From Pirellulales bacterium (GTDB lineage Bacteria > Planctomycetota > Planctomycetia > Pirellulales > JAICIG01), in the NCBI GenBank assembly GCA_035533075.1, contig DATLUO010000193.1, positions 1 through 64,000 of the forward strand: a stretch of DNA of 64,000 bases. The letters are read 5' to 3'. Numbering within the stretch: position 1 is the first letter of the stretch; every line of letters starts with the position of its first letter. The translations under genes were made by a program, and so were the position numbers. The notes under the pieces are model-generated. The model ran no database searches and had not been told where the DNA came from. It worked only from the letters and a program-made list of their open reading frames with translations. This document shows, in pieces, positions 1 through 64,000 of the stretch.

Positions 1-106
1 GCCCCTATGACCATTTCCATCGACCGATGGACCTGCCCATGCCTGGCCGCTTCATTCTTCTTGGGAAAGCCGGATGCGGGAAATCCGCCCGTCCGGTTTG
101 ACGAGG

Positions 107-130
107 GGCGGGGAGGCCAACCTCCCCGCC
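107..130. repeat. perfect 10-bp stem hairpin
   Basis: The arms GGCGGGGAGG and CCTCCCCGCC flank a 4-base CCAA loop. No gene lies next to it and no T-run follows. It is probably another intergenic palindromic repeat rather than a terminator. Confidence 0.6.
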
Positions 131-733
131 TACTCTACTCAGGTAATCTTTCTGTCGTTCTACTCGTTCTACCGCGCGGCTGGCTTGGCATGGATCCGTG
201 GCGGGCGCTGGCCCGCATCGTTCCCATTGTTGTACCGCGCCGTTGGCTTGGCACCGATTTTTTTTCGACCTCTCACCGCACCTCGACGAGAGCCGGCGAC
301 GCTGCTTCGCCGCACGGACAAACGAATTGCTCAAAGAATAGGCAGTCAGGCGACCACTATGCACATCATTTCGGCGGCCGCCAGAAAACCCTCCTGTCAG
401 GTTAATCGATGGGCAAAAACCTCGTGTTTCGCCGGTGTCGGCAAATTTGCCCACACCGTGCGCGGCGCGCGAACCGATCGCCCATCGCTCAGCCCACTGC
501 TCAATTCTTAGGCACGGCTGGAGCTCTGCCAACCACCAACCACTGACCACCGACCACTAATTGTTAGACGCTTTTCCGCCCTAAAAGTTCCTCCCCGTTC
601 CTTTGCTGCGGGGCACGCATCGCCGGCCATCGGCCCGCTGTTTTTCCCCTCTGCCAGTAATACGAAACGGCGCGGCCCAAAATTCCACCGCAGCCTCTCT
701 CCTCCTCTTTTCCCGTAAGGTGACGCTGGCGAC

Positions 734-835
734 GCGGGCCGCCGCTTCGCGACCGCCGATCCGCTCGCGGAGCGTGCGGGCTACGTAGCCCGCACGCTCC
801 GCAAGCGGGAGGGTGACCGCGAAGCGGCGGCCCGC
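734..835. repeat. large nested palindrome (about 102 bp)
   Basis: The outer arms are an exact 18-bp inverted repeat (734-751 and 818-835). Inside them is a perfect 36-bp palindrome (about 767-802) centred on CTACGTAG, with one further near-matched flank. The whole could fold as one long stem or a cruciform. No coding function is visible. Such a structure would be consistent with a palindromic repeat element or a recombination or replication-fork site. Confidence 0.75.
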
Positions 836-1110
836 TGCCGGAAGCGGTTGTTGGGCGCGTCGTTTTGTAGACTGCCAACGTACACCTCCGCCGGGCAAGC
901 CGGCGGCATCCACTCGGAACAAAAACGGGCGTCAGGTAAACGCTCGTCGTCCCGCGTTCATTCTTGTGTTCTATCTCGCGACTGGCTTGGGATGCATCTG
1001 GCACGCGCGGAATGACGGATTGCGGGCGATTCGACGTGATGCTGGCATTCTTAGATGCGGCTTTGGCCCTCATCCTGAAGGCGTCGTCGGCTTTTCCGAG
1101 TGTTGAACAA

Positions 1111-2748
1111 TCAAGGCGAAGGCGCTTGACGGTCGGCGAAGCAATGGAAGACCCAAATCGGCCAGTCGGGCACGCCGTGGTCGTACCGCTCGACGAACGT
1201 TTCGGTCACCTTGACGCGGTGCAGGGCGGGGACGTCGAACGACGACTCGAAGCGGTCCAGCGGCCCGTGGCCGATAAACCACACTCCCGTCTCGAGCGAC
1301 CGCTCAAGTTGGTCATTATCAATGAAGTCGTCCGCGGGTATGAATTGCCGCGCCCAGCGGCCGCGGGCCATCGAGCCGACGAGGCGGACGCGAGCTTGGG
1401 AGCCCGCGTAGAACTTAGCGGGCACGAAGTGCAAGTGGCTCTCTGCGACAACCAATTCGCCCGGCCCGATCGAAGCGAGCACGCGCTCCATTGCTCCGCG
1501 CATGCCGTGGCAGGTCTCAATCTGGCGGCTTCGCCAGAAGTCGAAGGCCAGAAAAGTGTTGCCCCATACGAGCAACAACAACAGCCCTGCACGCACGCCA
1601 GGCCAGCGTGCCAGCAATCGCCACGCGGCCAGCGCGATCAGCGCAAGCAGAAAGAGGTGCGCGAAGCGAAAGTAGCGTCCTTCCCAGATTGGCGTCTTCA
1701 GCGACGCGAGCCCCGCCGCGGCCAGCGGAAACGCAGCCGAAACGATCAGCATCCAGTCTCCCCGCCGCGCCCGCCAGGCCACGACGAAGACGCTGGCCAA
1801 CAAGACCGACGTCAGGCCGATGGCCTCGACTTGGCGGAGCGCGCCATAGGGCGGATCGACCGGCTGCACGAACTGCGCGAAAGTATCGGCGAGCAGTTGC
1901 GCGTCCAACGGTGCAATCCAGAAGCCCTTGTGAACCATGCGATGCTCCGCGAGGAACATCGGCAGGCCGGGCAAAAACATCGCGGCGGCGAGCGCCCCCG
2001 CGGCTCCGGCCCGGCCTGCCAACGATTGCGCCCGCCGCCTCTTTCCGCGCCAAAAGCGAGCCGCGATCAGGCCGAACAGCGCGGCGAACTGGCCTGCGAC
2101 CGAAAAGAGCAGATAGGGATGGAGGTATTGGGTCACGCCCGCACTTGCGCCGTAGGCGAGCCACCATCGCCAGGCGCCGCTGCGCAAGGCCCGCAACAGC
2201 AGCCAGCTCGACAGGGCAACGGCCGCGGTGCCGGGGGCGTACATGCGCACTTCGATCGCGGCGTTGATCTGGAACGGACTGGTGGCCACCATGAGCGCGA
2301 CGGCCAGCGCGAACCATTGGGCGTTCATCGAACCGCGCGCGGTGCGCCGGCCTTCATTCGCGGCGCGCGACAGCAGGTAGAGCTCGAACGCGAACAGATA
2401 CATGCCCGCGACGGCGAGCAAACCGAACAATACCGAGAAGCCGCGCAGGGAGGCGGCCGACTCGCCGAATGCCGCCATCCAGCCTTTCAACAGCAGGAAA
2501 AACGGAGGCAGCACCGTGTCGAATCGCAGGCGGTGCAATAACTCACGCGCCGGAAGGCTGGACTGCTGCCAGGAGGCCGCCTCGTCGAACCAGATGCTGC
2601 GCGTGGTGAATTGCGGGAACCGCAGGGCTGCGGCCAACAGCACGGCCCCGCCAATGCCCAAGAGTATGCGTGCGCCGGGCCGGCGCAATGGCAGCTGCTT
2701 TGCTTGCTGGCGCGGCGGCGCCTCGACGACAAGAGGGGGCGCGCTCAT
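1111..2748 (-). CDS. GT39-like integral membrane glycosyltransferase
   Basis: The protein has about 545 residues and many hydrophobic segments. Early on it carries the motif IWFDEAASW, the acidic DE pair in the first large loop that is typical of the GT-C/GT39 (PMT_2, ArnT-like) superfamily, which moves a sugar from a polyprenyl-phosphate donor to a lipid or protein on the outer face of the membrane. A hydrophobic core with several helices and a soluble C-terminal part follows. The ATG at 2748 was chosen because the upstream in-frame extension is hydrophilic low-complexity sequence that would overlap the preceding gene. It lies 29 bp after the LRR lipoprotein gene, so co-transcription is likely. 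It is divergent from the three closely related GT39 proteins further on. Donor and acceptor cannot be told from sequence. Confidence 0.75.
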   Translation of the reverse strand: MSAPPLVVEAPPRQQAKQLPLRRPGARILLGIGGAVLLAAALRFPQFTTRSIWFDEAASWQQSSLPARELLHRLRFDTVLPPFFLLLKGWMAAFGESAASLRGFSVLFGLLAVAGMYLFAFELYLLSRAANEGRRTARGSMNAQWFALAVALMVATSPFQINAAIEVRMYAPGTAAVALSSWLLLRALRSGAWRWWLAYGASAGVTQYLHPYLLFSVAGQFAALFGLIAARFWRGKRRRAQSLAGRAGAAGALAAAMFLPGLPMFLAEHRMVHKGFWIAPLDAQLLADTFAQFVQPVDPPYGALRQVEAIGLTSVLLASVFVVAWRARRGDWMLIVSAAFPLAAAGLASLKTPIWEGRYFRFAHLFLLALIALAAWRLLARWPGVRAGLLLLLVWGNTFLAFDFWRSRQIETCHGMRGAMERVLASIGPGELVVAESHLHFVPAKFYAGSQARVRLVGSMARGRWARQFIPADDFIDNDQLERSLETGVWFIGHGPLDRFESSFDVPALHRVKVTETFVERYDHGVPDWPIWVFHCFADRQAPSP

Positions 2749-2777
2749 CGGTTGATCTTCAAGTCTGGGAGCGCTAA

Positions 2778-3389
2778 TTAGAGATCGGCCGCCCCCTTCT
2801 CCGTGACCTTGGTGTTCCAAACTGAGAGATAATCGAGTTCTTTCAGGGCCACGAGGTGTTTCAGTCCCGCGTCGCTCACCTGCGTTTCGTCGAGGCTGAG
2901 CGTGCGGAGCCACGTCATTTTGGCAAGATGCGCGAGCCCCGCGTCAGTGACGTGGTCTCGCCACAAAGAGACCGACCGCAACTTCGGCAGCTTGGCGAGC
3001 GTTTCCAGGCAGGCGTCGGAAATAGCCGCGCGGTCCAGACGTAGCGACTCGAGATCCTTGAGCGCGGCAAGCTTGCCGACGCCGAGGTCGCTGATCCGCG
3101 TGCTCGAAAGAGAAAGCGACTTGAGTCGCGGCGACTGTGCGATGTAAATGGCTCCCTCGTCGCCCACGCTGGTGCCGTCGAGGCAGAGGTTTTCCAGGCT
3201 CGTGGCGCCGGCGAGCGCCGCAAGGTCGGCGTCAACCACCCGCGGATGGTCGCGTGCGTCGATTTCGGCCGAGTCGCCCGCCTGGACCTCATCGACCGCG
3301 GTACGAAATAGCTCGTGATCGGTGGGCCGGTGGCAGCCCGCGATCGCCGCGAGTATGAAGAGCAACGCTGGCAAACATCTCTTGCACAT
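2778..3389 (-). CDS. LRR lipoprotein
   Basis: A 203-residue protein that opens with a lipoprotein signal ending in AIAGC, so it is probably lipidated at Cys19 and attached to a membrane. The rest is a run of about six leucine-rich repeats of the bacterial type (pattern LxxLxLxxTxVSDxGLxxL, about 24 residues each), predicted to form a short solenoid for protein binding. Its start lies 4 bp after the stop of the GT39 gene upstream in transcription order. The same pairing, with the same 4-bp gap, recurs at 13.09 kb, where this gene is truncated. A close relative with a related N-terminus stands at 25.8 kb. The binding partner is unknown; the fixed pairing with GT39 suggests a role at the cell surface. 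Confidence 0.8.
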   Translation of the reverse strand: MCKRCLPALLFILAAIAGCHRPTDHELFRTAVDEVQAGDSAEIDARDHPRVVDADLAALAGATSLENLCLDGTSVGDEGAIYIAQSPRLKSLSLSSTRISDLGVGKLAALKDLESLRLDRAAISDACLETLAKLPKLRSVSLWRDHVTDAGLAHLAKMTWLRTLSLDETQVSDAGLKHLVALKELDYLSVWNTKVTEKGAADL

Positions 3390-3393
3390 CGCT

Positions 3394-5499
3394 TTAGCCT
3401 CGCTCTTGATTCGCTGGCTGGGGCGAATCCGTGAGTTCGGGGAGGCCGAGACGGCGCCTCACCCGATTCACTTCGGGCAGCTCCAGGTGATAGATATAGA
3501 TCGAGTAGCCGGCTCTCGCGACCGGCTCGAAGTGCTGAAAATAGGTGAGGTATGGGCGATCCATGTATGATTTATCGCCTTGGCCGTCGGGGATGTGATA
3601 CTTGTATCCATGCAGCATCATCACGCTCACGGCATACCAGCCAGGAAGCGGGCCATTTTCCGCGCGGGAGGTTGGTGAGGGCTCGCGCGGTTCTCCCCCC
3701 TCGTTCTCCGGATGAACCGGTCCGTGCGGCGGGAGCGAGAATTCGATTCCTGCGGCGCGCGGGTCAAAATAGCCGAAGTAGGCCAGTCCTAGCGGACGGG
3801 CCTCCGTGCGCTCGCCGAGCCATGTCTTAAGGTACAGGAGATCCTGACCCCAATCGAGATTGCTGTCGAGCATGTGCCAGCGGCCCCCCTGCGGACCGCC
3901 AACGAGCTCATTGAAGTACGAAAGCGAGTGCGGATAATACCAAAGGCTACTGCCGATCGACCAAGCCAGGGCCAGTCCCGCAGCCACCTTCTGTAGGGGA
4001 CGGACTCGGTGCCGTTCCGGAGATACGCGGCCTCCGTGACGTTCCGCCGATTCCGGTAGAGAACGGACTCTGTGCCGTTCCGTGGCATCGGCAAACAACC
4101 GCCCCAACCTGCCGATCCAAATAAACACGAACGGAAAGATCGGCAGCACGTAGCGCAGGTGATGATTGAAGCCGGTCTGCGAACTGACCAGAACGAGAAT
4201 GACGGCCGCCGGCAGAAGCAAGACGAATTCGTCTCGCCCGGTCGCGCCGCCAATCGTCGACGTCTCGCTCGGCGAGATGTTCGCCGTCCTCATCACGCGG
4301 AGCGTGATGCCCATGCTGGCCGCTATGAGAAACAGCAGCCAAGTTCCCAGCGGCACTTTGATCGCCAAGCCATACAGGTAATAGTACCACCAGCCACCAT
4401 GCCGCCATTCGCCGCGCAGGTAAGATGGATAGCCGCGCTCAAAGTCGCTTTTCTGCTGGTCAATGCCGCGAACGTAGTTTGCCGGTAGAGGCACCCTCAG
4501 CCCCGCCAGGGCCGTTCTCGCGAAGCGGTTTCGCCGCCCCGAATTACGCCCGGCCAGATCGGGCGCGCCGCCCAGTGACGTGCTGAGGAAGTCATAGTCC
4601 CCTAACGGCTGTAGCGAACCTTCGAATACGTAACCGAGGTTGAGGACGTACAGGCCCAGCGCGGCCATCAGCACGAGTTGGGCGGCTTGTCGTAGGCCAG
4701 CCTTTCCAGCCCGACGCCCCTCGCTCGTGACCTCCGCTAGGTCGCGCTTGTCAATCTGACGCTTTTCGAGCGCTGCCGACACGCTGTCAAGCTGGAAAGC
4801 CTGACCTACGCTCTTGCTAGCTCTGGCGACGCGCCAAAACAGCCAAGCTAATGGAAAAAGAGCGTACAGGATGAGGAACGTCGACTTCGCCAGCTCGGCT
4901 GCCCCGAGCGCGATTCCCGTCGTGACCGCCCGCGGCCAGCTCGGGGCGCGCAGCCATTTCCAAAACAGGTACCAACAGAGCACGCCCATTGATGTAGCTC
5001 CCACATCGGGCGTAATCATCTGCGCGTGGGCGAGGACATTCGGACAAAAGCACCATAACGCCAGCGCCAACAATCCGCCCACCGGACTGTACAGCTCTCG
5101 GGCCCAGCGATAGCAAAGGCAACCCCCGAGCACGCTAAAAGGAATGCAAGCCCAGCGGGCAATGGTGAATAGCCAGAACGATCGCACCCCGTTGGCGGAG
5201 ATGAACCGTTCTCCACACTGAAACTCTCCGCGCGCGCCGGGCGAAAGGGAGTAGGCGCTCCAGTCCGATCGCGGGCGCATCAGCGCCACAGGCCTGGTGG
5301 CCACCAACCTCACGAGCGGCGGATTGACGCGGTAGAGGTCGAAACGGCCGAAGTGCCAATGGCTGAGGCCCGCGGCCATGTGACCGACCTCGTCGATCGA
5401 CGGGCTATGCTTCGTCGCCGCCCAAGTCAAAAGAGCGGCATGAACGCTTAACAAGCAAGTGGCAACAAGGCCCGGTCGTCGTAACAGTTTCGCGATCAT
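3394..5499 (-). CDS. GT39-family membrane glycosyltransferase, copy 1
   Basis: About 701 residues with many membrane helices. The first external loop holds HSPSIDEVGH (the acidic GT-C motif) and YRVNPPLVR, and the soluble C-terminal part ends with the conserved segment AGYSIYIYHLELPEVNRVRR. It probably transfers a sugar from a polyprenyl-phosphate donor. The ATG at 5499 is supported by the copy at 13.1-15.2 kb, which starts MIAK at the equivalent place; sequence upstream of it is a palindromic repeat. Compared with the third paralogue (17.3-19.1 kb), two stretches are extra, about residues 230-269 and 471-502. Each is a translated copy of a palindromic repeat, and both keep the frame. The gene ends 4 bp before the LRR lipoprotein gene. 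Confidence 0.85.
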   Translation of the reverse strand: MIAKLLRRPGLVATCLLSVHAALLTWAATKHSPSIDEVGHMAAGLSHWHFGRFDLYRVNPPLVRLVATRPVALMRPRSDWSAYSLSPGARGEFQCGERFISANGVRSFWLFTIARWACIPFSVLGGCLCYRWARELYSPVGGLLALALWCFCPNVLAHAQMITPDVGATSMGVLCWYLFWKWLRAPSWPRAVTTGIALGAAELAKSTFLILYALFPLAWLFWRVARASKSVGQAFQLDSVSAALEKRQIDKRDLAEVTSEGRRAGKAGLRQAAQLVLMAALGLYVLNLGYVFEGSLQPLGDYDFLSTSLGGAPDLAGRNSGRRNRFARTALAGLRVPLPANYVRGIDQQKSDFERGYPSYLRGEWRHGGWWYYYLYGLAIKVPLGTWLLFLIAASMGITLRVMRTANISPSETSTIGGATGRDEFVLLLPAAVILVLVSSQTGFNHHLRYVLPIFPFVFIWIGRLGRLFADATERHRVRSLPESAERHGGRVSPERHRVRPLQKVAAGLALAWSIGSSLWYYPHSLSYFNELVGGPQGGRWHMLDSNLDWGQDLLYLKTWLGERTEARPLGLAYFGYFDPRAAGIEFSLPPHGPVHPENEGGEPREPSPTSRAENGPLPGWYAVSVMMLHGYKYHIPDGQGDKSYMDRPYLTYFQHFEPVARAGYSIYIYHLELPEVNRVRRRLGLPELTDSPQPANQERG
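3993..4085. repeat. palindromic repeat family C, inside GT39 copy 1
   Basis: Two imperfect copies of a unit reading ACGGACTC..GTGCCGTTCC on the plus strand lie within the coding sequence. They translate in frame as ERHRVRSLP and ERHRVRPLQ. The matching place in GT39 copy 2 (13696-13787) carries the same element. The third paralogue lacks it. Confidence 0.75.
4692..4809. repeat. palindromic repeat family A, inside GT39 copy 1
   Basis: Inverted arms of about 24 bp (4692-4715 and 4786-4809) share the core CTTTCCAGC. On the coding strand the element is read in frame, starting VGQAFQLD and ending near AGKAGLRQ. The same family occurs in GT39 copy 2 and, outside genes, at 30545-30645. Confidence 0.8.
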
Positions 5500-5508
5500 T
5501 GGGTACAA

Positions 5509-5585
5509 GGAGGATGGCCTTCCCAGGCCGTCGCATTGTTCTTTCTTCTGGCTGTCAGTGGGACGGCCTGGGAAGGTCATCCTCC
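5509..5585. repeat. palindromic repeat family B, copy 1
   Basis: The arms 5509-5532 and 5562-5585 (core GGATGGCCTTCCCAGGCCG) are inverted copies separated by about 29 bp. The element sits just upstream of the GT39 start at 5499. An almost identical element occupies the same place upstream of GT39 copy 2 (15170-15245), so it was carried along in a segmental duplication. Confidence 0.8.
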
Positions 5586-5604
5586 GCCGACCGAGCCCTT
5601 ATCC

Positions 5605-5745
5605 GCCCCACTTCCGCCAGCGCTATAATGTCCTCATGGCATCAACGCCATCGCACAGAAGGATTTTCTTGTCTTGCGCCGGGCCGCGCGGACAGTATCC
5701 GACCGGAACCTCCGCGATGTGCAACCCCATGCGGCACGCTCGGAC
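5605..5745 (-). pseudogene. truncated GT2 glycosyltransferase (C-terminal fragment)
   Basis: This stretch aligns by eye with the last part of the intact GT2 gene at 15256-16113. Both contain the block encoding AEVPVGYCPRG and the following lysine/arginine-rich tail, in the same position relative to the family B repeat and GT39. Similarity stops near 5745, and no catalytic N-terminal part is present. It is a decayed leftover of a duplicated GT2-GT39-LRR module. From here to 5993 nothing else was recognised. Confidence 0.75.
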
Positions 5746-5993
5746 CACTTCGTGCGCGTCGGCGTCTGCTAAATGCACTGCTCATATGAAATCATGGAAA
5801 GGCTGACGGGATTATCGGGATGCTCCACCACTTCCAAGCAAGCAACACGTTCACCTCTACCGAACCGGCGATTCTTGTTCGCCTATTTTAGGAGCCTCTT
5901 TTGCGATTGCAAGGGATGGCCAGAGAAACCAAGGAACCGTGACACGAACCACTCGACGGACTGGGTGCTCTGGGCAAGGGCGAAGCTCGGCGG

Positions 5994-6662
5994 TTAACTG
6001 TTTAGCTCGTTGTACCACAGGAACACCAGGGTGCCTCCTATTATGCCCGTGATTCCGATACACGCCTCCGCTCCCGCCAGACCCGCAATTGCCTGGCGCG
6101 AGTTCAGATCGATTGCGAAAACCGGCGCAATGAGAATCACGATCATTTGCACGAGAATCGCGATGAACGCCGGGAGGCCGGTGGTGGGCATGAAACTTGA
6201 GAAAAACCAGGACACTCCGAACACCATCAGGCCTGCCGCGATAAGCGCCGGATGTGGGACCTGCGCGATTACTGGGGCGGAACCGTTGCTGGCGGGCGTA
6301 AGCGAAACCGCCACTCCAGCGGCCAGGAGGTTTCCTGACCAGACGCAGACAAGCAAGCCGGCAGCGACGATGAACTTGCTCAGCGCAATCGCGAACCGTG
6401 TCGGGGGCAGATAGGCTAAGAATCGCGCGGAACCATCGTTCCGCTCGCCGGACAACGCGCTGCCGCCCGCGAAGGCCGCGCTGACTAGCGAGAGACCCGA
6501 ACTTGCCGCGGCGGACAGCGACCATGAATCGCGCAACGGATAAGGCGCGCCTTTGACCAGCCAGGTAATAACCGACACGAGATAGGGCATCGCCATCAGA
6601 GCAAGCGCAAGGCAGATGACGTAGGTCATTAATCGCAAATCCTTCCACAGTAGCGCTCTCAT
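5994..6662 (-). CDS. ABC transporter permease (ABC-2 type)
   Basis: A 222-residue protein with about six hydrophobic helices and the opening MRALLWKDLRLM, the short cytoplasmic start typical of ABC-2 permeases. The conserved part includes SGERNDGSARFLAYLP, which matches the ERxxGTxxxLxxLP region of this family. Its start overlaps the stop of the ATPase gene by 4 bp, the usual translational coupling of the two subunits. It would form the membrane channel for the ATPase encoded at 6659-7570. It is the last gene of a six-gene operon that also encodes a Cys-rich secreted protein and a redox membrane protein. The substrate is unknown; export of the operon's own product is possible but unproven. 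Confidence 0.85.
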   Translation of the reverse strand: MRALLWKDLRLMTYVICLALALMAMPYLVSVITWLVKGAPYPLRDSWSLSAAASSGLSLVSAAFAGGSALSGERNDGSARFLAYLPPTRFAIALSKFIVAAGLLVCVWSGNLLAAGVAVSLTPASNGSAPVIAQVPHPALIAAGLMVFGVSWFFSSFMPTTGLPAFIAILVQMIVILIAPVFAIDLNSRQAIAGLAGAEACIGITGIIGGTLVFLWYNELNS

Positions 6663-7570
6663 CGCCCCACCCTGCCGCGCGCGTAAGCCAGAAAAATGTC
6701 TTCCAGACTGATCGCTTGCTCATCGACGCGCTCACAGCGATTCGCCTGCCGAACTTCGTCGAGCGTCGCGGACGTGACGTCGCGAGCGACAACAACCCAC
6801 TCACGATCGACGCCGCGCTGCCAAATGGAATTCCTTGGGGGGACGAACGGCCCCGACTCCGCGGCGAGCCGAACATGTATGCGTCTTGTACGACCGAGCA
6901 GATCCGCCACGCGGCCCGATATCGCAAGTCGCCCCGCGATCATGAAGCCGACTTCGTCGGCCGTCCGTTCGATATCGCTGACGTTATGACTCGACAGCAC
7001 GACCGTTCGTTCACGGAGTTGCGGCAGCGTCTTGAGAGCGTCGAGGAATTGCCGGCGAGTCAGCGGGTCAAGTCCGTTGGTCGGCTCGTCGAGCAACAGC
7101 AAAGCGGGCTCGTGCGCGAGGGCCAGCAGAAGCGCGAGTTTGGCCAGCATGCCATGCGACAGGTGCTTGACTCGCTTTGCCGCATCCAATCCCAACGACG
7201 AGCAAAGCTCGTTTGCGAGATCGAAGTTCCACGTGGGGTAAAAGGCGCTGGTAAAACGAATTACCTCGCGCACGCGCATCCACGGATAAATAAAATGCCG
7301 CTCGGGAACGTATCCGATCCGCGCGCGAAGTTCCGCGCTACGCCGCGCGACATCGCATCCCAAGACGACGACCTTCCCGCTCGTGGGCATGATGAGCCCT
7401 GCGAACAACTTTAGGGCGGTCGACTTTCCAGCACCGTTTGAACCGAGCAAACCGAATATTCGCCCCGCGCGCAGCGAGAAGTCAAGATGGTCGACGGCTA
7501 GTGTGTTGCCAAACGCCTTTGTCAGTGCGCTGGCTGCGATCGCTACCTCAGGCATGTCGCCTTGGCTCAT
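6659..7570 (-). CDS. ABC transporter ATP-binding protein
   Basis: A 303-residue nucleotide-binding subunit. The Walker A loop GSNGAGKST lies at residues 43-51, the signature is LSHGM, and the Walker B is LLLLDEPTNGLDPLT, followed by a switch histidine in SSHNVSD. The C-terminal 80 residues form the variable extension of the CcmA/NatA-like group that partners ABC-2 permeases. The start ATG at 7570 lies 4 bp after the stop of the DUF1573 gene, and its end overlaps the permease start. It powers the transporter by ATP hydrolysis on the cytoplasmic side. All catalytic motifs are intact, so the transporter should be active. Confidence 0.92.
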   Translation of the reverse strand: MSQGDMPEVAIAASALTKAFGNTLAVDHLDFSLRAGRIFGLLGSNGAGKSTALKLFAGLIMPTSGKVVVLGCDVARRSAELRARIGYVPERHFIYPWMRVREVIRFTSAFYPTWNFDLANELCSSLGLDAAKRVKHLSHGMLAKLALLLALAHEPALLLLDEPTNGLDPLTRRQFLDALKTLPQLRERTVVLSSHNVSDIERTADEVGFMIAGRLAISGRVADLLGRTRRIHVRLAAESGPFVPPRNSIWQRGVDREWVVVARDVTSATLDEVRQANRCERVDEQAISLEDIFLAYARGRVGR

Positions 7571-7574
7571 GTCA

Positions 7575-8702
7575 TCACAGGATTATCACCGGAACTACCA
7601 AGCGACGCTTGCCGCCGTTGCGGAGGCTGGCGTTGACGACGACGCTACTGCGATGCACTCCGGCGTGCTTCGCGTGCGAGACGCATGTAACCACCAATTT
7701 CGGCCGGTCGGTACCGTTGTCGACGACCGTCCACTCGATGCCGCCCTCCGCGCATTCTACGGCTCCGATGTCCACTGCTGCATCGCCTAACGCGGAAAAT
7801 ACCACTTCGCGGCTAGCCATGTGGTCGCTCGGCCCCCAATACAGAACACTGGGCATGGCCTCGATTTCGTTGGCGACCTCACCGCTTGCCACGAGCGAAA
7901 ATTCCTGCGGCGGCCCGTCGCTGCGGGCGACGCTAATTCTGATTCGCGTGGAAAATTGCCGTTCTCCCTCGGCCAGCTTATTTGGATCGACCGTGGTATC
8001 ACCGACAAACACGAAATCATCCGCGCTTCGCCGCGGAGCATCGCTCAACTCCACGACGATGTGCGGCTGCTCTCCGTCGCATGCCGCAGACAGTACGGGA
8101 ACTGCTCCGTCGATCGAAGGCAGGACAATACGAAACGCCGCCCTCGCCGCGGCACCCCCTCGCCGCAACGAGTCGAACCGGATGGCCGATGGCAGTACGC
8201 CATGGGCCGGGTCGATTTTCGCTGCGAGAGAAACGGCAAAGTCTTGTCGAATCGGCTCTTTGACTTCTCTCTCCGCGACGAGGGCAATCGAGGCCACTGG
8301 CGCCGCTTGCATAGCCGACGTGTCGAGCGCCGCCAGCAGCGTGGCGCGTTCGGCGGGTTCGAGCGTGTCCTTGTCCAGCTTGGCCGACGTGCAAGTACAG
8401 GAACTTTCGGCAATGCGAATCTTGACCGGAGTGGCTGAGACGTTGGTGACTGTGAATTGATGCGTGGCGACTAATCCGCTAGGCACCATTCCGAACTCGT
8501 ACCGCGGTTCAGATACGCTCACGAGTTTCGCCGACTCAGCCTGGCGACTATTCGCGGCGGCTCCGCCAGCCTGGTCCGCCGCTGGCGACTCCTCTCTGAG
8601 GCGGAACAAGGCGGACAAGAGCGAACACAGGACTCCCAACGCGAGTAGCACAAACGCGGCGTTTTTGATGTTGTGTCGGGATAGAATGTCGCGCGCACCC
8701 AT
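7575..8702 (-). CDS. DUF1573 membrane-anchored protein
   Basis: A 375-residue protein with one N-terminal membrane helix (about residues 14-33). A DUF1573 domain follows: it begins YEFGMVPSG, continues HQFTVTN, and has the cysteine motif SSCTCTSAKL, all hallmarks of this Ig-like beta-sandwich family. The C-terminal half appears to hold further beta domains. DUF1573 proteins are outside the cytoplasm and are common in Planctomycetota and Bacteroidota; their biochemical role is unsettled. It lies 4 bp before the ABC ATPase and 16 bp after the LolA-like gene. Two more DUF1573 genes occur in the parallel run at 21.6 and 23.9 kb, again next to a Cys-rich gene. Confidence 0.85.
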   Translation of the reverse strand: MGARDILSRHNIKNAAFVLLALGVLCSLLSALFRLREESPAADQAGGAAANSRQAESAKLVSVSEPRYEFGMVPSGLVATHQFTVTNVSATPVKIRIAESSCTCTSAKLDKDTLEPAERATLLAALDTSAMQAAPVASIALVAEREVKEPIRQDFAVSLAAKIDPAHGVLPSAIRFDSLRRGGAAARAAFRIVLPSIDGAVPVLSAACDGEQPHIVVELSDAPRRSADDFVFVGDTTVDPNKLAEGERQFSTRIRISVARSDGPPQEFSLVASGEVANEIEAMPSVLYWGPSDHMASREVVFSALGDAAVDIGAVECAEGGIEWTVVDNGTDRPKLVVTCVSHAKHAGVHRSSVVVNASLRNGGKRRLVVPVIIL

Positions 8703-8718
8703 GATCGGCTCCGGCGTT

Positions 8719-9747
8719 TCAGTCTAGGGTTCGTTGCCTGTGTCGTCGTCGTCGCGCTGCCCACCAAGCAATAATGAGCGCGGCTACGACGACATTAACC
8801 AAAACAAACCAGCGCCGGACAGCACTTATGGGCTCGGGCCCTGCGCTGGGAACAGTAAATATCTTGTCAATCACAAGGTCGTTGACCGTCGTTCCAGGCG
8901 GAAAGTCGATCACAAATGTGCCGTTCTCGAAGACTGGATTGATGCGCGTCCGCTTGACGTCGGCAGTGACGACAAGTTTAACTCGATGTTCCGCCCGCGT
9001 TGTTATTGCCTCCAGTTTTGTCGGCAGCCATACAGACTGACCCTGCCCGTCGTCGAACTGGTACGCCTCGAGAATGCGCGCGTCCACGGCCGGCGTGTCA
9101 CCCTTGCCGTACAGCAGGCTTCTCACCGGCAGTGCGCCTCGTTCCAGGTCAAGCCAGACGCTTGCATAGCGATGCGGCACGCCCGACCCATCCGTAAAAG
9201 TGGCGTCGACAACATGGCACGGCCGGTCGCCGACTTGCTCCGGATCCGACCGCAATTGTGCGTACTTCAGGAGGTTCACCAAGCTGGCGTCGTCCGTGCC
9301 ACGCCCGTCCGGACGCGGCGGGTGCATCAGGGCGCCGGTCAGCACGCGTTCGGTGCCAAGAGGATTGATGGGCGGTTTCTTGGGCTGCGAGATTGCCCCT
9401 TGAAGAATCGATGGGTTGTGAAAGGTTGCCGTGCTGTCCGAAAGGGCGTATTCCAAAGCGAACATCTTACCGTTCGCCTGCGGGTCCGCGGAATCCTTCC
9501 ACCAGCGATAATTGCCGGTCGCAATGTCGAATCGCATTCGGCCCCGAAGCAGCGGAACTAACAAAGGAAAAGTTCCGTCGAGCAGCTCTTGGTGTTCTTC
9601 GTAGGTAACATCAATGGCGTGGACGCGCTCTCGAGCGCTCTTCGCGATTCGCACGATGTCTTCGAGCGCAATTCCATCGCTGGCGACGGCGCCCCGCGGC
9701 ACAAAGGCCGCGGCCAGGCAGATGAGACGGCAGACACGCGTATTCAT
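8719..9747 (-). CDS. secreted LolA-like protein with C-terminal anchor
   Basis: A 342-residue protein with a signal peptide ending near AVASDG, a central part with alternating beta strands (RMRFDIATGNYRWW, YALSDSTATFHN) that recalls the LolA/LolB-like fold of outer-membrane lipoprotein carriers, and one membrane helix close to the C-terminus followed by the tail ARRRRHRQR. The fold is an inference from the pattern, not a recognised family hit. A protein of the same plan, with signal peptide, similar central domain, terminal helix and basic tail, is encoded at 19127-20323 in the parallel run. The C-terminal anchor faces the cytoplasm with its basic tail. It lies between the DUF1573 and Cys-rich genes with gaps of 16 and 21 bp. 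Confidence 0.65.
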   Translation of the reverse strand: MNTRVCRLICLAAAFVPRGAVASDGIALEDIVRIAKSARERVHAIDVTYEEHQELLDGTFPLLVPLLRGRMRFDIATGNYRWWKDSADPQANGKMFALEYALSDSTATFHNPSILQGAISQPKKPPINPLGTERVLTGALMHPPRPDGRGTDDASLVNLLKYAQLRSDPEQVGDRPCHVVDATFTDGSGVPHRYASVWLDLERGALPVRSLLYGKGDTPAVDARILEAYQFDDGQGQSVWLPTKLEAITTRAEHRVKLVVTADVKRTRINPVFENGTFVIDFPPGTTVNDLVIDKIFTVPSAGPEPISAVRRWFVLVNVVVAALIIAWWAARRRRHRQRTLD

Positions 9748-9768
9748 CGGGGTACATACTCCGCCGTG

Positions 9769-10188
9769 TCAGGGGCATGTCGCTGGAAACGATTTACCCA
9801 AAGCGCAGGCCGCGGTGTTACAATAAAGTGGGGTGCATACGCACCATAGAGAGCAACCGCACGTCGTGTTGACAAAGCCGTTGAAGCAGGCCCTGTAAGT
9901 GGAACTACAGGTCGCGTACTTGACACCCCCGATGCATTTCGTCGTCATACTGGGGTCCGGGCCGCAAGCGTTCCATGAGCAAATGCCGCAAAGGCTTGGC
10001 GGTGCCGCCGAGCAACCAAAGGCGGGCACCGTCCCGCAACCGGCGCTCACCCTCGCAGAACAATCCCAGATGAGCGGCGGAGCGGCGTAGACGGTCCGCG
10101 CGAACCAAAGCATGTTCATTGCACAGAACACCGCGGAAATGAGCAGGAACGACACCACCGAAATCCACGATCGAACGACCATCGCCAT
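9769..10188 (-). CDS. cysteine-rich secreted protein, 16 Cys
   Basis: A 139-residue protein. It starts at the ATG at 10188, which follows AAAGGAGCG at good spacing; an earlier in-frame TTG would overlap the upstream gene and was rejected. Residues 1-36 form a signal peptide ending near VYAAPP. The mature part of about 100 residues has 16 cysteines, an even number, with no free hydrophobic core, so it is probably held by up to eight disulfides. Motifs include CGICSWNACG and CGCSLWCVC. It belongs to no family I recognise. The gene directly upstream encodes a MauE-thioredoxin fusion that could form or repair these disulfides. A second Cys-rich protein with a similar plan is at 23401-23892. It could be a surface or secreted peptide, or a precursor needing cleavage. 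Confidence 0.7.
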   Translation of the reverse strand: MAMVVRSWISVVSFLLISAVFCAMNMLWFARTVYAAPPLIWDCSARVSAGCGTVPAFGCSAAPPSLCGICSWNACGPDPSMTTKCIGGVKYATCSSTYRACFNGFVNTTCGCSLWCVCTPLYCNTAACALGKSFPATCP

Positions 10189-10202
10189 CGCACACGCTCC
10201 TT

Positions 10203-11333
10203 TCAAATCGATTTCTCTGGAAACACAAACGAGACGCAGTCCCCTGACATATCAGTAGACGGTGATTTCACCTCCGACTCCGCGATCGCGCAGGCGGCGG
10301 TGGGTCCGCCTAGAAGTTCCGCCGCGCGCGGTAGCCGCCCAAACCAAGAGGCTTGGACAATCCCTTCCTGAACGAAAACAGCGATTGGCGTGTCAATTTG
10401 ATAACCGCCGGCTCGAGATCGCAGTCGACACGTGATGAACGGTGCGCGCCGCTCCGCAGCCGAGCGCCCGTCAGGCGACGGAATCTCGATCGCGGCAATG
10501 CGAATCGGATTGCCGTTAGCGCCCAATTCGCGCGACAGATGGTCGCAGTCCTGAAGTACCCCGCCGCAACGGCGGCAATCGGGTCGGTAGACCACGGCAA
10601 GCCAGGAACCCCGCCCCAGCACTTCGCCTCCTTCGAGATACCGCATCAGAAGAAAAGGTTGCCCCTTCAGCCCGGCGGGATCGTAGCAAATCGGCCCCCC
10701 ACCCCAATTTGCAGCGTAGCCGTCCGAACCGTTCTCATCCGAAACGATGTGCCTTGGTGCGCTAAATACGCCCGCAACGGCCACAATACCGGGTAACGTG
10801 ATAGCGAGGGACCAAGCCAAGCACCGCATTGAGCGAAAACGTGGCCTCGTCGACTCCCCTAGCGAACACGACACAACCGCCGCCGCGTCGAGCGCAAACG
10901 TTACCCAAGGGCTTATGGCGAACTCGCCAAAGCAACCGCAAGACGTTTCCCCGGCGAGCCCCTTCCAGAGCGAGAGGGTCGACAGGATAAGAAACCATAA
11001 AGTGGCGGTATAGCGCGCCCGAGGTCCAGCTTGGCCGAATACCAGGCAAATGGCCACGGCGACGTGAATCTCGATGACGGCGACAGTAAGCCAGTGCGAT
11101 CCGAAAAAACGCGCGGCGCGGCCAGGATAGGCCATCAACTGGTACGTTTTGGTTACCGCTGCGAACATAAGCACGCTCACCCAGAGCCAGCGCACCATAG
11201 GGTGCGAACAGACCGACACTGCGTGACGATACAGACGACCGAGGCGAACTTGTCCAACCATCGAACGAACCGTGCTAACAACGCGATGAACCGGCAACCG
11301 GCGTGTAATGTGGCGGACTCGTCTTGAGTGCAT
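10203..11333 (-). CDS. MauE-like redox membrane protein fused to a thioredoxin-like domain
   Basis: About 376 residues. The N-terminal half has four or five membrane helices and the motif SCGCFGEF (Cys132 and Cys134), the hallmark of MauE/DoxX-type redox-associated membrane proteins. The C-terminal half, outside the membrane, looks thioredoxin-like with a CxxC site in PDCRRC (Cys253 and Cys256). Such fusions are thought to pass electrons or disulfides across the membrane, as DsbB or VKOR partners do. It is the first gene of the six-gene operon, and the 16-cysteine secreted protein begins 14 bp after it, which suggests that protein is its client. The start is uncertain: ATGs at 11333 and 11261 are both possible and neither has a strong ribosome site. 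Confidence 0.8.
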   Translation of the reverse strand: MHSRRVRHITRRLPVHRVVSTVRSMVGQVRLGRLYRHAVSVCSHPMVRWLWVSVLMFAAVTKTYQLMAYPGRAARFFGSHWLTVAVIEIHVAVAICLVFGQAGPRARYTATLWFLILSTLSLWKGLAGETSCGCFGEFAISPWVTFALDAAAVVSCSLGESTRPRFRSMRCLAWSLAITLPGIVAVAGVFSAPRHIVSDENGSDGYAANWGGGPICYDPAGLKGQPFLLMRYLEGGEVLGRGSWLAVVYRPDCRRCGGVLQDCDHLSRELGANGNPIRIAAIEIPSPDGRSAAERRAPFITCRLRSRAGGYQIDTPIAVFVQEGIVQASWFGRLPRAAELLGGPTAACAIAESEVKSPSTDMSGDCVSFVFPEKSI

Positions 11334-11419
11334 CGTCCGCCACGAACCGCGAACACCAAGATGCGAATATGAATCTACGCGCCAGGAGCGATTCCCGCAA
11401 GTAGCTTTTTATGTTCTTT

Positions 11420-11455
11420 CGCGCCCCAGTTCGCCCCAGGCCCCACTGGGGCGCG
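11420..11455. repeat. 11-bp stem hairpin upstream of the redox operon
   Basis: The arms CGCGCCCCAGT and ACTGGGGCGCG are exact inverted copies around a 14-base loop, 87 bp upstream of the MauE-thioredoxin start. No T-run follows on the minus strand. It may be a terminator or a regulatory hairpin, or simply another intergenic repeat. A looser relative lies near 24893-24926. Confidence 0.4.
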
Positions 11456-11599
11456 CTGGTGAGCTACGATGGTTCGAGCTTAGCCAGAAAGATTGGCCGC
11501 CCCGCTCGTCGAAGAACAATGAACCGAAGCTTCCGGAGCTTTTGACGGCTCAGCAACGCTTGTCGCGGCGCTCTGGGAACCGTCGCTCTACGGGGGAAA

Positions 11600-11706
11600 A
11601 ACGAGATCGCGCCGCACACGCTTGACTTGCCGCGTTTCGAGGTGATAAATGTAACTTGAATAGCCCGCCGTTGCCACCGGCTTGACCTGCTGCAAATAAT
11701 TAACGT
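11600..11706 (-). pseudogene. GT39 C-terminal fragment
   Basis: Read on the minus strand, this stretch gives a sequence similar to the conserved last segment of the GT39 proteins: VATAGYSSYIYHLE, then VKRVRRDL, against AGYSIYIYHLE and VNRVRRRL. Nothing upstream encodes the membrane part. It is a leftover of a further GT39 copy between the redox operon and the LRR gene at 11713. The remaining intergenic DNA (11334-11599) shows only the hairpin above. Confidence 0.7.
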
Positions 11707-11712
11707 GAAATC

Positions 11713-12738
11713 ATGACCAATAATCGCCGTCTGCCGCTGATCGTCGTCGCCACGCTTTTGCCTATCGCGGCCCTCTCTTACGCCTTCTTCCTCCATTCCC
11801 GGGGAGGAACGCCCGATTCAAAGCCAAGCATCCCCGCGGCCAAGCCGATGGCACAGGTCGTCGCCCGCGTCCAGGCGCTCGGCGGGACGCTAAGAATCGA
11901 TGGCGACGCCGTCGAAATCGACCTGACTCAGACCGCAGTCAGCGACGAAGATCTCGCGCTGTTCAGTTCACTTCGCGGAGTGAGGCGGCTTGTTCTCGAG
12001 AGGACGCACATCACCGACTCTGGCCTGGCGCACATCGAGCAAATGCGCGACCTCTGGGCCTTAGATCTCATGGAGACCCATGTCAGCGCCGCCGGGCTGG
12101 CGCATCTAGAAGCTTTGCCGAAGCTGGAGGTGCTCTATCTTGCCAGCGCGCCCGTTAACGACTACCCGGGCATCAACGACGCCGGCGCTCGTGAGATAGC
12201 GCGGTGCAAGGGGCTGCGCGTGCTTTACCTGAACCGAGGCGCTGTGACCGATGAAGGGATCGATCATCTCAGCGATCTACCACGTTTGGAAACGCTGGTT
12301 CTTCAAGAGGCAAAGTTGACCGGCAGGGCGCTGGAGAGCTTCGGCCGCCTGCCCAAATTGCGGGAACTGGTACTGAACGGCGTGCCCCTCACCGATGCCG
12401 ACCTGCGGCACATTGGCGCGCTGCGGCGTCTCAATACGCTCAATCTCGATTATACGAAATGCACGAATTCGGGGCTCGCGAATTTGATGCAGTTGCGCGA
12501 ACTGACCGGCCTAAGCATCGCATATACATCAATTGGTGATGAGGGACTCTCTCACTTGGCGCGGCTTGAGAAGCTCGACTCCCTCTGCCTAATGGGGACG
12601 CGCATCAGCGACAAAGGCATCGCCGTACTCGGGCGAATGTCTTCGCTAAAAGAGCTGTATCTTGAAGATACAAAGTTGACAGTGCAAGGCATCGCCTCAC
12701 TTCGTGAGGCTCTCCCGAAGACGAAGATCACGCCCTGA
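11713..12738 (+). CDS. membrane-anchored leucine-rich repeat protein
   Basis: A 341-residue protein with one N-terminal hydrophobic helix (about residues 8-26) that serves as a signal anchor and has no lipobox, followed by about ten bacterial-type leucine-rich repeats (LxxLxLxxTxIxDxGLxxL) to the C-terminus. The predicted solenoid lies outside the cytoplasm. It is the only plus-strand gene in the first 25 kb and stands between fragments of duplicated GT39 and LRR genes. It is longer than the LRR lipoproteins in this window and its signal is different. The role is unknown; binding to other proteins is the likely function. Confidence 0.8.
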   Translation: MTNNRRLPLIVVATLLPIAALSYAFFLHSRGGTPDSKPSIPAAKPMAQVVARVQALGGTLRIDGDAVEIDLTQTAVSDEDLALFSSLRGVRRLVLERTHITDSGLAHIEQMRDLWALDLMETHVSAAGLAHLEALPKLEVLYLASAPVNDYPGINDAGAREIARCKGLRVLYLNRGAVTDEGIDHLSDLPRLETLVLQEAKLTGRALESFGRLPKLRELVLNGVPLTDADLRHIGALRRLNTLNLDYTKCTNSGLANLMQLRELTGLSIAYTSIGDEGLSHLARLEKLDSLCLMGTRISDKGIAVLGRMSSLKELYLEDTKLTVQGIASLREALPKTKITP

Positions 12739-12750
12739 CGAGCGCATCTC

Positions 12751-13092
12751 TCACATAGAATACAACGGTCTGGCCATCGCGGATCGCTCTATGTCAACGG
12801 CGACGAACTGGCCGCCGAGGCCGATCGTGTCACCCGCCGGGCGCTCGCACTTGCGGCGGCCAAGGCCCACGCTGGTGCCGTCGAGGCAGAGGGTTTCCAG
12901 GCTCGTGGCGCCGGCGAGTGCGGCAAGATCGGCATGGACGACGCGCGAATGGTCGCGTGCGTCGATTTTGGCCGAATCGCCCGCCTGGACTTCGTCGATG
13001 GCGGAACGGAACAGCTCGCCGTCCGTCGCGCGGTGGCAGCCCGCGATCAGCGCCACGGCCAGCAGCGCAATGCACCGACTCACCCGGTCCAT
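12751..13092 (-). pseudogene. truncated LRR lipoprotein, second copy
   Basis: The first 75 or so residues (MDRVSRCIALLAVALIAGC, then TDGELFRSAIDEVQAGDS and the first repeat up to LCLDGTSVG) match the intact LRR lipoprotein at 2778-3389. After about position 12872 the sequence is unrelated and runs to a stop at 12751, so five of the six repeats are missing. The lipobox is intact and the start lies 4 bp after the GT39 copy 2 stop, as in the first module. It could still make a short lipoprotein, but it is best regarded as a truncated copy. Confidence 0.75.
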
Positions 13093-13096
13093 TGAC

Positions 13097-15160
13097 TCAA
13101 CCTCCTCCTCCCACGTTGTGCGCTGGCGGTGCGTCAAGTTCGCGCAGGCCCAGCTCGCGCCGCACCCGATTCACCTCCGGCAATTCGAGGTGATAGATGT
13201 ATATCGAGTAGCCTGCCCTCGCCACCGGCTCGAAGCGCTGAAAATAGGTGAAATACGGCTGCTCAGTGTAAAACTTTCCTCCCTTTCCATCGGGGATTGC
13301 GTATTGGTATCCGTGCAGCATTGTTACGCTCACGGCATACCAGCCGGGGAGCGGACCAATTTCCGCGCTAGAGGTTGGCGACGGCTGGCGCCGTTCGCCG
13401 CCCTCGTTATCCAGATGCACCGGACCATGCGGCGGGAGCGAGAATTCAATTCCCGCGGCGCGCGGGTCAAAATAGCCGAAGTAGGCCAGCCCTAGCGGGC
13501 GGGCCTCTGGGTGCTCGCCTAGCCATGTCTTAAGGTACAGAAGATCCTGGCCCCAATCGAGATTGCTGTCGAGCATGTGCCAGCGGCCGCCCAGCGGGCC
13601 GCCAACGAGTTCGTTGAAGTACGAAAGCGAATGCGGGTAATACCAGAGGCTGCTGCCGATCGACCACGCCAGGGCCAGTCCCACAGCCATCATCTGTACG
13701 GAACGGACTCCGTGCCGTTCCTTAGATACGCGGCCTTCGTGACGTTCCGCCGTTTCCTGTAGGGAGCGGAGTCTGTGCCGTTCCGTGGGATCGGCAAACA
13801 ACCGCCCTAACCTGCCAATCCAAATAAACACGAACGGAAAGATCGGCAGTACATAGCGCAGGTGATGATTGAAACCCGTCTGCGAGCTGACCAGGGCGAA
13901 AATGACGGCCGCCGGCAAGAGCAAGACGAATTCGTCTCGCCAAGTCGCACCGCCGATCGTGCCCGACGCGCCCCGCGAGATGTCGGCCACCGCCCCCATC
14001 ACGCGGAGCGTGATGCCTACGGTGACCGCCATGAGGAACAGCAGCCAAGTTCCCAGCGGCACTTTGATCGCCAGGCCGTACAAGTAGTAGTACCACCAGC
14101 CGCCGTGGCGCCATTCGCCGTGCAGATAGGACGGAAAGCCTTGCTCGAAATCGTACTTCTGGTGATCGATGCCCAACACGTAGTTTGCCGGTAAAGGCAC
14201 GCGCAGCCCTGCCAGACCGGTTCCGGAGAACCTGTTCCGGCGGGCGGAACCCGGCACGCCCATGTCGCGCGGTCCGCCCAGCGCCGCGCTGAGGAAGTGG
14301 AACTCTCCTAATGGCTGAAGCGGGCCTTCGAATGCGTAGCCGAGGTTGAGCACGTAAAGGCCCAGCGCGGCCATCAGCACGAGCTGCCCCGCTTGCCGTA
14401 GGCCAGGCTTTCCAGCCTGACGCTCCTCGAGCGTCGCCAGCGAACCGTCAGGCTGGAAAGCCTGACCTGCATTCTTGCTCGCGCGCGCGAGCCGCCAAAA
14501 CAGCCAGGCCAGCGGCCAGACCGCGTACAGGACCAGAAAGGTCGCTTTCGTCAGCTCCGCCAGGCCAAGGGCGATGCCCGTGGTGAACGTCCGCGGCCAA
14601 CTCGGGGCGCGGATCCATTTCCAGAACAGGTAGCAAGAAAGCACGCCCAGTGACGTCGCTCCCACGTCGGGCGTGATCATCTGCCCGTGGGCAAGGAGAT
14701 TCGGACAAAAGCACCATAATGCCACCGCCAGCAATCCGCCCGCCGGACCGTACAGCTCGCCGGCCCAACGGTAGCATACATAGCCGCCCAGCAGACTAAA
14801 CGGGATGCATGCCCAGCGAGCCACGGTGAACAGCCAGAACGACCACTCGCCGTTGGCGGCAATGAATTGTTCTCCACACTCGAATTCCCCCCGGGCGCCG
14901 CGCAAGAGGGAATAGGCGCTCCAGTCCGATCGCGGGCGCGTCAGCGCTACAGGCATGGTGGCCACTAACCGCACTAGCGGTGGATTGACCCGGTAGAGGT
15001 CGAAACGGCCGAAGTGCCAATGGCTCAGCCCCGCGGCCATGTGTCCGACTTCGTCGATCGACGGGCTATGCCGCGTCGCCGCCCACGCCAACAGCGCGGC
15101 GTGAAGGCTGAGCAAGAGCGTCGCAACAAGGCCCGGTCGTTCTGATAGTTTCGCGATCAT
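13097..15160 (-). CDS. GT39-family membrane glycosyltransferase, copy 2
   Basis: A 687-residue multi-helix membrane protein, nearly collinear with copy 1 at 3394-5499, including HSPSIDEVGH in the first loop, the YRVNPPLVR motif and the C-terminal AGYSIYIYHLELPEVNRVRR. It probably transfers a sugar from a polyprenyl-phosphate donor outside the membrane. It starts at ATG 15160 (MIAKLSERPG). It carries the same two in-frame repeat insertions as copy 1, at residues about 230-254 (VGQAFQPD-type element, 45 bp shorter here) and 458-488 (ERHRLRSLQ-type). The insertions therefore came before the duplication and then changed length in multiples of three. It is followed at 4 bp by the truncated LRR gene and preceded by a family B repeat and a GT2 gene. 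Confidence 0.87.
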   Translation of the reverse strand: MIAKLSERPGLVATLLLSLHAALLAWAATRHSPSIDEVGHMAAGLSHWHFGRFDLYRVNPPLVRLVATMPVALTRPRSDWSAYSLLRGARGEFECGEQFIAANGEWSFWLFTVARWACIPFSLLGGYVCYRWAGELYGPAGGLLAVALWCFCPNLLAHGQMITPDVGATSLGVLSCYLFWKWIRAPSWPRTFTTGIALGLAELTKATFLVLYAVWPLAWLFWRLARASKNAGQAFQPDGSLATLEERQAGKPGLRQAGQLVLMAALGLYVLNLGYAFEGPLQPLGEFHFLSAALGGPRDMGVPGSARRNRFSGTGLAGLRVPLPANYVLGIDHQKYDFEQGFPSYLHGEWRHGGWWYYYLYGLAIKVPLGTWLLFLMAVTVGITLRVMGAVADISRGASGTIGGATWRDEFVLLLPAAVIFALVSSQTGFNHHLRYVLPIFPFVFIWIGRLGRLFADPTERHRLRSLQETAERHEGRVSKERHGVRSVQMMAVGLALAWSIGSSLWYYPHSLSYFNELVGGPLGGRWHMLDSNLDWGQDLLYLKTWLGEHPEARPLGLAYFGYFDPRAAGIEFSLPPHGPVHLDNEGGERRQPSPTSSAEIGPLPGWYAVSVTMLHGYQYAIPDGKGGKFYTEQPYFTYFQRFEPVARAGYSIYIYHLELPEVNRVRRELGLRELDAPPAHNVGGGG
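13696..13787. repeat. palindromic repeat family C, inside GT39 copy 2
   Basis: Two imperfect units with the core GGAACGGACTCCGTGCCGTT lie in the coding sequence and read in frame as ERHRLRSLQ and ERHGVRSVQ. The position matches the element at 3993-4085 in copy 1. Confidence 0.75.
14398..14470. repeat. palindromic repeat family A, inside GT39 copy 2
   Basis: The inverted arms 14398-14421 and 14447-14470 share the core GGCTTTCCAGCCTGAC. The element is in frame and encodes AGQAFQPD ... QAGKPGLRQ. It is 45 bp (15 codons) shorter than the element at the same place in copy 1. Confidence 0.85.
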
Positions 15161-15169
15161 TGGCTACGA

Positions 15170-15245
15170 GGAGGATGGCCTTCCCAGGCCGTCGCGTCGT
15201 TCTTTCCCCTGGTTGTCATTGGACGGCCTGGGAAGGCCATCCTCC
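15170..15245. repeat. palindromic repeat family B, copy 2
   Basis: The arms 15170-15193 and 15222-15245 are inverted copies with core GGCCTTCCCAGGCCGTC. The element lies between the GT2 gene and the GT39 gene it probably shares a transcript with, and is nearly identical to 5509-5585. Confidence 0.85.
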
Positions 15246-15255
15246 GGTCGAGTCC

Positions 15256-16113
15256 CTATCTGCTCCACTTCCGCCAGCGCCATAACGTCTTCAGCGCTTC
15301 GATCCCGTCGCGCAGCCGGATTTTCTTGCCCTCCGCGGCGCCGCGCGGACAGTATCCGACCGGAACCTCCGCAATGTGCAACCCCATGCGGCACGCTTTG
15401 GCGGTCACCTCTGGGCAAAACTCAAACCTCTCGCACTCCAGACGCATCGCCCGGAGCGTCTCCGTGCGGAACAGCTTGTAGCACGTGGCCTCATCGGTGA
15501 GCCGCGCGCCGTAGAGCCAACGGGTCGCCGCGTTCAGCGCGCAGACCCCGATACGAAACGTAGTCCACGGCGGGGTAGCCGGACTCGTGAGAGTTCGGGC
15601 GGCGGTAAGCAACGTCGTTTCCGGGTCCGCCTCGCCCGAATTCTCACGAATCGCGGTACGCGAGCGAAGGTATCGCGATCCGTACACCACATCCGCCTCG
15701 CCGGCCAAAAGCGGCTCCAGCAGGCACAGGTAGTCGCGAGGGTCATACTCCAAGTCGGCGTCTTGAACGAGCGTGTATTTACCCTGCGCCTGTTCGAGGC
15801 CCGTCCGGATTGCGGCGCCCTTGCCGGAGTTGCGCGAATGGGCCAACAATTCGACGACGGGATGCCCCTCCCAGCGCTCGAGAACCCCTGTTGTCCCGTC
15901 GGTCGAGCCGTCGTCCACAACGAGCACCTGCATATCGAGCGGCACATCGACGACACTGCGCAGCAACTCGTCGACCGTCGCCGCTTCGTTGTACACCGGA
16001 ACGATGACCGTCAACAGCGCACCGTAGCCATCTCGCTCCGCGAGATGTTGAGGCTCCGCTTCGGCGTGCGCGGTCGCCGCCCTAGGCACGATCCGCTCGA
16101 TCAATCCCGCCAT
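15256..16113 (-). CDS. GT2 family glycosyltransferase (polyprenyl-phosphate type)
   Basis: A 285-residue GT-A fold enzyme of family 2. The nucleotide-binding start is TVIVPVYNEAATVDELL, followed by VVDDGSTDGT and the catalytic metal-binding segment QDADLEYDP. The overall plan resembles dolichyl-phosphate mannose or glucose synthases that make polyprenyl-phosphate sugars. This fits its place beside GT39 proteins, which use such donors: GT2 would load the lipid on the cytoplasmic side and GT39 would use it outside. There are no membrane helices. A C-terminal fragment of a second copy is at 5605-5745. The exact sugar is unknown. Confidence 0.87.
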   Translation of the reverse strand: MAGLIERIVPRAATAHAEAEPQHLAERDGYGALLTVIVPVYNEAATVDELLRSVVDVPLDMQVLVVDDGSTDGTTGVLERWEGHPVVELLAHSRNSGKGAAIRTGLEQAQGKYTLVQDADLEYDPRDYLCLLEPLLAGEADVVYGSRYLRSRTAIRENSGEADPETTLLTAARTLTSPATPPWTTFRIGVCALNAATRWLYGARLTDEATCYKLFRTETLRAMRLECERFEFCPEVTAKACRMGLHIAEVPVGYCPRGAAEGKKIRLRDGIEALKTLWRWRKWSR

Positions 16114-16212
16114 CGTCCACCCTCCCTAATTCGTCAAACCCCGCGTTCGAAAGCCCAAGACCAAAGCCCCAAGACCGACAGGCCGGAAATCCAAAATCGC
16201 AAATCCAAGATC

Positions 16213-17220
16213 CTACTTCAGCCAGCCGTCATCAATCACCTTGCCGTCCTGTCGGTTTCCCAGCCGCCGATGCACTTCGGGATCAATGCCGTAGCTGATC
16301 GTCCGCACTGAGCCGTCGCAAAACGCGAAATTGCAGCCGTGTGGGTGCGGGCTGCCGAAGCGGCCGAAGTCGTAGTTGCCCGCCGCGTCGTTGAGCGGCG
16401 TCCAGCCCTTTGGCGTCCAGCGGGCGATGTCAAAGTCGTCGCCCGAATACATGCTCTGGTCGTCGCCGATATCGCCGCCGCTCGAATAATCGCGAACGTT
16501 CTTTTCACCGACCAGATAAGTGTAGCTCTTACCGTCCTTGATATGCGCGAACGTGACTTCGCTCCGCAGAAAGCAAACACCGGTGAACTCGCTCTTGGGT
16601 TTGGGCCATTGGTAGTTCGGGTCGTCGCCCTGGGCCAGGGTGAGCGGTCCCTCGCCCACGTCGAGAAAGACGTCGCCTGCATTGACCGCGTAGTCGGTCT
16701 TGGCGGCCATATTTACAGGCGCCGTGTTGAACGGCGGCCAAGGCTGCGGATACAAGCCGAGCGGCCGCCGTGTAGGACAGTTGAAAAGCGAAAGCGGAAA
16801 TGAAAGCAAACGAGCCAAAGACTTCTTCTGGTCGCCCTGTGATTCGCCGGCGCCGAGGCGACGCAAATCGCCGCGCTCGAGGTAGGGGAGCGTGGCGTAG
16901 ATCCATCCGCCCGGCTGACGCAGGCCTGTGCCGCGGTCAGGGTCGCCGACCCAGAGGTAGCCCCAGCCGTTTGATGGGAGCCGGCTGAACGCTGATTCGT
17001 GGTTGAATAGCGCCAGCCCTTGCTGCCGCAGATGGTCTTGGCATTGCATCCGCCTGCCGCTCTCACGGGATGCCTGCACCGCCGGCAGCAAAAGCGACAT
17101 CAGCATGCCGATAATGGAAATCACAACAAGAACCTCCATCAGAGTAAATCCACTGCCGTGCCCGCGGACACGCCGCCGCGCAGACCCAGCACTATCAACT
17201 TCCAGGCACATTTTAAGCAT
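16213..17220 (-). CDS. DUF1559 pseudopilin-like protein
   Basis: About 335 residues. It carries a type IV prepilin-like signal G|FTLMEVLVVISIIGML, where cleavage before the Phe leaves a hydrophobic helix, then a conserved NHESAFSRLPSNGW segment and, near the C-terminus, the H-x9-DG pattern (PHPHGCNFAFCDGSVR). These are the two signatures of the DUF1559 family, which is greatly expanded in Planctomycetota and thought to form pseudopilus-like fibres or secretion components. The ATG at 17220 is preferred over a TTG at 17259 that overlaps the GT39 stop. Its 3' flank (about 16150-16212) carries an AAATCC-rich simple repeat. Confidence 0.88.
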   Translation of the reverse strand: MLKMCLEVDSAGSARRRVRGHGSGFTLMEVLVVISIIGMLMSLLLPAVQASRESGRRMQCQDHLRQQGLALFNHESAFSRLPSNGWGYLWVGDPDRGTGLRQPGGWIYATLPYLERGDLRRLGAGESQGDQKKSLARLLSFPLSLFNCPTRRPLGLYPQPWPPFNTAPVNMAAKTDYAVNAGDVFLDVGEGPLTLAQGDDPNYQWPKPKSEFTGVCFLRSEVTFAHIKDGKSYTYLVGEKNVRDYSSGGDIGDDQSMYSGDDFDIARWTPKGWTPLNDAAGNYDFGRFGSPHPHGCNFAFCDGSVRTISYGIDPEVHRRLGNRQDGKVIDDGWLK

Positions 17221-17255
17221 CCGAACCGCCTCGGCTGATTGGCAACCTTTCTGGG

Positions 17256-19130
17256 TCAAGGGAGAGTGTCTTCGCGCTCGCTTGCCCCGCCCGCCGGCAA
17301 ATCGCCCAACAGTTCTGGGAGTCCCAACCCCCTGCGCACGCGGTTTGCCTCATCCAACGTAATGTGGTAGATGTAGATAGAGTAGCCCGCGCGCGCCACC
17401 GGCTCAAAGTGCTGGAAATACGTGAAGGCGCCGTCACCGCTTGAGATACGCCCGCCGCGCCCGTCATAAAGCGGGAACTCCAAACCGCGCAAGACCGATA
17501 CACTCACGGCATACCAACCAGGCGACGGACCAAGTTCATCCTCGGGAATGAGTTTGCGGCCATCGAACGATGCGCGTAGGGGATTTGGCGCTGTAAAGTT
17601 GACCCCGGCTGCCGTTGGGTCAAACATACTGAAGCACGCTAGCCGCAGTGGGGAAGCCTCTGGGTGCAGGTCAACCCAGTCCTTCAGATACAAGATATCC
17701 TGCCCCCAGTCAATGTTGCTGTCAACGAGGTGGTTATGGCCATGAATTGGCCCGCCCGCTAGCTCGTTAAAGTACGATAGGCAGTGAGGATAGCAACAGA
17801 GGCTGCTGAGGACTGACCAGGCCAAGGCGCCACCTGCAAGCACCTTGAGCCCAGTGCCGCGGCGAATAACATCGTGCGCCGCCGCTCCGCAAAAGATGAA
17901 TGCAAAGGGAAACGCTGGCAACACATACCGCAAATGGTGATTGAACCCGGTCTGCGAGCTAACAAACACGACAATCAACAGCGGCGGTCCCAAGAGTGTT
18001 AATACGTCCAGACGCGCATGATTGCGCAACATCGAGGCGCTCGTCACCACTAGGCCGAGACCAAGAATGCCCCATGTCCCAAGAGGAACTTTGACTGCGA
18101 GTGCATAAAGGTAATAGTACCACCATCCGCGGTGCTTCCAGCGTCCGCCTAGGTAAGAGCGCAAGCCAATTTCAAAATCGCGCTTTTGGTGGTCGATTCC
18201 CAGGACGTAATTCGCTGGAAGCGGAACCGGAAGGCGGCCCACCGCGATATCGGCAAACCGATTTTGAGTGGACGGCCCCGGCGCCGCAGTGGCGTTGTGT
18301 CCGGAGAGCGCACGGCTCAGGAAGCGGTAGCTTTTTAACGGCAGCAACGTCCCTTCAAACCCATATCCAAGATTGATGACGAACAGACTTAGGGCCAACA
18401 TCATCACGAGTTGCTTCACTTCGCGTACGCCGTTCCCGGTCCTCGAGAGGCACCACCACAGCCACACTGCCGGCCAGAGAGCGTAGAGCAGGATAAACGT
18501 TGTCTTACACAGTTGCGCAAGACCAAGCGTAAGCCCGGCAGCGTAGGCACCCTCCCAACTGCGCGCGCGCAGCCATCGCCAAAACATGTAACACGTAAGA
18601 ACACCCAAAGCGGTCGCCCCAAGGTCTGGCGTGATCATCTGCGCATGGGCCAGTATGTTGGGCGAAAAGCACCATAGTACCACGGACATCAAGCCAGCCG
18701 CGGGCCCGTACAGGTCGCGGGCCCAACGAAAGCATATGTACGCGCCCAAACAACTAAACGGAGCGCAAGCCCACCGAGCGATGGTAAAAAACGAAAACGC
18801 ACGACTCCCATGCATCTCAATCAATCGCGCGCCACAGTTGAATTCCGGGCGGTTACCTGATAGGATGGCACGCTCCTCCCATTCGTTCCTCGTTTCCATA
18901 CAGACCACAGGCGCAGTCGCAATCAGCCGGACTAGAGGCGGATTGACACAATATAGTGTAAAGCACCCCGATCGCCAATGGCTGACACCCGCCGCCAAGT
19001 GGCCTACCTCGTCCAGCGACGGGCTGTGCTTCGTCGCCCCGTACAGAATCAACCCCAGATGTATGAACACCATGACACCGGCGGTTATTCGGACAACTCC
19101 CCCCGTAGACATTTTCATCGCCGCCCTCAT
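17256..19130 (-). CDS. GT39-family membrane glycosyltransferase, copy 3
   Basis: A 624-residue multi-helix protein with HSPSLDEVGHLAAG in the first loop, YCVNPPLVRL after it, and the C-terminal AGYSIYIYHITLDEANRVRR. It is clearly related to the copies at 3.4 and 13.1 kb but more distant, and it lacks both repeat-derived insertions: TGNGVREVKQLVMM stands where the others have the VGQAFQ-type element. It therefore serves as the ancestral reference. Its start overlaps the stop of the LolA-like gene by 4 bp, so it belongs to the same run as the C39-like, DUF1573 and Cys-rich genes and is probably translated with them. Confidence 0.85.
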   Translation of the reverse strand: MRAAMKMSTGGVVRITAGVMVFIHLGLILYGATKHSPSLDEVGHLAAGVSHWRSGCFTLYCVNPPLVRLIATAPVVCMETRNEWEERAILSGNRPEFNCGARLIEMHGSRAFSFFTIARWACAPFSCLGAYICFRWARDLYGPAAGLMSVVLWCFSPNILAHAQMITPDLGATALGVLTCYMFWRWLRARSWEGAYAAGLTLGLAQLCKTTFILLYALWPAVWLWWCLSRTGNGVREVKQLVMMLALSLFVINLGYGFEGTLLPLKSYRFLSRALSGHNATAAPGPSTQNRFADIAVGRLPVPLPANYVLGIDHQKRDFEIGLRSYLGGRWKHRGWWYYYLYALAVKVPLGTWGILGLGLVVTSASMLRNHARLDVLTLLGPPLLIVVFVSSQTGFNHHLRYVLPAFPFAFIFCGAAAHDVIRRGTGLKVLAGGALAWSVLSSLCCYPHCLSYFNELAGGPIHGHNHLVDSNIDWGQDILYLKDWVDLHPEASPLRLACFSMFDPTAAGVNFTAPNPLRASFDGRKLIPEDELGPSPGWYAVSVSVLRGLEFPLYDGRGGRISSGDGAFTYFQHFEPVARAGYSIYIYHITLDEANRVRRGLGLPELLGDLPAGGASEREDTLP

Positions 19131-20323
19131 CCTCCCCGTGTTCGGCCGCGCAAATACGCCGCAACGCCGAGGACCGCAAGGGCGACGATTGAGATCACCG
19201 CCAATGCGCCACGCGCCACTGCACTTAGACCCCGTTGATCTTTACGGGCTTCGTCCACCAAATATTTGCGGCCCTCCTTGGCGAGGTCACGAAGGGCGTC
19301 GAGGCCATCCCCTGGAACCTCATACGTCTTGTTCGTTGCCATGTCCAGAACATAGCTCCCCGCCGGCAGTGTCGCCCGGAAATCGTCGTCGGTGGCTTCG
19401 TTAATGCCAATATGCGATACCCGGAGCGATGCTTCAGCATATACCTTATTCCAATACTCTTTGGGATTATACAACTCGGCGAATGTCTCACGGTGCCAGC
19501 GCCTGGGTACCCAGAGCCCAGCCGACTCCACAAAGTCTGACAGCGTATCTCGGTACACGAGCGCCATATCCTCTGGTCCGTAGTACAGTTCCCTACGTCG
19601 GAATGCGAAGCCGATATTTGGGTCTACCCATAGCTTATCGTAGCCCTCGGCAAGCAACACGTGGCACCACGCCGAATCGACCAGTTCCAAATCGGCCTGT
19701 ACACGATAGTGGGCGTTGGCGCCGAACGGGGTGGGCCGCAGACAGTGCGGGTAGAACCAAGCGTTGTCATAGTTGGCTCGGTCGCGATCGGTTATGGCGA
19801 TGCCAAGCGCCACTTCGGCATATAATTCCCCTGCCTCGCAGGCTCGATTCTTCCCTGGCGTGAGCATTGCGATCGACCCCGGTGAGAACTCGATGCTTTG
19901 CTCGCCATCGAAGATTACGGTCGTTGGTGGCCGCTGATGGCTGCGACCGCGCGGCGCCTTAGGCGCGGTTGGTTCAATATACAGCCGTCGCCGCTCGCCA
20001 TCCATGACGAACAGCACCCGGTAGGGGTCAAGCGCAAGCGCGTCGGGCCGCTCTTTGTGTGCGGGGAGCTCTATTAACTGGCGAAACGAGACATCGTACT
20101 CGACCCGAAGGTTCTTTATTTTCCGTGCCCTCTCCGACGCCGCTCGGTATATGTCAGCCTGGGTAAATGTCGCCTTGAGTGCCGGCTCGACTGCCATCGC
20201 GTGCGGTACAGCGGCCGATATGACGAGCGCGACCCCGAAATGCGCATGAACCAGTAATCGCGTCAGATACGGCAGCGCGCCCCAGGGACGCGCCCTTCGC
20301 CGCCGGCATGCTACGAAGAACAT
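19127..20323 (-). CDS. LolA-like secreted protein with C-terminal anchor, second
   Basis: A 398-residue protein. A long basic N-terminus leads into a signal helix ending near PHAMAVEP; the middle resembles the protein at 8719-9747 (YDVSFRQLI, RVLFVMDGERRRLYIEP, IEFSPGSIAMLT); one hydrophobic helix near the C-terminus is followed by the basic tail RGRTRGG. No exact family is recognised; the beta-strand pattern suggests a LolA/LolB-like fold. It overlaps the GT39 gene by 4 bp and follows the toroid-like gene by 36 bp. That both Cys-rich operons include such a protein is the main sign of a shared function. Confidence 0.65.
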   Translation of the reverse strand: MFFVACRRRRARPWGALPYLTRLLVHAHFGVALVISAAVPHAMAVEPALKATFTQADIYRAASERARKIKNLRVEYDVSFRQLIELPAHKERPDALALDPYRVLFVMDGERRRLYIEPTAPKAPRGRSHQRPPTTVIFDGEQSIEFSPGSIAMLTPGKNRACEAGELYAEVALGIAITDRDRANYDNAWFYPHCLRPTPFGANAHYRVQADLELVDSAWCHVLLAEGYDKLWVDPNIGFAFRRRELYYGPEDMALVYRDTLSDFVESAGLWVPRRWHRETFAELYNPKEYWNKVYAEASLRVSHIGINEATDDDFRATLPAGSYVLDMATNKTYEVPGDGLDALRDLAKEGRKYLVDEARKDQRGLSAVARGALAVISIVALAVLGVAAYLRGRTRGG

Positions 20324-20359
20324 AAACGCCTCATTTGGTAGATTGATCCGAACTGTCTT

Positions 20360-21550
20360 CTACGTTTGTGATGTTGCCGTCGCCGCCGTGGAGGGCCGGA
20401 TGTGTTTGGCCCACAGATTCGGAAACCACATTCGAAGTGCGTTCAGCGCGTGCGTGTATGCGCTAAAGTGCCCTTCGAATCCTGCCGGCGATTCTTGTAG
20501 GAGAATGTCGCGCAAATAGTCGCAGCCGCGCAGCACCATGTCTGCATCTACCTTAACCTCTGGCGGCACCGCCGCAAGCCATTCTAAGGTATGTGCCGTC
20601 ACGGTCATCCCTTCTATGCGCGATGGTTCAGCGATGCATCGCGCAACGTCGTCACTCCAGCCGGCCGACCAAGCGCCCGCGGAACTCTGCGTCCGGCGCA
20701 GCACTCCCGATACCTCGTTAAGACGAGCGATCGCGCGGCGGCGTACGGCCGGACTGAGGAGTGCTGTCTGACTGTCGGCGTTCAACAACGCGGCCACGCC
20801 GAAGTTAATGTGCGTACCGTAACACGAGGCCCCCCGCGTATCAGAGGTCATCAAAAAGTCGCATACGTCATCAAACGCGAAGCGCTCGCCGAACTTGTTT
20901 TCCCAGCCGCCCACATTAGGTGCATAAAGCGCCACGGCGATCACCGCCCATACCACCTCGTCGTCCAGCGTAAAGCTCCAGAGACAATAGCGCAGTGCTT
21001 CCGATAACGCGACGTCCCGTCCGTGAACCTTGAAGGCGCTGGCGGACGGCGTCCCAAGCATAGCCAACACAGAAAGCGTTTTATGGGGGTGCGGATCCGC
21101 CGGTCGCAGATCTGTATTGTAGAGCGCACGCGGGACGACCGCGAGTTTTAGTCCCTGGTCCGTCAATTGGTGAAACGTCCCCGCGGGGAAGTGTTGCTGC
21201 ATCGAGTCGCTGTCGAAGACCATCCTAAGTACACGCCGGCCGGACCACGTAGCGCTCTCGCCGAAGCCAGCATTGCCCCAAAGCCGGAGCCCATGTATCA
21301 ACTCTGGCCACTGCGGCGACGGAGGCAACTGTAGACGCCTAATTGCTGACACGAGCGCGTCGTCATCAGTCCGCGAAAAGGCGCGTCTATTTGGAGTCAA
21401 CGCCAAAGGCACTGCTCTGAGCGCGGGCAACGCGTCCTTTCGTAACTCCGCGATAGGTGACGGCGTTCCCCAGGTTGAGAATAGGATCACGGCGGATGCC
21501 AGGGCAAGCGATAACGCGGCTACGGCACGTCGAACTGACTTTAATGGCAT
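20360..21550 (-). CDS. secreted alpha/alpha-toroid-like protein (tentative)
   Basis: About 396 residues starting at ATG 21550, preceded by GAGGATTTG. An N-terminal hydrophobic helix (residues 8-26) exports or anchors it. The rest is mostly helical with repeated features of alpha/alpha toroids: CYGTHINFGVAALLNA, then QSSAGAWSAGWSDD and MTVTAHTLEWLAAVPPE, which recall squalene-cyclase-like and related glycan- or lipid-acting folds. No catalytic aspartate-rich motif (DxDD) is seen, so terpene cyclase activity is unlikely. It is probably a periplasmic or surface protein. It lies 36 bp upstream of the LolA-like gene in the run that holds the C39-like and Cys-rich genes. Confidence 0.55.
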   Translation of the reverse strand: MPLKSVRRAVAALSLALASAVILFSTWGTPSPIAELRKDALPALRAVPLALTPNRRAFSRTDDDALVSAIRRLQLPPSPQWPELIHGLRLWGNAGFGESATWSGRRVLRMVFDSDSMQQHFPAGTFHQLTDQGLKLAVVPRALYNTDLRPADPHPHKTLSVLAMLGTPSASAFKVHGRDVALSEALRYCLWSFTLDDEVVWAVIAVALYAPNVGGWENKFGERFAFDDVCDFLMTSDTRGASCYGTHINFGVAALLNADSQTALLSPAVRRRAIARLNEVSGVLRRTQSSAGAWSAGWSDDVARCIAEPSRIEGMTVTAHTLEWLAAVPPEVKVDADMVLRGCDYLRDILLQESPAGFEGHFSAYTHALNALRMWFPNLWAKHIRPSTAATATSQT

Positions 21551-21631
21551 TGGCAAATCCTCGGGGTGCGTGAGGCTATAGGACGCGTAATTTCTGGAAG
21601 ATCCAAGGCTAGAGGACTGTGATGGGCGCTT

Positions 21632-22432
21632 TTACGGTGGCGGGCCGAGCGCATAGGCGTCCAAGCGAAGCGTATGTTCCGCGGTGCCCAAGCGATATCG
21701 AATTGCAAATTCACCTTTTCCTGGGCGCCAGTCACCCTGCGATTGCAATGGCACAGTTACCGAACGGCGGTAGTACTGGCCGTCACTAATTGGCGGATCA
21801 ACCTCTGAACGGGAGATTACTGCGGCGACCCATGGGAAAGGCGACTCCACAGAAAGTAGCTGGAGGTCTGCGTCGCGAACCACGGACATCAGATATAATC
21901 TGAGCGGCGGCGGTTGAAGCGAGTTGGAAACGCCCCGGATTACGATTGGTCCGGATATCGAGTCAAGCCCTTCGAAGAAACCGGCGAGCGTAAACTTGTG
22001 CGTTTCTGGCGCGTTGTCATCGCCCGGTGTCGCCAAGGGCGCGGCGGTTACAATGAGAAATTCTGCCACGTGGCCCGAGTGCTTGACGATCTCCGTCGAC
22101 AATCCTAGCGTGAGTGTGCCATCAGCCCATGGCTCAAGGACTTCCGGCGGAGCGAGGCGTGAATTCACGCAACCGCAAGTCGCTCGGCCGCGCGAAAGGC
22201 GAATTGGATGGTCCGTGACGTTGCGAAATCGAAACTGGTGCTCTGCCCTGATCCCGCGCGTGAGAACGCCGAAATCATTTGTCGCCGGGTCCAGTTCTTC
22301 GAGGAGGAACTTCGGCGGCGCGGAAGGTGCGAGCGATGGCCGGCCAACAAGGCTACGAAACATGTCGGAAAATAAGAACGCCCCGGCGCTAGTTGAAAGG
22401 ATAAGCGAAACAATTATGATAATGCGCGACAT
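21632..22432 (-). CDS. DUF1573 membrane-anchored protein, second
   Basis: A 266-residue protein with a hydrophobic N-terminus (MSRIIIIVSLILSTSAGAF). A DUF1573 domain follows with the familiar steps NDFGVLTRG, HQFRFRNVTD and the cysteine motif RATCGCVNSRLAPPE. A second beta domain fills the C-terminal half. It lies 23 bp after the C39-like protease gene. It is shorter than the 375-residue DUF1573 protein at 7575 and longer than the one at 23917. Location outside the cytoplasm is likely; the function of the family is unknown. Confidence 0.82.
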   Translation of the reverse strand: MSRIIIIVSLILSTSAGAFLFSDMFRSLVGRPSLAPSAPPKFLLEELDPATNDFGVLTRGIRAEHQFRFRNVTDHPIRLSRGRATCGCVNSRLAPPEVLEPWADGTLTLGLSTEIVKHSGHVAEFLIVTAAPLATPGDDNAPETHKFTLAGFFEGLDSISGPIVIRGVSNSLQPPPLRLYLMSVVRDADLQLLSVESPFPWVAAVISRSEVDPPISDGQYYRRSVTVPLQSQGDWRPGKGEFAIRYRLGTAEHTLRLDAYALGPPP

Positions 22433-22455
22433 CGGACGGACGAGAATAAAATGTG

Positions 22456-23112
22456 CTATGGGCCGCGCTTAGCGCGTCTTCGCCTACGAATAAGGAAAAG
22501 TGCAAGAAACCCAAGAACGAACGAACCGGCAAGGAACGTCAGATGCGATTGGCCGCGCGTATGCGGGACGAGAAAGTACCCGCTCGCCGCGCGCGTGAAC
22601 TCCCGGCGGTTATACTCGCCGATTGAACGTGCGTTCGAGTCATATGCTGTCACTGAGTGGCCTCCCACCCGGAGCACCACCACGTAGTGCGCGTCGGGCC
22701 AGATATCCGAAGACTCAAGATGCGCGATTGCGGGCAATGGCAGTCGATTTAGGGATGCAGGCTTGCACAACACCGCGTCAAGCGGCAGGCCGAGTGTCCG
22801 AGCCGCCGTTTTCAGGTCGAGCAGCGATGCGCCTCGGTCAGCGGCGGGGAGCATTCGCATAACCTCTTCGACCGTGTGCGGTCGATCTAGCAGAAGCAGC
22901 AAATACACCAGCGAATAAGCGCCACAAAGCTTGAAGCCTCCAGAGCGTTGGCTGGCGCTGTACTTGTCTGCCGACTTGCGCAATTTAGTTGAGAGCTCGG
23001 AGGGTGTGCCGGCGATAGGGTCCGGCACCGCAGCGATAAGATGGGGCTCAACGACCGCAATCAGAACGACGAGTACCGAGAAGACGATTGCTTTAGGCGC
23101 AACGGGAACCAT
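22456..23112 (-). CDS. membrane-bound C39-like cysteine protease
   Basis: About 218 residues, starting at ATG 23112 after CCGGAG. It has a signal or anchor helix (residues 8-30), a papain-like C39 domain and a C-terminal membrane helix followed by RRRRRAKR. The catalytic set is visible: Cys63 in KLCGAYSLVYLL, His141 in DAHYVVVLRVGG and Asp157 in AYDSNA, with the expected spacing. C39 peptidases usually remove double-glycine leaders from exported peptides and are fused to ABC exporters. Here the domain stands alone with its own anchors and faces outside the cytoplasm. A Cys-rich secreted protein is encoded 289 bp upstream and is a plausible substrate, though no clear GG leader is seen in it. 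Confidence 0.75.
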   Translation of the reverse strand: MVPVAPKAIVFSVLVVLIAVVEPHLIAAVPDPIAGTPSELSTKLRKSADKYSASQRSGGFKLCGAYSLVYLLLLLDRPHTVEEVMRMLPAADRGASLLDLKTAARTLGLPLDAVLCKPASLNRLPLPAIAHLESSDIWPDAHYVVVLRVGGHSVTAYDSNARSIGEYNRREFTRAASGYFLVPHTRGQSHLTFLAGSFVLGFLALFLIRRRRRAKRGP

Positions 23113-23146
23113 CGGCTGCACTCCGGCGACTCAGCGTCCGTACGGT

Positions 23147-23365
23147 TCATTGCTCGTCCCTTCTGGATTTGTGGCGGTGTGTCAAGCTATAGCTCGCGCA
23201 GATTCCGTCTCGCATACCAAACAGGCAGCCGGCCGACAAGCATCGAGTAATGCATAGCCCAGAAGGCGTTCGATATTGAACAGTTCCGCGCGAATACCAG
23301 ATGGCAGATGCGCGGTTATCGCCGCAATCTTCCTCGTACAGAACTCCGCAGTACCTTATAATCAC
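23147..23365 (-). CDS. possible small ORF between the Cys-rich and C39-like genes
   Basis: A 72-codon frame beginning with GTG at 23365 (MIIRYCGVLYEEDCG) and preceded by GAGGAG at fair spacing. It contains six cysteines in a short stretch and no signal peptide. It fills most of an otherwise gene-free gap in the operon. Weak start, no homology recognised and no conserved pattern: the support is positional and compositional only. Confidence 0.2.
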   Translation of the reverse strand: MIIRYCGVLYEEDCGDNRASAIWYSRGTVQYRTPSGLCITRCLSAGCLFGMRDGICASYSLTHRHKSRRDEQ

Positions 23366-23400
23366 GGCGGCGCGCTCCTCAGCCAGGCCGGACGGCGCTG

Positions 23401-23892
23401 TCAGGTTCCTCCTCCACCGCCGCCACCGGCTGCACAGTTTGAAGCTGCCGTTGCCTGGTCGTTGCCGCAGGGTGGCTGCGGCGCCTTGGTTCCGCTGCAA
23501 TTGCATCCCCAGATGAGGCCGGGTGTACAGTTAGCCTGCCCAGGCGGCGCGCAAACGGGAGGGGGGTTGACCACCGCCTGTAATAGGAGTCCGGCGTTGT
23601 AAATCGGCCGAGCCACCGTGCAGTCATAGGGGCACTGGCCGGTTCCGCACGCTCCTCCCGTCGGCGGTGGACATAGACCACTGGCAACATTGCGTGTGCA
23701 AAAATTTGCAGTCGTCCCGCTGTTGCTGATCCCGCAGCCCATATAGCTCTGCGCGCCGCTGATGCGTGCGGCATCGCTATCGCTCACAACCGAAACACCG
23801 GTCCCCGCGGACGACGCCCAAGTTAGAACAGCAAGCACCACAGCGGATAAAAGTAGCAGTGCGCCTGGCAACGCTCGCATCAACACTCTCAT
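23401..23892 (-). CDS. cysteine-rich secreted protein, 12 Cys
   Basis: A 163-residue protein with a strong ribosome site (AAAAGGAGAATACT then ATG at 23892). A signal peptide covers about residues 1-30. The mature part has 12 cysteines, an even number, in patterns such as CGTGQCPYDC and CTPGLIWGCNC, and ends in a run of seven glycines. It has the same plan as the 16-cysteine protein at 9769 (signal, Cys-rich body, very few charged residues) but little direct identity. It has no known family. Its operon supplies a C39-like protease and two DUF1573 proteins rather than the MauE-thioredoxin and ABC transporter of the first locus. It may be a surface-displayed or processed disulfide-rich peptide. 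Confidence 0.7.
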   Translation of the reverse strand: MRVLMRALPGALLLLSAVVLAVLTWASSAGTGVSVVSDSDAARISGAQSYMGCGISNSGTTANFCTRNVASGLCPPPTGGACGTGQCPYDCTVARPIYNAGLLLQAVVNPPPVCAPPGQANCTPGLIWGCNCSGTKAPQPPCGNDQATAASNCAAGGGGGGGT

Positions 23893-23916
23893 AGTATTCT
23901 CCTTTTAAGTAAAAAA

Positions 23917-24669
23917 CTACGCGGAACCGAGTAGGGCCTTCGCCAATTCGTCACACTCCAACGCATCGCGGGTGGCATTGGCGTAAATACGCAATCGAAA
24001 TATGGTCTTGTCGTCCCTGTCCAAGCCCTCCAGCTCTAAATCGAGTTCGCCCGCCGCCTCCTCACGGCGGAAATCGACCCAGATCAACATCTGCGTGCGC
24101 TCGCCCGGCGCAAGCTCGTCCGAGCAAAGCCAAGCGTGAAGGCAATCGCAACTTGGTCTGAAACGCGCGATACGCGCTCTGGCTGGCCCGCGATTAGTCA
24201 AGCATACGGTTTCGTGCGCAAATCCATTCGGCGCCACCAACCCCAAATCAACGGTCTCAGGCAATGCGATGAAACTGAGAAGACGTGACCTGCCGTCTTG
24301 TGATCGCTCGTGCGGTTCGTGCGGTGCATTTGGCTGGCGAGTTGAAGCGAGCCCCGCCGCTGACTGAGCATCAACCGCCGAAGCAATGGCGCGAGGATGC
24401 GGAGGATGTGAGGCAGGTCGTGCCCGTGTCCCAAGCTGCAAACCGTCAGCGCCCATATCTGCGATCGCTGTGTTGTGCGAAGGAATAGGGGGCTGGCTGC
24501 GCTGTTGAGATGAGGTGGCTCCAAGAGATGTGCGACCGCCTAACAGGATCGGGGCCGCGTAGTGCCACGATGCGATGCATAGAGCAATGAGAGCCACCGC
24601 AAAGGTCACCGAGCCGACAATCGATGCGCGGGCGAGGCCGACGCCCTTTAACAATTTGTCGGCAATCAT
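23917..24669 (-). CDS. DUF1573 membrane-anchored protein, third
   Basis: About 250 residues. The start at ATG 24669 follows GAAGGG, which is preferred to an upstream GTG. A membrane helix lies at about residues 15-38, then a long low-complexity linker and a C-terminal DUF1573-like domain with VDLGLVAPNGFAHETVCLTN and the cysteine motif PSCDCLHAWL. It is the first gene of the run and lies 24 bp before the 12-Cys gene. With 21632 it makes two DUF1573 proteins around the Cys-rich and C39-like pair. The gap upstream (24670-24932) holds no gene; a GCCCC/GGGGC hairpin lies near 24893-24926. Confidence 0.8.
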   Translation of the reverse strand: MIADKLLKGVGLARASIVGSVTFAVALIALCIASWHYAAPILLGGRTSLGATSSQQRSQPPIPSHNTAIADMGADGLQLGTRARPASHPPHPRAIASAVDAQSAAGLASTRQPNAPHEPHERSQDGRSRLLSFIALPETVDLGLVAPNGFAHETVCLTNRGPARARIARFRPSCDCLHAWLCSDELAPGERTQMLIWVDFRREEAAGELDLELEGLDRDDKTIFRLRIYANATRDALECDELAKALLGSA

Positions 24670-24932
24670 ATATGAACCCTTCGGACATTCATCCAATGTA
24701 CTGTCTTGCACCTGCTGATTCTCAGCTGCACTTGTCGTTCATGGCCCCGAGGCCGCGGTGCCGGAACGGCGATGGGCTCTGCCGGCTCTGCCAGCGGCCG
24801 CTTCCGTCTTTTCGACTCCTAATTCATCCGCCAAGCGAACCGTCCGTAAAGCTATGCGGTGTCGGACGCGTCAGCAAGGGGTTTCTCGGCTTTTTAATGC
24901 CCCAGTCGGCCCTAGGGCGCTCCGGGGCGCGC

Positions 24933-25583
24933 TCACCGTTGCGGTGGTTTGGGAAACGACCAACGAAATTGACGCCCCTTGGCGGCGGACGAGAAGTGGA
25001 TGCGGGCGTCCTTCTGGCCGTGGTTGAGGTGGTCGAGCAGCCGACGAAGGTAGTGGCTGCGCTCCGACGGCGGCATGTCGGCGAATGGGTTGTCGATTGG
25101 GTTCTTCCATTCCGCGGCCACGCACGCGTCGACGATAGCCTGCTGCGTCTCTGCGATCTCGGGTAGGTGCTTGACCAGCATTCCACCCAGGGTGAGATCG
25201 CGGCTGGCCGCGTCCCAATGAGGCTTTTGCTCGGCTCCGTCGGTCGGGCGCTGAAGAAGGTTGCAGACCCGCAGTGCGTAACGCAGGCCGGCCGCCGACA
25301 AAACAAAGCAAGTCCGCGCGGCGGGGTTCATCGCACCGGCACGCCGGAAAGTTCGCTTGCGGGCGCCGTTGCGGGTTATCTCGACGCGGTGCTCGACGAG
25401 TCCCTCGTTGATCATCAGGCGCAGGTCGGCGTTAGTCAGGCCGTCGTGGTTGTGCAAGACTTCGATCGGTACCGCCAATTGCCAGACATCGATTGCCGCC
25501 GCATGTGCTTCGGAGGAGGACTCAGCGAGCCGGCAAACTCCGCGCAATCGCCGCAACAGACCAACGTCGAACGAGTTGTTCAT
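24933..25583 (-). CDS. planctomycete conserved hypothetical, possible winged-helix protein
   Basis: A 216-residue soluble protein starting at ATG 25583 after AGGGG. The C-terminal half has PHWDAASRDLTLGG, then LVKHLPEIAETQQAIVDAC, EWKNPIDNP and RRLLDHLNHGQ, followed by a strand-rich end. This layout is characteristic of a planctomycete-specific family whose members read WDxxxRELxxGxxxVKxF and xxIDNP, which I read as a helix-turn-helix plus wing. The N-terminal half has no recognised domain. It is the gene furthest upstream on this strand. It could regulate the following operon, but it has no visible partner. Confidence 0.6.
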   Translation of the reverse strand: MNNSFDVGLLRRLRGVCRLAESSSEAHAAAIDVWQLAVPIEVLHNHDGLTNADLRLMINEGLVEHRVEITRNGARKRTFRRAGAMNPAARTCFVLSAAGLRYALRVCNLLQRPTDGAEQKPHWDAASRDLTLGGMLVKHLPEIAETQQAIVDACVAAEWKNPIDNPFADMPPSERSHYLRRLLDHLNHGQKDARIHFSSAAKGRQFRWSFPKPPQR

Positions 25584-25827
25584 GGCGAACCCCTGGGGTG
25601 TTCCTGGCCAACTCCCCGTGCCGATGGAAGTGAGTGCGGCACGCGGACCCCCCGTTTATAATGTCGCGCGGGCCGCAAAGCAAGCCTGTTCGAGGGGGCG
25701 CCGGAAGGTCCTCGCGCGGCACACCGAGCGACGACCGCCGCCACCGGGCGAGCGTTTAGCAACCAAGGCGCTTGCTTGCGCGTCGAGGGCCTGGTATCGT
25801 CAGCCCGACGGCAAAGGAGAAGCTCTC

Positions 25828-26535
25828 GTGCCTGTTTTTGAGGCATTGCGATCGAATCCGAAACGCGGCCGGCAGCAGCAGGCTGTGCGTCGGCCGCTAC
25901 GTTCGAGCCGCTGGGCGGTCGGCCTACTGGTGTCGCTGGCGGGCTGCTATCAGCCGTCGGACAGCGAGTTGTTTCGCGCGGCGGCAGAAGCCGCCGTTCG
26001 GGGCGAGACCGATACCATCGACGTCGGCGATCACGGAGACATCCGCGATCGAGATCTGGACGCGTTGCGAAAGGCCATCGGGCTGCGAAACCTGCGGCTG
26101 GACAACACGCGCGTGACCGATGCCGGCCTGCGGTGCCTTAGCGACCTGCAAGCGATTCAGTGGCTTTCGTTGAGCAACACGCGCGTCAGCGACGCGGGCG
26201 TCAAGCAATTGAAAACCCTCACGTCGCTGCAGTTTCTGCGGCTCGACGGCGATCGTGTCTCGGACCACTGCCTGAGCGATTTGGCGGCCGTGCCCGCGCT
26301 GCGCGAGCTGTCGCTTTGGAAAACCGCAATGACCGACGACGGTCTTGAGGCCATCGGACGAATGCCTCAGATCCGCCGACTGAGCCTGGATGAGACGCAG
26401 ATCAGCGACGCGGGCCTGAAGCACCTGTACGGGCTTTCGTCGCTGGAATATCTTTCGGTGTGGGGAACGAAGGTGACCGAGCGCGGCGTCGAACGACTCC
26501 GCGCGGCGCTGCCGGATCTGCAGATAAATCGGTGA
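25828..26535 (+). CDS. LRR lipoprotein, upstream of PVC cytochrome
   Basis: About 235 residues from a GTG start at 25828, preceded by AAAGGAG at 8 bp. A basic N-terminus leads to a lipobox ending in VSLAGC. Residues after it (SDSELFRAAAEAAVRGETDTIDVGDH) match the other LRR lipoproteins here, and five or six bacterial-type leucine-rich repeats follow. It is the intact relative of 2778-3389 but stands with a PVC-type cytochrome gene 4 bp downstream rather than with GT39. It is probably tethered outside the cytoplasm for protein binding. Confidence 0.82.
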   Translation: MPVFEALRSNPKRGRQQQAVRRPLRSSRWAVGLLVSLAGCYQPSDSELFRAAAEAAVRGETDTIDVGDHGDIRDRDLDALRKAIGLRNLRLDNTRVTDAGLRCLSDLQAIQWLSLSNTRVSDAGVKQLKTLTSLQFLRLDGDRVSDHCLSDLAAVPALRELSLWKTAMTDDGLEAIGRMPQIRRLSLDETQISDAGLKHLYGLSSLEYLSVWGTKVTERGVERLRAALPDLQINR

Positions 26536-26539
26536 GCTG

Positions 26540-29500
26540 GTGGAATCGGTCGATAAAGAACGCCGCGCGATATTCGGGCCGCGCACCGCGATGAGACGCT
26601 CAGCAGTCGGGATTTGTGCTTGCCTGACCATCGCGGCCTCGGTGGCGGCCTGGATGATTTGGAATCCGGGCCCGAGCGAAGCGCAGCGGAACGGCGAGGG
26701 TTTCGCGCTGGCCGCGCGCACGGCGCCGCTCACGCCGCAGGAACAGTTAAAAAGATTCCGCTTGCCGCCGGGGTTCAAGATCGAGCTTGTGGCCGCTGAA
26801 CCGGAAGTGCCCAAGCCGATCAACCTAAGCTTCGACGCGCGAGGAAGGCTTTACGTAACTTGCTCCACCGGCTACCCGATTCGTGCGGCAACGCACGAAG
26901 CTAAAGACAAAATCGTCGTCCTAAGCGACGGCGACGGCGATGGCCAGTTTGATCGTCAGCGCACGCTGGTGGACGGACTCAATATCCCGATCGGTGTAGC
27001 CGCCGCGGAACAGGGGGTGGTTTTTTACAGCATTCCGGAGATCCATCGTTGGACCGGCGACGTCGAAGATCCGAAGGCGGGAACGAATGCTGTGCTACAC
27101 GGCACCTTCGGTTGCCAGGACACGCATGGCATGGTGAGCTCGTGTACGCCCTGGATCGATGGCTGGATCTACGCCTGCCACGGGTTCGCGAACGTCTCGA
27201 CCGTGGCGTTCCCGGACGGCCGCGCGATCACGTTCCGCGGGGGCAACACCTTTCGCATGCGGGCGGACGGAAGCGACGTGGAGTATTTCACTCATGGTCA
27301 GGTGAATCCCTTTGGCCTGACGTTCGACCCTTTGGGAAACCTGTTTTCGGCCGACTCGACGACCTTGCCCGCCTATCAGCTTTTGCGAGGCGCGTCGTAC
27401 CCCAGCGCCGAGGGCGGCGGCTTCGACGGGCTGGGTCCGGGACCGGCGATGATGAATCACCTGCACGGCTCGACGTGCATCGCGGGCATCGTCTACTACG
27501 CCGCCGACGCTTTTCCGGCGGAATATCGCGACACGCTTTTCATCGGCAACCCGGTCACCGGCCGCGTCAATCACGACCGGCTCGAGCGGCACGGCACGAC
27601 GATGCTGGCGATCGAGCAGCCGGATTTTTTGACCTGCAGCGACCCCTGGTTTCGCCCGGTCGATTTGAAACTTGGTCCCGACGGCGCTCTGTACGTCGCC
27701 GATTTCTACAATGCGGTGATCGGGCACGTCGAACTGCCGCTGACACACCCGGCGCGCGATCACGGGCGAGGGCGGATATGGCGGATCAGCTCGACCTCGG
27801 ACCGCGCGCAGCGGCTTCGTACTCCGGATATGGATGGGGCACCGGTGGAGGAACTGGTTTCGTTGCTTTCCGACGCCAACTTGACGGTCCGCGTGCTGGC
27901 AACCGAAGCGTTGGTGGCCCGAGGCTGGTGTCCTGAAGAGAAGGATCTCGCGGCCGACGATCGAGCGTGGAGCGACTGGCGGCGCGCTCATCTGCTCTGG
28001 TTGCGCGAACGGCTGGCGCCCGGCGGGCTTTCGCCGGAAGTCGTCGACCGGCTGGCGCACGATCCCGCCGCCTGCGTGCGCGTGCATTTAATGAAAGCCC
28101 TGGCCGAGCGCGCGGACTGGGGGCCGACGGGCGGACCGCCGGACCGAGATGACGTTGCGTCGTTGGTGCGCCGCCGACTGTCCGACCGCGACCCGTTCGT
28201 CCGCCGTGCCGCGGCGGAAGCTTTGGGGCGGCACGCCCACATCGCCAACGTGAAGCCACTTCTGGATCTGTGGCGCGAGGTTCCGGCCGACGACACGCAT
28301 TTAGCACACGTCGTGGCGATGGCCGTGCGCGATCATTTCGTGTTCCTTCCCGGTCTCTATGCAAAGTTGGACGATTCGATAACCGCCGACCCGGAAAACG
28401 AGCGCCTGCTGATGCAGGCCAATCTGGCCGCCCCCGGCGCCGTCGCCGTCGAGCGGCAGATCGACTTTCTGCGTCGCGGCCGAGTTGGGCCCGGCGATTT
28501 CCAGCGTTTTATCGAAGGTTTGCTACCGGCTGTTTCACAATTGCAGCTTATGGATCTTTGCGCGGTCCTCAACCAGGTGTCGGAGGATCATGGGCTTCTC
28601 GAACAGGCCAAGTCACTGGAACTCTTGCGGGGGGCCGCGCAAATAAGGGCGATTCGGCTGCCGGATTCGACTTACCAATGGTGCGAGAGCGTCGTCATGG
28701 CGTTGTTCCGCGGACAAGCGCAAGATGTGGCCGCGGCGATCGAATTAGCAGGGCGTTACGAACTGTCCGCGGCCTACCCCGCGTTGCTGCGGCTCGCTTC
28801 GCGCGATTCCCCGTTGCCCGAGCTGCGGGCCAAGGCGCTCGCCGCTGCGATGACGGTCGATTTCGAGCGTTCACTGCCGCTGGCATTGGAAATCATCGAC
28901 GCCCCGGAGCAGACCCTCCTGGCGCGGCAGGCGGCGGTGCGCGCGTTGGGGGCCGCCAACCGTGAATCGGGACGGGAAGAACTCGCGCGGCGGCTCAATA
29001 TCGAGCCCTTCGGTCTGGCCGCCGAAATCGCGGCTGAGTTGGCCGGCGATCGGCTGGGAGCGAAGAAACTGTTGGCAGCCGTCGAGGAGTCGTCAGCACC
29101 GGCGCGGCTTTTGGACGAGGTCCTGGTGAGCGAACGGTTGAAACGGACTGCGCCTGCGGAGGAGCGCGTCCCTCATGATCAGCGAAAAGCGACCGCGGAC
29201 GCTAGAGAGGTTGCGCGGCTCGTCGAATTCCGGCGCAACGCGTTCCTGCAAGCTAAGCCCGATGCGGCTTCGGGCCAGCGAATCTTCAGCAGGCTCTGCG
29301 GCCAATGCCATGCGGTCGGCGGCCGAGGCGGCACGGTTGGCCCGGCGTTGGACGCGATCGGCAATCGCGGCGTGGAGCGCCTGCTGGAAGACATTCTCGC
29401 GCCCAGCCGGAATATCGCGCCCGAGTTTCGAGCAAGTCTGGTGGCCTTGAGCGACGGAAGAACGGTCTTCGGGCGAATGGTCCGGCAGGACGCGCAAGGC

Positions 29501-29668
29501 ATTGTACTCGCAGACGCCGAAGGAAAAGAGAACTGGTTTCCCGCCACCGACGTTGACGAGCTTTGGCCCAGCGCTGTCTCCGTGATGCCCGCCAACATGG
29601 CCGACTCGATAGCCGAATCGGATTTCAATGATCTGCTTGGTTTTCTGTTGAGCCAACGCGCCAAGTGA
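26540..29668 (+). CDS. PVC-type cytochrome c protein with N-terminal propeller
   Basis: Up to 1042 residues (GTG at 26540; an ATG at 26591 would remove 17 residues and sits right at the signal helix MRRSAVGICACLTIAASVAAW). The N-terminal 400 residues resemble a beta-propeller of the membrane-bound dehydrogenase domain found in planctomycete proteins (RFRLPPGFKIELVAAEPEV, HGSTCIAGIVYYAADAFP, GALYVADFYN). HEAT-like repeats follow (about 430-620), and the end carries a heme-binding site RLCGQCHAVGGRGGTVGPAL with the PVC-type layout. It would be exported and act as an electron-transfer or sugar-oxidising protein; the substrate is unknown. Co-transcribed with the LRR lipoprotein. Confidence 0.85.
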   Translation: MESVDKERRAIFGPRTAMRRSAVGICACLTIAASVAAWMIWNPGPSEAQRNGEGFALAARTAPLTPQEQLKRFRLPPGFKIELVAAEPEVPKPINLSFDARGRLYVTCSTGYPIRAATHEAKDKIVVLSDGDGDGQFDRQRTLVDGLNIPIGVAAAEQGVVFYSIPEIHRWTGDVEDPKAGTNAVLHGTFGCQDTHGMVSSCTPWIDGWIYACHGFANVSTVAFPDGRAITFRGGNTFRMRADGSDVEYFTHGQVNPFGLTFDPLGNLFSADSTTLPAYQLLRGASYPSAEGGGFDGLGPGPAMMNHLHGSTCIAGIVYYAADAFPAEYRDTLFIGNPVTGRVNHDRLERHGTTMLAIEQPDFLTCSDPWFRPVDLKLGPDGALYVADFYNAVIGHVELPLTHPARDHGRGRIWRISSTSDRAQRLRTPDMDGAPVEELVSLLSDANLTVRVLATEALVARGWCPEEKDLAADDRAWSDWRRAHLLWLRERLAPGGLSPEVVDRLAHDPAACVRVHLMKALAERADWGPTGGPPDRDDVASLVRRRLSDRDPFVRRAAAEALGRHAHIANVKPLLDLWREVPADDTHLAHVVAMAVRDHFVFLPGLYAKLDDSITADPENERLLMQANLAAPGAVAVERQIDFLRRGRVGPGDFQRFIEGLLPAVSQLQLMDLCAVLNQVSEDHGLLEQAKSLELLRGAAQIRAIRLPDSTYQWCESVVMALFRGQAQDVAAAIELAGRYELSAAYPALLRLASRDSPLPELRAKALAAAMTVDFERSLPLALEIIDAPEQTLLARQAAVRALGAANRESGREELARRLNIEPFGLAAEIAAELAGDRLGAKKLLAAVEESSAPARLLDEVLVSERLKRTAPAEERVPHDQRKATADAREVARLVEFRRNAFLQAKPDAASGQRIFSRLCGQCHAVGGRGGTVGPALDAIGNRGVERLLEDILAPSRNIAPEFRASLVALSDGRTVFGRMVRQDAQGIVLADAEGKENWFPATDVDELWPSAVSVMPANMADSIAESDFNDLLGFLLSQRAK

Positions 29669-29669
29669 C

Positions 29670-29960
29670 TCGGCGGCCAAGCTGCGTGCAGCCGATCACC
29701 TCGGGCCGTTCCGCGCGCGTCCAAACGAAGACGTTGCCCGACCAGTCGTCGTCGCTCGACCATCGCAGGACCGGCTCTTTTACGAGTTCGAGCGGATGGC
29801 CGTCGGAGGTCGAGAAATTGCACTTTTCCGCATCCTCGCGATACGCTTCGCGCAGCGGGTCGCCGGCGGCGGGCTTGGCCGGTTCAGCGGCGATGGCGTT
29901 CAGCCACAACGCGACGAGGCCGCCTTGGATCTTGGCTCGGATCTGAGATAATGAAATAGA
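29670..29960 (-). pseudogene. decayed planctomycete secreted protein fragment
   Basis: The minus strand encodes ALWLNAIAAEPAKPAAGD, then ELVKEPVLRWSSDDDWSG and NVFVWTRAERPEVIGCTQLG. This resembles the N-terminal part of a widespread planctomycete secreted protein family (PVLRWxNPxxxxxxGxVFxWTxxGRPEVV). No sensible start codon lies upstream, and the family's C-terminal part is missing. It is a broken remnant. The rest of the gap up to 30199 shows no gene; a small secreted protein starts at 30200. Confidence 0.6.
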
Positions 29961-30199
29961 GATGGATGTGGGCGAAGACCCAAAACCCGGTCCCTGCGGT
30001 GAACATAACGAACCTCGGATGAACCTAAGCGTAGCGCAGCCGATCTTCTTTTGCAACCTGCCGTGTGCTTTATGACCCGCGCCTTTCGATTCAACCCTGT
30101 CAAGACGATTCAAGCCGTTGCTTTTTTGCTGCGTCGAGAGCCGGCCCGCCGAATGAACTACATGCGACTGCTAAAGATTCTCTATTTTGGACCAAGACG

Positions 30200-30541
30200 A
30201 TGAATTTGCGATTTACCCTAGCGGCGTCAACCAGCATCCTACTCGCGTCTGCGGCCGTGGCCTCGGCCAAAGTGTCGCGCGTTTGGAACGACCTTTCGCC
30301 CGGCCCGCGAGTGATCCGCTACGACGCGGATAAAGACGAGCTGCTCCATTACAACTCGATTTTCTCGACGGTGATGGCCGGTCGCCGGCCCGGTGGCGAG
30401 CACTCCTATTCCGGCAACCGACTGGGGGCCTTTCAGTATCATGGCAAGCGTGGCACCGGCGGCCTCTACGACGCGCTGGAGGATTACAAGAACAAGCTGA
30501 ACTCGCGGAATTATCAGTATCGCCGCGGCAAGGCGTGGTAG
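30200..30541 (+). CDS. small secreted protein of unknown function
   Basis: A 113-residue protein from ATG 30200. Residues 1-23 form a signal peptide (MNLRFTLAASTSILLASAAVASA). The mature part of 90 residues is basic and rich in Tyr and Arg (HYNSIF, YSGNRLGAFQYH, NSRNYQYRRGKAW). No family is recognised. It ends 4 bp before a palindromic repeat and faces the HD-domain gene on the other strand. Composition and signal peptide support a real gene, but there is no further evidence. Confidence 0.55.
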   Translation: MNLRFTLAASTSILLASAAVASAKVSRVWNDLSPGPRVIRYDADKDELLHYNSIFSTVMAGRRPGGEHSYSGNRLGAFQYHGKRGTGGLYDALEDYKNKLNSRNYQYRRGKAW

Positions 30542-30544
30542 ATC

Positions 30545-30645
30545 GGGCTTTCCAGCCTGACGGCGGTCAAACCGGCAGTTCTTATACCGGCGGAGCAAGC
30601 CACGAAGCGGCAATCGCGTCCGTCAGGCTGGAAAGCCTGACCTAC
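30545..30645. repeat. palindromic repeat family A between convergent genes
   Basis: The arms 30545-30562 (GGGCTTTCCAGCCTGACG) and about 30620-30645 are inverted copies separated by about 58 bp. The element fills the gap between two convergent genes, and its end supplies the TAG stop of the HD-domain gene (30642-30644). It might serve as a shared terminator. It is the same family that lies inside the GT39 genes. Confidence 0.85.
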
Positions 30646-32036
30646 ATATTCGTCGGCTCATCGGCCACGTTCGGCTCGACCAGCGCATCGAGCGCCGCGG
30701 CCAGCACCGCATGGTGCTCGCGGCAGAGTGCATAGACGCGGCAAATACGCGAGGCCAGCGGCAACTGGCGAAAGAGTTCGCTGGTCGTCAGCTCGCGGAT
30801 TTCGTCGCGGCCGGGGTCGTATAAAAAGTTCTGGCCCGCCGCCGGCCCTTGCGTGCCGGGCCGATGCACGTGCCGCGCCAGGTCGACGCGCAACGGCAGC
30901 TCGCGGAGCTCCGCCGGCAATTGCGCCCGCAGCGCCCGTTCGACGAACGCCGCCTGGCTGAAGATGCTGCTCGATTCCGCCACGCCGGGCGAAAAGAACA
31001 ACGTCCGCTCGCACGCCATTTTCCAGCGGACCCTGCGCGCCAAAAGGTCGCGCCAACGCTGGCCCAGGTCGCGTTGCGCCGCATCGCTCGATTCCGCCCA
31101 GCGGGCCACGTCGATCAACAGCGACCATTCCGTGAACCGCTGATACTCGTCGAGATGCTCCAGTGGATTGCCGGGGAAGAGCAACTCGCGGCTGTCGGCA
31201 AACAGGTCGGCCAGATCGAGGTCGATGGCCCGCACCGTGCGGTGAAAATAGAGCGAGCGGAACAGCTCCGCCCGCACGCCGATGAAGCGGACCAGTTCCG
31301 GCAGCCCACGGGCATGGACCGTCAGTCCCCGCTCGCTGAAAAAACTGTAGTGCAACAGCCGCTGGAGATCGAAGGCCCGCAGGTTGTAGCCCGACATATA
31401 GGCGTCGCGGAGCACGAAATCCATGTTGTCGATCGTGTAAAGTCCACTGAACAGGTTGCGCAGGTGCCGCAGCCACACGGGTGCGGACGGTTCGCCCGCG
31501 CGCGGCCGGGTGATGAGATAAGCGATTGCGTCCGGCTCGATCTGTTCGCCGTCGGCCAGCCGGCTGTTCGGATTGCGCCGCACGCCGCGGAGCAGGTCAC
31601 CGAGCTGTTCGCGGATGATCGTGCTGCCCAAGGTTTCGTGCGTCAGCCCGAATTGCGACAAAAAGTGCTCGTCGAAGAAGTGGCCGAACGGCCCGTGCCC
31701 AATGTCGTGCAACAGCGCCGCCAGCCGCATCAAGGTCTCGACATAGCCACGGCTGGGCACATCGGGGCAAACCTCGGCCAGGCTGTCGTAGAGCGCCGCC
31801 ACCGCGCGGCTGGCCAAGTGCATGACGCCAAGCACGTGCTGGAAGCGTGTATGTTCGGCCGAGGGAAAGACCCACCAGGCGGTTTGCAACTGATGGATCT
31901 GTCGCAGCCGCTGCACCCAGGGGTGGTCGATCAGATCGCGTTCGGCCGTTTCGCCGGCCGCGGCGCCGCGGTTGGTAAAGGCGATATAGCCGTGGATCGG
32001 GTCGTGGCTGAGGGCTTCGAGCTGATAATCTCGCAT
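30642..32036 (-). CDS. HD-domain phosphohydrolase (dGTPase/SAMHD1-like)
   Basis: A 464-residue protein with the metal-binding set of HD phosphohydrolases: His67 in EHTRFQHVLGV, the HD pair at 110-111 in LLHDIGHGPFGH, and a downstream Asp in NMDFVLRDAY. The opening, with DPIHGYI and LRQIHQL, is shared with dGTP triphosphohydrolases and SAMHD1-like enzymes, which hydrolyse dNTPs, but substrates in this subgroup vary. Start ATG 32036. Its stop codon is part of a palindromic repeat. It stands apart from its neighbours and is transcribed towards the small secreted gene. Confidence 0.85.
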   Translation of the reverse strand: MRDYQLEALSHDPIHGYIAFTNRGAAAGETAERDLIDHPWVQRLRQIHQLQTAWWVFPSAEHTRFQHVLGVMHLASRAVAALYDSLAEVCPDVPSRGYVETLMRLAALLHDIGHGPFGHFFDEHFLSQFGLTHETLGSTIIREQLGDLLRGVRRNPNSRLADGEQIEPDAIAYLITRPRAGEPSAPVWLRHLRNLFSGLYTIDNMDFVLRDAYMSGYNLRAFDLQRLLHYSFFSERGLTVHARGLPELVRFIGVRAELFRSLYFHRTVRAIDLDLADLFADSRELLFPGNPLEHLDEYQRFTEWSLLIDVARWAESSDAAQRDLGQRWRDLLARRVRWKMACERTLFFSPGVAESSSIFSQAAFVERALRAQLPAELRELPLRVDLARHVHRPGTQGPAAGQNFLYDPGRDEIRELTTSELFRQLPLASRICRVYALCREHHAVLAAALDALVEPNVADEPTNM

Positions 32037-32161
32037 GCGGGAATTATGGCCGCTAGAGCGTGGCGGTCCAAGTCAACGCCGCCCATGCTTGACATGCGTC
32101 GAACGATAGGCTTTGCTCTTGCTCACGGGGACGACCTCCTAAAAACAGAGTTCGAAGGTGT

Positions 32162-32755
32162 ATGAACAGCAAAGAGTCGATGCTCGATGCCATTCGCCGG
32201 CACTGCCCCGCCGAAGCGCCGCTGCCCGATCTCGACCGGGAGTGGGTCCGCTACGACGATCCGCGGCAGCAGTTTGCCGCGACACTGGAATCGGTGGGGG
32301 GGCGGTGCGTCATGGCCGGCGACGCCGACCAGATCAACGCGGAGTTGGCGGCGATGCCGGCCTGGCAGCAGGCAAAGCAGACGGTTTCGCTGTTGCCCGG
32401 CGTCGGTCCCGGAAACGTCGATCTGAACGCGCTCGCCGGTCCGCACGAACTGGAAGCGCTCGATTTCGCCATCTTGCCGGGCGAATTTGCCGTGGCCGAG
32501 AATGCCGCGGTGTGGGTCACGGACGAAGCCGTGAAGCATCGCGTGGTGTACTTCATCGCCCAACACGTGGCCTTGGTGGTGCCGGCCGCGGCGGTGCTCG
32601 ACAACATGCACCAGGCCTACCAGCGGATGACGTTTACCGGCCCGCGTTTTGGCACGTTCATTTCCGGCCCCTCGAAAACGGCCGACATCGAGCAGTCGCT
32701 GGTGATCGGGGCGCACGGCGCCCGCTCGCTGACGGTGTTCTTGTTGCAAGGATGA
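32162..32755 (+). CDS. LUD-domain protein (LutC/YkgG-like)
   Basis: A 197-residue protein with the conserved LUD-domain end GPSKTADIEQSLVIGAHGARSLTV and an earlier AVWVTDEA segment. In characterised bacteria LutC works with LutA and LutB in L-lactate oxidation. No lutA or lutB neighbour is present in this window, so the partners must lie elsewhere or the role differs. It lies 4 bp upstream of the gamma carbonic anhydrase gene and is probably co-transcribed with it. It ends in HGARSLTVFLLQG. Confidence 0.8.
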   Translation: MNSKESMLDAIRRHCPAEAPLPDLDREWVRYDDPRQQFAATLESVGGRCVMAGDADQINAELAAMPAWQQAKQTVSLLPGVGPGNVDLNALAGPHELEALDFAILPGEFAVAENAAVWVTDEAVKHRVVYFIAQHVALVVPAAAVLDNMHQAYQRMTFTGPRFGTFISGPSKTADIEQSLVIGAHGARSLTVFLLQG

Positions 32756-32759
32756 AGCG

Positions 32760-33344
32760 ATGGCAGACCGGACCGCCTTTCGTCCCGACCTAGTAGCAGC
32801 CGATGTCTACCTTGCCGCCGGGGCGCAGGTCGTGGGCGATGTGACGATCGGACCGGAGTCGAGTGTGTGGTTCAATGCGGTCATCCGCGGCGACACGGAG
32901 TCGGTCCGCATCGGCCGTGGCACGAACATCCAAGACAACTGCGTGCTGCACGCCGATCCGGGCTTTCCCTGCACTCTCGGCGACGGCGTCACGGTCGGGC
33001 ACACGGCGGTGGTGCATGGCGCGGCGATCGGCGATAACGTGGTGATCGGGATGCACGCGGTGGTGATGAACGGCGCGCAGGTCGGCCGCGACAGCCTGGT
33101 GGCGGTGGGCGCCGTCGTCACCGAGGGTACGGTGATTCCGTCCGGCTCGCTCGTGATGGGCCTACCGGGCAAAGTCGTTCGCCCGTTGACGGCGGACGAG
33201 ATCGAACGGAATCGGCTCAGCGCGGAGCATTATGTGGCCAGCGCGCGGATGTTCCGCAACGCCGCTATCAGCCCGGCACGACAAGCCGCCAACAACGGTG
33301 AACGCGGCGGTTCCGGAAATCCTCGGGCACCGTCTGGCGGCTGA
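32760..33344 (+). CDS. gamma-class carbonic anhydrase-like protein
   Basis: A 194-residue protein made of left-handed beta-helix hexapeptide repeats (VVGDVTIGPESSVWF, IGRGTNIQDNCVLH, VGRDSLVAVGAVV). Three histidines at positions expected for zinc binding (His64 in VLHADPG, His81 and His86 in VGHTAVVHG) support the gamma-CA/YrdA/PaaY family, though members do not all hydrate CO2. The last 25 residues are encoded by DNA that also carries the end of rlmKL on the opposite strand (77 bp overlap). The C-terminal tail beyond about 170 is not part of the usual family, so the stop may have been extended by read-through into the neighbour. Confidence 0.85.
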   Translation: MADRTAFRPDLVAADVYLAAGAQVVGDVTIGPESSVWFNAVIRGDTESVRIGRGTNIQDNCVLHADPGFPCTLGDGVTVGHTAVVHGAAIGDNVVIGMHAVVMNGAQVGRDSLVAVGAVVTEGTVIPSGSLVMGLPGKVVRPLTADEIERNRLSAEHYVASARMFRNAAISPARQAANNGERGGSGNPRAPSGG

Positions 33345-35601
33345 TCTCGCGAACGTTGACGCCGGCGAGCGCGGCCTCGTCGAGCTTGAAGCGCCGCGAG
33401 TTGGTCGAAAAATAAATCACTCCGCCCGGCGACATGAGCGCGATCAGCCGGGCGAGCAGCTCGGCATGGTCGTGCTGCACGTCCCAGATGTCGTCCGTCA
33501 TTTTGCTGTTGGAAAACGTCGGCGGATCGACCACCGCCAGGTCGTACTCGGCGCCCGCGCGGTGATGCTTCAAAAAGCTCAACGCGTCATCGCGGACGAA
33601 ACGATGTTCGCGGCCGGCCAATGAGTTGAGCTTCAGGTTCTCTTCGGCCCACTGAAGATAGGTGTTCGAGAGATCGACCGTGGTGGTCGCCGCGGCCCCG
33701 CCCGCCGCGGCGTAGACCGTGAACGAGCCCGTGTAGCCAAACAGGTTCAAGAACCGCTTGCCGGCCGCGGCGTCGCGGACCATCGAGCGCGTGATGCGAT
33801 GGTCGAGAAACAGGCCGGTGTCGAGATAGTCGGATAGATTGACCCGGAACTGCAGGCCGCCTTCGTGTACCACGAACGTCTTGCCTTGTTCCGAGAAGCG
33901 ATCGTACTGGCTCGTGCCGCGCTGCCGTTCGCGCCGCTTCATGAACACCTTGGCCTTGGGTACTTCCAGCGTTTCGGCCGCCGTCTTGGCCATCAGGTCG
34001 AGCCAGTCGGCGTGCCCGGCCGGCGACCGGTCGTGCGGCCGCTCGTACTCGGCCAGGTGCAGGCAGTCTTCATAACGATCGACCACCAGCGGTATTTCGG
34101 GCACATCGCGGTCATACAGCCGGTAACAGGTGATGCCCCGCTTCGTCGGCCAGCGGCGCAGATGCCTGGCCCGCGCCGTCAGCCGCCGGGCAAACAGATC
34201 GGCCTGTTCGTAAGCCTTGGTGGTCAAACCACCGAAGGCGGGCGCCCCCAATTTTGGATTTTGGATTTTGGATTTTGGATTGAGGCATTCGGTCTTTGGA
34301 CTTGGGTCTTCGGCCTTGACCGCTTCGCCGACTCGCTTTTGCTGGCTGCCCTCTGTTTCATTCCTCGTTTCCAACTTCCAATTTGCAATTTGCAATTCGC
34401 AATTCGCAATTCCCCCCTCCCCTGAGCCGTCTCCCCCTTCTGAACTCTGAACCCTGAACCCTGAGCCCTCTCGCCCCGGCTTGGGTCCATAAAACTGGTA
34501 ATACGTGCATTCGATGCGGCCGTTGTAGAGTTTGCGGCGTCGGTCGGCGGGCCGGCCGACGAGCGACTCGAATTCGGGAAAGGCCGTCAGGATGTAGTGC
34601 GACCAGGTCTTCAGCCGCCGCAGCACCAGCGGCATCGAGGCGTAAAGGGCCTCGAGGTCGTCGGTGTCGCCCATCCGCTCGCCGTAGGGCGGATTGCAGA
34701 TCACGCAGCCGTGCTCCTTCTTGCTGGTCAGATCGCGGAAATCGCGCTGCTGAAAATGAATGTCGTCGGCCACGCCGGCCTGCGCGGCATGATAGCGGGC
34801 CAGGCTCAGCACCGCTTCGTCGACGTCGGTGCCGATGATCTTCAGCGGCAAATCGGGCTTCGCCAGATCGCGCGCCTCGCGCCGCGCGTCTTCCCAGAGC
34901 CGCGTGGAAATTGCCGGCCAACTCTCGGCGGCGAACTGCCGGTGGATGCCGGGTGCCAGGTTGCGGCCGATCAGCGCGGCTTCGATCGGAATGGTGCCGG
35001 AGCCGCAGAACGGATCGACCAGCGGACGGTCGGGCTTCCAGAAACTCAACAGCACCAGCGCCGCCGACAGCGTCTCCTTGAGCTGCGCTTCAGCCACCAG
35101 CCTCCGATAGCCCCGCTTGTGCAGCCCGGTGCCGCTGGTGTCGAGCGTCAGAGTGGCCCGGTCGTCGAGCAGTGCGACCTCGACCGTGTATTGCGGTCCC
35201 GTTTCGGCCAACACGTCGGTGCGATGCGCCTTACGGAGCTTCTCGACAATCGCTTTCTTCACGATCTTCTGGCAGGCCGGCACACTGGAAAGTTGCGAAT
35301 TGACCGAGCGGCCGTTGACCGGAAAGGCGGCGTCAGATCCGATCCACGCTTCCCAGGGCAGCTCGAATGTGCGGTCGAAGAGCTGGCCGAAATCGGTGGC
35401 CTCGAACGAGCCGATCTCGATGAGCACACGATCGGCCGTGCGCAGCCAGAGGTTGGCGCGGCAGACGGCCGCCTCGTCGCCGGCAAAGACGATGCGGCCG
35501 GTCTGCGGAATCTTGGTTTCGTAGCCGAGCGACTTAAGCTCGCGCGCCACGATGGCTTCGACGCCGACGGTAGAAGTGGCAATGAGCTGCATGGCGGACA
35601 T
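33268..35601 (-). CDS. rlmL: bifunctional 23S rRNA methyltransferase RlmKL
   Basis: About 777 residues from ATG 35601 (MSAMQLIATSTVGVEAIV), the usual opening of RlmL. The N-terminal half has a THUMP domain, then a methyltransferase with GSGTIPIEAALIGRN and CNPPYGER, the m2G enzyme. The C-terminal half has the m7G-type enzyme with FGYTGSFTVYAAAGG and VVDPPTFSNSKM. Between the two enzymes, about residues 374-455, lies a stretch with no counterpart in the family, made of translated tandem-repeat DNA (IANCELQIANWKLE, NPKSKIQNPKLG). It is in frame and ought to form a disordered linker. It lies 23 bp after rsmH in transcription order, so an rRNA-methylation operon is likely. Confidence 0.9.
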   Translation of the reverse strand: MSAMQLIATSTVGVEAIVARELKSLGYETKIPQTGRIVFAGDEAAVCRANLWLRTADRVLIEIGSFEATDFGQLFDRTFELPWEAWIGSDAAFPVNGRSVNSQLSSVPACQKIVKKAIVEKLRKAHRTDVLAETGPQYTVEVALLDDRATLTLDTSGTGLHKRGYRRLVAEAQLKETLSAALVLLSFWKPDRPLVDPFCGSGTIPIEAALIGRNLAPGIHRQFAAESWPAISTRLWEDARREARDLAKPDLPLKIIGTDVDEAVLSLARYHAAQAGVADDIHFQQRDFRDLTSKKEHGCVICNPPYGERMGDTDDLEALYASMPLVLRRLKTWSHYILTAFPEFESLVGRPADRRRKLYNGRIECTYYQFYGPKPGREGSGFRVQSSEGGDGSGEGGIANCELQIANWKLETRNETEGSQQKRVGEAVKAEDPSPKTECLNPKSKIQNPKLGAPAFGGLTTKAYEQADLFARRLTARARHLRRWPTKRGITCYRLYDRDVPEIPLVVDRYEDCLHLAEYERPHDRSPAGHADWLDLMAKTAAETLEVPKAKVFMKRRERQRGTSQYDRFSEQGKTFVVHEGGLQFRVNLSDYLDTGLFLDHRITRSMVRDAAAGKRFLNLFGYTGSFTVYAAAGGAAATTTVDLSNTYLQWAEENLKLNSLAGREHRFVRDDALSFLKHHRAGAEYDLAVVDPPTFSNSKMTDDIWDVQHDHAELLARLIALMSPGGVIYFSTNSRRFKLDEAALAGVNVREISRQTVPEDFRNRRVHRCWRLVVPG
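34236..34480. repeat. intergenic-type tandem repeats captured inside rlmKL
   Basis: The stretch consists of AT-rich 7- to 10-base repeats: ATTTTGGATTTTGG near 34250-34281, TTTGCAATTTGCAATTCG near 34382, and AACCCTGAACCCTGA near 34448. The same tracts lie between genes elsewhere (39.6-39.8 kb, 43.0 kb, 46.9 kb and 62.9 kb). Here they are open in the rlmKL frame and encode about 80 residues between its two enzyme domains. Confidence 0.85.
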
Positions 35602-35624
35602 GGGTAGAATCGCATGGAAGTGGT

Positions 35625-36503
35625 CTAAGGCGGCCCGCCGGTCAGGCAAGCCACGCGCAACTTGGCGCTGCGCGAACGCGGGTTCCGGGCAACCTCCTCG
35701 GCCGACGGTCGGAGCGGTTTGCGCGTGAGCACGTCGTATCGAGCGTCGTCGCGGAAGGCCGTCTTCACCAGCCGGTCTTCCAGCGAGTGAAAGCTGATCA
35801 CGGCCACGCGACCGCCAGCCGCGACGCAATTCGGCAGATGCGCCAGCGCCCGTTCGAGCGAGACAAGCTCCTCGTTGACGGCAATCCGCAGCGCCTGGAA
35901 CGTGCGCGTGGCCGGGTCGATCGCAGGCGCGCGCGCCCGCGGCACGCAGCCCCGCACCAGCCGGGCAAGGTGTTCGGCCGTGCGGACCGGTCCGCTCGCG
36001 CGCCGCTCGACGATGCGGCGCGCGATGCGGCGACTGAACCGCTCTTCGCCGTAGCGATAGATCAGGTCGGCCAGCTCCCTTTCGCCCAGCCGGTCGAGCA
36101 GCTTCCAAGCGGGCTCGCCGACCGTGACGTCGAACCGCAGGTCGAGCGTCCCGGCAGAATCGAAGCTGAAGCCGCGCTCGCCGTCGGCGAGTTGCTCGCT
36201 CGACAGTCCCAAGTCGAGCACGACGCCATCGACCGACTTCAGGCCGAGTTGCCCGAGTACCTGCGGAAGTTCGGCGAAGTTCGCGTGTACCAGCTTCACC
36301 GGCAACCCGCTCAGGGCGCACTCGGCGGCGGCCAGCGCCGCGGGATCTCGATCGAAGGCCAGCACTTCACCCTCCGGCGCCACGAACTGGGCCAAGGCCC
36401 TGGTGTGCCCGCCGGCGCCCAGCGTGCCATCGACGAGCCTCATGCCCGGCCGCGGCGCCAACCAGCTTACTACTTCATCGAGCATGACCGGCACGTGCGC
36501 CAT
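35625..36503 (-). CDS. rsmH: 16S rRNA (cytosine-1402-N4) methyltransferase
   Basis: A 292-residue protein that reads MAHVPVMLDEVVSWL, then GTLGAGGHTRAL (S-adenosylmethionine binding), VDGVVLDLGLSSEQL and the C-terminal ISFHSLEDRLVK, all signatures of RsmH. It methylates the exocyclic amine of C1402 in the decoding centre. Its first 31 bp and 21 bp of upstream DNA are repeated at 37714-37765. In many bacteria rsmH starts the division cluster; here its neighbours are rlmKL downstream and a dCTP deaminase-like gene upstream. Confidence 0.95.
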   Translation of the reverse strand: MAHVPVMLDEVVSWLAPRPGMRLVDGTLGAGGHTRALAQFVAPEGEVLAFDRDPAALAAAECALSGLPVKLVHANFAELPQVLGQLGLKSVDGVVLDLGLSSEQLADGERGFSFDSAGTLDLRFDVTVGEPAWKLLDRLGERELADLIYRYGEERFSRRIARRIVERRASGPVRTAEHLARLVRGCVPRARAPAIDPATRTFQALRIAVNEELVSLERALAHLPNCVAAGGRVAVISFHSLEDRLVKTAFRDDARYDVLTRKPLRPSAEEVARNPRSRSAKLRVACLTGGPP

Positions 36504-36560
36504 ACTGGCATCCTAGCACAGTCCGCGTCGTCGGCCATCGAGTACGCCTCCGCGCCGAAA

Positions 36561-37163
36561 TCAAGCTCCGGAGGAGTTCCCTCGCGCGGGCGAAACTTGG
36601 CCCTGGAACTCGCTCGGGTTCTCGTCATTGGGGATACCCTTGACCTCCTCAACGATGGGTTGTGCGATGTACATGTCCGGCGTGAGCAAAATTGGCGATG
36701 GCCCGAGGTTGATGATCTCCAGCACCAGCCGGCCTTCGAAACCAGGATGCACGGTTGGCGCCGTGAAATGAATCAACAGGCCGCAGCGAGCTCGGCTGCT
36801 CTTGCCCTCGATCCGGGCCGCCAGGCAGGTGTCCGCGTTTTTGTCGATGGGCAGATGGACCCGTTCGTGAGTAATTCCAAGCACGAACTGATCGCGGTCC
36901 AGCTTGAATGGCGTGCGCTCTGAGATCACATATTTATCGGAATATCGCGAGATGTGCTCCGAAAGTTTGCCGGGCTGCGTGTGGTCGTAGACAAACACGC
37001 CTGCGTTCGGTATTGCAATCTCGTTGCCCAGGCGCAATTCGACCGTGTGGGTGTCGTAGGGGCAATGAATGCCGAGCGCCGGGAATCGCGGCAACGGCTC
37101 GGGGTCGATGATCAATCGCTTGTCGTCGAGCGCCTTGTGTAGTTCGACGTTGGAGAGGATCAT
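36561..37163 (-). CDS. dcd: dCTP deaminase/dUTPase-family protein
   Basis: About 200 residues from ATG 37163 (MILSNVELHKALDDKRL, a typical dCTP deaminase opening). The C-terminal half has EGKSSRARCGLLIH, TAPTVHPGFEGRLVLEIIN and LTPDMYIAQPIVEEVKG, matching the trimer-forming and nucleotide-binding core of the dCTP deaminase/dUTPase fold, which includes the catalytic Glu region. It probably converts dCTP to dUTP (or dUMP) in dTTP synthesis. Some relatives only hydrolyse dUTP, so the reaction is inferred. One base separates it from the 99-residue gene upstream in transcription order. Confidence 0.82.
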   Translation of the reverse strand: MILSNVELHKALDDKRLIIDPEPLPRFPALGIHCPYDTHTVELRLGNEIAIPNAGVFVYDHTQPGKLSEHISRYSDKYVISERTPFKLDRDQFVLGITHERVHLPIDKNADTCLAARIEGKSSRARCGLLIHFTAPTVHPGFEGRLVLEIINLGPSPILLTPDMYIAQPIVEEVKGIPNDENPSEFQGQVSPARGNSSGA

Positions 37164-37164
37164 T

Positions 37165-37464
37165 TCACGCGGGCTGGCGGGCTTTGGCACGGCGTAACTG
37201 ATCGCGCCGGACGGTAATCGTCCGGCCGTTTTCCAGCGAGTGCTGCGGCAGTCGAACGAGGACAAGATCGCCTTGCTCTTGCATCACGTCGACACGCAGC
37301 CATCCGGCAACGGGGGTACCCGGCGAAGCGGCAGTGGGCATCTCTAAGTCGGAATCTTGAGCAAAAAGCGAAAAGCCTGACCCATCGTGAAGCATGCCTT
37401 GAACGGCAAATTCTCCAGTGAACTGACCGGGTGAGATCGAGCAGCGAAGCAAGGTCGTTTCCAT
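37165..37464 (-). CDS. small conserved hypothetical protein
   Basis: A 99-residue soluble protein from ATG 37464, with AGGAAGG upstream. It reads METTLLRCSISPGQFTGE and then beta-strand-like GSGFSLFAQDSDL and LENGRTITVRRDQL. No domain is recognised. It is separated by one base from the dCTP deaminase-like gene, so a shared transcript is likely. The strand pattern suggests a small beta-barrel, which is only a guess. Confidence 0.6.
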   Translation of the reverse strand: METTLLRCSISPGQFTGEFAVQGMLHDGSGFSLFAQDSDLEMPTAASPGTPVAGWLRVDVMQEQGDLVLVRLPQHSLENGRTITVRRDQLRRAKARQPA

Positions 37465-37713
37465 GTTTGATGCCTTCCTGGCGGGATTGGGTTGGGACAG
37501 ATGCCGATTATGAGCCGAAAACGGCAGATTGCAAGAGTCATCGGTTAGTCCGCCCAAAGCCGCGAATAAAAAAGCCGCCCCGAAAGGCGGCGGCCATTAC
37601 CATTTCCTCCGTAGGTATTCTACCAAAGCGTCCAGTGCTGCTCCTCCCGCGTCCTTTCGCCACGCACGCGATACACTGAAAAAAGCGTGGCCGATGCCAG
37701 GTCGGCCAGCTCA

Positions 37714-37765
37714 CTTCATCGAGCATGACCGGCACATGCACCATACTGGCATCCTAGCACAGTCC
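37714..37765 (-). pseudogene. 52-bp duplicate of the rsmH start region
   Basis: The block is identical at 50 of 52 positions to 36473-36524, which holds the first codons of rsmH (MAHVPVMLDE) and 21 bp upstream of it. Here the frame soon fails after VPVMLDEVSW. It sits just upstream of the DtxR-like gene, in the opposite orientation. Confidence 0.85.
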
Positions 37766-37817
37766 CATCCTACAATGAGTGTTGACGCGGAAACTAGCGA
37801 ACCTGCGGAGCAATGTG

Positions 37818-38483
37818 GTGCCGAGCCTCACGGTCGAGAACTATGTCAAAGCGATCTTTCAGATCTGCTTTGCGCAATCAGGGCGGCCCGCCGCGACGGG
37901 CCAACTCGCCGCGGCATTGAACGTTTCGCCAGGGACGGTGACGAGCATGCTCAAGACGCTGAGCGAAAGCGGCCTGGCGACCTACGCTCCCTACGAGGGC
38001 GTGCGGCTGACGCCCGCCGGCAACGCGCTGGCATTGCGCGTAGTGCGCCGGCACCGGCTGATCGAGCTGTTCTTGGCCAAGACGCTCAACCTGGCGTGGG
38101 ACGAAGTCCATGAGGAGGCGGAGCACATGGAACACGCGGTCAGCGACCGGCTGGTCGACCGCATCGAGGTCTATCTTGGCTATCCGCAGTTCGACCCCCA
38201 CGGCGATCCGATTCCGCGGGCCGACGGCTCGATCGAGGCTTCGGCCAGCCGGACGTTGGCGCAGTGCCAAGCGGGCTTCCGCTTTCGCCTGGCGCGGGTG
38301 GTGGACCAGTCGCCTGAGTTTTTGCGGTTCCTGACCGATGCCGGTCTGCCGCTGGAAACGCGCGGCCAAGTGGTCGCCAACCGGCCTGACGCCGCGGTGA
38401 TGACAGTCTCCGTCAACGGCCAAACCACCGAGCTGGGCCGCGAAGCCGCCGAGAATATCTTGGTTGCCCAGTCGGAAAGCTAA
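37818..38483 (+). CDS. DtxR/MntR-family metal-dependent regulator
   Basis: About 221 residues from GTG 37818, preceded by GGAG at 7 bp; the family opens with PSLTVENYVKAI here. The N-terminal winged helix (GQLAAALNVSPGTVTSMLKTLSESGLATY) binds DNA, and the following dimerisation/metal region has HRLIELFLAKTLN and EEAEHMEHAVSDRLVDRI, with the acidic and histidine residues that hold Mn2+ or Fe2+ in DtxR/MntR. The C-terminal 70 residues resemble the FeoA-like SH3 domain. It probably represses metal uptake genes, but none lie nearby. The upstream DNA carries the rsmH start copy, which may affect its promoter. Confidence 0.88.
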   Translation: MPSLTVENYVKAIFQICFAQSGRPAATGQLAAALNVSPGTVTSMLKTLSESGLATYAPYEGVRLTPAGNALALRVVRRHRLIELFLAKTLNLAWDEVHEEAEHMEHAVSDRLVDRIEVYLGYPQFDPHGDPIPRADGSIEASASRTLAQCQAGFRFRLARVVDQSPEFLRFLTDAGLPLETRGQVVANRPDAAVMTVSVNGQTTELGREAAENILVAQSES

Positions 38484-39481
38484 TCGCCATGTTCTGCGGC
38501 GCTGCCGCCGAGCTTCCGTGCGCCGGCGCCCGCCTTTCCATAGGTGCCGCCCACGGCCGTCTCCAGCTTCGAGGGAGCGGCAAAGCTCGGCGGTTCGGGA
38601 CCGATCAGCCGTCCACCTTCCTCGGACGGGCCGCCGATCAAGCTGCTGAGCCGTTCGCCCGTCTGGCCGCCGACGGACCCAAAGGCCGCGAACCCGTAAC
38701 CATAAGCCCCGCCCGATCCGCTCCGCGAGCCGTAACCGTAGGGATTGTCGTAGCCGTAGCCGCCGTAGCCAAATCCGCTGCCGTAGCCATAGCGGATGCC
38801 AAATGGCGATCCGGAGTTAAACCAGGATCCCGAGCCGGGCATAGCGGTTCCCACGCCCGGACGCCGTCGCCGCGCCTGACTGCGGGGAATGCCGCCATAC
38901 TCCGCCCACTCCTCGGCTTCCGCCTCCGCCCCAATTGCCGAGGTTGCCATTTCGACCTGCCCGGCCTCGGCGGTTCTCAACTGTGCCCGACCGGTCTGAA
39001 AACCACGATAAGCATTGAACCATTGGTTGAAGGCCGGCGAAGCAACGGGCTGGGCCGTTCGTCCCGGCGCCGGGGGCATTTCGCCGCCCACGTCGCCGGG
39101 CGCGGCCGCTTGACTCTGCATGGCGACAGCGGTCGCTTTCGTAATACGAGTTTCACCGCGTGGTTGATACGGCACCCAACGGGAGCCATTTCGCCACAGC
39201 CATTGCCCGTCGTCGGTTTGATACCACCAGTGCCGGTTGTAATAGCGGTAACGCCGATCGGTTGGCTGTTTGTTTTCCGACGCCGGGGGCGCTGCCGTCG
39301 CTGCGTCGCCCGCCGGCTCTTCCTGCGCGGCTGGTTCATCCGCAATGGTACGGCTGTCGTCCTGGACCTGCTCGTCGCCATCGAATCGGATCACGGCGAT
39401 CGCTTCGCCTTGTTGAGCGAGCGCGGCCCCTCCGTACATCAGGAAAGCGCCCAGACCAACGCTAAACATTGCATGACGCAT
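38480..39481 (-). CDS. secreted Gly/Tyr-rich low-complexity protein
   Basis: A 333-residue protein with a signal peptide (MRHAMFSVGLGAFLMYGGAALAQ), a linker rich in Ala, Glu and Pro, a segment of aromatic residues (RRYRYYNRHWWYQTDDGQWLW) of the kind seen in planctomycete secreted proteins, and a long Gly-Tyr-Ser run (YGYGSGFGYGGYGYDN). It is convergent with the DtxR gene and overlaps its end by 4 bp. It is probably a cell-surface or extracellular protein; the function is unknown. Confidence 0.7.
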   Translation of the reverse strand: MRHAMFSVGLGAFLMYGGAALAQQGEAIAVIRFDGDEQVQDDSRTIADEPAAQEEPAGDAATAAPPASENKQPTDRRYRYYNRHWWYQTDDGQWLWRNGSRWVPYQPRGETRITKATAVAMQSQAAAPGDVGGEMPPAPGRTAQPVASPAFNQWFNAYRGFQTGRAQLRTAEAGQVEMATSAIGAEAEAEEWAEYGGIPRSQARRRRPGVGTAMPGSGSWFNSGSPFGIRYGYGSGFGYGGYGYDNPYGYGSRSGSGGAYGYGFAAFGSVGGQTGERLSSLIGGPSEEGGRLIGPEPPSFAAPSKLETAVGGTYGKAGAGARKLGGSAAEHGD

Positions 39482-39944
39482 CGCGCTACCTCCTGATGAA
39501 CAAAGACGAACGCCGTCGCAGAGTCCAGTTACCGCCCCTCAGTTAAACATCGGTCAGAACGGTCGAGCCAATTATATCGACTTCCAATCGGGAGTGGTAG
39601 TTTGGTAATCGGGGTAAGGTGGGGCAGGGTTCAGAGTTTTGGGGTTTGGGGTTTGGGGTTGGGGTTTCGGGGTTGGGATCTTTTGGTCTTGGGCAGGCAA
39701 AGCTTTCCCTCATCCCTCATCACTCATCCCTCATCCCTCATCCCTCATCCCTCATCCGAACCCTGAACCCTGAACCCTGAACCCTATGCTGAGGCAGCGC
39801 TCGCCGGCTCGCTTGTCCTACTTTACGTATCCTCGCGCGATCGGGCGCTGGCCGGCAAAGTGACCTTTTGCGGGGGCGGCAAATCCTGTATCTCAACGGC
39901 CCCTCATCTCTTGCCGTCCTCGCTCCCAGCATCCGGGCGCCTTC
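39482..39944. repeat. gap with short tandem repeats
   Basis: This gap upstream of the aminotransferase gene holds no coding frame of its own. It contains GGTTTGGG-type repeats (39630-39675), a TCATCCC tandem tract (39711-39757) and an AACCCTG tract (39761-39785). These are the same short tandem motifs found inside rlmKL. No promoter was clear. Confidence 0.75.
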
Positions 39945-41072
39945 ATGCCTCAAAAGACGATTCTCACCGCCGGTCCCTCGATCACGAAGAAAGAGATCGA
40001 CTATGTTCTCGATGCCGTTACGTTCGGCTGGAATGACAACTGGAATGGCTACCTGAAACGCTTCGAGCAAGCCTTTGCCGACTATACCGCTACGCGTTTT
40101 GCGCTGAGCACATCGAGCTGCACCGGGGCTTTGCACCTGGCGCTGTTGGCGCTGGGCGTGGGGCCAAGCGACGAAGTGATCGTGCCCGAAATCACCTGGG
40201 TGGCCACGGCCAGCGCCGTGACGTATACGGGCGCGAAGCCGGTTTTTGCCGACGTCGACGCCGACACCTGGTGCCTCGACCCGCAGAGTGCCGAGCGCGC
40301 CGTCACGGGCCGCACCAAGGCAATCGTGCCGGTCCATCTTTATGGGCATCCGACCGAGATGCCGGCCATCCATGCCTTGGCCGCGGCGCACAAGTTGAAA
40401 GTGCTCGAAGACGCGGCCCCGGCGCTGGGAGCCGAAGTGGACGGCAAGAAAGTCGGCGGACTGAGCGACGTGGCGGCGTTCAGCTTTCAGGGCGCCAAGA
40501 TCATGACCACGGGTGAGGGCGGCATGCTCGTCACCAATGACGAAGCAGTCTACGAGCGGGCAAAGTTCTTGGGCGATCATGGCCGCGGTCCGCATGTGGC
40601 CTTCAAGATCGCCGAGACCGGCTACAAATACAAAATGTCGAACGTGCAGGCGGCCCTGGGGCTGGCCCAGCTCGAACGCATCGAAGAATTGGTGGCCAAA
40701 AAGCGGCAAATCTACGCCTGGTATCGGCAACGGCTGAGCGACTTGCCCCAAGTGCAACTGAACGCCGAGCGGCCCTGGGCACGCAATATCTATTGGATGA
40801 CGTCGATCGTACTCGGGCCGCGTGTGGGGATCAGCCGCGACGGCGTGATGGCACAACTCAAAGAGCGGCATGTCGATAGCCGCCCATTTTTCCCGCCGGC
40901 CAGCTCGTTTCCGATGTATGCCAACGCGGCCGAGCGAAATCCGGTGGCCTACCGCGTCTCGGCCAACGGCATCAACTTGCCGAGCGGACACAACCTGACG
41001 GAATCGGATGTCGACTATGTCTGTGCCGCGCTGACCGAAGTGTTGTGCAAACGGTCTCGCCGCGCCGCCTGA
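39945..41072 (+). CDS. DegT/DnrJ/EryC1/StrS sugar aminotransferase
   Basis: A 375-residue PLP enzyme. The lysine that binds PLP is Lys185 in FSFQGAKIMTTGEGG, with Asp156 in VLEDAAPALGA and the substrate region STSSCTGALHLALLAL. Such enzymes make amino sugars from keto-sugar nucleotides (perosamine-like, or 3- and 4-amino sugars). It is the first gene of a cluster with GNAT, GT2, transketolase and a GT-C-like protein, which suggests an unusual surface sugar. It starts at ATG 39945. Confidence 0.9.
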   Translation: MPQKTILTAGPSITKKEIDYVLDAVTFGWNDNWNGYLKRFEQAFADYTATRFALSTSSCTGALHLALLALGVGPSDEVIVPEITWVATASAVTYTGAKPVFADVDADTWCLDPQSAERAVTGRTKAIVPVHLYGHPTEMPAIHALAAAHKLKVLEDAAPALGAEVDGKKVGGLSDVAAFSFQGAKIMTTGEGGMLVTNDEAVYERAKFLGDHGRGPHVAFKIAETGYKYKMSNVQAALGLAQLERIEELVAKKRQIYAWYRQRLSDLPQVQLNAERPWARNIYWMTSIVLGPRVGISRDGVMAQLKERHVDSRPFFPPASSFPMYANAAERNPVAYRVSANGINLPSGHNLTESDVDYVCAALTEVLCKRSRRAA

Positions 41073-41085
41073 TACACAAGTAACC

Positions 41086-41826
41086 ATGAACCATTCGTAC
41101 GAAGAGAAAGTTCTCGAACTCATCCGGCGGCTGAAACGCGGCGAGCAGGCGGGCCCGGCCTCGCTGCCCGCTCATCCTCGGGTGACGCTCGAGCCGGTCA
41201 CGTGGGCCGACGCCGACGAACCGCAGTCGATACATACGCTGGCCGAATGGCGTAAGAAGGCCAACCCATATTTTCCCGCTCAGTTTCCGGTGAGCGAGGA
41301 GGGGACGCACCGCTGGCTGGTACACAGCACACTGGAAGTGCCCGACCGGCTCTTGCTCTGGGCTGTTTCAGCCGAGGGCCAGCGGACCGGGCATCTCGGT
41401 CTGTTCCGCTTCGATTTTACCGATCGCAGCGTGGAACTCGACAACGTCGTTCGCGGCGTGGAAGGCGTGCTGCCCGGACTGATGCAGGCCGCCGTCGAAT
41501 CGCTGCTGGTGTGGACGTTTGAGACCTTGGCCATCGATGCGGTCTATCTGCGAGTGCTGTCCGACAACGAGCGGGCCCTGCGGCTCTACCAGCGCTGCGG
41601 CTTCCAGGAAACGATGCGCATGCCGCTGGTCCGCGAGCAGGAGGGCGACGCTGTCCGCTGGGTGGAAGCCCAGGCCGATCATCGCCGTCCGGTGACTCGC
41701 TATTTCGTGACCATGCGCCTGCTGGCGACCGAGCGGCGTCAGCGCAAAGCACAACTCGCCGGCCCCCATCATGTTCTGCGTGCGACAATGCCCCAAACTC
41801 GATCTGATTTTACCCATCAACCGTAG
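41086..41826 (+). CDS. GNAT family N-acetyltransferase
   Basis: A 246-residue protein whose C-terminal part has the acetyl-CoA-binding arrangement of GNAT enzymes: VEGVLPGLMQAAVESLLVW and the FETLAIDAVYLRVLSDNERALRLYQRCGF segment. The first 60 residues resemble no known domain. In a cluster with a sugar aminotransferase, it may acetylate the amino group of the new amino sugar, a common step (as in PglD- and WbpD-like pathways). Its stop codon overlaps the first bases of the following inverted repeat. Confidence 0.82.
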   Translation: MNHSYEEKVLELIRRLKRGEQAGPASLPAHPRVTLEPVTWADADEPQSIHTLAEWRKKANPYFPAQFPVSEEGTHRWLVHSTLEVPDRLLLWAVSAEGQRTGHLGLFRFDFTDRSVELDNVVRGVEGVLPGLMQAAVESLLVWTFETLAIDAVYLRVLSDNERALRLYQRCGFQETMRMPLVREQEGDAVRWVEAQADHRRPVTRYFVTMRLLATERRQRKAQLAGPHHVLRATMPQTRSDFTHQP

Positions 41827-41913
41827 GGTGGGACCAGCGAGCTTGCGAGCGCCGGCCCACCATTGGCGCGACGTAACGGTGGGCCGGCGCTCGCAAGCTC
41901 GCTGGTCCCACCC
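41823..41913. repeat. inverted repeat family D, copy 1
   Basis: The arms 41823-41861 and about 41878-41913 are inverted copies with core AGCGAGCTTGCGAGCG, separated by about 16 bp. It begins at the end of the GNAT gene and lies 18 bp before the GT2 start. The family recurs at 43073, 44926 and 54065. Confidence 0.85.
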
Positions 41914-41931
41914 GACAGAGCCATTAATAAA

Positions 41932-42984
41932 ATGAGCAAGAGTCTACTTACTGTCGTCCACGGCCAAGCTGCGACCGAGGGTGGACTGGTGACCGTGATC
42001 ATGCCCGCGCGAAACGAAGAGGGAAACCTGCCGCGGGCATACGCGGAGCTGACCCAAGTCATGTCGGGCACTCCCTACGATTATGAAGTGCTGGTGATCG
42101 ACAACGACAGCCAAGACCGCACGGGTGCGATCGCGGCCGACCTGTGCCAACGCGACCACCGCTGGCGGTATGTGAAGTTCAGCCGCAACTTCAACGTCGA
42201 GGCATCGATCAGCGCGGGGCTGCGTTTGGCGCGCGGCGACGCGGCCGTGGTGCTGTTCAGCGATTTGCAGGATCCGCCCGAACTGTTGCCGACCTTTTTC
42301 AGCCATTGGGAAGAGGGGCACGATGTGGTGTACGGCGTGCTCCGCGACCGCCAGGGCGATCCGTGGTGGAAAGTCTTGGGCGCCAAGGCCGTTTATCGAA
42401 TGGTCAACGCGCTGGCCGACGTGGAGATCACGCCGAACGCAACCGACTTTCGTTTGTTGTCCCGGCGGGCCATCGACGCCTTGAATCAGTTCGACGAACG
42501 CAACCGCTACCTGCGCGGCTTCGCGCATTGGATCGGTTTCCGCAGCCGCGGCGTCGAATACGACCGCCGGCCCCGTTCAGCCGGAAAGAGCAAAGCCCCG
42601 TTCTTCTACCTGATCGGGCTGGCCATCAATGCCATCACCTGTTTTTCCACTCGTCCCTTGCAACTGTTCTCTATGGCCGGCGCCGCGGCGTTGGCGGGCA
42701 CCTTGTTGCTGGCGGCCGTCTATCTCGGCAGTTACTTTTTCGCCTACACGATGCCGGGCCTCACCACCGTTTACCTACTGCTTCTCGCCAACCTGGCCGT
42801 GCTGCTGTTAGGCTTCGGCACGCTGGGAGAGTACGTGGGGCGGACCTACGTGGAGACGAAACGCCGGCCTCTATGGCTGATTGACTACACCTTGAATTTC
42901 GAAGAGGCGGAAGAAGTCGTGGCCGAGCCGGTCTCCTCGGCGAACGTTGTCGAGCAACCCGCCGCATGGCGAAAGGCGGCCTAG
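41932..42984 (+). CDS. GT2 family polyprenyl-phosphate glycosyltransferase with membrane helices
   Basis: About 350 residues from ATG 41932. The GT-A part has TVIMPARNEEGNLPRAY, VLVIDNDSQDRT and the metal-binding LFSDLQDPPE; the C-terminal 100 residues form two membrane helices, followed by GRTYVETKRRPLW. This layout is that of the GtrB/ArnC/DPM1-like enzymes that attach a sugar to polyprenyl phosphate. The product would be the donor for a GT-C enzyme, as encoded at 45045 in the same cluster. It lies between two repeat elements. Confidence 0.88.
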   Translation: MSKSLLTVVHGQAATEGGLVTVIMPARNEEGNLPRAYAELTQVMSGTPYDYEVLVIDNDSQDRTGAIAADLCQRDHRWRYVKFSRNFNVEASISAGLRLARGDAAVVLFSDLQDPPELLPTFFSHWEEGHDVVYGVLRDRQGDPWWKVLGAKAVYRMVNALADVEITPNATDFRLLSRRAIDALNQFDERNRYLRGFAHWIGFRSRGVEYDRRPRSAGKSKAPFFYLIGLAINAITCFSTRPLQLFSMAGAAALAGTLLLAAVYLGSYFFAYTMPGLTTVYLLLLANLAVLLLGFGTLGEYVGRTYVETKRRPLWLIDYTLNFEEAEEVVAEPVSSANVVEQPAAWRKAA

Positions 42985-43167
42985 GAGGAGCCGCAATTTT
43001 GGATTTTGGATTTTGGATTTTGGATTGACCGCGAATCCAAAATCCAAAATCCAAAATCCAAAATCCAAAATCGTAAGGTGGGGCCAGCGAGCTTGCGAGC
43101 GCCGGCCCACCCTACGCACCTATCTCATCTCTCATCTCTCATCCCTCATCTCTCATCCCTCCCCGCA
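42985..43167. repeat. tandem tracts and family D element, copy 2
   Basis: The gap contains an inverted pair of ATTTTGG and CCAAAAT tracts (42996-43026 and 43034-43071), a single quasi-palindromic family D unit (43073-43115), and a TCTCATC tract (43122-43160). The transketolase start follows at 43168. No gene is present. Confidence 0.8.
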
Positions 43168-43974
43168 ATGTCCTTCCACCCCAGCGACCTGCGTGCCACC
43201 GTGCTGCGAATGGCCTACGCCGGCTCGACGGTCCATATTGCGTGCGCGTTTTCGCTGATCGAGGTCATGGCGGTCCTCTATCGGCGGTGGCTGCGGCTGG
43301 GCCAAGGACCAGGTGACGCAAGCCGCGATTATCTGGTGCTGAGCAAAGGGCATGGCGTGATGGCCCAGTACGCCTGTCTGCACGAACTCGGCTGGCTGAA
43401 CGACGATGATCTCCACAACTACTTCGGCGATGGCACACGGCTGAAGGGCTTGTCCGACGCCCATGTGCCCGGTCTCGACGTGACATCCGGCTCGCTGGGG
43501 CACGGTCTGTCGGTCGGCGTCGGCCTGGCGCTGGCTGCCAAACGCCGCGGCAGCGAACAGCGAACGTTTGCCATCGTGGGAGACGGTGAACTCAACGAAG
43601 GCACGGTCTGGGAGGCACTGCTCTTCGCGTCGCATTTTCAGTTGTCGAACCTGATCGTGATTGTCGACGAAAACGGTTTTCAGGCTATGGGCAGCACGTG
43701 CGAGGTGATGCAACTTGGCCGCATCGCCGACAAGCTGGCCGCTTTCGGACTGGAAACGCGGGAAGTCGACGGCCACGACGAAGGTGCCATCGACGGCGCC
43801 ATCGCCCAACTCGTCGAACTCCCTTGCTCTCGGCCGAAGGCGATTGTGGCGCGGACCGTGAAAGGCAAGGGCGTGTCGTTCATGGAAAACGACAACCGCT
43901 GGCACTATACCCGGTTGACGGCCGAGACCTACAGCCAGGCCCTGCGCGAGCTGGACCGACGGAGGGCTGCCTGA
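43168..43974 (+). CDS. transketolase N-terminal subunit (split)
   Basis: About 268 residues from ATG 43168. The thiamine diphosphate domain has LVLSKGHGVMAQYACL, SGSLGHGLSVGVGLALAAK and the GDGxLNEGxxWEA motif (GDGELNEGTVWEALL), with a bound Mg2+ ion. This is the first half of a split transketolase; the second half is encoded at 43974. Split transketolases often occur in sugar-modification clusters rather than in the pentose pathway. It is translationally coupled to the second half by a TGATG overlap. Confidence 0.9.
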   Translation: MSFHPSDLRATVLRMAYAGSTVHIACAFSLIEVMAVLYRRWLRLGQGPGDASRDYLVLSKGHGVMAQYACLHELGWLNDDDLHNYFGDGTRLKGLSDAHVPGLDVTSGSLGHGLSVGVGLALAAKRRGSEQRTFAIVGDGELNEGTVWEALLFASHFQLSNLIVIVDENGFQAMGSTCEVMQLGRIADKLAAFGLETREVDGHDEGAIDGAIAQLVELPCSRPKAIVARTVKGKGVSFMENDNRWHYTRLTAETYSQALRELDRRRAA

Positions 43975-44915
43975 TGCGGTCGGCATTGTCTCAGGCGCTG
44001 GTGCAGGCCGCCGTCGAGGACGAGCGGGTCGTGCTGCTCACCGGCGACCACGGCTATTCGCTGCTCGACGATTTCCGCCGCGTGTGTCCGCGACAGTACC
44101 TCAATGCGGGCGTGGCCGAGCAGAACATGGTGGGCGTGGCGGCCGGCCTGGCCAAGGGCGGCTTTCGGCCGATCGTCTACGGCCTGAGCGCCTTTGTGCC
44201 GGTGCGGGTGCTGGAACAGATCAAGCTCGATGTTTGCTACGAGCGGCTGCCCGTCATCTTTATCGGCGACGGCGCCGGCGTCGTTTATAGTGCCTTGGGC
44301 AGCAGCCACCAAAGCACCGAAGATGTCGCGGCGCTACGGGCGCTGCCGAATATCGCGATTCTTTCGCCTTGCGATGCATACGAGATGACGGCCTGCATGG
44401 AGTTGGCGCGTCAGGCCCGCGGCCCCGTCTATGTGCGCGTCGGCAAATGCGATCTGGGCCAGATCCACGACGCACGGCCGCAACTGGAATGGGGCCGGCT
44501 CTGCCCGCTCCGTCGTGGAAACGGCACCCTGGCTTGGATCGCCACCGGCTCGATGGTCAAGACCGCGTTGAACGTGGCGACCGCCTGGCCAGGCAGCGAC
44601 GTCTATAGCGCCCCATGTCTTAAACCGCTCGACTCCGCACAGGTCGCCGAACTATGCGACCGGCATGAGGCGGTGATCGTTTTGGAAGAGCACAGCGTTT
44701 ACGGCGGGCTCGGTTCGGCGGTGGCCGAGATTGCCGCCTCCGCGGCCCCCACCTGGATTTGCCGCATCGGCGTCGAAGACCGGTTTTCGAAATACTGCGG
44801 CAGTTACTCGTATCTGCTGCGCGAGCATGGCCTCGATGCCGCAGCGATCGAAACGAAGGTACGACAATTTTTGCACTCCCGAAAGACCGGCCGGCCCGTG
44901 GCCAAGGCGGCATAA
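43974..44915 (+). CDS. transketolase C-terminal subunit (split)
   Basis: About 313 residues from ATG 43974, which overlaps the TGA of the first subunit gene. It contains YLNAGVAEQNMVGVAAGLA with the catalytic Glu of the pyrimidine domain, GLSAFVPVRVLEQIKLDVCY, and GSSHQSTEDVAALRALPNI. The end has the usual transketolase C-terminal fold (APCLKPLDSAQVAELC, IVLEEHSVYGGLGSAV). With the N-terminal subunit it forms an enzyme that moves two-carbon units, probably in making the sugar of this cluster. Confidence 0.9.
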   Translation: MRSALSQALVQAAVEDERVVLLTGDHGYSLLDDFRRVCPRQYLNAGVAEQNMVGVAAGLAKGGFRPIVYGLSAFVPVRVLEQIKLDVCYERLPVIFIGDGAGVVYSALGSSHQSTEDVAALRALPNIAILSPCDAYEMTACMELARQARGPVYVRVGKCDLGQIHDARPQLEWGRLCPLRRGNGTLAWIATGSMVKTALNVATAWPGSDVYSAPCLKPLDSAQVAELCDRHEAVIVLEEHSVYGGLGSAVAEIAASAAPTWICRIGVEDRFSKYCGSYSYLLREHGLDAAAIETKVRQFLHSRKTGRPVAKAA

Positions 44916-44925
44916 CGAGTAAGTG

Positions 44926-45021
44926 GTAGGGTGGGACCAGCGAGCTTGCGAGCGCCGGCCCACCGAGGAGTTTGTCGACAATGGTGGGCCGGCGCTCGCA
45001 AGCTCGCTGGTCCCAACCTAC
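44926..45021. repeat. inverted repeat family D, copy 3
   Basis: The arms 44926-44964 and about 44982-45021 contain AGCGAGCTTGCGAGCG and its inverse. The element lies between the transketolase subunit and the GT-C-like gene and leaves only 23 bp before the latter's start. Confidence 0.85.
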
Positions 45022-45044
45022 CGAAGCGAAAGCGAAACGATCGA

Positions 45045-46907
45045 ATGACCGCCACCACTTCTGCACAGCCAGCGCGACGGCAGCCACCGACCACGCAACC
45101 TTCATCGGCGGCCCAGCCGCGGCCGGCGCCGAGCGAGAACGCCGAATCGCGACCGTGGCTCCTTAGCTTGGGGACCTACCTTGCCGCCGCCGCCCTTACT
45201 TCGCTGGTGCTTACGTTGACCCTGCGGCTTTGGCGGGCCGATTTCAGCATCCCCTTCGCCAATTCCGGCGATGCCCTGTGGTGCCAGTCGTGGATCAAAG
45301 GAATTCAAGAGAACGGCTGGTATCTGACCAACCCGCGCCTGGGCGCACCCGGCGCGATGGATCTGTACGATTTTCCACAGGCCGACAACTTGCACTTCTT
45401 GCTGCTGAAGGCGCTCGTTTCGGCCACGCACGATGTCTCGTTTACCTTCAACGTCTATTACCTGCTGGGCTTTCCGCTGATCGCGCTCAGCACGCTCTTC
45501 GTGCTGCGCCGCTTCGGGACGTCTCGCCTGGCGGCGCTCTCCGGCAGTTTGTGGTTCAGCTTTCTCCCCTACCATTTCGTGCATGGCCAGCATCACCTGT
45601 TCCTGGCCTCGTATTTCGTCTTGCCGCTGGCGGTGATGATGATCCTGTGGGTCTACACGGACCGATTGCGTTGGCCCTGGTCGCGGCGCGATCCGCAAAT
45701 GCCTTGGGGCCGCGGCCGAATGTGGGGCAGCCTGCTGGTCGCGCTGCTCGTGGCCTCCTCCGGCGTCTATTACGCGTTCTTCACCTGCTACCTGCTGCTG
45801 GTGGCGGGATTGGCGTCGGTGCTCGATCGGAAAAAGTGGCAAGGCATGTTGATGGCGGGCACGCTGGTCGGCGTCACGACTGCGGCCGTTGTCGTCAACC
45901 TCGTGCCTTGCTTGATCTACCAGTATCAACACGGGCCGAATCCGGCGTTGCCAGGACGGACCGTTGATGAGGCGGAACACTTCGGCCTGAAGATCGGCCA
46001 GCTCCTGCTTCCCATTGACGAGCACGTGATCGGCCGGCTGAACCCACTGCGGCAGCGTTACGATCTCTCGCCGCTTGCGTCGGGCGAAAAGGTCGGCGCC
46101 ACGCTGGGCGCCGTCGGCACGGCGGGCTTTCTGTTCCTGATTGGCTTGCTCTTCTGCCGAACGCGGACACGGCAAGGCGAGGTCGTGCCGGGCCTGGCGG
46201 CGCTGAACATCGCAGCGGTCTTGCTGGCGACGGTCGGTGGCTTCGGCTCGCTGTTCGCGCTGCTGGTGAGCGCCCAGATTCGCTGCTACAACCGCATGAG
46301 TCTGTTCATCGCGCTGCTTTCGTTGTTTGCGGTCGCCATTCTCCTCGACCGCTTGGCGGACTGGTTTCACGGGAAGGGTTATCGCATCTGGCAGTACCGC
46401 CTGGCGCTCGCCTGTCTGGCGGCCTTCGGACTGGTGGACGAAATCGGTCGCAGCCGAGCGCCCGATTACGCGGCGCTGAAAGCACAGTTCGAGTGCGACC
46501 GCGACTTCGTGCGCGAAGTCGAACAACAGCTTCCCGCCGACGCCATGCTGTTGCAGCTCCCCTACTTTCCGTTTCCTGAAACGCCGCCGCTCCATCAATT
46601 GGGCGACTACGATCTGGTGCGGTTGTACCTTCATGCCAGCGCACTAAAATTCAGCTATGCCGCGATGAGGGGCGGCGCCGCCGACCGTTGGCAGAAAGAA
46701 GTGTCCGCGCTGCCGATCGAAGAGCAACTGCCGCACTTCATCGAGCAAGGCTTTGCCGGCATCGCCATCGACCGGGCGGGCTATGACGACCGCGGCGCAG
46801 AACTGGAAAACGACCTGCGGGCCATCTTGAATCAAGAACCCCTCGTCAGCCGCGACGAGCGGCTGGCATACTATGCGCTGCCGGCCGCCGATTCGATGAG
46901 CCGGTAA
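45045..46907 (+). CDS. GT-C-like integral membrane protein
   Basis: About 620 residues from ATG 45045. After a proline-rich cytoplasmic start there are about ten membrane helices. The first large loop has FANSGDALWCQSWIKG and then DLYDFPQADNLHF, positions where GT-C glycosyltransferases have acidic residues. The soluble C-terminal part has LLQLPYFPFPETPPLHQLGDY. It is not the same subfamily as the GT39 proteins in this window. With GT2 upstream it probably completes a surface glycosylation step. Acceptor and sugar are unknown. Confidence 0.72.
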   Translation: MTATTSAQPARRQPPTTQPSSAAQPRPAPSENAESRPWLLSLGTYLAAAALTSLVLTLTLRLWRADFSIPFANSGDALWCQSWIKGIQENGWYLTNPRLGAPGAMDLYDFPQADNLHFLLLKALVSATHDVSFTFNVYYLLGFPLIALSTLFVLRRFGTSRLAALSGSLWFSFLPYHFVHGQHHLFLASYFVLPLAVMMILWVYTDRLRWPWSRRDPQMPWGRGRMWGSLLVALLVASSGVYYAFFTCYLLLVAGLASVLDRKKWQGMLMAGTLVGVTTAAVVVNLVPCLIYQYQHGPNPALPGRTVDEAEHFGLKIGQLLLPIDEHVIGRLNPLRQRYDLSPLASGEKVGATLGAVGTAGFLFLIGLLFCRTRTRQGEVVPGLAALNIAAVLLATVGGFGSLFALLVSAQIRCYNRMSLFIALLSLFAVAILLDRLADWFHGKGYRIWQYRLALACLAAFGLVDEIGRSRAPDYAALKAQFECDRDFVREVEQQLPADAMLLQLPYFPFPETPPLHQLGDYDLVRLYLHASALKFSYAAMRGGAADRWQKEVSALPIEEQLPHFIEQGFAGIAIDRAGYDDRGAELENDLRAILNQEPLVSRDERLAYYALPAADSMSR

Positions 46908-46944
46908 CGAACCCCGAACCCTGAACCCTGAACGCCGAACCCCG
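46908..46944. repeat. AACCCTGA tandem tract
   Basis: The gap before the hydrolase gene is filled by CCGAACCCTGAACCCTGA-type repeats, the same short motif as at 39761, 34448 and 62898. Confidence 0.7.
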
Positions 46945-48141
46945 ATGCCTCGCCACACACAACACTTCGCCCTGATTGTCAGCCTTCTATTGTTGACTTG
47001 CGTCACCGCAGTTCCGGCCGCGGAACCGACCGGCCCCTGGAAGCTCGCCGAGTTGAAGAAGGCACCCGAGGCAACCTGGGGCGAGACCAAGGAGGGAGTG
47101 CAGCAAGTCTTTTACACCAGCGGACCCTACGAAGGGCAGCCGACGCGCGTGTTCGCATATTATGCCCGGCCTGAAAAAGGCGACGAACCGTTCCCAGCCA
47201 TGGTCTTGGTTCATGGGGGCGGCGGCAAAGCGTTCGCCCAGTGGGCCCGCTTATGGGCAGACCGCGGATATGCCGCGCTGGCCATGGATCTGGCCGGGCA
47301 CGGTCCCGACGGCGAACGCTTGCCCGACGGCGGCCCCGACCAGGACGACCGCACGAAGTTCCGCGAGTTCTCCGACGACGAACTCGACCAGACGTGGAGC
47401 TATCATGCCGTGGCCGCGGTGATTCGGGGCGTGTCGCTGCTGGCCTCGCGCGAGGAGGTCGACCCGGAGCGGATCGGCATCACCGGCATAAGCTGGGGCG
47501 GTTATCTGACCTGCATCGTGGCCGGCCTCGACGACCGCTTGAAGGTGGCCGTGCCGGTCTATGGTGGCGGGTTTTTGGCCGACAACAGCGTCTGGCTGCC
47601 GACCTTCGAGCGGATGCCGGCGGACGAGCGCGACCGTTGGGTGAAGAACTTCGATCCTTCGAACTACTTGCCTTCGGTCCGTTGCCCGGTGCTGTTCATC
47701 AACGGCACCAACGACTATGCCTATCCGCTGGACAGTTATCAGAAGTCGTACCGGTTGGTTCCGGGGCGGGTCGATCTGTGCGTCAAGGTGCGCATGCCGC
47801 ACAGTCATCCCGACGGTTGGGGGCCGCCCGAGATCGGCATTTACGTCGACAGCGTTCTCAAAGACGGCCGGCCGCTGGCGACGATCGGTCCGACGGAGCT
47901 GCGCGGCAACCGCGCCGCGGCGCGATTCAAGGCGACGGTGCCGATCATGCGTGCCGAAGCCCACTATGCGGTGGCGACTGGTCCCTGGAACAAACGGAGC
48001 TGGCAGAGTGTGAGCGCGGTCCACACCGGCGAGGCGGTTTCGGCCGAGCTGCCCACCGCCCGGCCGTTGGTCTACTATCTGAGCGTCACCGACGAGCGCG
48101 GGGCCCAGGTGAGCACGCCGCACGAGCTGCTGCCGGAGTAG
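46945..48141 (+). CDS. secreted alpha/beta hydrolase (acetylxylan esterase-like)
   Basis: A 398-residue protein with a signal peptide ending near TAVPAAEP. The alpha/beta hydrolase has the nucleophile Ser183 in GITGISWGGYL, an oxyanion segment VLVHGGGGKAF, the acid in FINGTNDYAYPLD and a His in RMPHSHPDGW. The last 80 residues look like an Ig-type domain. It resembles acetylxylan esterases and dienelactone-like hydrolases, which planctomycetes use in polysaccharide degradation. The substrate is not known. It is probably exported. Confidence 0.8.
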   Translation: MPRHTQHFALIVSLLLLTCVTAVPAAEPTGPWKLAELKKAPEATWGETKEGVQQVFYTSGPYEGQPTRVFAYYARPEKGDEPFPAMVLVHGGGGKAFAQWARLWADRGYAALAMDLAGHGPDGERLPDGGPDQDDRTKFREFSDDELDQTWSYHAVAAVIRGVSLLASREEVDPERIGITGISWGGYLTCIVAGLDDRLKVAVPVYGGGFLADNSVWLPTFERMPADERDRWVKNFDPSNYLPSVRCPVLFINGTNDYAYPLDSYQKSYRLVPGRVDLCVKVRMPHSHPDGWGPPEIGIYVDSVLKDGRPLATIGPTELRGNRAAARFKATVPIMRAEAHYAVATGPWNKRSWQSVSAVHTGEAVSAELPTARPLVYYLSVTDERGAQVSTPHELLPE

Positions 48142-48310
48142 CGATGAGAGCGATGTTTCTCGCGAGGGCCGCCTCCCGCCGTCGCATAAGCGTTCCCGCG
48201 CGCGTTGACCCGCGAGACTTTTCGCCGCCCCTCTGCCACTCTCTGGACCAGCCCGCGCCGCCGGCTGGCCCGGCGTTGCAAGCTATGTAATAAATTTTCT
48301 TGATCGCCTA

Positions 48311-48337
48311 TTGACAATACTGAACGCACGATACAAT
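48311..48337 (+). promoter_or_regulatory. candidate sigma-70-type promoter for the ParB-like gene
   Basis: A perfect TTGACA at 48311-48316 and TACAAT at 48332-48337 are separated by 15 bases, slightly short of ideal. They lie 54 bp upstream of the start, and a clear AGGAGGT precedes the ATG. This is the cleanest promoter-like pair seen in the window. Confidence 0.5.
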
Positions 48338-48390
48338 ACGGGTAGGCGTGTTGTGTTCTTAAGTTCACTTTTTGCATTAGGAGGTGTTCC

Positions 48391-49218
48391 ATGTCCGGTG
48401 AAGAACAGTTGGTTTCTCTTGAAGTCGCCAAGATCCGCACCGACGGCGGCACGCAGGTCCGCGAACAGATCGACGGCCTGCTCGTGGAAGAGTATGCCGA
48501 GCGGATGCACTCGGAAGACGTCTTTCCGCCGATCGTGGTTTTTTTCGACGGCCAGGATTACTGGCTGGCGGACGGCTTTCACCGCTTCCAGGCCCATTCT
48601 CAGTTGCGACATCCGACCGTCGAGTGCCGCCTGCTTCAGGGCACGCGACGCGACGCGGTGCTGTTCGCCCTCAAGGCCAACAACGCCCACGGCCTGCGCC
48701 GCACCAGCGCCGACAAGCGCCACGCCGTCAAGCTGGTGCTGGCCGATGAAGAATGGTCGAAACGGTCGGACCGCTGGATTGCCGACGTGTGCGGGGTGGG
48801 CCGCGACCTGGTCGGCGAAATCCGGCGGGAACTGTCGGATTCCGACAGTTCACCAAAAGAGGGGGATTTGCGTGTGGGGCAAGACGGCAAGCTGCGGCAG
48901 GCGGGCCGAACGGCGCGAGAAGCGGATCCGCCGACCGGCGACCGCGTCGAAGTCGCCTTGCGCGCGGCGGAAAGGTTCGATCGCTGTCTCGTGGCTTTGA
49001 AGAAGCTGGCGATGTCGGTGGAGCAGTTGGCCCTCGTGCCGGGCGGCCATTATCTGCTGACCCTCCGCCTGGACGATTTCCGCACGAACCTACGTCTGTC
49101 GGCCAATTACCTGACGGCGATGCGGCCGTCGAGGCGCTGTGACCTCTGCGGCGGAGACGGCTGCCAGTTCTGCAGCCAGCTCGGCTGGGTCTGCACGGGC
49201 GTCGAGAAATGCGGCTGA
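48391..49218 (+). CDS. ParB-like nuclease-domain protein with Cys cluster
   Basis: A 275-residue protein with the strong ribosome site AGGAGGTGTTCC before ATG 48391. The N-terminal part is a ParB/sulfiredoxin-like domain (VAKIRTDGGTQVREQI, ADGFHRFQAHSQL, RRDAVLFALKANNAHGLRRT) followed by a helical DNA-binding-like segment (WIADVCGVGRDLVGEIR). The C-terminus has five cysteines in CDLCGGDGCQFCSQLGW and VEKCG, which could bind zinc. Chromosomal ParB proteins are longer and paired with ParA; here there is no parA neighbour, so it is more likely a solitary DNA-binding or regulatory protein. Confidence 0.78.
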   Translation: MSGEEQLVSLEVAKIRTDGGTQVREQIDGLLVEEYAERMHSEDVFPPIVVFFDGQDYWLADGFHRFQAHSQLRHPTVECRLLQGTRRDAVLFALKANNAHGLRRTSADKRHAVKLVLADEEWSKRSDRWIADVCGVGRDLVGEIRRELSDSDSSPKEGDLRVGQDGKLRQAGRTAREADPPTGDRVEVALRAAERFDRCLVALKKLAMSVEQLALVPGGHYLLTLRLDDFRTNLRLSANYLTAMRPSRRCDLCGGDGCQFCSQLGWVCTGVEKCG

Positions 49219-49509
49219 AATCCGTCGTTCCGTGATGGATCGACCGCGAAGCAGCGGCGGTGGCTGGAGCTTGGCCGCGGAGCATATTCCGAAGGTCGCG
49301 GCCCAAGCGGCCAATCTCGGCCCAGCCACCGCCAATCTCTCATTTTCGGCCGCGTGAAGTAGAATTCTCGTTATCAACAAATTTTCGGGAAGTCGTCCAA
49401 TGCGACACGCGTGTCGCATTGGACGAGATCCGCCCCTTGAGACTTCCGGCAAAATCAGTGAAAATCGACTGCCAGCGTCTTGCTGGGCGTTACGTCAACC
49501 GGGGGTGTC
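49219..49509. other. gap with conserved leader before the first giant protein
   Basis: No gene was found. The last 67 bases (49443-49509: CCGGCAAAATC, GAAAATCGACTGCC, then TCAACCGGGGGTGTC) are nearly the same as 54211-54277, the leader of the second giant gene. These could be shared promoter or 5' untranslated sequence kept after a duplication. An imperfect inverted repeat of ATGCGACACGC lies at 49399-49421. Confidence 0.6.
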
Positions 49510-52482
49510 ATGGCCGACTTCGATCCGTATCACAAGTGGCTTGGAATTCCGCCCAAGGACCAGCCGCCGAACCACTACCGGCTGCTGGCGATCGAGCTGT
49601 TCGAGAGCGATCCCGACGTGATCGAGAGCGCCGCCGACCAGCGGATGGCGCACGTCCGCACCTTTCAGACCGGGCAAAACTCGGCCGTATCGCAGCGCAT
49701 CCTCAACGAGCTGAGCGCCGCCAAGCTCTGCCTGCTCAATCCACAGAAGCGGGCCGAATACGATCGCCAGTTGCGCGAAAAAACGCAGGCGGCCGGTTCC
49801 GCCGTTTTACCTGTTACTGCCGGTGAGGGCCGGGGTGAGGGTGGCGGCACAGTGCTCCCTCTCCCACTGGGAGACGGCCGGGGTGAGGGTGGCCGGCCTC
49901 GCCCGCTGCCGAAAGCCACGCCGCTGACGGCCGATCAACCTGCTCCGGTGGTGATTAAATCGTCGCCATCGGAGTTCAGTATTCACAAACGGCCCCGCCG
50001 ACCGCCGGTGTGGCAGCAGCCCGCGGTGCTGGCCGGCTTTGCGGCTGCCGCGATCATCCTGCCGTTGGGCATCTATTTTCTGAAGTCCGGCAACCAAGAA
50101 CCGGCCGCTTCGCCGCGTAAGGCGACCAGCGTTCGCTCGTCGCCAACGGTTGTCAGCGGCGGCAAGCACGATCCGAAAACAGTGCCGAGCAAGCCTGTGA
50201 CGACGCCGGCTCCGCCGTCGGTTCCGGCAGCTTCGGCAAAGCCCGATTTCGAGATCATCGACGCCACCTGGGGAACCGGCGACAAGTGGGTCAACGTGAC
50301 CGACGGCGTCCGCAAGCAGGTGAAAAACAATCGGCTGATGATGATGGTCTGGTCGAACCTGTTCGGTTCCCCGGAGGACCCGGCCAAAGGCGTCGGCAAA
50401 GTTTTGCGCATCCGGTATCGGTCGCGCGGCAAGCAGTATGTGGCCGACTTTCCCGACGTCTACTTTGTTTATCTCGACGGCAACCCACTAGCTCCGCCAA
50501 CCGATTCGCCCGGCGGGCTGGAATTGCTCGAGGCCCGTTTTGGCGCCGGACTGGCCTATGCGGACGTGCTGCCGCAACTCCGCGAGCACTTGCGCGACGG
50601 CCGCTTGTGGGTGCCCGCCGATGAATTCGCAGACACGACCGCCGACGAACTTGCCAAAGACAACATCCATTCCGGTACGTACAAGGTTCTGTGGATCCGT
50701 TACCGCAACGGCACCGGCGAGCATTTCACGTACGCCTGGAATGACAATCCAGTTGTGATCGAATCTCGTCTGCCCGATGCCGCGGGACCGCCCGTCGATC
50801 TTTTGAAGTCGATCGACCTGAAACGCGACGTCGTCGACGGCGAATGGAAACTGGCCGACGGTGTGCTTCATGCTCCGGGCACGCACGGTACGCGAGTCCA
50901 ATTGCCGCTCGATGCACCCGACGAATATACCCTGACGGTTGTCGCCGAAAGCGAGCCCGAAATCATGGATATCAGCGTATTGTTGCCCGTGGGTGGCAAG
51001 CAGGTCATGAGCGTCATCGACGGCTTCGGCGGCGTGACATCGGGACTCCAGGTGGTTAACGGTTGGCGGGCAGACAGCAATCCCAGCTATCGCTGGCGAT
51101 GCGCGCGGATGTTTGAGCGGGCCCGGCCGAACACGCTCGTTTATATCGTGCGCCGCACTAGCCTGCGCGTCCTCCGCGACGGCGCCGAGGTCATTCGCTG
51201 GTCGGGCAATCCGGCAGGCTTCTCGATCGCCGACGGTTGGAAGGTGCCCAATCACCGGCGGATCGCCTTGGAGGCATACGAGACACCGTACCGCGTGACC
51301 AAGTTGGAACTGGTGCCGCTGGCTCCCGAGAAGTCGCCGATGCTGACCGAGCTCGAGCCGGGCAAGAGGGTCGACCTCCTCAAGCATATTGACCTCGATC
51401 GCGACCTCTTGCACGGCCATTGGGAGTACGACGGGCAATCGCTCGTTTCGCCCGACTCGGATAAGGGCTTGTTTCAATTGCCTGCCGTAGTGCCCGACTC
51501 TTATCGACTCGATGCCGTAGCGCAGCGAGAGCATGGCAACGACTGCCTGACGATCATGCTGCCCATCGGCGGCAAGTCGGCGGCGCTGATCCTGGACGGC
51601 CACGGAGGCAAGCTTTCTGGGCTGCAAGCGATCGACGGCAAGAACATCGACGCCAACGAGACGAAGTACGAAGAGCCCCTTTTCGCAGATGGTAAACCGA
51701 AGGCGATTACGATCACGGTCCGCAAGAACCAGGTGCAAGCGGTCTGCGATGGGAAACAAATTGTCGATTGGACTGGCGACGTTGAGCGACTTTCAGCCAA
51801 CGCGCGATACCACGACCGCGTCTACCTGGGCGACTGGTATTCGCGCTACCGCCTGACGAAGATCGAAGTGACGCCGCTCGGTTCCGAAGGTGCCGATGGT
51901 CCGCCCGCCCTCGACGGCCCGCCGTCGGCGCCGGAACCGCCGAAACCGAGCGTTCCGCTTGCTTCCGCGGAATCAGTCGACTTGCTGAAGCAGGTCGACA
52001 TGGCGCGCGATCACGTCAATGGGAATTGGAAGCGTGATGCCGAAGCGCTCGTGTCGCCGAGACTGCTGGCCGCGAAGATGGAACTACCGTTCGCGCCGAG
52101 CGGCGACTATGAGCTCACGATCGTCGCCGAGCGGCTGTCGGGCAACGATTCGTTCATCGTAGGACTTGTCATCGACGGGCGCCAGGTGGCCATGACGCTG
52201 GACGGCTACGGCGGAGAGACAGCGGGCCTGGCGGACCTCGATCACCACGACGGCGCCGAGAACGCCACCACGCGCCGCGGCCGACTTCTCCCGCCCGGAA
52301 AGCCCCACACCGTGGTCTGCACCGTGCGCGGCAGCAGCCTGCGCGTGACCTGCGACGGCGAGCCGGTGATCGCCTGGTCGGGCGATGCCGCGCGGCTTTC
52401 CAACAGCGACTTCTGGCAGGTCCACGACAAACGGCGTCTGTATGGGAGCGTGGGATTCCGAGTTCAAATACACGCGCATTGA
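49510..52482 (+). CDS. giant J-like/repeat protein, N-terminal part (frameshifted)
   Basis: A 990-residue product from ATG 49510. Residues 1-90 form the planctomycete J-like module (MADFDPYHKWLGIPPK, DQRMAHVRTFQTG, LCLLNPQKRAEYD). A linker follows that includes translated repeat DNA (GEGRGEGG), a membrane helix near residue 170-190, the segment FEIIDATWGTGDKWVNVTDG and LamG-like repeats that begin VDLLKxIDxxRD. It ends abruptly after DKRRLYGSVGF at 52482. The paralogue at 54278 continues through that point, and the lost continuation is found in another frame from about 52442, so this is one gene cut by a frameshift. Confidence 0.8.
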   Translation: MADFDPYHKWLGIPPKDQPPNHYRLLAIELFESDPDVIESAADQRMAHVRTFQTGQNSAVSQRILNELSAAKLCLLNPQKRAEYDRQLREKTQAAGSAVLPVTAGEGRGEGGGTVLPLPLGDGRGEGGRPRPLPKATPLTADQPAPVVIKSSPSEFSIHKRPRRPPVWQQPAVLAGFAAAAIILPLGIYFLKSGNQEPAASPRKATSVRSSPTVVSGGKHDPKTVPSKPVTTPAPPSVPAASAKPDFEIIDATWGTGDKWVNVTDGVRKQVKNNRLMMMVWSNLFGSPEDPAKGVGKVLRIRYRSRGKQYVADFPDVYFVYLDGNPLAPPTDSPGGLELLEARFGAGLAYADVLPQLREHLRDGRLWVPADEFADTTADELAKDNIHSGTYKVLWIRYRNGTGEHFTYAWNDNPVVIESRLPDAAGPPVDLLKSIDLKRDVVDGEWKLADGVLHAPGTHGTRVQLPLDAPDEYTLTVVAESEPEIMDISVLLPVGGKQVMSVIDGFGGVTSGLQVVNGWRADSNPSYRWRCARMFERARPNTLVYIVRRTSLRVLRDGAEVIRWSGNPAGFSIADGWKVPNHRRIALEAYETPYRVTKLELVPLAPEKSPMLTELEPGKRVDLLKHIDLDRDLLHGHWEYDGQSLVSPDSDKGLFQLPAVVPDSYRLDAVAQREHGNDCLTIMLPIGGKSAALILDGHGGKLSGLQAIDGKNIDANETKYEEPLFADGKPKAITITVRKNQVQAVCDGKQIVDWTGDVERLSANARYHDRVYLGDWYSRYRLTKIEVTPLGSEGADGPPALDGPPSAPEPPKPSVPLASAESVDLLKQVDMARDHVNGNWKRDAEALVSPRLLAAKMELPFAPSGDYELTIVAERLSGNDSFIVGLVIDGRQVAMTLDGYGGETAGLADLDHHDGAENATTRRGRLLPPGKPHTVVCTVRGSSLRVTCDGEPVIAWSGDAARLSNSDFWQVHDKRRLYGSVGFRVQIHAH

Positions 52483-53899
52483 ATTGAAACCGCTGTCGTC
52501 CGCGAAGGCCACCGGCGGGGAACGCAGAATGTCCGATCTCGCCGGCGACAATACTAACGGCAACCAGTCGCGTCTGCCGGTGCCCGGCGAAGACGAGCAA
52601 AAAAAGTCACGGCAAGAACTGCTGAAGAAACTAGCGGCGGCCAAGGCGCCGGAGCAGAAGCGCACGCTGGCCCAGGAATTCGTGGCGCAGGCGTTGGCGG
52701 CCACCAAGGTCGACGCGACCGCTTACGTTCGGTTGCGCCAGGCGGTCGATCTGGCCGACGCCGGCGGTGATCTCGACCTGGCCTGGCAAGCGATCGACCA
52801 GCTCGCAAAAACCTTTGACGTCGACGCCCAAGATTTGCGTCAAAAGTCGTTGACCGAAATCGGCAAAACGGCCAAGTCGCCCGAACAATGTCGCGACCTG
52901 GTCGATGCCTCCTGCCGGCTGATGGCTTCGGCCCTTGCCGACGCCAAGCCTGAGATCGTCAAGAAAGCGGCGGCACAGGCCCAGAGCTGGGCCAAGCGAG
53001 CGAAAGATAAGACGCTGCAAAGAGAGTTGGCCAGCCGCGTATCAGGCGCAACCAAGGTGGCCGGCGAACTCGATGCGGTGGCCGCCGCACGCCAGACGCT
53101 CACGACCATGCCCGACGACCCGCACGCGAACTTCGTCGTCGGGCATTTCGAGCTGTGCGTGGCCGACGATTGGGAGCCGGCGCTGGTCAAGTTGGCAAAG
53201 GGCGACGACGCGGCTTGGCGGAAACTGGCGTCCGAGTCGCGGCCGCTGGTCCACGATCTTTCGGGCACGGATCTGCGGATGGCCGCCGCCGATGCCTGGT
53301 GGACGGAAGCTGAAAAGGAGCCTTGGCCCGGCCGGCATTACCTGCGGCTGCACGCCGCCAACTGGTATCGACTCGCCCTGCCGTCGCTCTCCGGCACCAA
53401 TCGCACCCACGCCGAGCAGCGGCTTAAGCTCCTGTTGGCCACCGACGAAGGGCTGCCGGCTTGGGAGTTGTTCGACGGCGGTCAAACGGTCGGCGGCTTC
53501 CGGCGAATTACGCGCGGAGGTTCTTTGAGAACGCGCGTCGATTACGACGGCCCGATCGACGTGACCTTCACGGCCCGCACCGACAGCTTGAACATTCGCC
53601 TCGCGGCCTACGATCATGACGTAGTGATCTGGAATTGGGAGCTCAATCCGAGCGAGCTGCGTGTCGGCCGTCCCGATGGCAGCACCGTGCCGGCCCCCGT
53701 CACGCCGTTGGAGCCAAATCGCTGGTATACCTTCCATTACCGCGTCACGCGGCAAGGCACAACGATTACCGTCGACGGCGTCCCTGTTTTCTCCGAGAAT
53801 CAGGTTTACGGCAAATTCCCGCGCGCGGCGGTCGGAGTGACGGGCGCGGGCAACGCCGTCGTCGACGTGAAAAAGTTCGTGATCAGGCCGCTTGAGTGA
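52442..53899 (+). pseudogene. C-terminal part of the frameshifted giant protein
   Basis: In a different frame, starting near ATG 52442, the sequence reads MGAWDSEFKYTRIELKPLS, where earlier repeats of the same protein have YLGDWYSRYRLTKIEVTPL. It goes on through the helical segment EDEQKKSRQELLKKLAAAK, DLAWQAIDQLAKTFDVDAQDL and TCANWYRLA-type repeats to a final LamG-like domain, matching the paralogue to its end at 59272. Joining the frames near 52440 needs a 2-base insertion (CTGTATATG in place of CTGTATG). It may be a real frameshift or a sequencing error. Alone it could be translated from an ATG at 52529. Confidence 0.8.
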
Positions 53900-54277
53900 G
53901 CCATTTCCCTCCGAGTGAATCCGCGTGGTAGTATGGCCGGTGAACTACATCCACAACCGCGAGCACGGCGTGCAGAGCATCTACGATTTGGCCACCGCCA
54001 GGTCGTATTTGTCGTAATGCAGGCCATGACCGCGCAATCGTGGCACGCGGCCGTAGCAATAGCCGTAGGGTGGGACCGGCGAGCTTGCGAGCGCCGGCCC
54101 ACCATTCTCGGCCATCGTGGTGGGCCGGCGCTCGCAAGCTCGCTGGTCCCACCCTACACCTCGTGACCAACTTACTATTACGACGCTACCCCCTGGCGCA
54201 ACCCTTGAGCCATCCGGCAAAATCGGCGAAAATCGACTGCCGGTGTCTTGCCGGGTGTCACGTCAACCGGGGGTGTC
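53900..54277. other. gap between the two giant genes
   Basis: It holds an inverted repeat (54065-54157), the shared leader (54211-54277) and a short, start-less frame at 53919-54017 reading VNYIHNREHGVQSIYDL, which may be a gene fragment but has no recognisable family. No intact gene is present. Confidence 0.6.
54065..54157. repeat. inverted repeat family D, copy 4
   Basis: The arms 54065-54103 and about 54118-54157 have the core GCGAGCTTGCGAGCG and its inverse, as in the copies at 41823, 43073 and 44926. It separates the two giant paralogous genes. Confidence 0.85.
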
Positions 54278-57200
54278 ATGGCCGACTTCAATCCGTATCA
54301 CAAGTGGCTTGGAATTCCGCTCAAGGACCAGCCGCCGAACCACTATCGGCTGCTGGGCATCGAGCTGTTCGAAAGCGATCCCGACGTGATCGAGAGCGCC
54401 GCCGACCAGCGGATGGCGCACGTGCGCACATTTCAGACCGGGCAAAACTCCGCCGTCTCGCAGCGCATCCTCAACGAGCTGAGCGCCGCCAAGCTCTGCC
54501 TGCTCAATCCACAGAAGCGGGCTGAATACGACCGCCCGTTGCGCGAAAAAACCCAGGCGGCCGATTCCGCCATCTCTCCGGGCGGCAGCCGGGGTGAGGG
54601 TGGCCAGCCTCGCCCGTCCATCGAACCGCATCCCGGGCCTCGTCCGGTACCGCAAGCCGTTCCTTTACAGCGGGCCAGGCCGATGCCCCAGGTTGAGGCG
54701 ATGCCGCTGGTGCAGCCGACGCCCGTCATCGTGCCCGGCGCCGGTCCGTCGTCAGGCATTAACATTCACAAGCGGGTCTCGCGCAAAGCGCCGCTTTGGC
54801 AACAGCCGGCGGTGCTCGTCGCGGCTGCCGCTGCGGTCGTGATGATGGCGATTGGCGGTTACTACGTGACGCCGGCCAAACAAACGCCGGCGACCTCCGT
54901 GGTCACAAACCCGTCGAAGGAATCCCGGCCGAGCGCGCCGACTGCGACATCGCCGGTCGCTTCGGTCGATCCGGCCGCTCCGGTCGATTCGCTGCCCCCG
55001 CCGCCCGCCAAGTCGTCGACCGGCACGACCGTCGCGGCTCCCTCGGTCGCGTTACCCTCGGCGCCCTCCACGCCCGATTTCGAGATCATCGAGGCCACTT
55101 GGGGCGTGGGCGACAAATGGGTCAACGTCACCGACGCGGTACGCAATCGCGTCAAGGATCACCGGCTGATGATGATGGTCTGGGCGAACCTGTTCGGCTC
55201 GCCTGAAGATCCCGCCCCAGGAACCGGCAAAAAGCTGCGGATTCAGTACCGCGCGCGGGGCCGGCGATACACGGTCGAGTATCCCGACGTCTTTTTCGCC
55301 TACCTCGACGGCAACCCGCTTGCGCCCCCGACCGATTCGCCCGACGGGCTGGAACTGCTCGAAGCTCGCTACGGCGCCGGCGCAAGCTATGTCGACGTTC
55401 TGGCCCAACTTCGCGACCACCTGCACGACGGCCGCTTGTCGGTGCCAGCCAACCAATTTGTGGGCACGACCGCCGACGAGCTTGCCAAACATGGCCTCAA
55501 CTCCGGCACGTTCAAGCTGCTCTGGGTCCGCTACCGCAACGGCACCGGCGAGCACTACACGTATGCCTGGAAGGCCGACCGGCTCGCGATCGACTCCCGC
55601 TTGCCCGAGGCGGCCGGACCTCCGGTCGACCTTTTGAAATTGATCGACGTCAATCGTGACGTGGTCGAGGGCAATTGGACGTTGGCCGACGGCATTTTAA
55701 GCGGCCCCGCCACTCAGAACGCGCGCATCGAGATCCCGTTCGATCCGCACGAGGAGTACGCTCTCACGGTCGTGGCCGAAGGCGATCCGGAAATCAAAGA
55801 CATCAGCGTCTTGCTGCCGGTCGACGGCCGGCAGGTGATGAGCGTGCTCGACGGCTTTTCGGGCATCGGCTCGGGCTTGCACATGATCAACGGCCGTGTT
55901 GCAAATGATAATCCCGCCTATCCCTGGCGGCGGACACGAATGCTCGAACAGGGCCGGCCAAATACCTTGCTGTACGTCGTGCGCCGGCGAAGCATCCGCG
56001 TCTTTCGCGACGGGGCCGAAATCATCCGCTGGTCGGGCGATCCGCAGACGTTTTCGATCGCCGACATCTGGGCTCTGCGGAGCACGCGGCGGATTGGCCT
56101 TGAAGCCTACGATACGCCCTTTCGCGTCCGCAAGCTGGTGTTGGTGCCGCTGACCCCCGAGAAGTCGCCGATGCTGACCCAACTCGAGCCGGGAAAGACC
56201 GTCGACCTCCTCAAGCAGATCGACCGCGACCGCGACCTCTTGTACGGCAACTGGCAGTACGACGGCCAGTCGCTCGTTTCGGCGGATTCCGACAAAGGAC
56301 AGATGCAGTTGCCTGCGGTCGTGCCTGGCGACTATGAGCTGAATGTGGTGGCGCGGCGCGAGTCGGGCAACGAGAGCCTGAGCTTTACGCTGCCCGTCGC
56401 CGGCGCGCAAGTTTCGTTGTTGATCGACGCGCAAGGCGGCAAACTGTCGGGCCTGCGACAGATCGACGGCAAGAACATCGACAGCAACGAAACGAAGCAC
56501 GAAGGCGCCGTGTTCGCCGACGGCCAGGCGAAGTCGATCACCGTTACCGTCCGCAAGAACCACGTGCGCGCGGTGTGCGACGGCCAGCCGCTTGTCGGCT
56601 GGACCGGTGACGTCAACCGCCTGAAGCCGACCGAACACGCACCGTATAACGACCGCATCTACGTGGGGAGTTTCAATTCTCGCTATCGCCTGACGAAGAT
56701 CGAGCTGACGCCGCTTTCGTCGGAGGCGGAAACGGCATCGCCGGCCCTGTTGGCGGGCGAGCCGGTCGACCTGCTCAAGCAGATCGACGTCAAACGAGAC
56801 GCCGTCGCGGGCGACTGGCAGGTTGCCGACGGCGTACTGATTTCGCCCGATACCCCGTTCTCGCGATTGTTGTTGCCGCCCCCGCCCGCGCCGGACTACG
56901 AATTAACCATTGTAGGCGAACGAGTCCGAGGCGGATGGGGGCTGGGAGTGGCGTTAGTCGCGGATGGCCGCCAAACCGTCGCGGAGATCGACGGCTTCAA
57001 CGGCCATTTCACCGGATTCTCAGCACTCGACGGAAAAGGGTGCAATGAAAATGAAACATCGCGACAAGGCCGGCTCATGGTAGACGGCAAGCCGGTCAGG
57101 CTGGTTTACACAGTGCGGCCCAACAGCATCCGCGTGGCGCTGGATGGCCGCACGATCATCGACTGGAAAGGCGATCCACGCAGGTTGTCGATGATCGATG

Positions 57201-59272
57201 GCTATAAACTGCCCGATCCGACCCGGCTGGCGCTCTGCGAGTTTAAGACCGTTTGCCGCATCAGCAAGATCGAGGTGGTGCCGTTGACTGCCGAGCCGTC
57301 ATCGGTTTCGCCTGCGATGGTGGCTGACGGCGGCGCGGATGTACTGAAGCAAATCGATTTCACGCGCGACGCATTCCGAGGCAAGTGGCAACTCGGCACC
57401 GATGGTGCGATTCTGACACCGGACGACGCTTATCCGGTTTTGGTGCTGCCGTCGCCGCCGGCGACGCAATACCGTTTGTCGATGCGAGCAGAAAGGTTGC
57501 GTGGAACGGGCGCGTTTGGCGTCAGATTGGTCGTTGGCGGATCGTTGGTAGTGGCATTTATCGATGCCTTCGATGGCACGATTTCCGGTCTCGGTGAGGT
57601 TGACGGGCGGCACTGCAATAACAACGTCACGACACGCCCTGGACATTTCTTGGACGAAGGGCGTGCCTGCAACCTGGTCTACACTATCCGCGAGAGATCG
57701 GTGACCGTGGAATTGGACGGAAAACCGCTCATCACCTGGACCGGCGACCCAGCTTCGCTGTCGGTCCACGATATTGCCAAGCTGCCCGATCCAAGCCGGC
57801 TTGTCCTGCTGCCAAATTCTTCGGTGTTTCGACTGACGAACATCGAGCTCGTCCCTCTCCCGTCGAAGGGCGCCAGCAGCCGGCCGCCGAATCTCGCCGA
57901 TCTGACGGCCGGCAACAAGTCGCGCCGGCCCGTGCCCGACGACGAGGCGCTGAAAAAGGCCAAGGAGGAAATGCGGAAGAAGTTCGCCAGCAGGCTCAGC
58001 GCGGCGAAATCGCCCGATCAGAAGCGCGGCCTCGCCCAGGAACTGGCGCAAAAGGCCGTCGTCGACGACGAGACCGGCGCCAGGGCCTACGTTCTGTTGA
58101 GCCAGGCCATCGACCTGGCCAAAACGGCGGGCGATCTCGACTTGGCCTGGCAGACGATCGATCAACTCGCGAAGACGTTCGCCATCGATGGCCTGGCCCT
58201 GCGCCAGCAGTCGCTGGTCGACGTCGGCAAGGGAGCGAAGTCGCCGGAGCAGAACTGGGTGCTGGCCGACGCGGCCTGCCGCTTGATGGTCTCGGCCCTG
58301 GCCGCGCGCGACGCGGCAACGGTGAAGAAGGCCGCGACGCAGGCGCAAAGCTTCGCCAAGCGGACCAAAGACAAAACGGTGCAAAAGGCGATCACCAGCC
58401 GCGTGAACGACGCCGCCAAACTGGCCGGCGAGATCGAGGCCGTCGCCGCGGCCCGCGAAACGCTTAAAACATCGCCCGACGATCCGCAGGCCAACCAGAC
58501 CGTCGGCCATTACGAGTTGTGCGCGGCGGGCGACTGGCAGGCCGCCTTGCCGAAGCTGGCCAAATCGGGCGACGCCAACTGGAAGAAACTGGCTGCCGAC
58601 GAGTTGGCGCTGGGCGCCCGCTCCTCGCCGGGCAGCCGGCCAGGGTTCGGCAATCGATTCCCGGTGACCATTCAACCTGCCGACGCCACACGACAACTCG
58701 CGGCGGCCGACGCCTGGTGGTCGCGCGCCGAAGACGAGCCCTGGCCCGGCAAGCACTACCTGCGGTTGCGCGCCGCTCATTGGTACAGCGCGGCCTATCG
58801 CTCGCTGGTCGACGTCAACCGCGTCCGCGCCGGCGAGCGGCTGAAGGCGCTGTTGGCCATCGACGAGGGTTCTCAGAACTGGGAATTGTTCAAGCGGCAG
58901 GGCTTCCAGACGGAGCAACCGACGGGCGACGTGGTGCGGATCGATAACCAGAGCGGAGGACTGGAGACGGTGGTCGAGTACGACGGCCCGATCGACGTCA
59001 CGCTGGTGGCGCGAACGACCGGCAACATGGTGCGGCTCTCGTCACACCGTTGGACTTGGAGCTGGAACTATGCGATCGAGCCGAACCGCTGGCACACGCT
59101 GCGTTTCGTGATCACTCCCCTGGCGCGGACGGTCTTCGCCGACGGAGTGTCGGCCTACACCGATGCTTCTACTTCGCGGACGCCCCGCACGCTGAATTCC
59201 GCGCCCGTTTCCATCTACGGCGGCGACGAGGTCATTGAGATCAAGAAGTTTATCGTCAGGTCCCTAGAGTAG
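54278..59272 (+). CDS. giant J-like module/LamG-repeat surface protein
   Basis: 1664 residues from ATG 54278. Residues 1-90 form the J-like module (MADFNPYHKWLGIPLK), a proline-rich linker follows (100-165), and a membrane helix lies at about 177-197. Next is a segment with FEIIEATWGVGDKWVNV, then at least four LamG-like repeats that open VDLLKxIDxxRD and hold LxxPDxxRLAL-type ends. A helical block (AKKAKEEMRKKFASRLSAAK, TAGDLDLAWQTIDQLAKTF) and a final LamG-like domain complete it. The J-like part lies in the cytoplasm and the repeats outside, so it may link the inside of the cell to a surface glycan or protein. It is a close, intact paralogue of the broken gene upstream, with one repeat more. 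Confidence 0.82.
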   Translation: MADFNPYHKWLGIPLKDQPPNHYRLLGIELFESDPDVIESAADQRMAHVRTFQTGQNSAVSQRILNELSAAKLCLLNPQKRAEYDRPLREKTQAADSAISPGGSRGEGGQPRPSIEPHPGPRPVPQAVPLQRARPMPQVEAMPLVQPTPVIVPGAGPSSGINIHKRVSRKAPLWQQPAVLVAAAAAVVMMAIGGYYVTPAKQTPATSVVTNPSKESRPSAPTATSPVASVDPAAPVDSLPPPPAKSSTGTTVAAPSVALPSAPSTPDFEIIEATWGVGDKWVNVTDAVRNRVKDHRLMMMVWANLFGSPEDPAPGTGKKLRIQYRARGRRYTVEYPDVFFAYLDGNPLAPPTDSPDGLELLEARYGAGASYVDVLAQLRDHLHDGRLSVPANQFVGTTADELAKHGLNSGTFKLLWVRYRNGTGEHYTYAWKADRLAIDSRLPEAAGPPVDLLKLIDVNRDVVEGNWTLADGILSGPATQNARIEIPFDPHEEYALTVVAEGDPEIKDISVLLPVDGRQVMSVLDGFSGIGSGLHMINGRVANDNPAYPWRRTRMLEQGRPNTLLYVVRRRSIRVFRDGAEIIRWSGDPQTFSIADIWALRSTRRIGLEAYDTPFRVRKLVLVPLTPEKSPMLTQLEPGKTVDLLKQIDRDRDLLYGNWQYDGQSLVSADSDKGQMQLPAVVPGDYELNVVARRESGNESLSFTLPVAGAQVSLLIDAQGGKLSGLRQIDGKNIDSNETKHEGAVFADGQAKSITVTVRKNHVRAVCDGQPLVGWTGDVNRLKPTEHAPYNDRIYVGSFNSRYRLTKIELTPLSSEAETASPALLAGEPVDLLKQIDVKRDAVAGDWQVADGVLISPDTPFSRLLLPPPPAPDYELTIVGERVRGGWGLGVALVADGRQTVAEIDGFNGHFTGFSALDGKGCNENETSRQGRLMVDGKPVRLVYTVRPNSIRVALDGRTIIDWKGDPRRLSMIDGYKLPDPTRLALCEFKTVCRISKIEVVPLTAEPSSVSPAMVADGGADVLKQIDFTRDAFRGKWQLGTDGAILTPDDAYPVLVLPSPPATQYRLSMRAERLRGTGAFGVRLVVGGSLVVAFIDAFDGTISGLGEVDGRHCNNNVTTRPGHFLDEGRACNLVYTIRERSVTVELDGKPLITWTGDPASLSVHDIAKLPDPSRLVLLPNSSVFRLTNIELVPLPSKGASSRPPNLADLTAGNKSRRPVPDDEALKKAKEEMRKKFASRLSAAKSPDQKRGLAQELAQKAVVDDETGARAYVLLSQAIDLAKTAGDLDLAWQTIDQLAKTFAIDGLALRQQSLVDVGKGAKSPEQNWVLADAACRLMVSALAARDAATVKKAATQAQSFAKRTKDKTVQKAITSRVNDAAKLAGEIEAVAAARETLKTSPDDPQANQTVGHYELCAAGDWQAALPKLAKSGDANWKKLAADELALGARSSPGSRPGFGNRFPVTIQPADATRQLAAADAWWSRAEDEPWPGKHYLRLRAAHWYSAAYRSLVDVNRVRAGERLKALLAIDEGSQNWELFKRQGFQTEQPTGDVVRIDNQSGGLETVVEYDGPIDVTLVARTTGNMVRLSSHRWTWSWNYAIEPNRWHTLRFVITPLARTVFADGVSAYTDASTSRTPRTLNSAPVSIYGGDEVIEIKKFIVRSLE

Positions 59273-59326
59273 TGGTCAAAAGGGCCATCTCGATCCGGTC
59301 ACCCCATTGCCAGGAGAGTAATCGCT

Positions 59327-59758
59327 ATGGCTGTCCAAACCGAACCGTCGCTGCTTGATTATCTGCACGACGCACGATGTCGTTCTTGGGAATGGGACTG
59401 CCGCGGTCCCTTGGTCCGCCGGATGCATTTGGTTGCGGAGGTGGATGACGAGTGCGATTACGAGCCCTGGAGGGGAAAGACGATCGGCATCACACTTTTG
59501 GACGCCGTCGCGTGTCGATTCATTGGGTGGGGCTACCAGACGGGGGCGGAAACCATTGATGCCTATCGAAGCGGCGTCTCGCCTGAGTTGGAGCGAGAGT
59601 GCGCCCGCCTTCAAAGCGTCGGGATTGAGGTTCCGCCCTTGATGTTCACGATCGTCTTCGCCAGCGGCTCGACGATCGAAGTCGCTTGTCGGGAGGTGCT
59701 GGCGGAACCTGTGGCATCTACTTCGCCCCCACAAGTTGCTTCTTCTTGTCGGCGATGA
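59327..59758 (+). CDS. conserved hypothetical protein
   Basis: A 143-residue soluble protein with CAGGAG before ATG 59327. It reads SLLDYLHDARCRSWEWDC, VAEVDDECDYEPWRGKTIGI, IGWGYQTGAETID and VFASGSTIEVACREVL. No domain is recognised. Its last 41 bp overlap the end of the EF-G gene on the opposite strand, and the Ser/Arg-rich last 15 residues are likely a by-product of that overlap. Confidence 0.55.
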   Translation: MAVQTEPSLLDYLHDARCRSWEWDCRGPLVRRMHLVAEVDDECDYEPWRGKTIGITLLDAVACRFIGWGYQTGAETIDAYRSGVSPELERECARLQSVGIEVPPLMFTIVFASGSTIEVACREVLAEPVASTSPPQVASSCRR

Positions 59759-61805
59759 TGTTCTCCTGAATCGCGGCGGGCACGCGCCGATACTTGGAAA
59801 ACTCCATCGTGAAGGTGCCCTGGCCTTGCGTCATGCTGCGCAGGTCGGTGGAATAACCGAACGTTTCGGCCAGCGGCACTTCGGCCTCGATGGTGGCCGT
59901 CGAGCCCTGCATCTCGGTCGCCACGATCATGCCGCGGCGGCTGGTCAACTCGCCCGCCACCGAACCCTGAAAGTTCGACGGCACCTCCACCTCGATCTTC
60001 ATCACCGGCTCCAACAGCACCGGCTTGGTCTTCATAAACGTCTCGCGGAAACAATTCCGGGCACAAGTCTGGAAGGCCATGTCGGAGCTATCGACCTCGT
60101 GATACGAGCCGTCTTCGAGCACGGTCTTCACGCCTACGATCGGGTAGCCGGCCAGCGGCCCCTTGTGCAGCGAATCGCGAAAACCCTTCTGGACCGACGG
60201 AATGTATTCCTTGGGAATGCGGCCGCCGACCACCTCGTCTTCGAAAATGAAGTTTTCTTCCTCGTCCTCCTCGGTGAGCGGCATCATCTTGCCGACGATG
60301 TGGGCGTATTGCCCCGATCCGCCCGTCTGCTTCCGGTGCTTGAAGTTGTATTCGGCCAGTTTGGTGGGGGCCTCGCGGTAGCTGACCTTCGGCGCGCCGA
60401 CTTCAACCTCGACCTTGTATTCGCGACGGATGCGCTCGACGTAAATATCGAGGTGCAGTTCGCCCATGCCGGCGATCACGGTCTCGCCCGTCTCTTCGTC
60501 GCTGGCCACGCGGAACGTGGGATCTTCTTTCATGAACCGCTGCAGGGCCTTGCTCAGGCGGTCGGCGCCGTCGCGGTTGGCCGGGCTGATGGCCATTTTG
60601 ATGACGGGTTCGGGCACGAACATGCTTTCCAACGTGCAATACTTGTGCTGCGAAGCGTAGGTGTCGCCGCTGGCGCAATCGACGCCCATGATGGCCACGA
60701 TGTCGCCCGCTTCCGCCGTATCAACTTCCTCGCGCTTGTCGGCGTGCATCCGCACGATGCGGCTGAAGCGCTGCTTCTGGCCCGTGCGCTGGTTGTAATA
60801 CGTCTCGCCCTTGGCGATCGAGCCCTGATAGACGCGCATGAAGGTAAGCTGCCCGTAGGGATCTTCGACGATTTTGAACGCCATGCCCACGAACGGCTTC
60901 GACGGATCGGGGGCCAGCGGAAACTGCTGCGTGGCGTCGGCGTGCTGCTTGGCCACGATATTGCGGTCGAGCGGGCTGGGCAGGTAACGCACCACGGCGT
61001 CGAGCAGCGTTTGCACGCCCTTGTTGCGATAGGCCGTGCCCATGAACACCGGGGTCAGGTCTTGCGTCTGCAGGGCCTGACGCACGAGATCGTGGAGCAT
61101 TTGCTGCGGCACTTCCTCTTCGGCCAACAACAGCTCCATCAGCTCGTCGCTGTACATGGCCAGCGCTTCGAGCGTATGGTGCCGCTCGGCTTCGGCCTCG
61201 GCCCGCATCTCGGCGGGAATCGCTTCGCGGCGGACCTTTTCGCCGGTATTGCCGTCGAAGTAGACGGCCTGCATGGCGATCAGGTCGATCACGCCCTGGA
61301 AGTTGTCTTCTTTGCCGATGGGGAGTTGCATCAGCACGGCGTCGCAATCGAGCTTTTCGCGGAGCTGCTTGACCACGCGGCGGAAGTCGGCGCCGGTGCG
61401 GTCCATCTTGTTGATGAACGCCAGGCGGGGCACGTGATAGCGCTTCATCTGGCGGTCGACGGTCATCGACTGCGACTGCACGCCGCCCACGGCGCAGAGC
61501 ACCAGCACCGCGCCGTCGAGCACGCGCAGGCTGCGTTCCACTTCGACGGTGAAATCGACGTGGCCCGGCGTGTCGATCAGGTTGATCTGGTGGTCGTTCC
61601 AGTGGACCGTGGTGGCGGCGCTGGTAATGGTGATGCCGCGCTCGCGCTCCAGGTCCATGTAGTCCATGGTGGCGCCGCCTTCGCCCTTGACCTCTTGCAT
61701 GCGGTGGATTCGTCCCGCGTAGTACAAGATGCGCTCGCTCAGGGTGGTCTTGCCCGAGTCGATGTGAGCGGAGATTCCGATATTCCGTAGGGTTGCCAGA
61801 TCCAT
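59718..61805 (-). CDS. fusA: elongation factor G (spd type, mitochondrial EFG1-like)
   Basis: A 695-residue translational GTPase from ATG 61805. G1 is AHIDSGKTT (13-21; most EF-Gs have AHIDAGKTT), G2 RGITI (56-60), G3 DTPGH (78-82), G4 NKMD. Stretches such as LSERILYYAGRIHRMQEVKG and VLCAVGGVQSQSMTVDRQMKR resemble spdEFG1 and mitochondrial EFG1 rather than the common bacterial EF-G. It catalyses translocation of the ribosome. Planctomycetes can hold several EF-G genes, so this may not be the only one. No tRNA or ribosomal-protein genes are nearby. Confidence 0.9.
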   Translation of the reverse strand: MDLATLRNIGISAHIDSGKTTLSERILYYAGRIHRMQEVKGEGGATMDYMDLERERGITITSAATTVHWNDHQINLIDTPGHVDFTVEVERSLRVLDGAVLVLCAVGGVQSQSMTVDRQMKRYHVPRLAFINKMDRTGADFRRVVKQLREKLDCDAVLMQLPIGKEDNFQGVIDLIAMQAVYFDGNTGEKVRREAIPAEMRAEAEAERHHTLEALAMYSDELMELLLAEEEVPQQMLHDLVRQALQTQDLTPVFMGTAYRNKGVQTLLDAVVRYLPSPLDRNIVAKQHADATQQFPLAPDPSKPFVGMAFKIVEDPYGQLTFMRVYQGSIAKGETYYNQRTGQKQRFSRIVRMHADKREEVDTAEAGDIVAIMGVDCASGDTYASQHKYCTLESMFVPEPVIKMAISPANRDGADRLSKALQRFMKEDPTFRVASDEETGETVIAGMGELHLDIYVERIRREYKVEVEVGAPKVSYREAPTKLAEYNFKHRKQTGGSGQYAHIVGKMMPLTEEDEEENFIFEDEVVGGRIPKEYIPSVQKGFRDSLHKGPLAGYPIVGVKTVLEDGSYHEVDSSDMAFQTCARNCFRETFMKTKPVLLEPVMKIEVEVPSNFQGSVAGELTSRRGMIVATEMQGSTATIEAEVPLAETFGYSTDLRSMTQGQGTFTMEFSKYRRVPAAIQENIIADKKKQLVGAK

Positions 61806-62317
61806 GTCCGAGGGTCTCAGTAAACAGTTTTCCCGGTGCGGGGCGTGCGAACCTCTCCGCACGACCTTTCCGGGTATTTGGAAATTGCCAAGCACGCAGT
61901 GCCACGTCCGTCCGCCTGCGGTGCGGGCATTCTACGTGCCAAACATGCCTGCACTGCCAGCGAATCCGTCGGGCGCTAACCCAACGCGGGGCGGCACATC
62001 GCGGCCGGAACCGCTACGGCCGTCCCACACCACCGGTGCGGCAGAACCGGGGGAAGGAGCCTAGTAGTCTATCTTATCTCAATCCCGCGAACAGCAAAGG
62101 TCATTTTTGCAACGATTGCGCTAGGGTTGCGCTCATCCCGCCCATTTTGCATGACGGCAGCCGGGCGTGGGCGATAACGGCCGCTCGAAAGGCTGCCAGT
62201 TTTGCTGGTCGTTTGTATTATGACCCATGATGTTACGGTTCTTGGTGCCGCCAGTCAAGAGCCGAGGAAACTTCAGGCACCGCCCTTACGTCCGAACGAC
62301 GACCAGGTGAAGTTGGC
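61806..62317. other. gap upstream of EF-G
   Basis: No gene, clear repeat or riboswitch was recognised. The DNA is divided between a GC-rich part next to the EF-G start and an AT-richer part (62080-62240) that may hold the EF-G promoter on the minus strand. No unambiguous -35/-10 pair was found. Confidence 0.5.
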
Positions 62318-62797
62318 TCAGCGGCGCTGGGCCGGCGGGAGCACGTCGCGATGGGCGGTATTCGCAGAGCCGCGTCGCTCGCCGGCCAAGCGTTGTTCGT
62401 CCCAATAAGCGTAGTGCAGCGTAATGGCGGCGATTAGACACACGGCAAAAATCCAGAAAAACGCGGTGACCGTCGTGCCCACCACTTCTTGGGCTTCGGC
62501 GCGCTCTTGGACCTCGGTTTGGCTGCGCGGGCGCCTGCCCGGCGACATGGCGGCGATCAGCAGCGCCGCCACGAATCCCATGAACAGAAACGGCAGCCAT
62601 GCCGCGCCGAAGAGATGCGGCCCGACCGGACTGAGCCAGATTCCGCCGGCCCAGGTCGTGAGAAACAGCACCAGAAACAGGAGTAAAGCCGTGCCCCAGT
62701 TGGCGCGTTCGTAGGCGCCGCCGCGCTCGATCGCCACCAGGATGGCGGTGAAGACGATCGCCACCGTCATTGCGAAGCCAAGATGAACCATGATCAT
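62318..62797 (-). CDS. small membrane protein of unknown function
   Basis: A 159-residue protein starting at ATG 62797, preceded by GGAGG at 7 bp. It has four hydrophobic segments (MVHLGFAMTVAIVFTAILVA; LLLFLVLFLTTWAGGIWL; FLFMGFVAALLIAAM; FFWIFAVCLIAAITLHYAYW) and a charged loop between the third and fourth. No family is recognised. Its length and start support a real gene. It lies alone between the EF-G gene and an opposing small gene. Confidence 0.6.
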   Translation of the reverse strand: MIMVHLGFAMTVAIVFTAILVAIERGGAYERANWGTALLLFLVLFLTTWAGGIWLSPVGPHLFGAAWLPFLFMGFVAALLIAAMSPGRRPRSQTEVQERAEAQEVVGTTVTAFFWIFAVCLIAAITLHYAYWDEQRLAGERRGSANTAHRDVLPPAQRR

Positions 62798-62885
62798 CGC
62801 TGAACCTCCGTCTCAAATTACCCTGCATTACTCTCCGATTGCATCGGGGATGCCAAAGACGACGAATTTGGCGGCGGAAGCGGAT

Positions 62886-62925
62886 TTCAGGGTTCAGGAC
62901 CTGAACCCTGAACCCTGAACCCCGG
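62886..62925. repeat. AACCCTGA tandem tract
   Basis: GGTTCAGG followed by ACCTGAACCCTGAACCCTGA: the same short repeat that occurs at 46908-46944, 39761-39785 and inside rlmKL. Confidence 0.7.
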
Positions 62926-62967
62926 CCTATAGTTAAGCGGGCCAAACAAGTTCGCGCTGCGTGGATT

Positions 62968-63321
62968 ATGCGACAACGAAGAACCGACGGACTGATCAAG
63001 GGCTTTGCCTGGATTTTTTTGGCCGCGGGCGTTTTGCCGAGCTTCTCGACCAGCGAACAAGTCTTTCAGGACGTGACCACGCTTTCCATCGGCGTGCCGT
63101 GGTCGCCCTGGCTCGTCTATCGCGAGTCGTGGTCGAGGCCGGCCATCGCCGCCGCCCCCGTGGTCCAATATCAAACGGTCGTCGAGCCGAAAAGCTGGTC
63201 GAGTGCGGCCGTGGTTGTTGGCATCGCTTTGCTCTTCGCCTCGCGGTTCTTCGCGCCCGCCCAGACCGCGCCCCGAACGACGCCTGCCATTGCGCGTCGA
63301 TCCACCGTATTGCGCACTTGA
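62968..63321 (+). CDS. small membrane protein, possible flagellar-gene neighbour
   Basis: A 117-residue protein that begins MRQRRTDGLIKGFAWIF, has a hydrophobic start and a second helix (SSAAVVVGIALLFASRFF). No family is recognised. It precedes the MotA-like gene by about 140 bp on the same strand. A start at 62968 is used; no strong ribosome site was seen. Confidence 0.45.
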   Translation: MRQRRTDGLIKGFAWIFLAAGVLPSFSTSEQVFQDVTTLSIGVPWSPWLVYRESWSRPAIAAAPVVQYQTVVEPKSWSSAAVVVGIALLFASRFFAPAQTAPRTTPAIARRSTVLRT

Positions 63322-63459
63322 TGGTCTGGCTCGCACTTGCCCTTACGGGTTGGCGGTTTAACCTCCACGCGAGCATCCGCGTGCTAGATACAAGAGGCGG
63401 AGCTTTGACACGCCGTCCGCGGTCAGCGATTCGGGAACCAGGCAGCAGGCAGGCAGAGC

Positions 63460-64000
63460 ATGATTGTCATTGTCGGTAGCATGGTGGTGTTGGGCTGCGT
63501 GCTGGCCGGCTTTACCTTGTCCGGGGGACACATCGGCGCGCTGATCCATCCGGCGGAAATACTGACGATCGGCGGCGCCTCCCTCGGCGCGCTGATTATG
63601 ATGTCTCCCAAGAAAGTCCTGGGCGACCTGGTGCGCGGCCTGTTGCAATCGCTGAAAGGCGCCGCGTTCAGCAAAGAAGCTTATCGTGAGCTGTTCGGCG
63701 TGCTCTACGAGCTGCTGTCGGTCGCGCGGCGCGACGGCCTGCTGGGTCTGGAATCGCACATTTCCGATCCGCATCAAAGCCCGATTTTCAACAAATACCC
63801 GCGCATCGCGCACAATCATCACGTGGTCGATTTCATCTGCGGCGCGTTGTCGCCGGTGATCGAAGGCACGGCCAATGCCGAGCAGCTCGAAGCGCTGCTC
63901 GAAATCGAACTGAAGGTGCTGGAAGAAGAGCACCACGCACCGATCAGCGTGCTGTCGAAAACCGCCGACGCTTTGCCGGGCTTTGGCATCGTGGCGGCCG
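63460..64000 (+). CDS. motA: MotA-like flagellar stator protein, 5' part
   Basis: The gene runs off the end of the window after about 180 codons. It opens MIVIVGSMVVLGCVLAGF with helix one, then GGHIGALIHPAEILTIGGASLGALIMMSPKKVLG with the second helix typical of MotA, followed by the cytoplasmic loop YRELFGVLYELLSVARRDGLLGLESHI and RIAHNHHVVDFICG, and AISVLSKTADALPGFGIVAA leading into the third helix. It probably forms the proton-driven flagellar motor stator with MotB, which is expected just beyond the window. Confidence 0.88.
   Translation, partial: MIVIVGSMVVLGCVLAGFTLSGGHIGALIHPAEILTIGGASLGALIMMSPKKVLGDLVRGLLQSLKGAAFSKEAYRELFGVLYELLSVARRDGLLGLESHISDPHQSPIFNKYPRIAHNHHVVDFICGALSPVIEGTANAEQLEALLEIELKVLEEEHHAPISVLSKTADALPGFGIVAA

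Follow-up and report, generated by a model that had tools for sequence, protein, structure and literature searches.

A planctomycete operon as a probable example of a maturation system for hypervariable, disulfide-rich secreted proteins

We analyzed a 64,000-nucleotide stretch of a Pirellulales bacterium genome (the window; GenBank assembly GCA_035533075.1, contig DATLUO010000193.1, positions 1 to 64,000). An operon of six ORFs lies on its minus strand at 5994-11333, and the genes are as closely set as originally predicted, with spacings of 14, 21, 16, 4, and -4 nt (Table 1). They encode a fusion of MauE to a thioredoxin domain (MauE-Trx), a Cys-rich secreted protein, a LolA-like protein, a DUF1573 protein, and an ABC ATPase with its permease. 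A second cluster, at 13097-24711, had been overlooked, as had the C39 peptidase and the glycosyltransferases; it supplies two kinds of gene that the operon lacks, encoding a stand-alone C39 peptidase and PMT-type glycosyltransferases. The PMT_2-type gene outside both clusters lies in the duplicated segment, a repeat match of 81%, and PMT genes occur in 15 of the loci we examined. Membership of the DUF1559 prepilin-like protein of the second cluster in the gene set was considered and is doubtful, because such proteins are too common in planctomycetes to be informative.

Table 1. Genes of the operon, the second cluster, and the duplicated segment
Feature	Coordinates	Strand	Basis or remark
MauE-Trx fusion: MauE membrane domain (CGCFG) and TlpA/ResA-like thioredoxin domain (CRRC, cis-Pro)	10203..11333	-	376 aa
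Cys-rich secreted protein	9769..10188	-	139 aa; sequence, position-equivalent to Cys-rich ORFs of related clusters
LolA-like periplasmic protein, signal sequence, C-terminal TM anchor	8719..9747	-	recurrent family A2; model
DUF1573 Ig-like protein, CxC (SCTCT)	7575..8702	-	Pfam PF07610
ABC transporter ATPase (ABC-2 type), non-core	6659..7570	-	ABC_tran (Pfam); not recurrent
ABC-2 permease, non-core	5994..6662	-	Pfam, just under cut-off
DUF1573 protein	23917..24711	-	PF07610, 25.2 bits, slightly under cut-off
Cys-rich secreted protein, 163 aa, 12 Cys	23401..23892	-	SDSDAARISGA, resembling a leader, separates the signal from the Cys-rich region
Peptidase C39, stand-alone: signal sequence and C-terminal TM, no ABC domain	22456..23121	-	PF03412, 47.8 bits
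DUF1573 protein, CGC motif	21632..22432	-	second cluster
398-aa family, recurs beside C39/LolA in L051, L129, L133, L171	20360..21556	-	
LolA-like anchored protein	19127..20323	-	family A2
PMT-type glycosyltransferase	17256..19130	-	Pfam PMT_2 and PMT over cut-off
DUF1559 prepilin-like protein; membership doubtful	16213..17259	-	second cluster
GT2, polyprenyl-phosphate sugar synthase-like	15256..16113	-	Pfam Glycos_transf_2
PMT-type glycosyltransferase	13097..15160	-	homologue search
PMT_2-type membrane glycosyltransferase	3394..5580	-	Pfam PMT_2; inside duplicate of 12865-15397

The MauE domain of the fusion (PF07291) scores 28.4 bits against a Pfam cut-off of 27. The four redox cysteines of the fusion, located in the CGCFG and CxxC motifs, are invariant among 18 relatives; within the thioredoxin domain these are C253 and C256, and P316 is kept in at least 90% of the same relatives. 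This domain adopts a thioredoxin fold in the AlphaFold model, which Foldseek matches to ResA, DsbE, and Sco with probability 1.00. MauE-Trx is thus predicted to be a disulfide exchanger, and MauE could in principle work in the reducing direction. The gene is present in 18 of the 197 genomes of the order; a search of the named genomes with a single MauE protein returned no match.

The DUF1573 domain encoded in the operon (PF07610) reaches 45.2 bits against a cut-off of 26.1, and 59 of 63 related domains carry the CxC motif. DUF1573 also exists as a selenoprotein with the motif in the form UGC (PMC9312934, PMC13188914), which implies that the motif is redox-active. For the LolA-like protein, sequence support for LolA is weak (Pfam, E 0.04), and it is the AlphaFold model that reveals a LolA-type half-barrel, matching many LolA structures in Foldseek (best LolA3, E 2.4e-9). 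All 20 aligned relatives end in a TM-like segment. The LolA family extends beyond the present system: of the loci newly recovered with LolA, 38 in number, just 8 had a Cys-rich ORF.

The Cys-rich protein of the operon contains 17 cysteines, 16 of them past a signal peptide assigned, like the others here, by a hydrophobicity rule, in agreement with the 16 originally claimed; the cysteine background in long ORFs of the window is 1.7%. Its gene starts at an ATG at 10188, with a ribosome-binding site, AAAGGAG, immediately upstream. The product matched no known family in Pfam or NCBIfam, and a direct search of 297 genomes of the order returned only weak, composition-like matches. Its counterparts at related loci are 78-201 aa long with 6-18 cysteines, the number being odd in 15 of 47 precursors. 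Only four pairs among these 47 are similar, three of them inside one locus. The genome from which the window derives holds about 11 clusters of this kind, and single genomes hold up to about 10-11, with unrelated products. When 24 precursors were compared with the precursor models of Pfam and NCBIfam, only single matches at chance level appeared. NVEALA, a precursor family of Bacteroidota that we take to resemble these proteins, offers a lead only.

The catalytic C66 and H145 of the C39 peptidase are invariant in 19 relatives; none of these 19 proteins has a Walker A motif or is fused to an ABC exporter. The NCBIfam model FapD is matched by 3 of the 19, and FilB is also matched by some. Precursors accompanied by C39 usually carry, behind a Sec signal, a leader of the double-glycine-like type; those without C39 mostly lack one. 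The signal is followed by 18 or more residues free of cysteine in 15 of 24 precursors with C39 vs 1 of 23 without (p 3e-5). Leaders ending in GG, GA, or AG, a motif defined after the sequences had been inspected, are found in most C39-linked precursors, including that of the second cluster; a strict test restricted to GG was not significant (9/24 vs 4/24, p 0.19). Three new loci carry SIHGG (L212), LVLGG (L215), and ALRGG (L224) immediately ahead of the Cys-rich part. The Cys-rich protein of the operon has no double-glycine site ahead of its first cysteine, and, judged from its sequence, the operon is a C39-less version of the gene set whose product lacks a leader. A literature search for C39 with VKOR in Bacteroidetes found none.

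Comparison with about 120 related loci identified MauE-Trx, the Cys-rich protein, the LolA-like protein, and DUF1573 as members of a recurring planctomycete gene set. Relative to random placement in 18 genomes, MauE-Trx and DUF1573 lie within 5 kb of one another in 22 of 32 cases (0.47 expected), C39 and DUF1573 are co-located in 19 of 36 (0.55 expected), and MauE and C39 lie within 6 kb in 8 of 32 (0.15 expected). Several of these genes are also fused: MauE to DUF1573 (L059, L062, L076, L077, L114, L124), C39 to DUF1573 (L043, L046, L048, L051, L054, L116, L148, L149, L154, L172), LolA to C39 (L129), LolA to both C39 and DUF1573 (L042 and L173, the latter from a Schlesneria MAG), and GT2 to DUF1573 (L174, L178). 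A Cys-rich secreted ORF lies on the same strand within 1.5 kb of 17 of 23 LolA genes, 12 of 30 C39 genes, and 13 of 44 MauE genes, compared with 9 of 131 controls (for MauE or C39, Fisher p 2e-6). At many MauE or LolA loci, some of which end at contig edges, no such ORF passes the filter. Seeds independent of the Cys-rich gene recovered the association again, at 11 loci of named genomes, for which PMT was the seed, and at new LolA-seeded loci. Neither an outer-membrane exporter nor an obvious immunity gene was identified, and the clusters showed no noticeable counterpart of the FapF outer-membrane pore or the FapC amyloid repeats.

Co-occurrence in relatives had been chosen beforehand as a test that could refute the original prediction, and the genes do co-occur. 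The association of the redox protein and DUF1573 with Cys-rich secreted proteins, which recurs across the order and is reinforced by the fusions, is thereby upheld, as is the place of the anchored LolA-like protein in the set. The proposal of a single disulfide system with a dedicated transporter is supported for its redox and substrate components and not for the transporter. Homologues of the permease occur in only two other genomes of the 197, neither of which has the MauE-Trx gene, and related clusters do not share the ATPase/permease pair; we therefore rejected it as a core part. It is probably a local self-protection system or an unrelated exporter, the ATPase possibly serving immunity or export.

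We consider it probable that the operon exemplifies a secretory system with which planctomycetes mature small, hypervariable, disulfide-rich proteins for secretion, and infer the following route. Sec would export the Cys-rich protein by way of its signal peptide, and the anchored LolA-like protein would keep the unfolded chain in the periplasm. There MauE-Trx would form disulfides, passing electrons to the membrane (quinone pool), while the Ig-like DUF1573, with its CxC, would serve either as a further thiol partner or as a docking domain. In clusters with C39, this peptidase would work from the periplasmic side and cut off the second leader, which is double-glycine-like, to yield the mature protein, which PMT and GT2 enzymes would perhaps glycosylate. 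Because the products are hypervariable and patchily distributed, their end use is most likely antagonistic or signalling, in the manner of bacteriocins. More tentatively, and at somewhat less than even odds in our judgment, they may form a distinct class of secreted peptide natural products or effectors in Planctomycetota, defined by Sec entry, oxidation by a dedicated MauE-Trx/DUF1573 pair, release from a second, double-glycine leader by an anchored periplasmic C39, and optional O-glycosylation.

The cell wall of planctomycetes is described as proteinaceous, and the Cys-rich proteins could instead have a structural role, as the subunits that build a surface layer, sheath, or fibre, with the gene set as a Fap- or Fil-like assembly line. 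The C39 members that match FapD (amyloid maturation) and FilB (pilus) point in this direction, FapD being a periplasmic C39 required for Fap secretion (PMC5557850), and surface proteins would suit the DUF1559 and glycosyltransferase neighbors. We nonetheless regard this as unlikely: the products are nearly all unrelated from locus to locus, with as many as about 11 different ones in one genome, MauE-Trx is patchy across the order, no amyloid repeats were noticed, and DUF1559 is plentiful throughout planctomycetes. Much less likely still is housekeeping assembly of redox or metal centres, of the cytochrome or metallochaperone type, in which the partners would bind metals rather than form disulfides. 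Cytochrome-assembly proteins, namely Sco and ResA/CcmG, are among the top structural matches of the thioredoxin domain; a housekeeping substrate should, however, be conserved, whereas these partners are hypervariable, multi-copy, and mostly even in cysteine number, share no common metal motifs, and come with C39 and double-glycine leaders that do not fit. That six unrelated genes became adjacent by accident in a gene-dense region has almost no credence with us, even though pieces of a duplicated PMT-GT2 segment flank the operon and rearrangement thus occurred locally, since the co-location statistics and the repeated fusions in other genomes contradict chance for MauE, DUF1573, LolA, and the Cys-rich gene. 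For the ABC pair, accidental adjacency may be correct.

If the maturation system is as we propose, planctomycetes make a large, uncatalogued, hypervariable disulfide-rich secretome with its own folding and trimming line. DUF1573, sometimes a selenoprotein, would gain a role, and stand-alone periplasmic C39 peptidases would gain candidate substrates, the recognition sequence of FapD having been described as uncharacterised. The gene set would also provide a genetic handle toward new disulfide-rich peptides.

The statement that such components had never been described together proved too strong, given the precedents of MauE/MauD in the mau operon and of mauE in candidate RiPP clusters (both in PMC7794033). 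MauE and MauD act there on the disulfide-rich beta-subunit of methylamine dehydrogenase, whose disulfides MauE is proposed to make (PMC7794033, citing van der Palen 1997). The likeness lies in a MauE membrane protein with a thioredoxin-like partner acting on a small secreted disulfide-rich protein. Here the two are fused, DUF1573, LolA-like, and C39 proteins are added, and the substrates are hypervariable; a Pfam search of the genes of both clusters found neither of the dehydrogenase subunits MauA and MauB. In three candidate RiPP families of Streptomyces from decRiPPter, a mauE homologue lies next to a precursor with eight or more cysteines (PMC7794033). They are Gram-positive and unproven, and the portions of that paper describing them do not mention DUF1573, C39, LolA, or PMT.

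Likeness to FapD and FilB rests on a stand-alone C39 with a Sec signal and no ABC domain, and such a FapD-type periplasmic C39 is found here. What sets the C39 described here apart from FapD is its fusion or linkage to DUF1573 and LolA, as well as its likely substrates, Cys-rich proteins with GG-like leaders. Classical LolA is soluble, whereas the LolA-like proteins of this gene set bear a C-terminal TM-like segment. The OS_HP2 proteins and selenoproteins share the DUF1573 domain, with UGC in the selenoprotein form at the site of the CxC; in contrast to them, DUF1573 in our loci is tied through fusion to MauE, C39, and GT2. Like the double-glycine bacteriocin exporters (PCAT, NHLP), the C39-bearing versions of the planctomycete system appear to combine a C39 with a GG/GA-like leader that ends shortly before the mature peptide; they differ in an added Sec signal, in a C39 without an ABC domain placed on the periplasmic side, and in a larger, disulfide-rich product of ~80-200 aa.

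The six minus-strand ORFs of the original prediction were recovered where it placed them, and with gaps of 14, 21, 16, 4 and -4 nt between them, a single transcript is likely. The Cys-rich protein, whose best start is an ATG preceded by the ribosome-binding site AAAGGAG, comprises 139 residues with 16 Cys past the signal sequence. MauE and DUF1573 pass their Pfam cut-offs, the ATPase clearly belongs to the ABC proteins, and the permease scores slightly below its cut-off. AlphaFold models with family alignments gave a LolA fold for the protein whose LolA identity is weak at the sequence level, and placed the thioredoxin domain ending the MauE protein nearest to ResA, DsbE and Sco. Given a glycosyltransferase (PMT) remnant upstream of MauE, the operon is flanked by pieces of duplicated PMT-GT2 DNA. 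Elsewhere in the window, imperfect palindromes of ~96 bp have the look of a family of small mobile elements or structured repeats.

Features of the window and their positions
Feature	Position	Strand	Remark
Permease	5994-6662	minus	
ATPase	6659-7570	minus	
DUF1573	7575-8702	minus	
LolA-like	8719-9747	minus	
Cys-rich protein	9769-10188	minus	start ATG 10188
MauE-thioredoxin (MauE-Trx)	10203-11333	minus	
PMT C-terminus remnant	11603-11707	minus	directly upstream of MauE gene
Leucine-rich-repeat (LRR) protein	11713-12738	plus	N-terminal membrane segment; adjoins operon
Second LRR-like ORF	25357-26535		
Second cluster	13097-24711	minus	DUF1573, 163-aa Cys-rich secreted protein, C39, DUF1573, 398-aa unknown, LolA-like, PMT, DUF1559, GT2, PMT
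398-aa family	20360-21556		no Pfam match
2.6-kb duplication	3162-5740 / 12865-15397		81% identical; PMT and part of GT2
GT2 remnant	5620-5748		the only piece of GT2 left in copy 3162-5740
~96-bp imperfect palindromic repeats	41823-41919, 44925-45022, 54064-54158		85-90% alike
1.65-kb repeat	50241-51878 / 55072-56715		73% identical
0.4-kb repeat	49434-49845 / 54202-54604		90% identical

MauE-Trx relatives turned up in 18 of the 197 order genomes and, via a family profile, in 40 of 392 genomes of the phylum; the four redox Cys (CxC in the MauE part, CxxC in the thioredoxin part) are invariant across 18 aligned proteins. Partners repeated across these neighbourhoods are a small Cys-rich ORF encoding a secreted protein, DUF1573, a LolA-like protein anchored in the membrane at its C-terminus, a peptidase C39 that stands alone, and the PMT/GT2 glycosyltransferases, as in the related loci L154 (MauE - Cys14 - LolA - C39/DUF1573 - PMT), L161 (Cys16 - LolA - C39 - DUF1573), L152 (Cys17 - LolA - C39 - DUF1573 - PMT) and, outside the order but in the same class, L116 (MauE - Cys15 - LolA - C39/DUF1573). 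Fusions comprise MauE/DUF1573, C39/DUF1573, LolA/C39, LolA/C39/DUF1573 and GT2/DUF1573, the last (L174:1-1221 and L178:5159-6949) tying glycosylation to the gene set. Two MauE/DUF1573 fusions, L076 and L077, lie in the window's own genome, and a 78-aa secreted Cys-rich ORF follows L076. Because the fusions are independent, they argue strongly that the proteins act jointly.

Genome-wide gene tables compared with random placement gave a 30- to 50-fold excess of gene pairs, with probabilities that are inexact, the genomes being related: DUF1573 lay within 5 kb of 22/32 MauE-Trx genes (0.47 expected) and 19/36 C39 genes (0.55 expected), and C39 within 6 kb of 8/32 MauE genes (0.15 expected). Secreted ORFs with at least 8 Cys, within 1.5 kb and on the same strand, stood beside LolA-like (17/23), C39 (12/30) and MauE (13/44) genes, versus 9/131 controls. 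Two further seeds, chosen without use of the Cys-rich gene, led to the same result: PMT, searched in named genomes (Planctomycetaceae, Planctomycetales and Schlesneria MAGs), and the LolA family. Only 8 of 38 new LolA-seeded loci had a Cys-rich ORF, so this family is broader than the system.

Among 47 Cys-rich precursors (78-201 aa, 6-18 Cys), only four pairs were similar at E < 1e-3, three of them inside one locus, and none of 24 scanned matched a known family. Precursors with C39 nearby usually carry a Cys-free post-signal stretch with a GG-, GA- or AG-like end (SRSELAARIGG, DEALTTMLGG, KPETAKQVYGG, NNLTEVVGG; in loci fetched afterwards, GEMRLVLGG, EEAASIHGG, AEAAALRGG). This stretch reached at least 18 aa in 15/24 precursors with C39 versus 1/23 without (p 3e-5; rank test, p 0.002). 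The rule for the end motif was set post hoc, and its strict GG-only version did not reach significance. The C39 proteins keep their Cys and His and lack an ABC domain; most bear a signal sequence or a membrane segment. In the six-gene operon, the Cys-rich protein is of the leaderless type without C39. The window genome has about eleven clusters that include a Cys-rich ORF (C193, counted twice, C278, C229, C212, C91, C267, C97, C169, C173 and C191). The second cluster's LolA-like and 398-aa genes recur at L051, adjoining MauE, Cys-rich and C39/DUF1573 genes; the 398-aa family, also beside C39 and LolA-like genes at L129, L133 and L171, may be an additional core part.

For maturation we infer each biochemical step: the Cys-rich protein would be exported by Sec and held by the LolA-like protein, MauE-Trx together with DUF1573 would make its disulfides, C39, where present, would take off the leader, and PMT/GT2 could O-glycosylate the product. 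A CxC occurs in 59/63 DUF1573 domains; a redox role for it would fit the selenoprotein form of DUF1573, in which the motif is UGC (PMC9312934, PMC13188914). A structural role for the products is possible; being hypervariable, patchy and multi-copy, they resemble proteins of antagonism or signalling more than a conserved wall component.

The original prediction had joined disulfide carrier, disulfide-rich product and a dedicated ABC transporter into one system. The observation is confirmed, and this interpretation is partly right and extended here: the pairing of the first two is supported, but the transporter does not define the system. Besides its own genome, two of the 197 order genomes carry a homologue of the permease, neither of them together with the MauE-Trx gene, and the ATPase/permease pair did not recur among related clusters. 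Since the ATPase scores, below cut-off, toward lantibiotic-protection and PSM-export families, the pair could possibly serve self-protection.

There is a reasonable chance that the gene set is a distinct class. We found no paper in the open-access literature linking DUF1573 to MauE or C39. decRiPPter reported three Streptomyces families in which mauE accompanies precursors with 8 Cys or more (PMC7794033). FapD, a C39 peptidase of the periplasm, is described as having neither a known target nor a known recognition sequence (PMC5557850). The nearest working analogue of the gene set is MauE/MauD together with the methylamine dehydrogenase subunit that is rich in disulfides.
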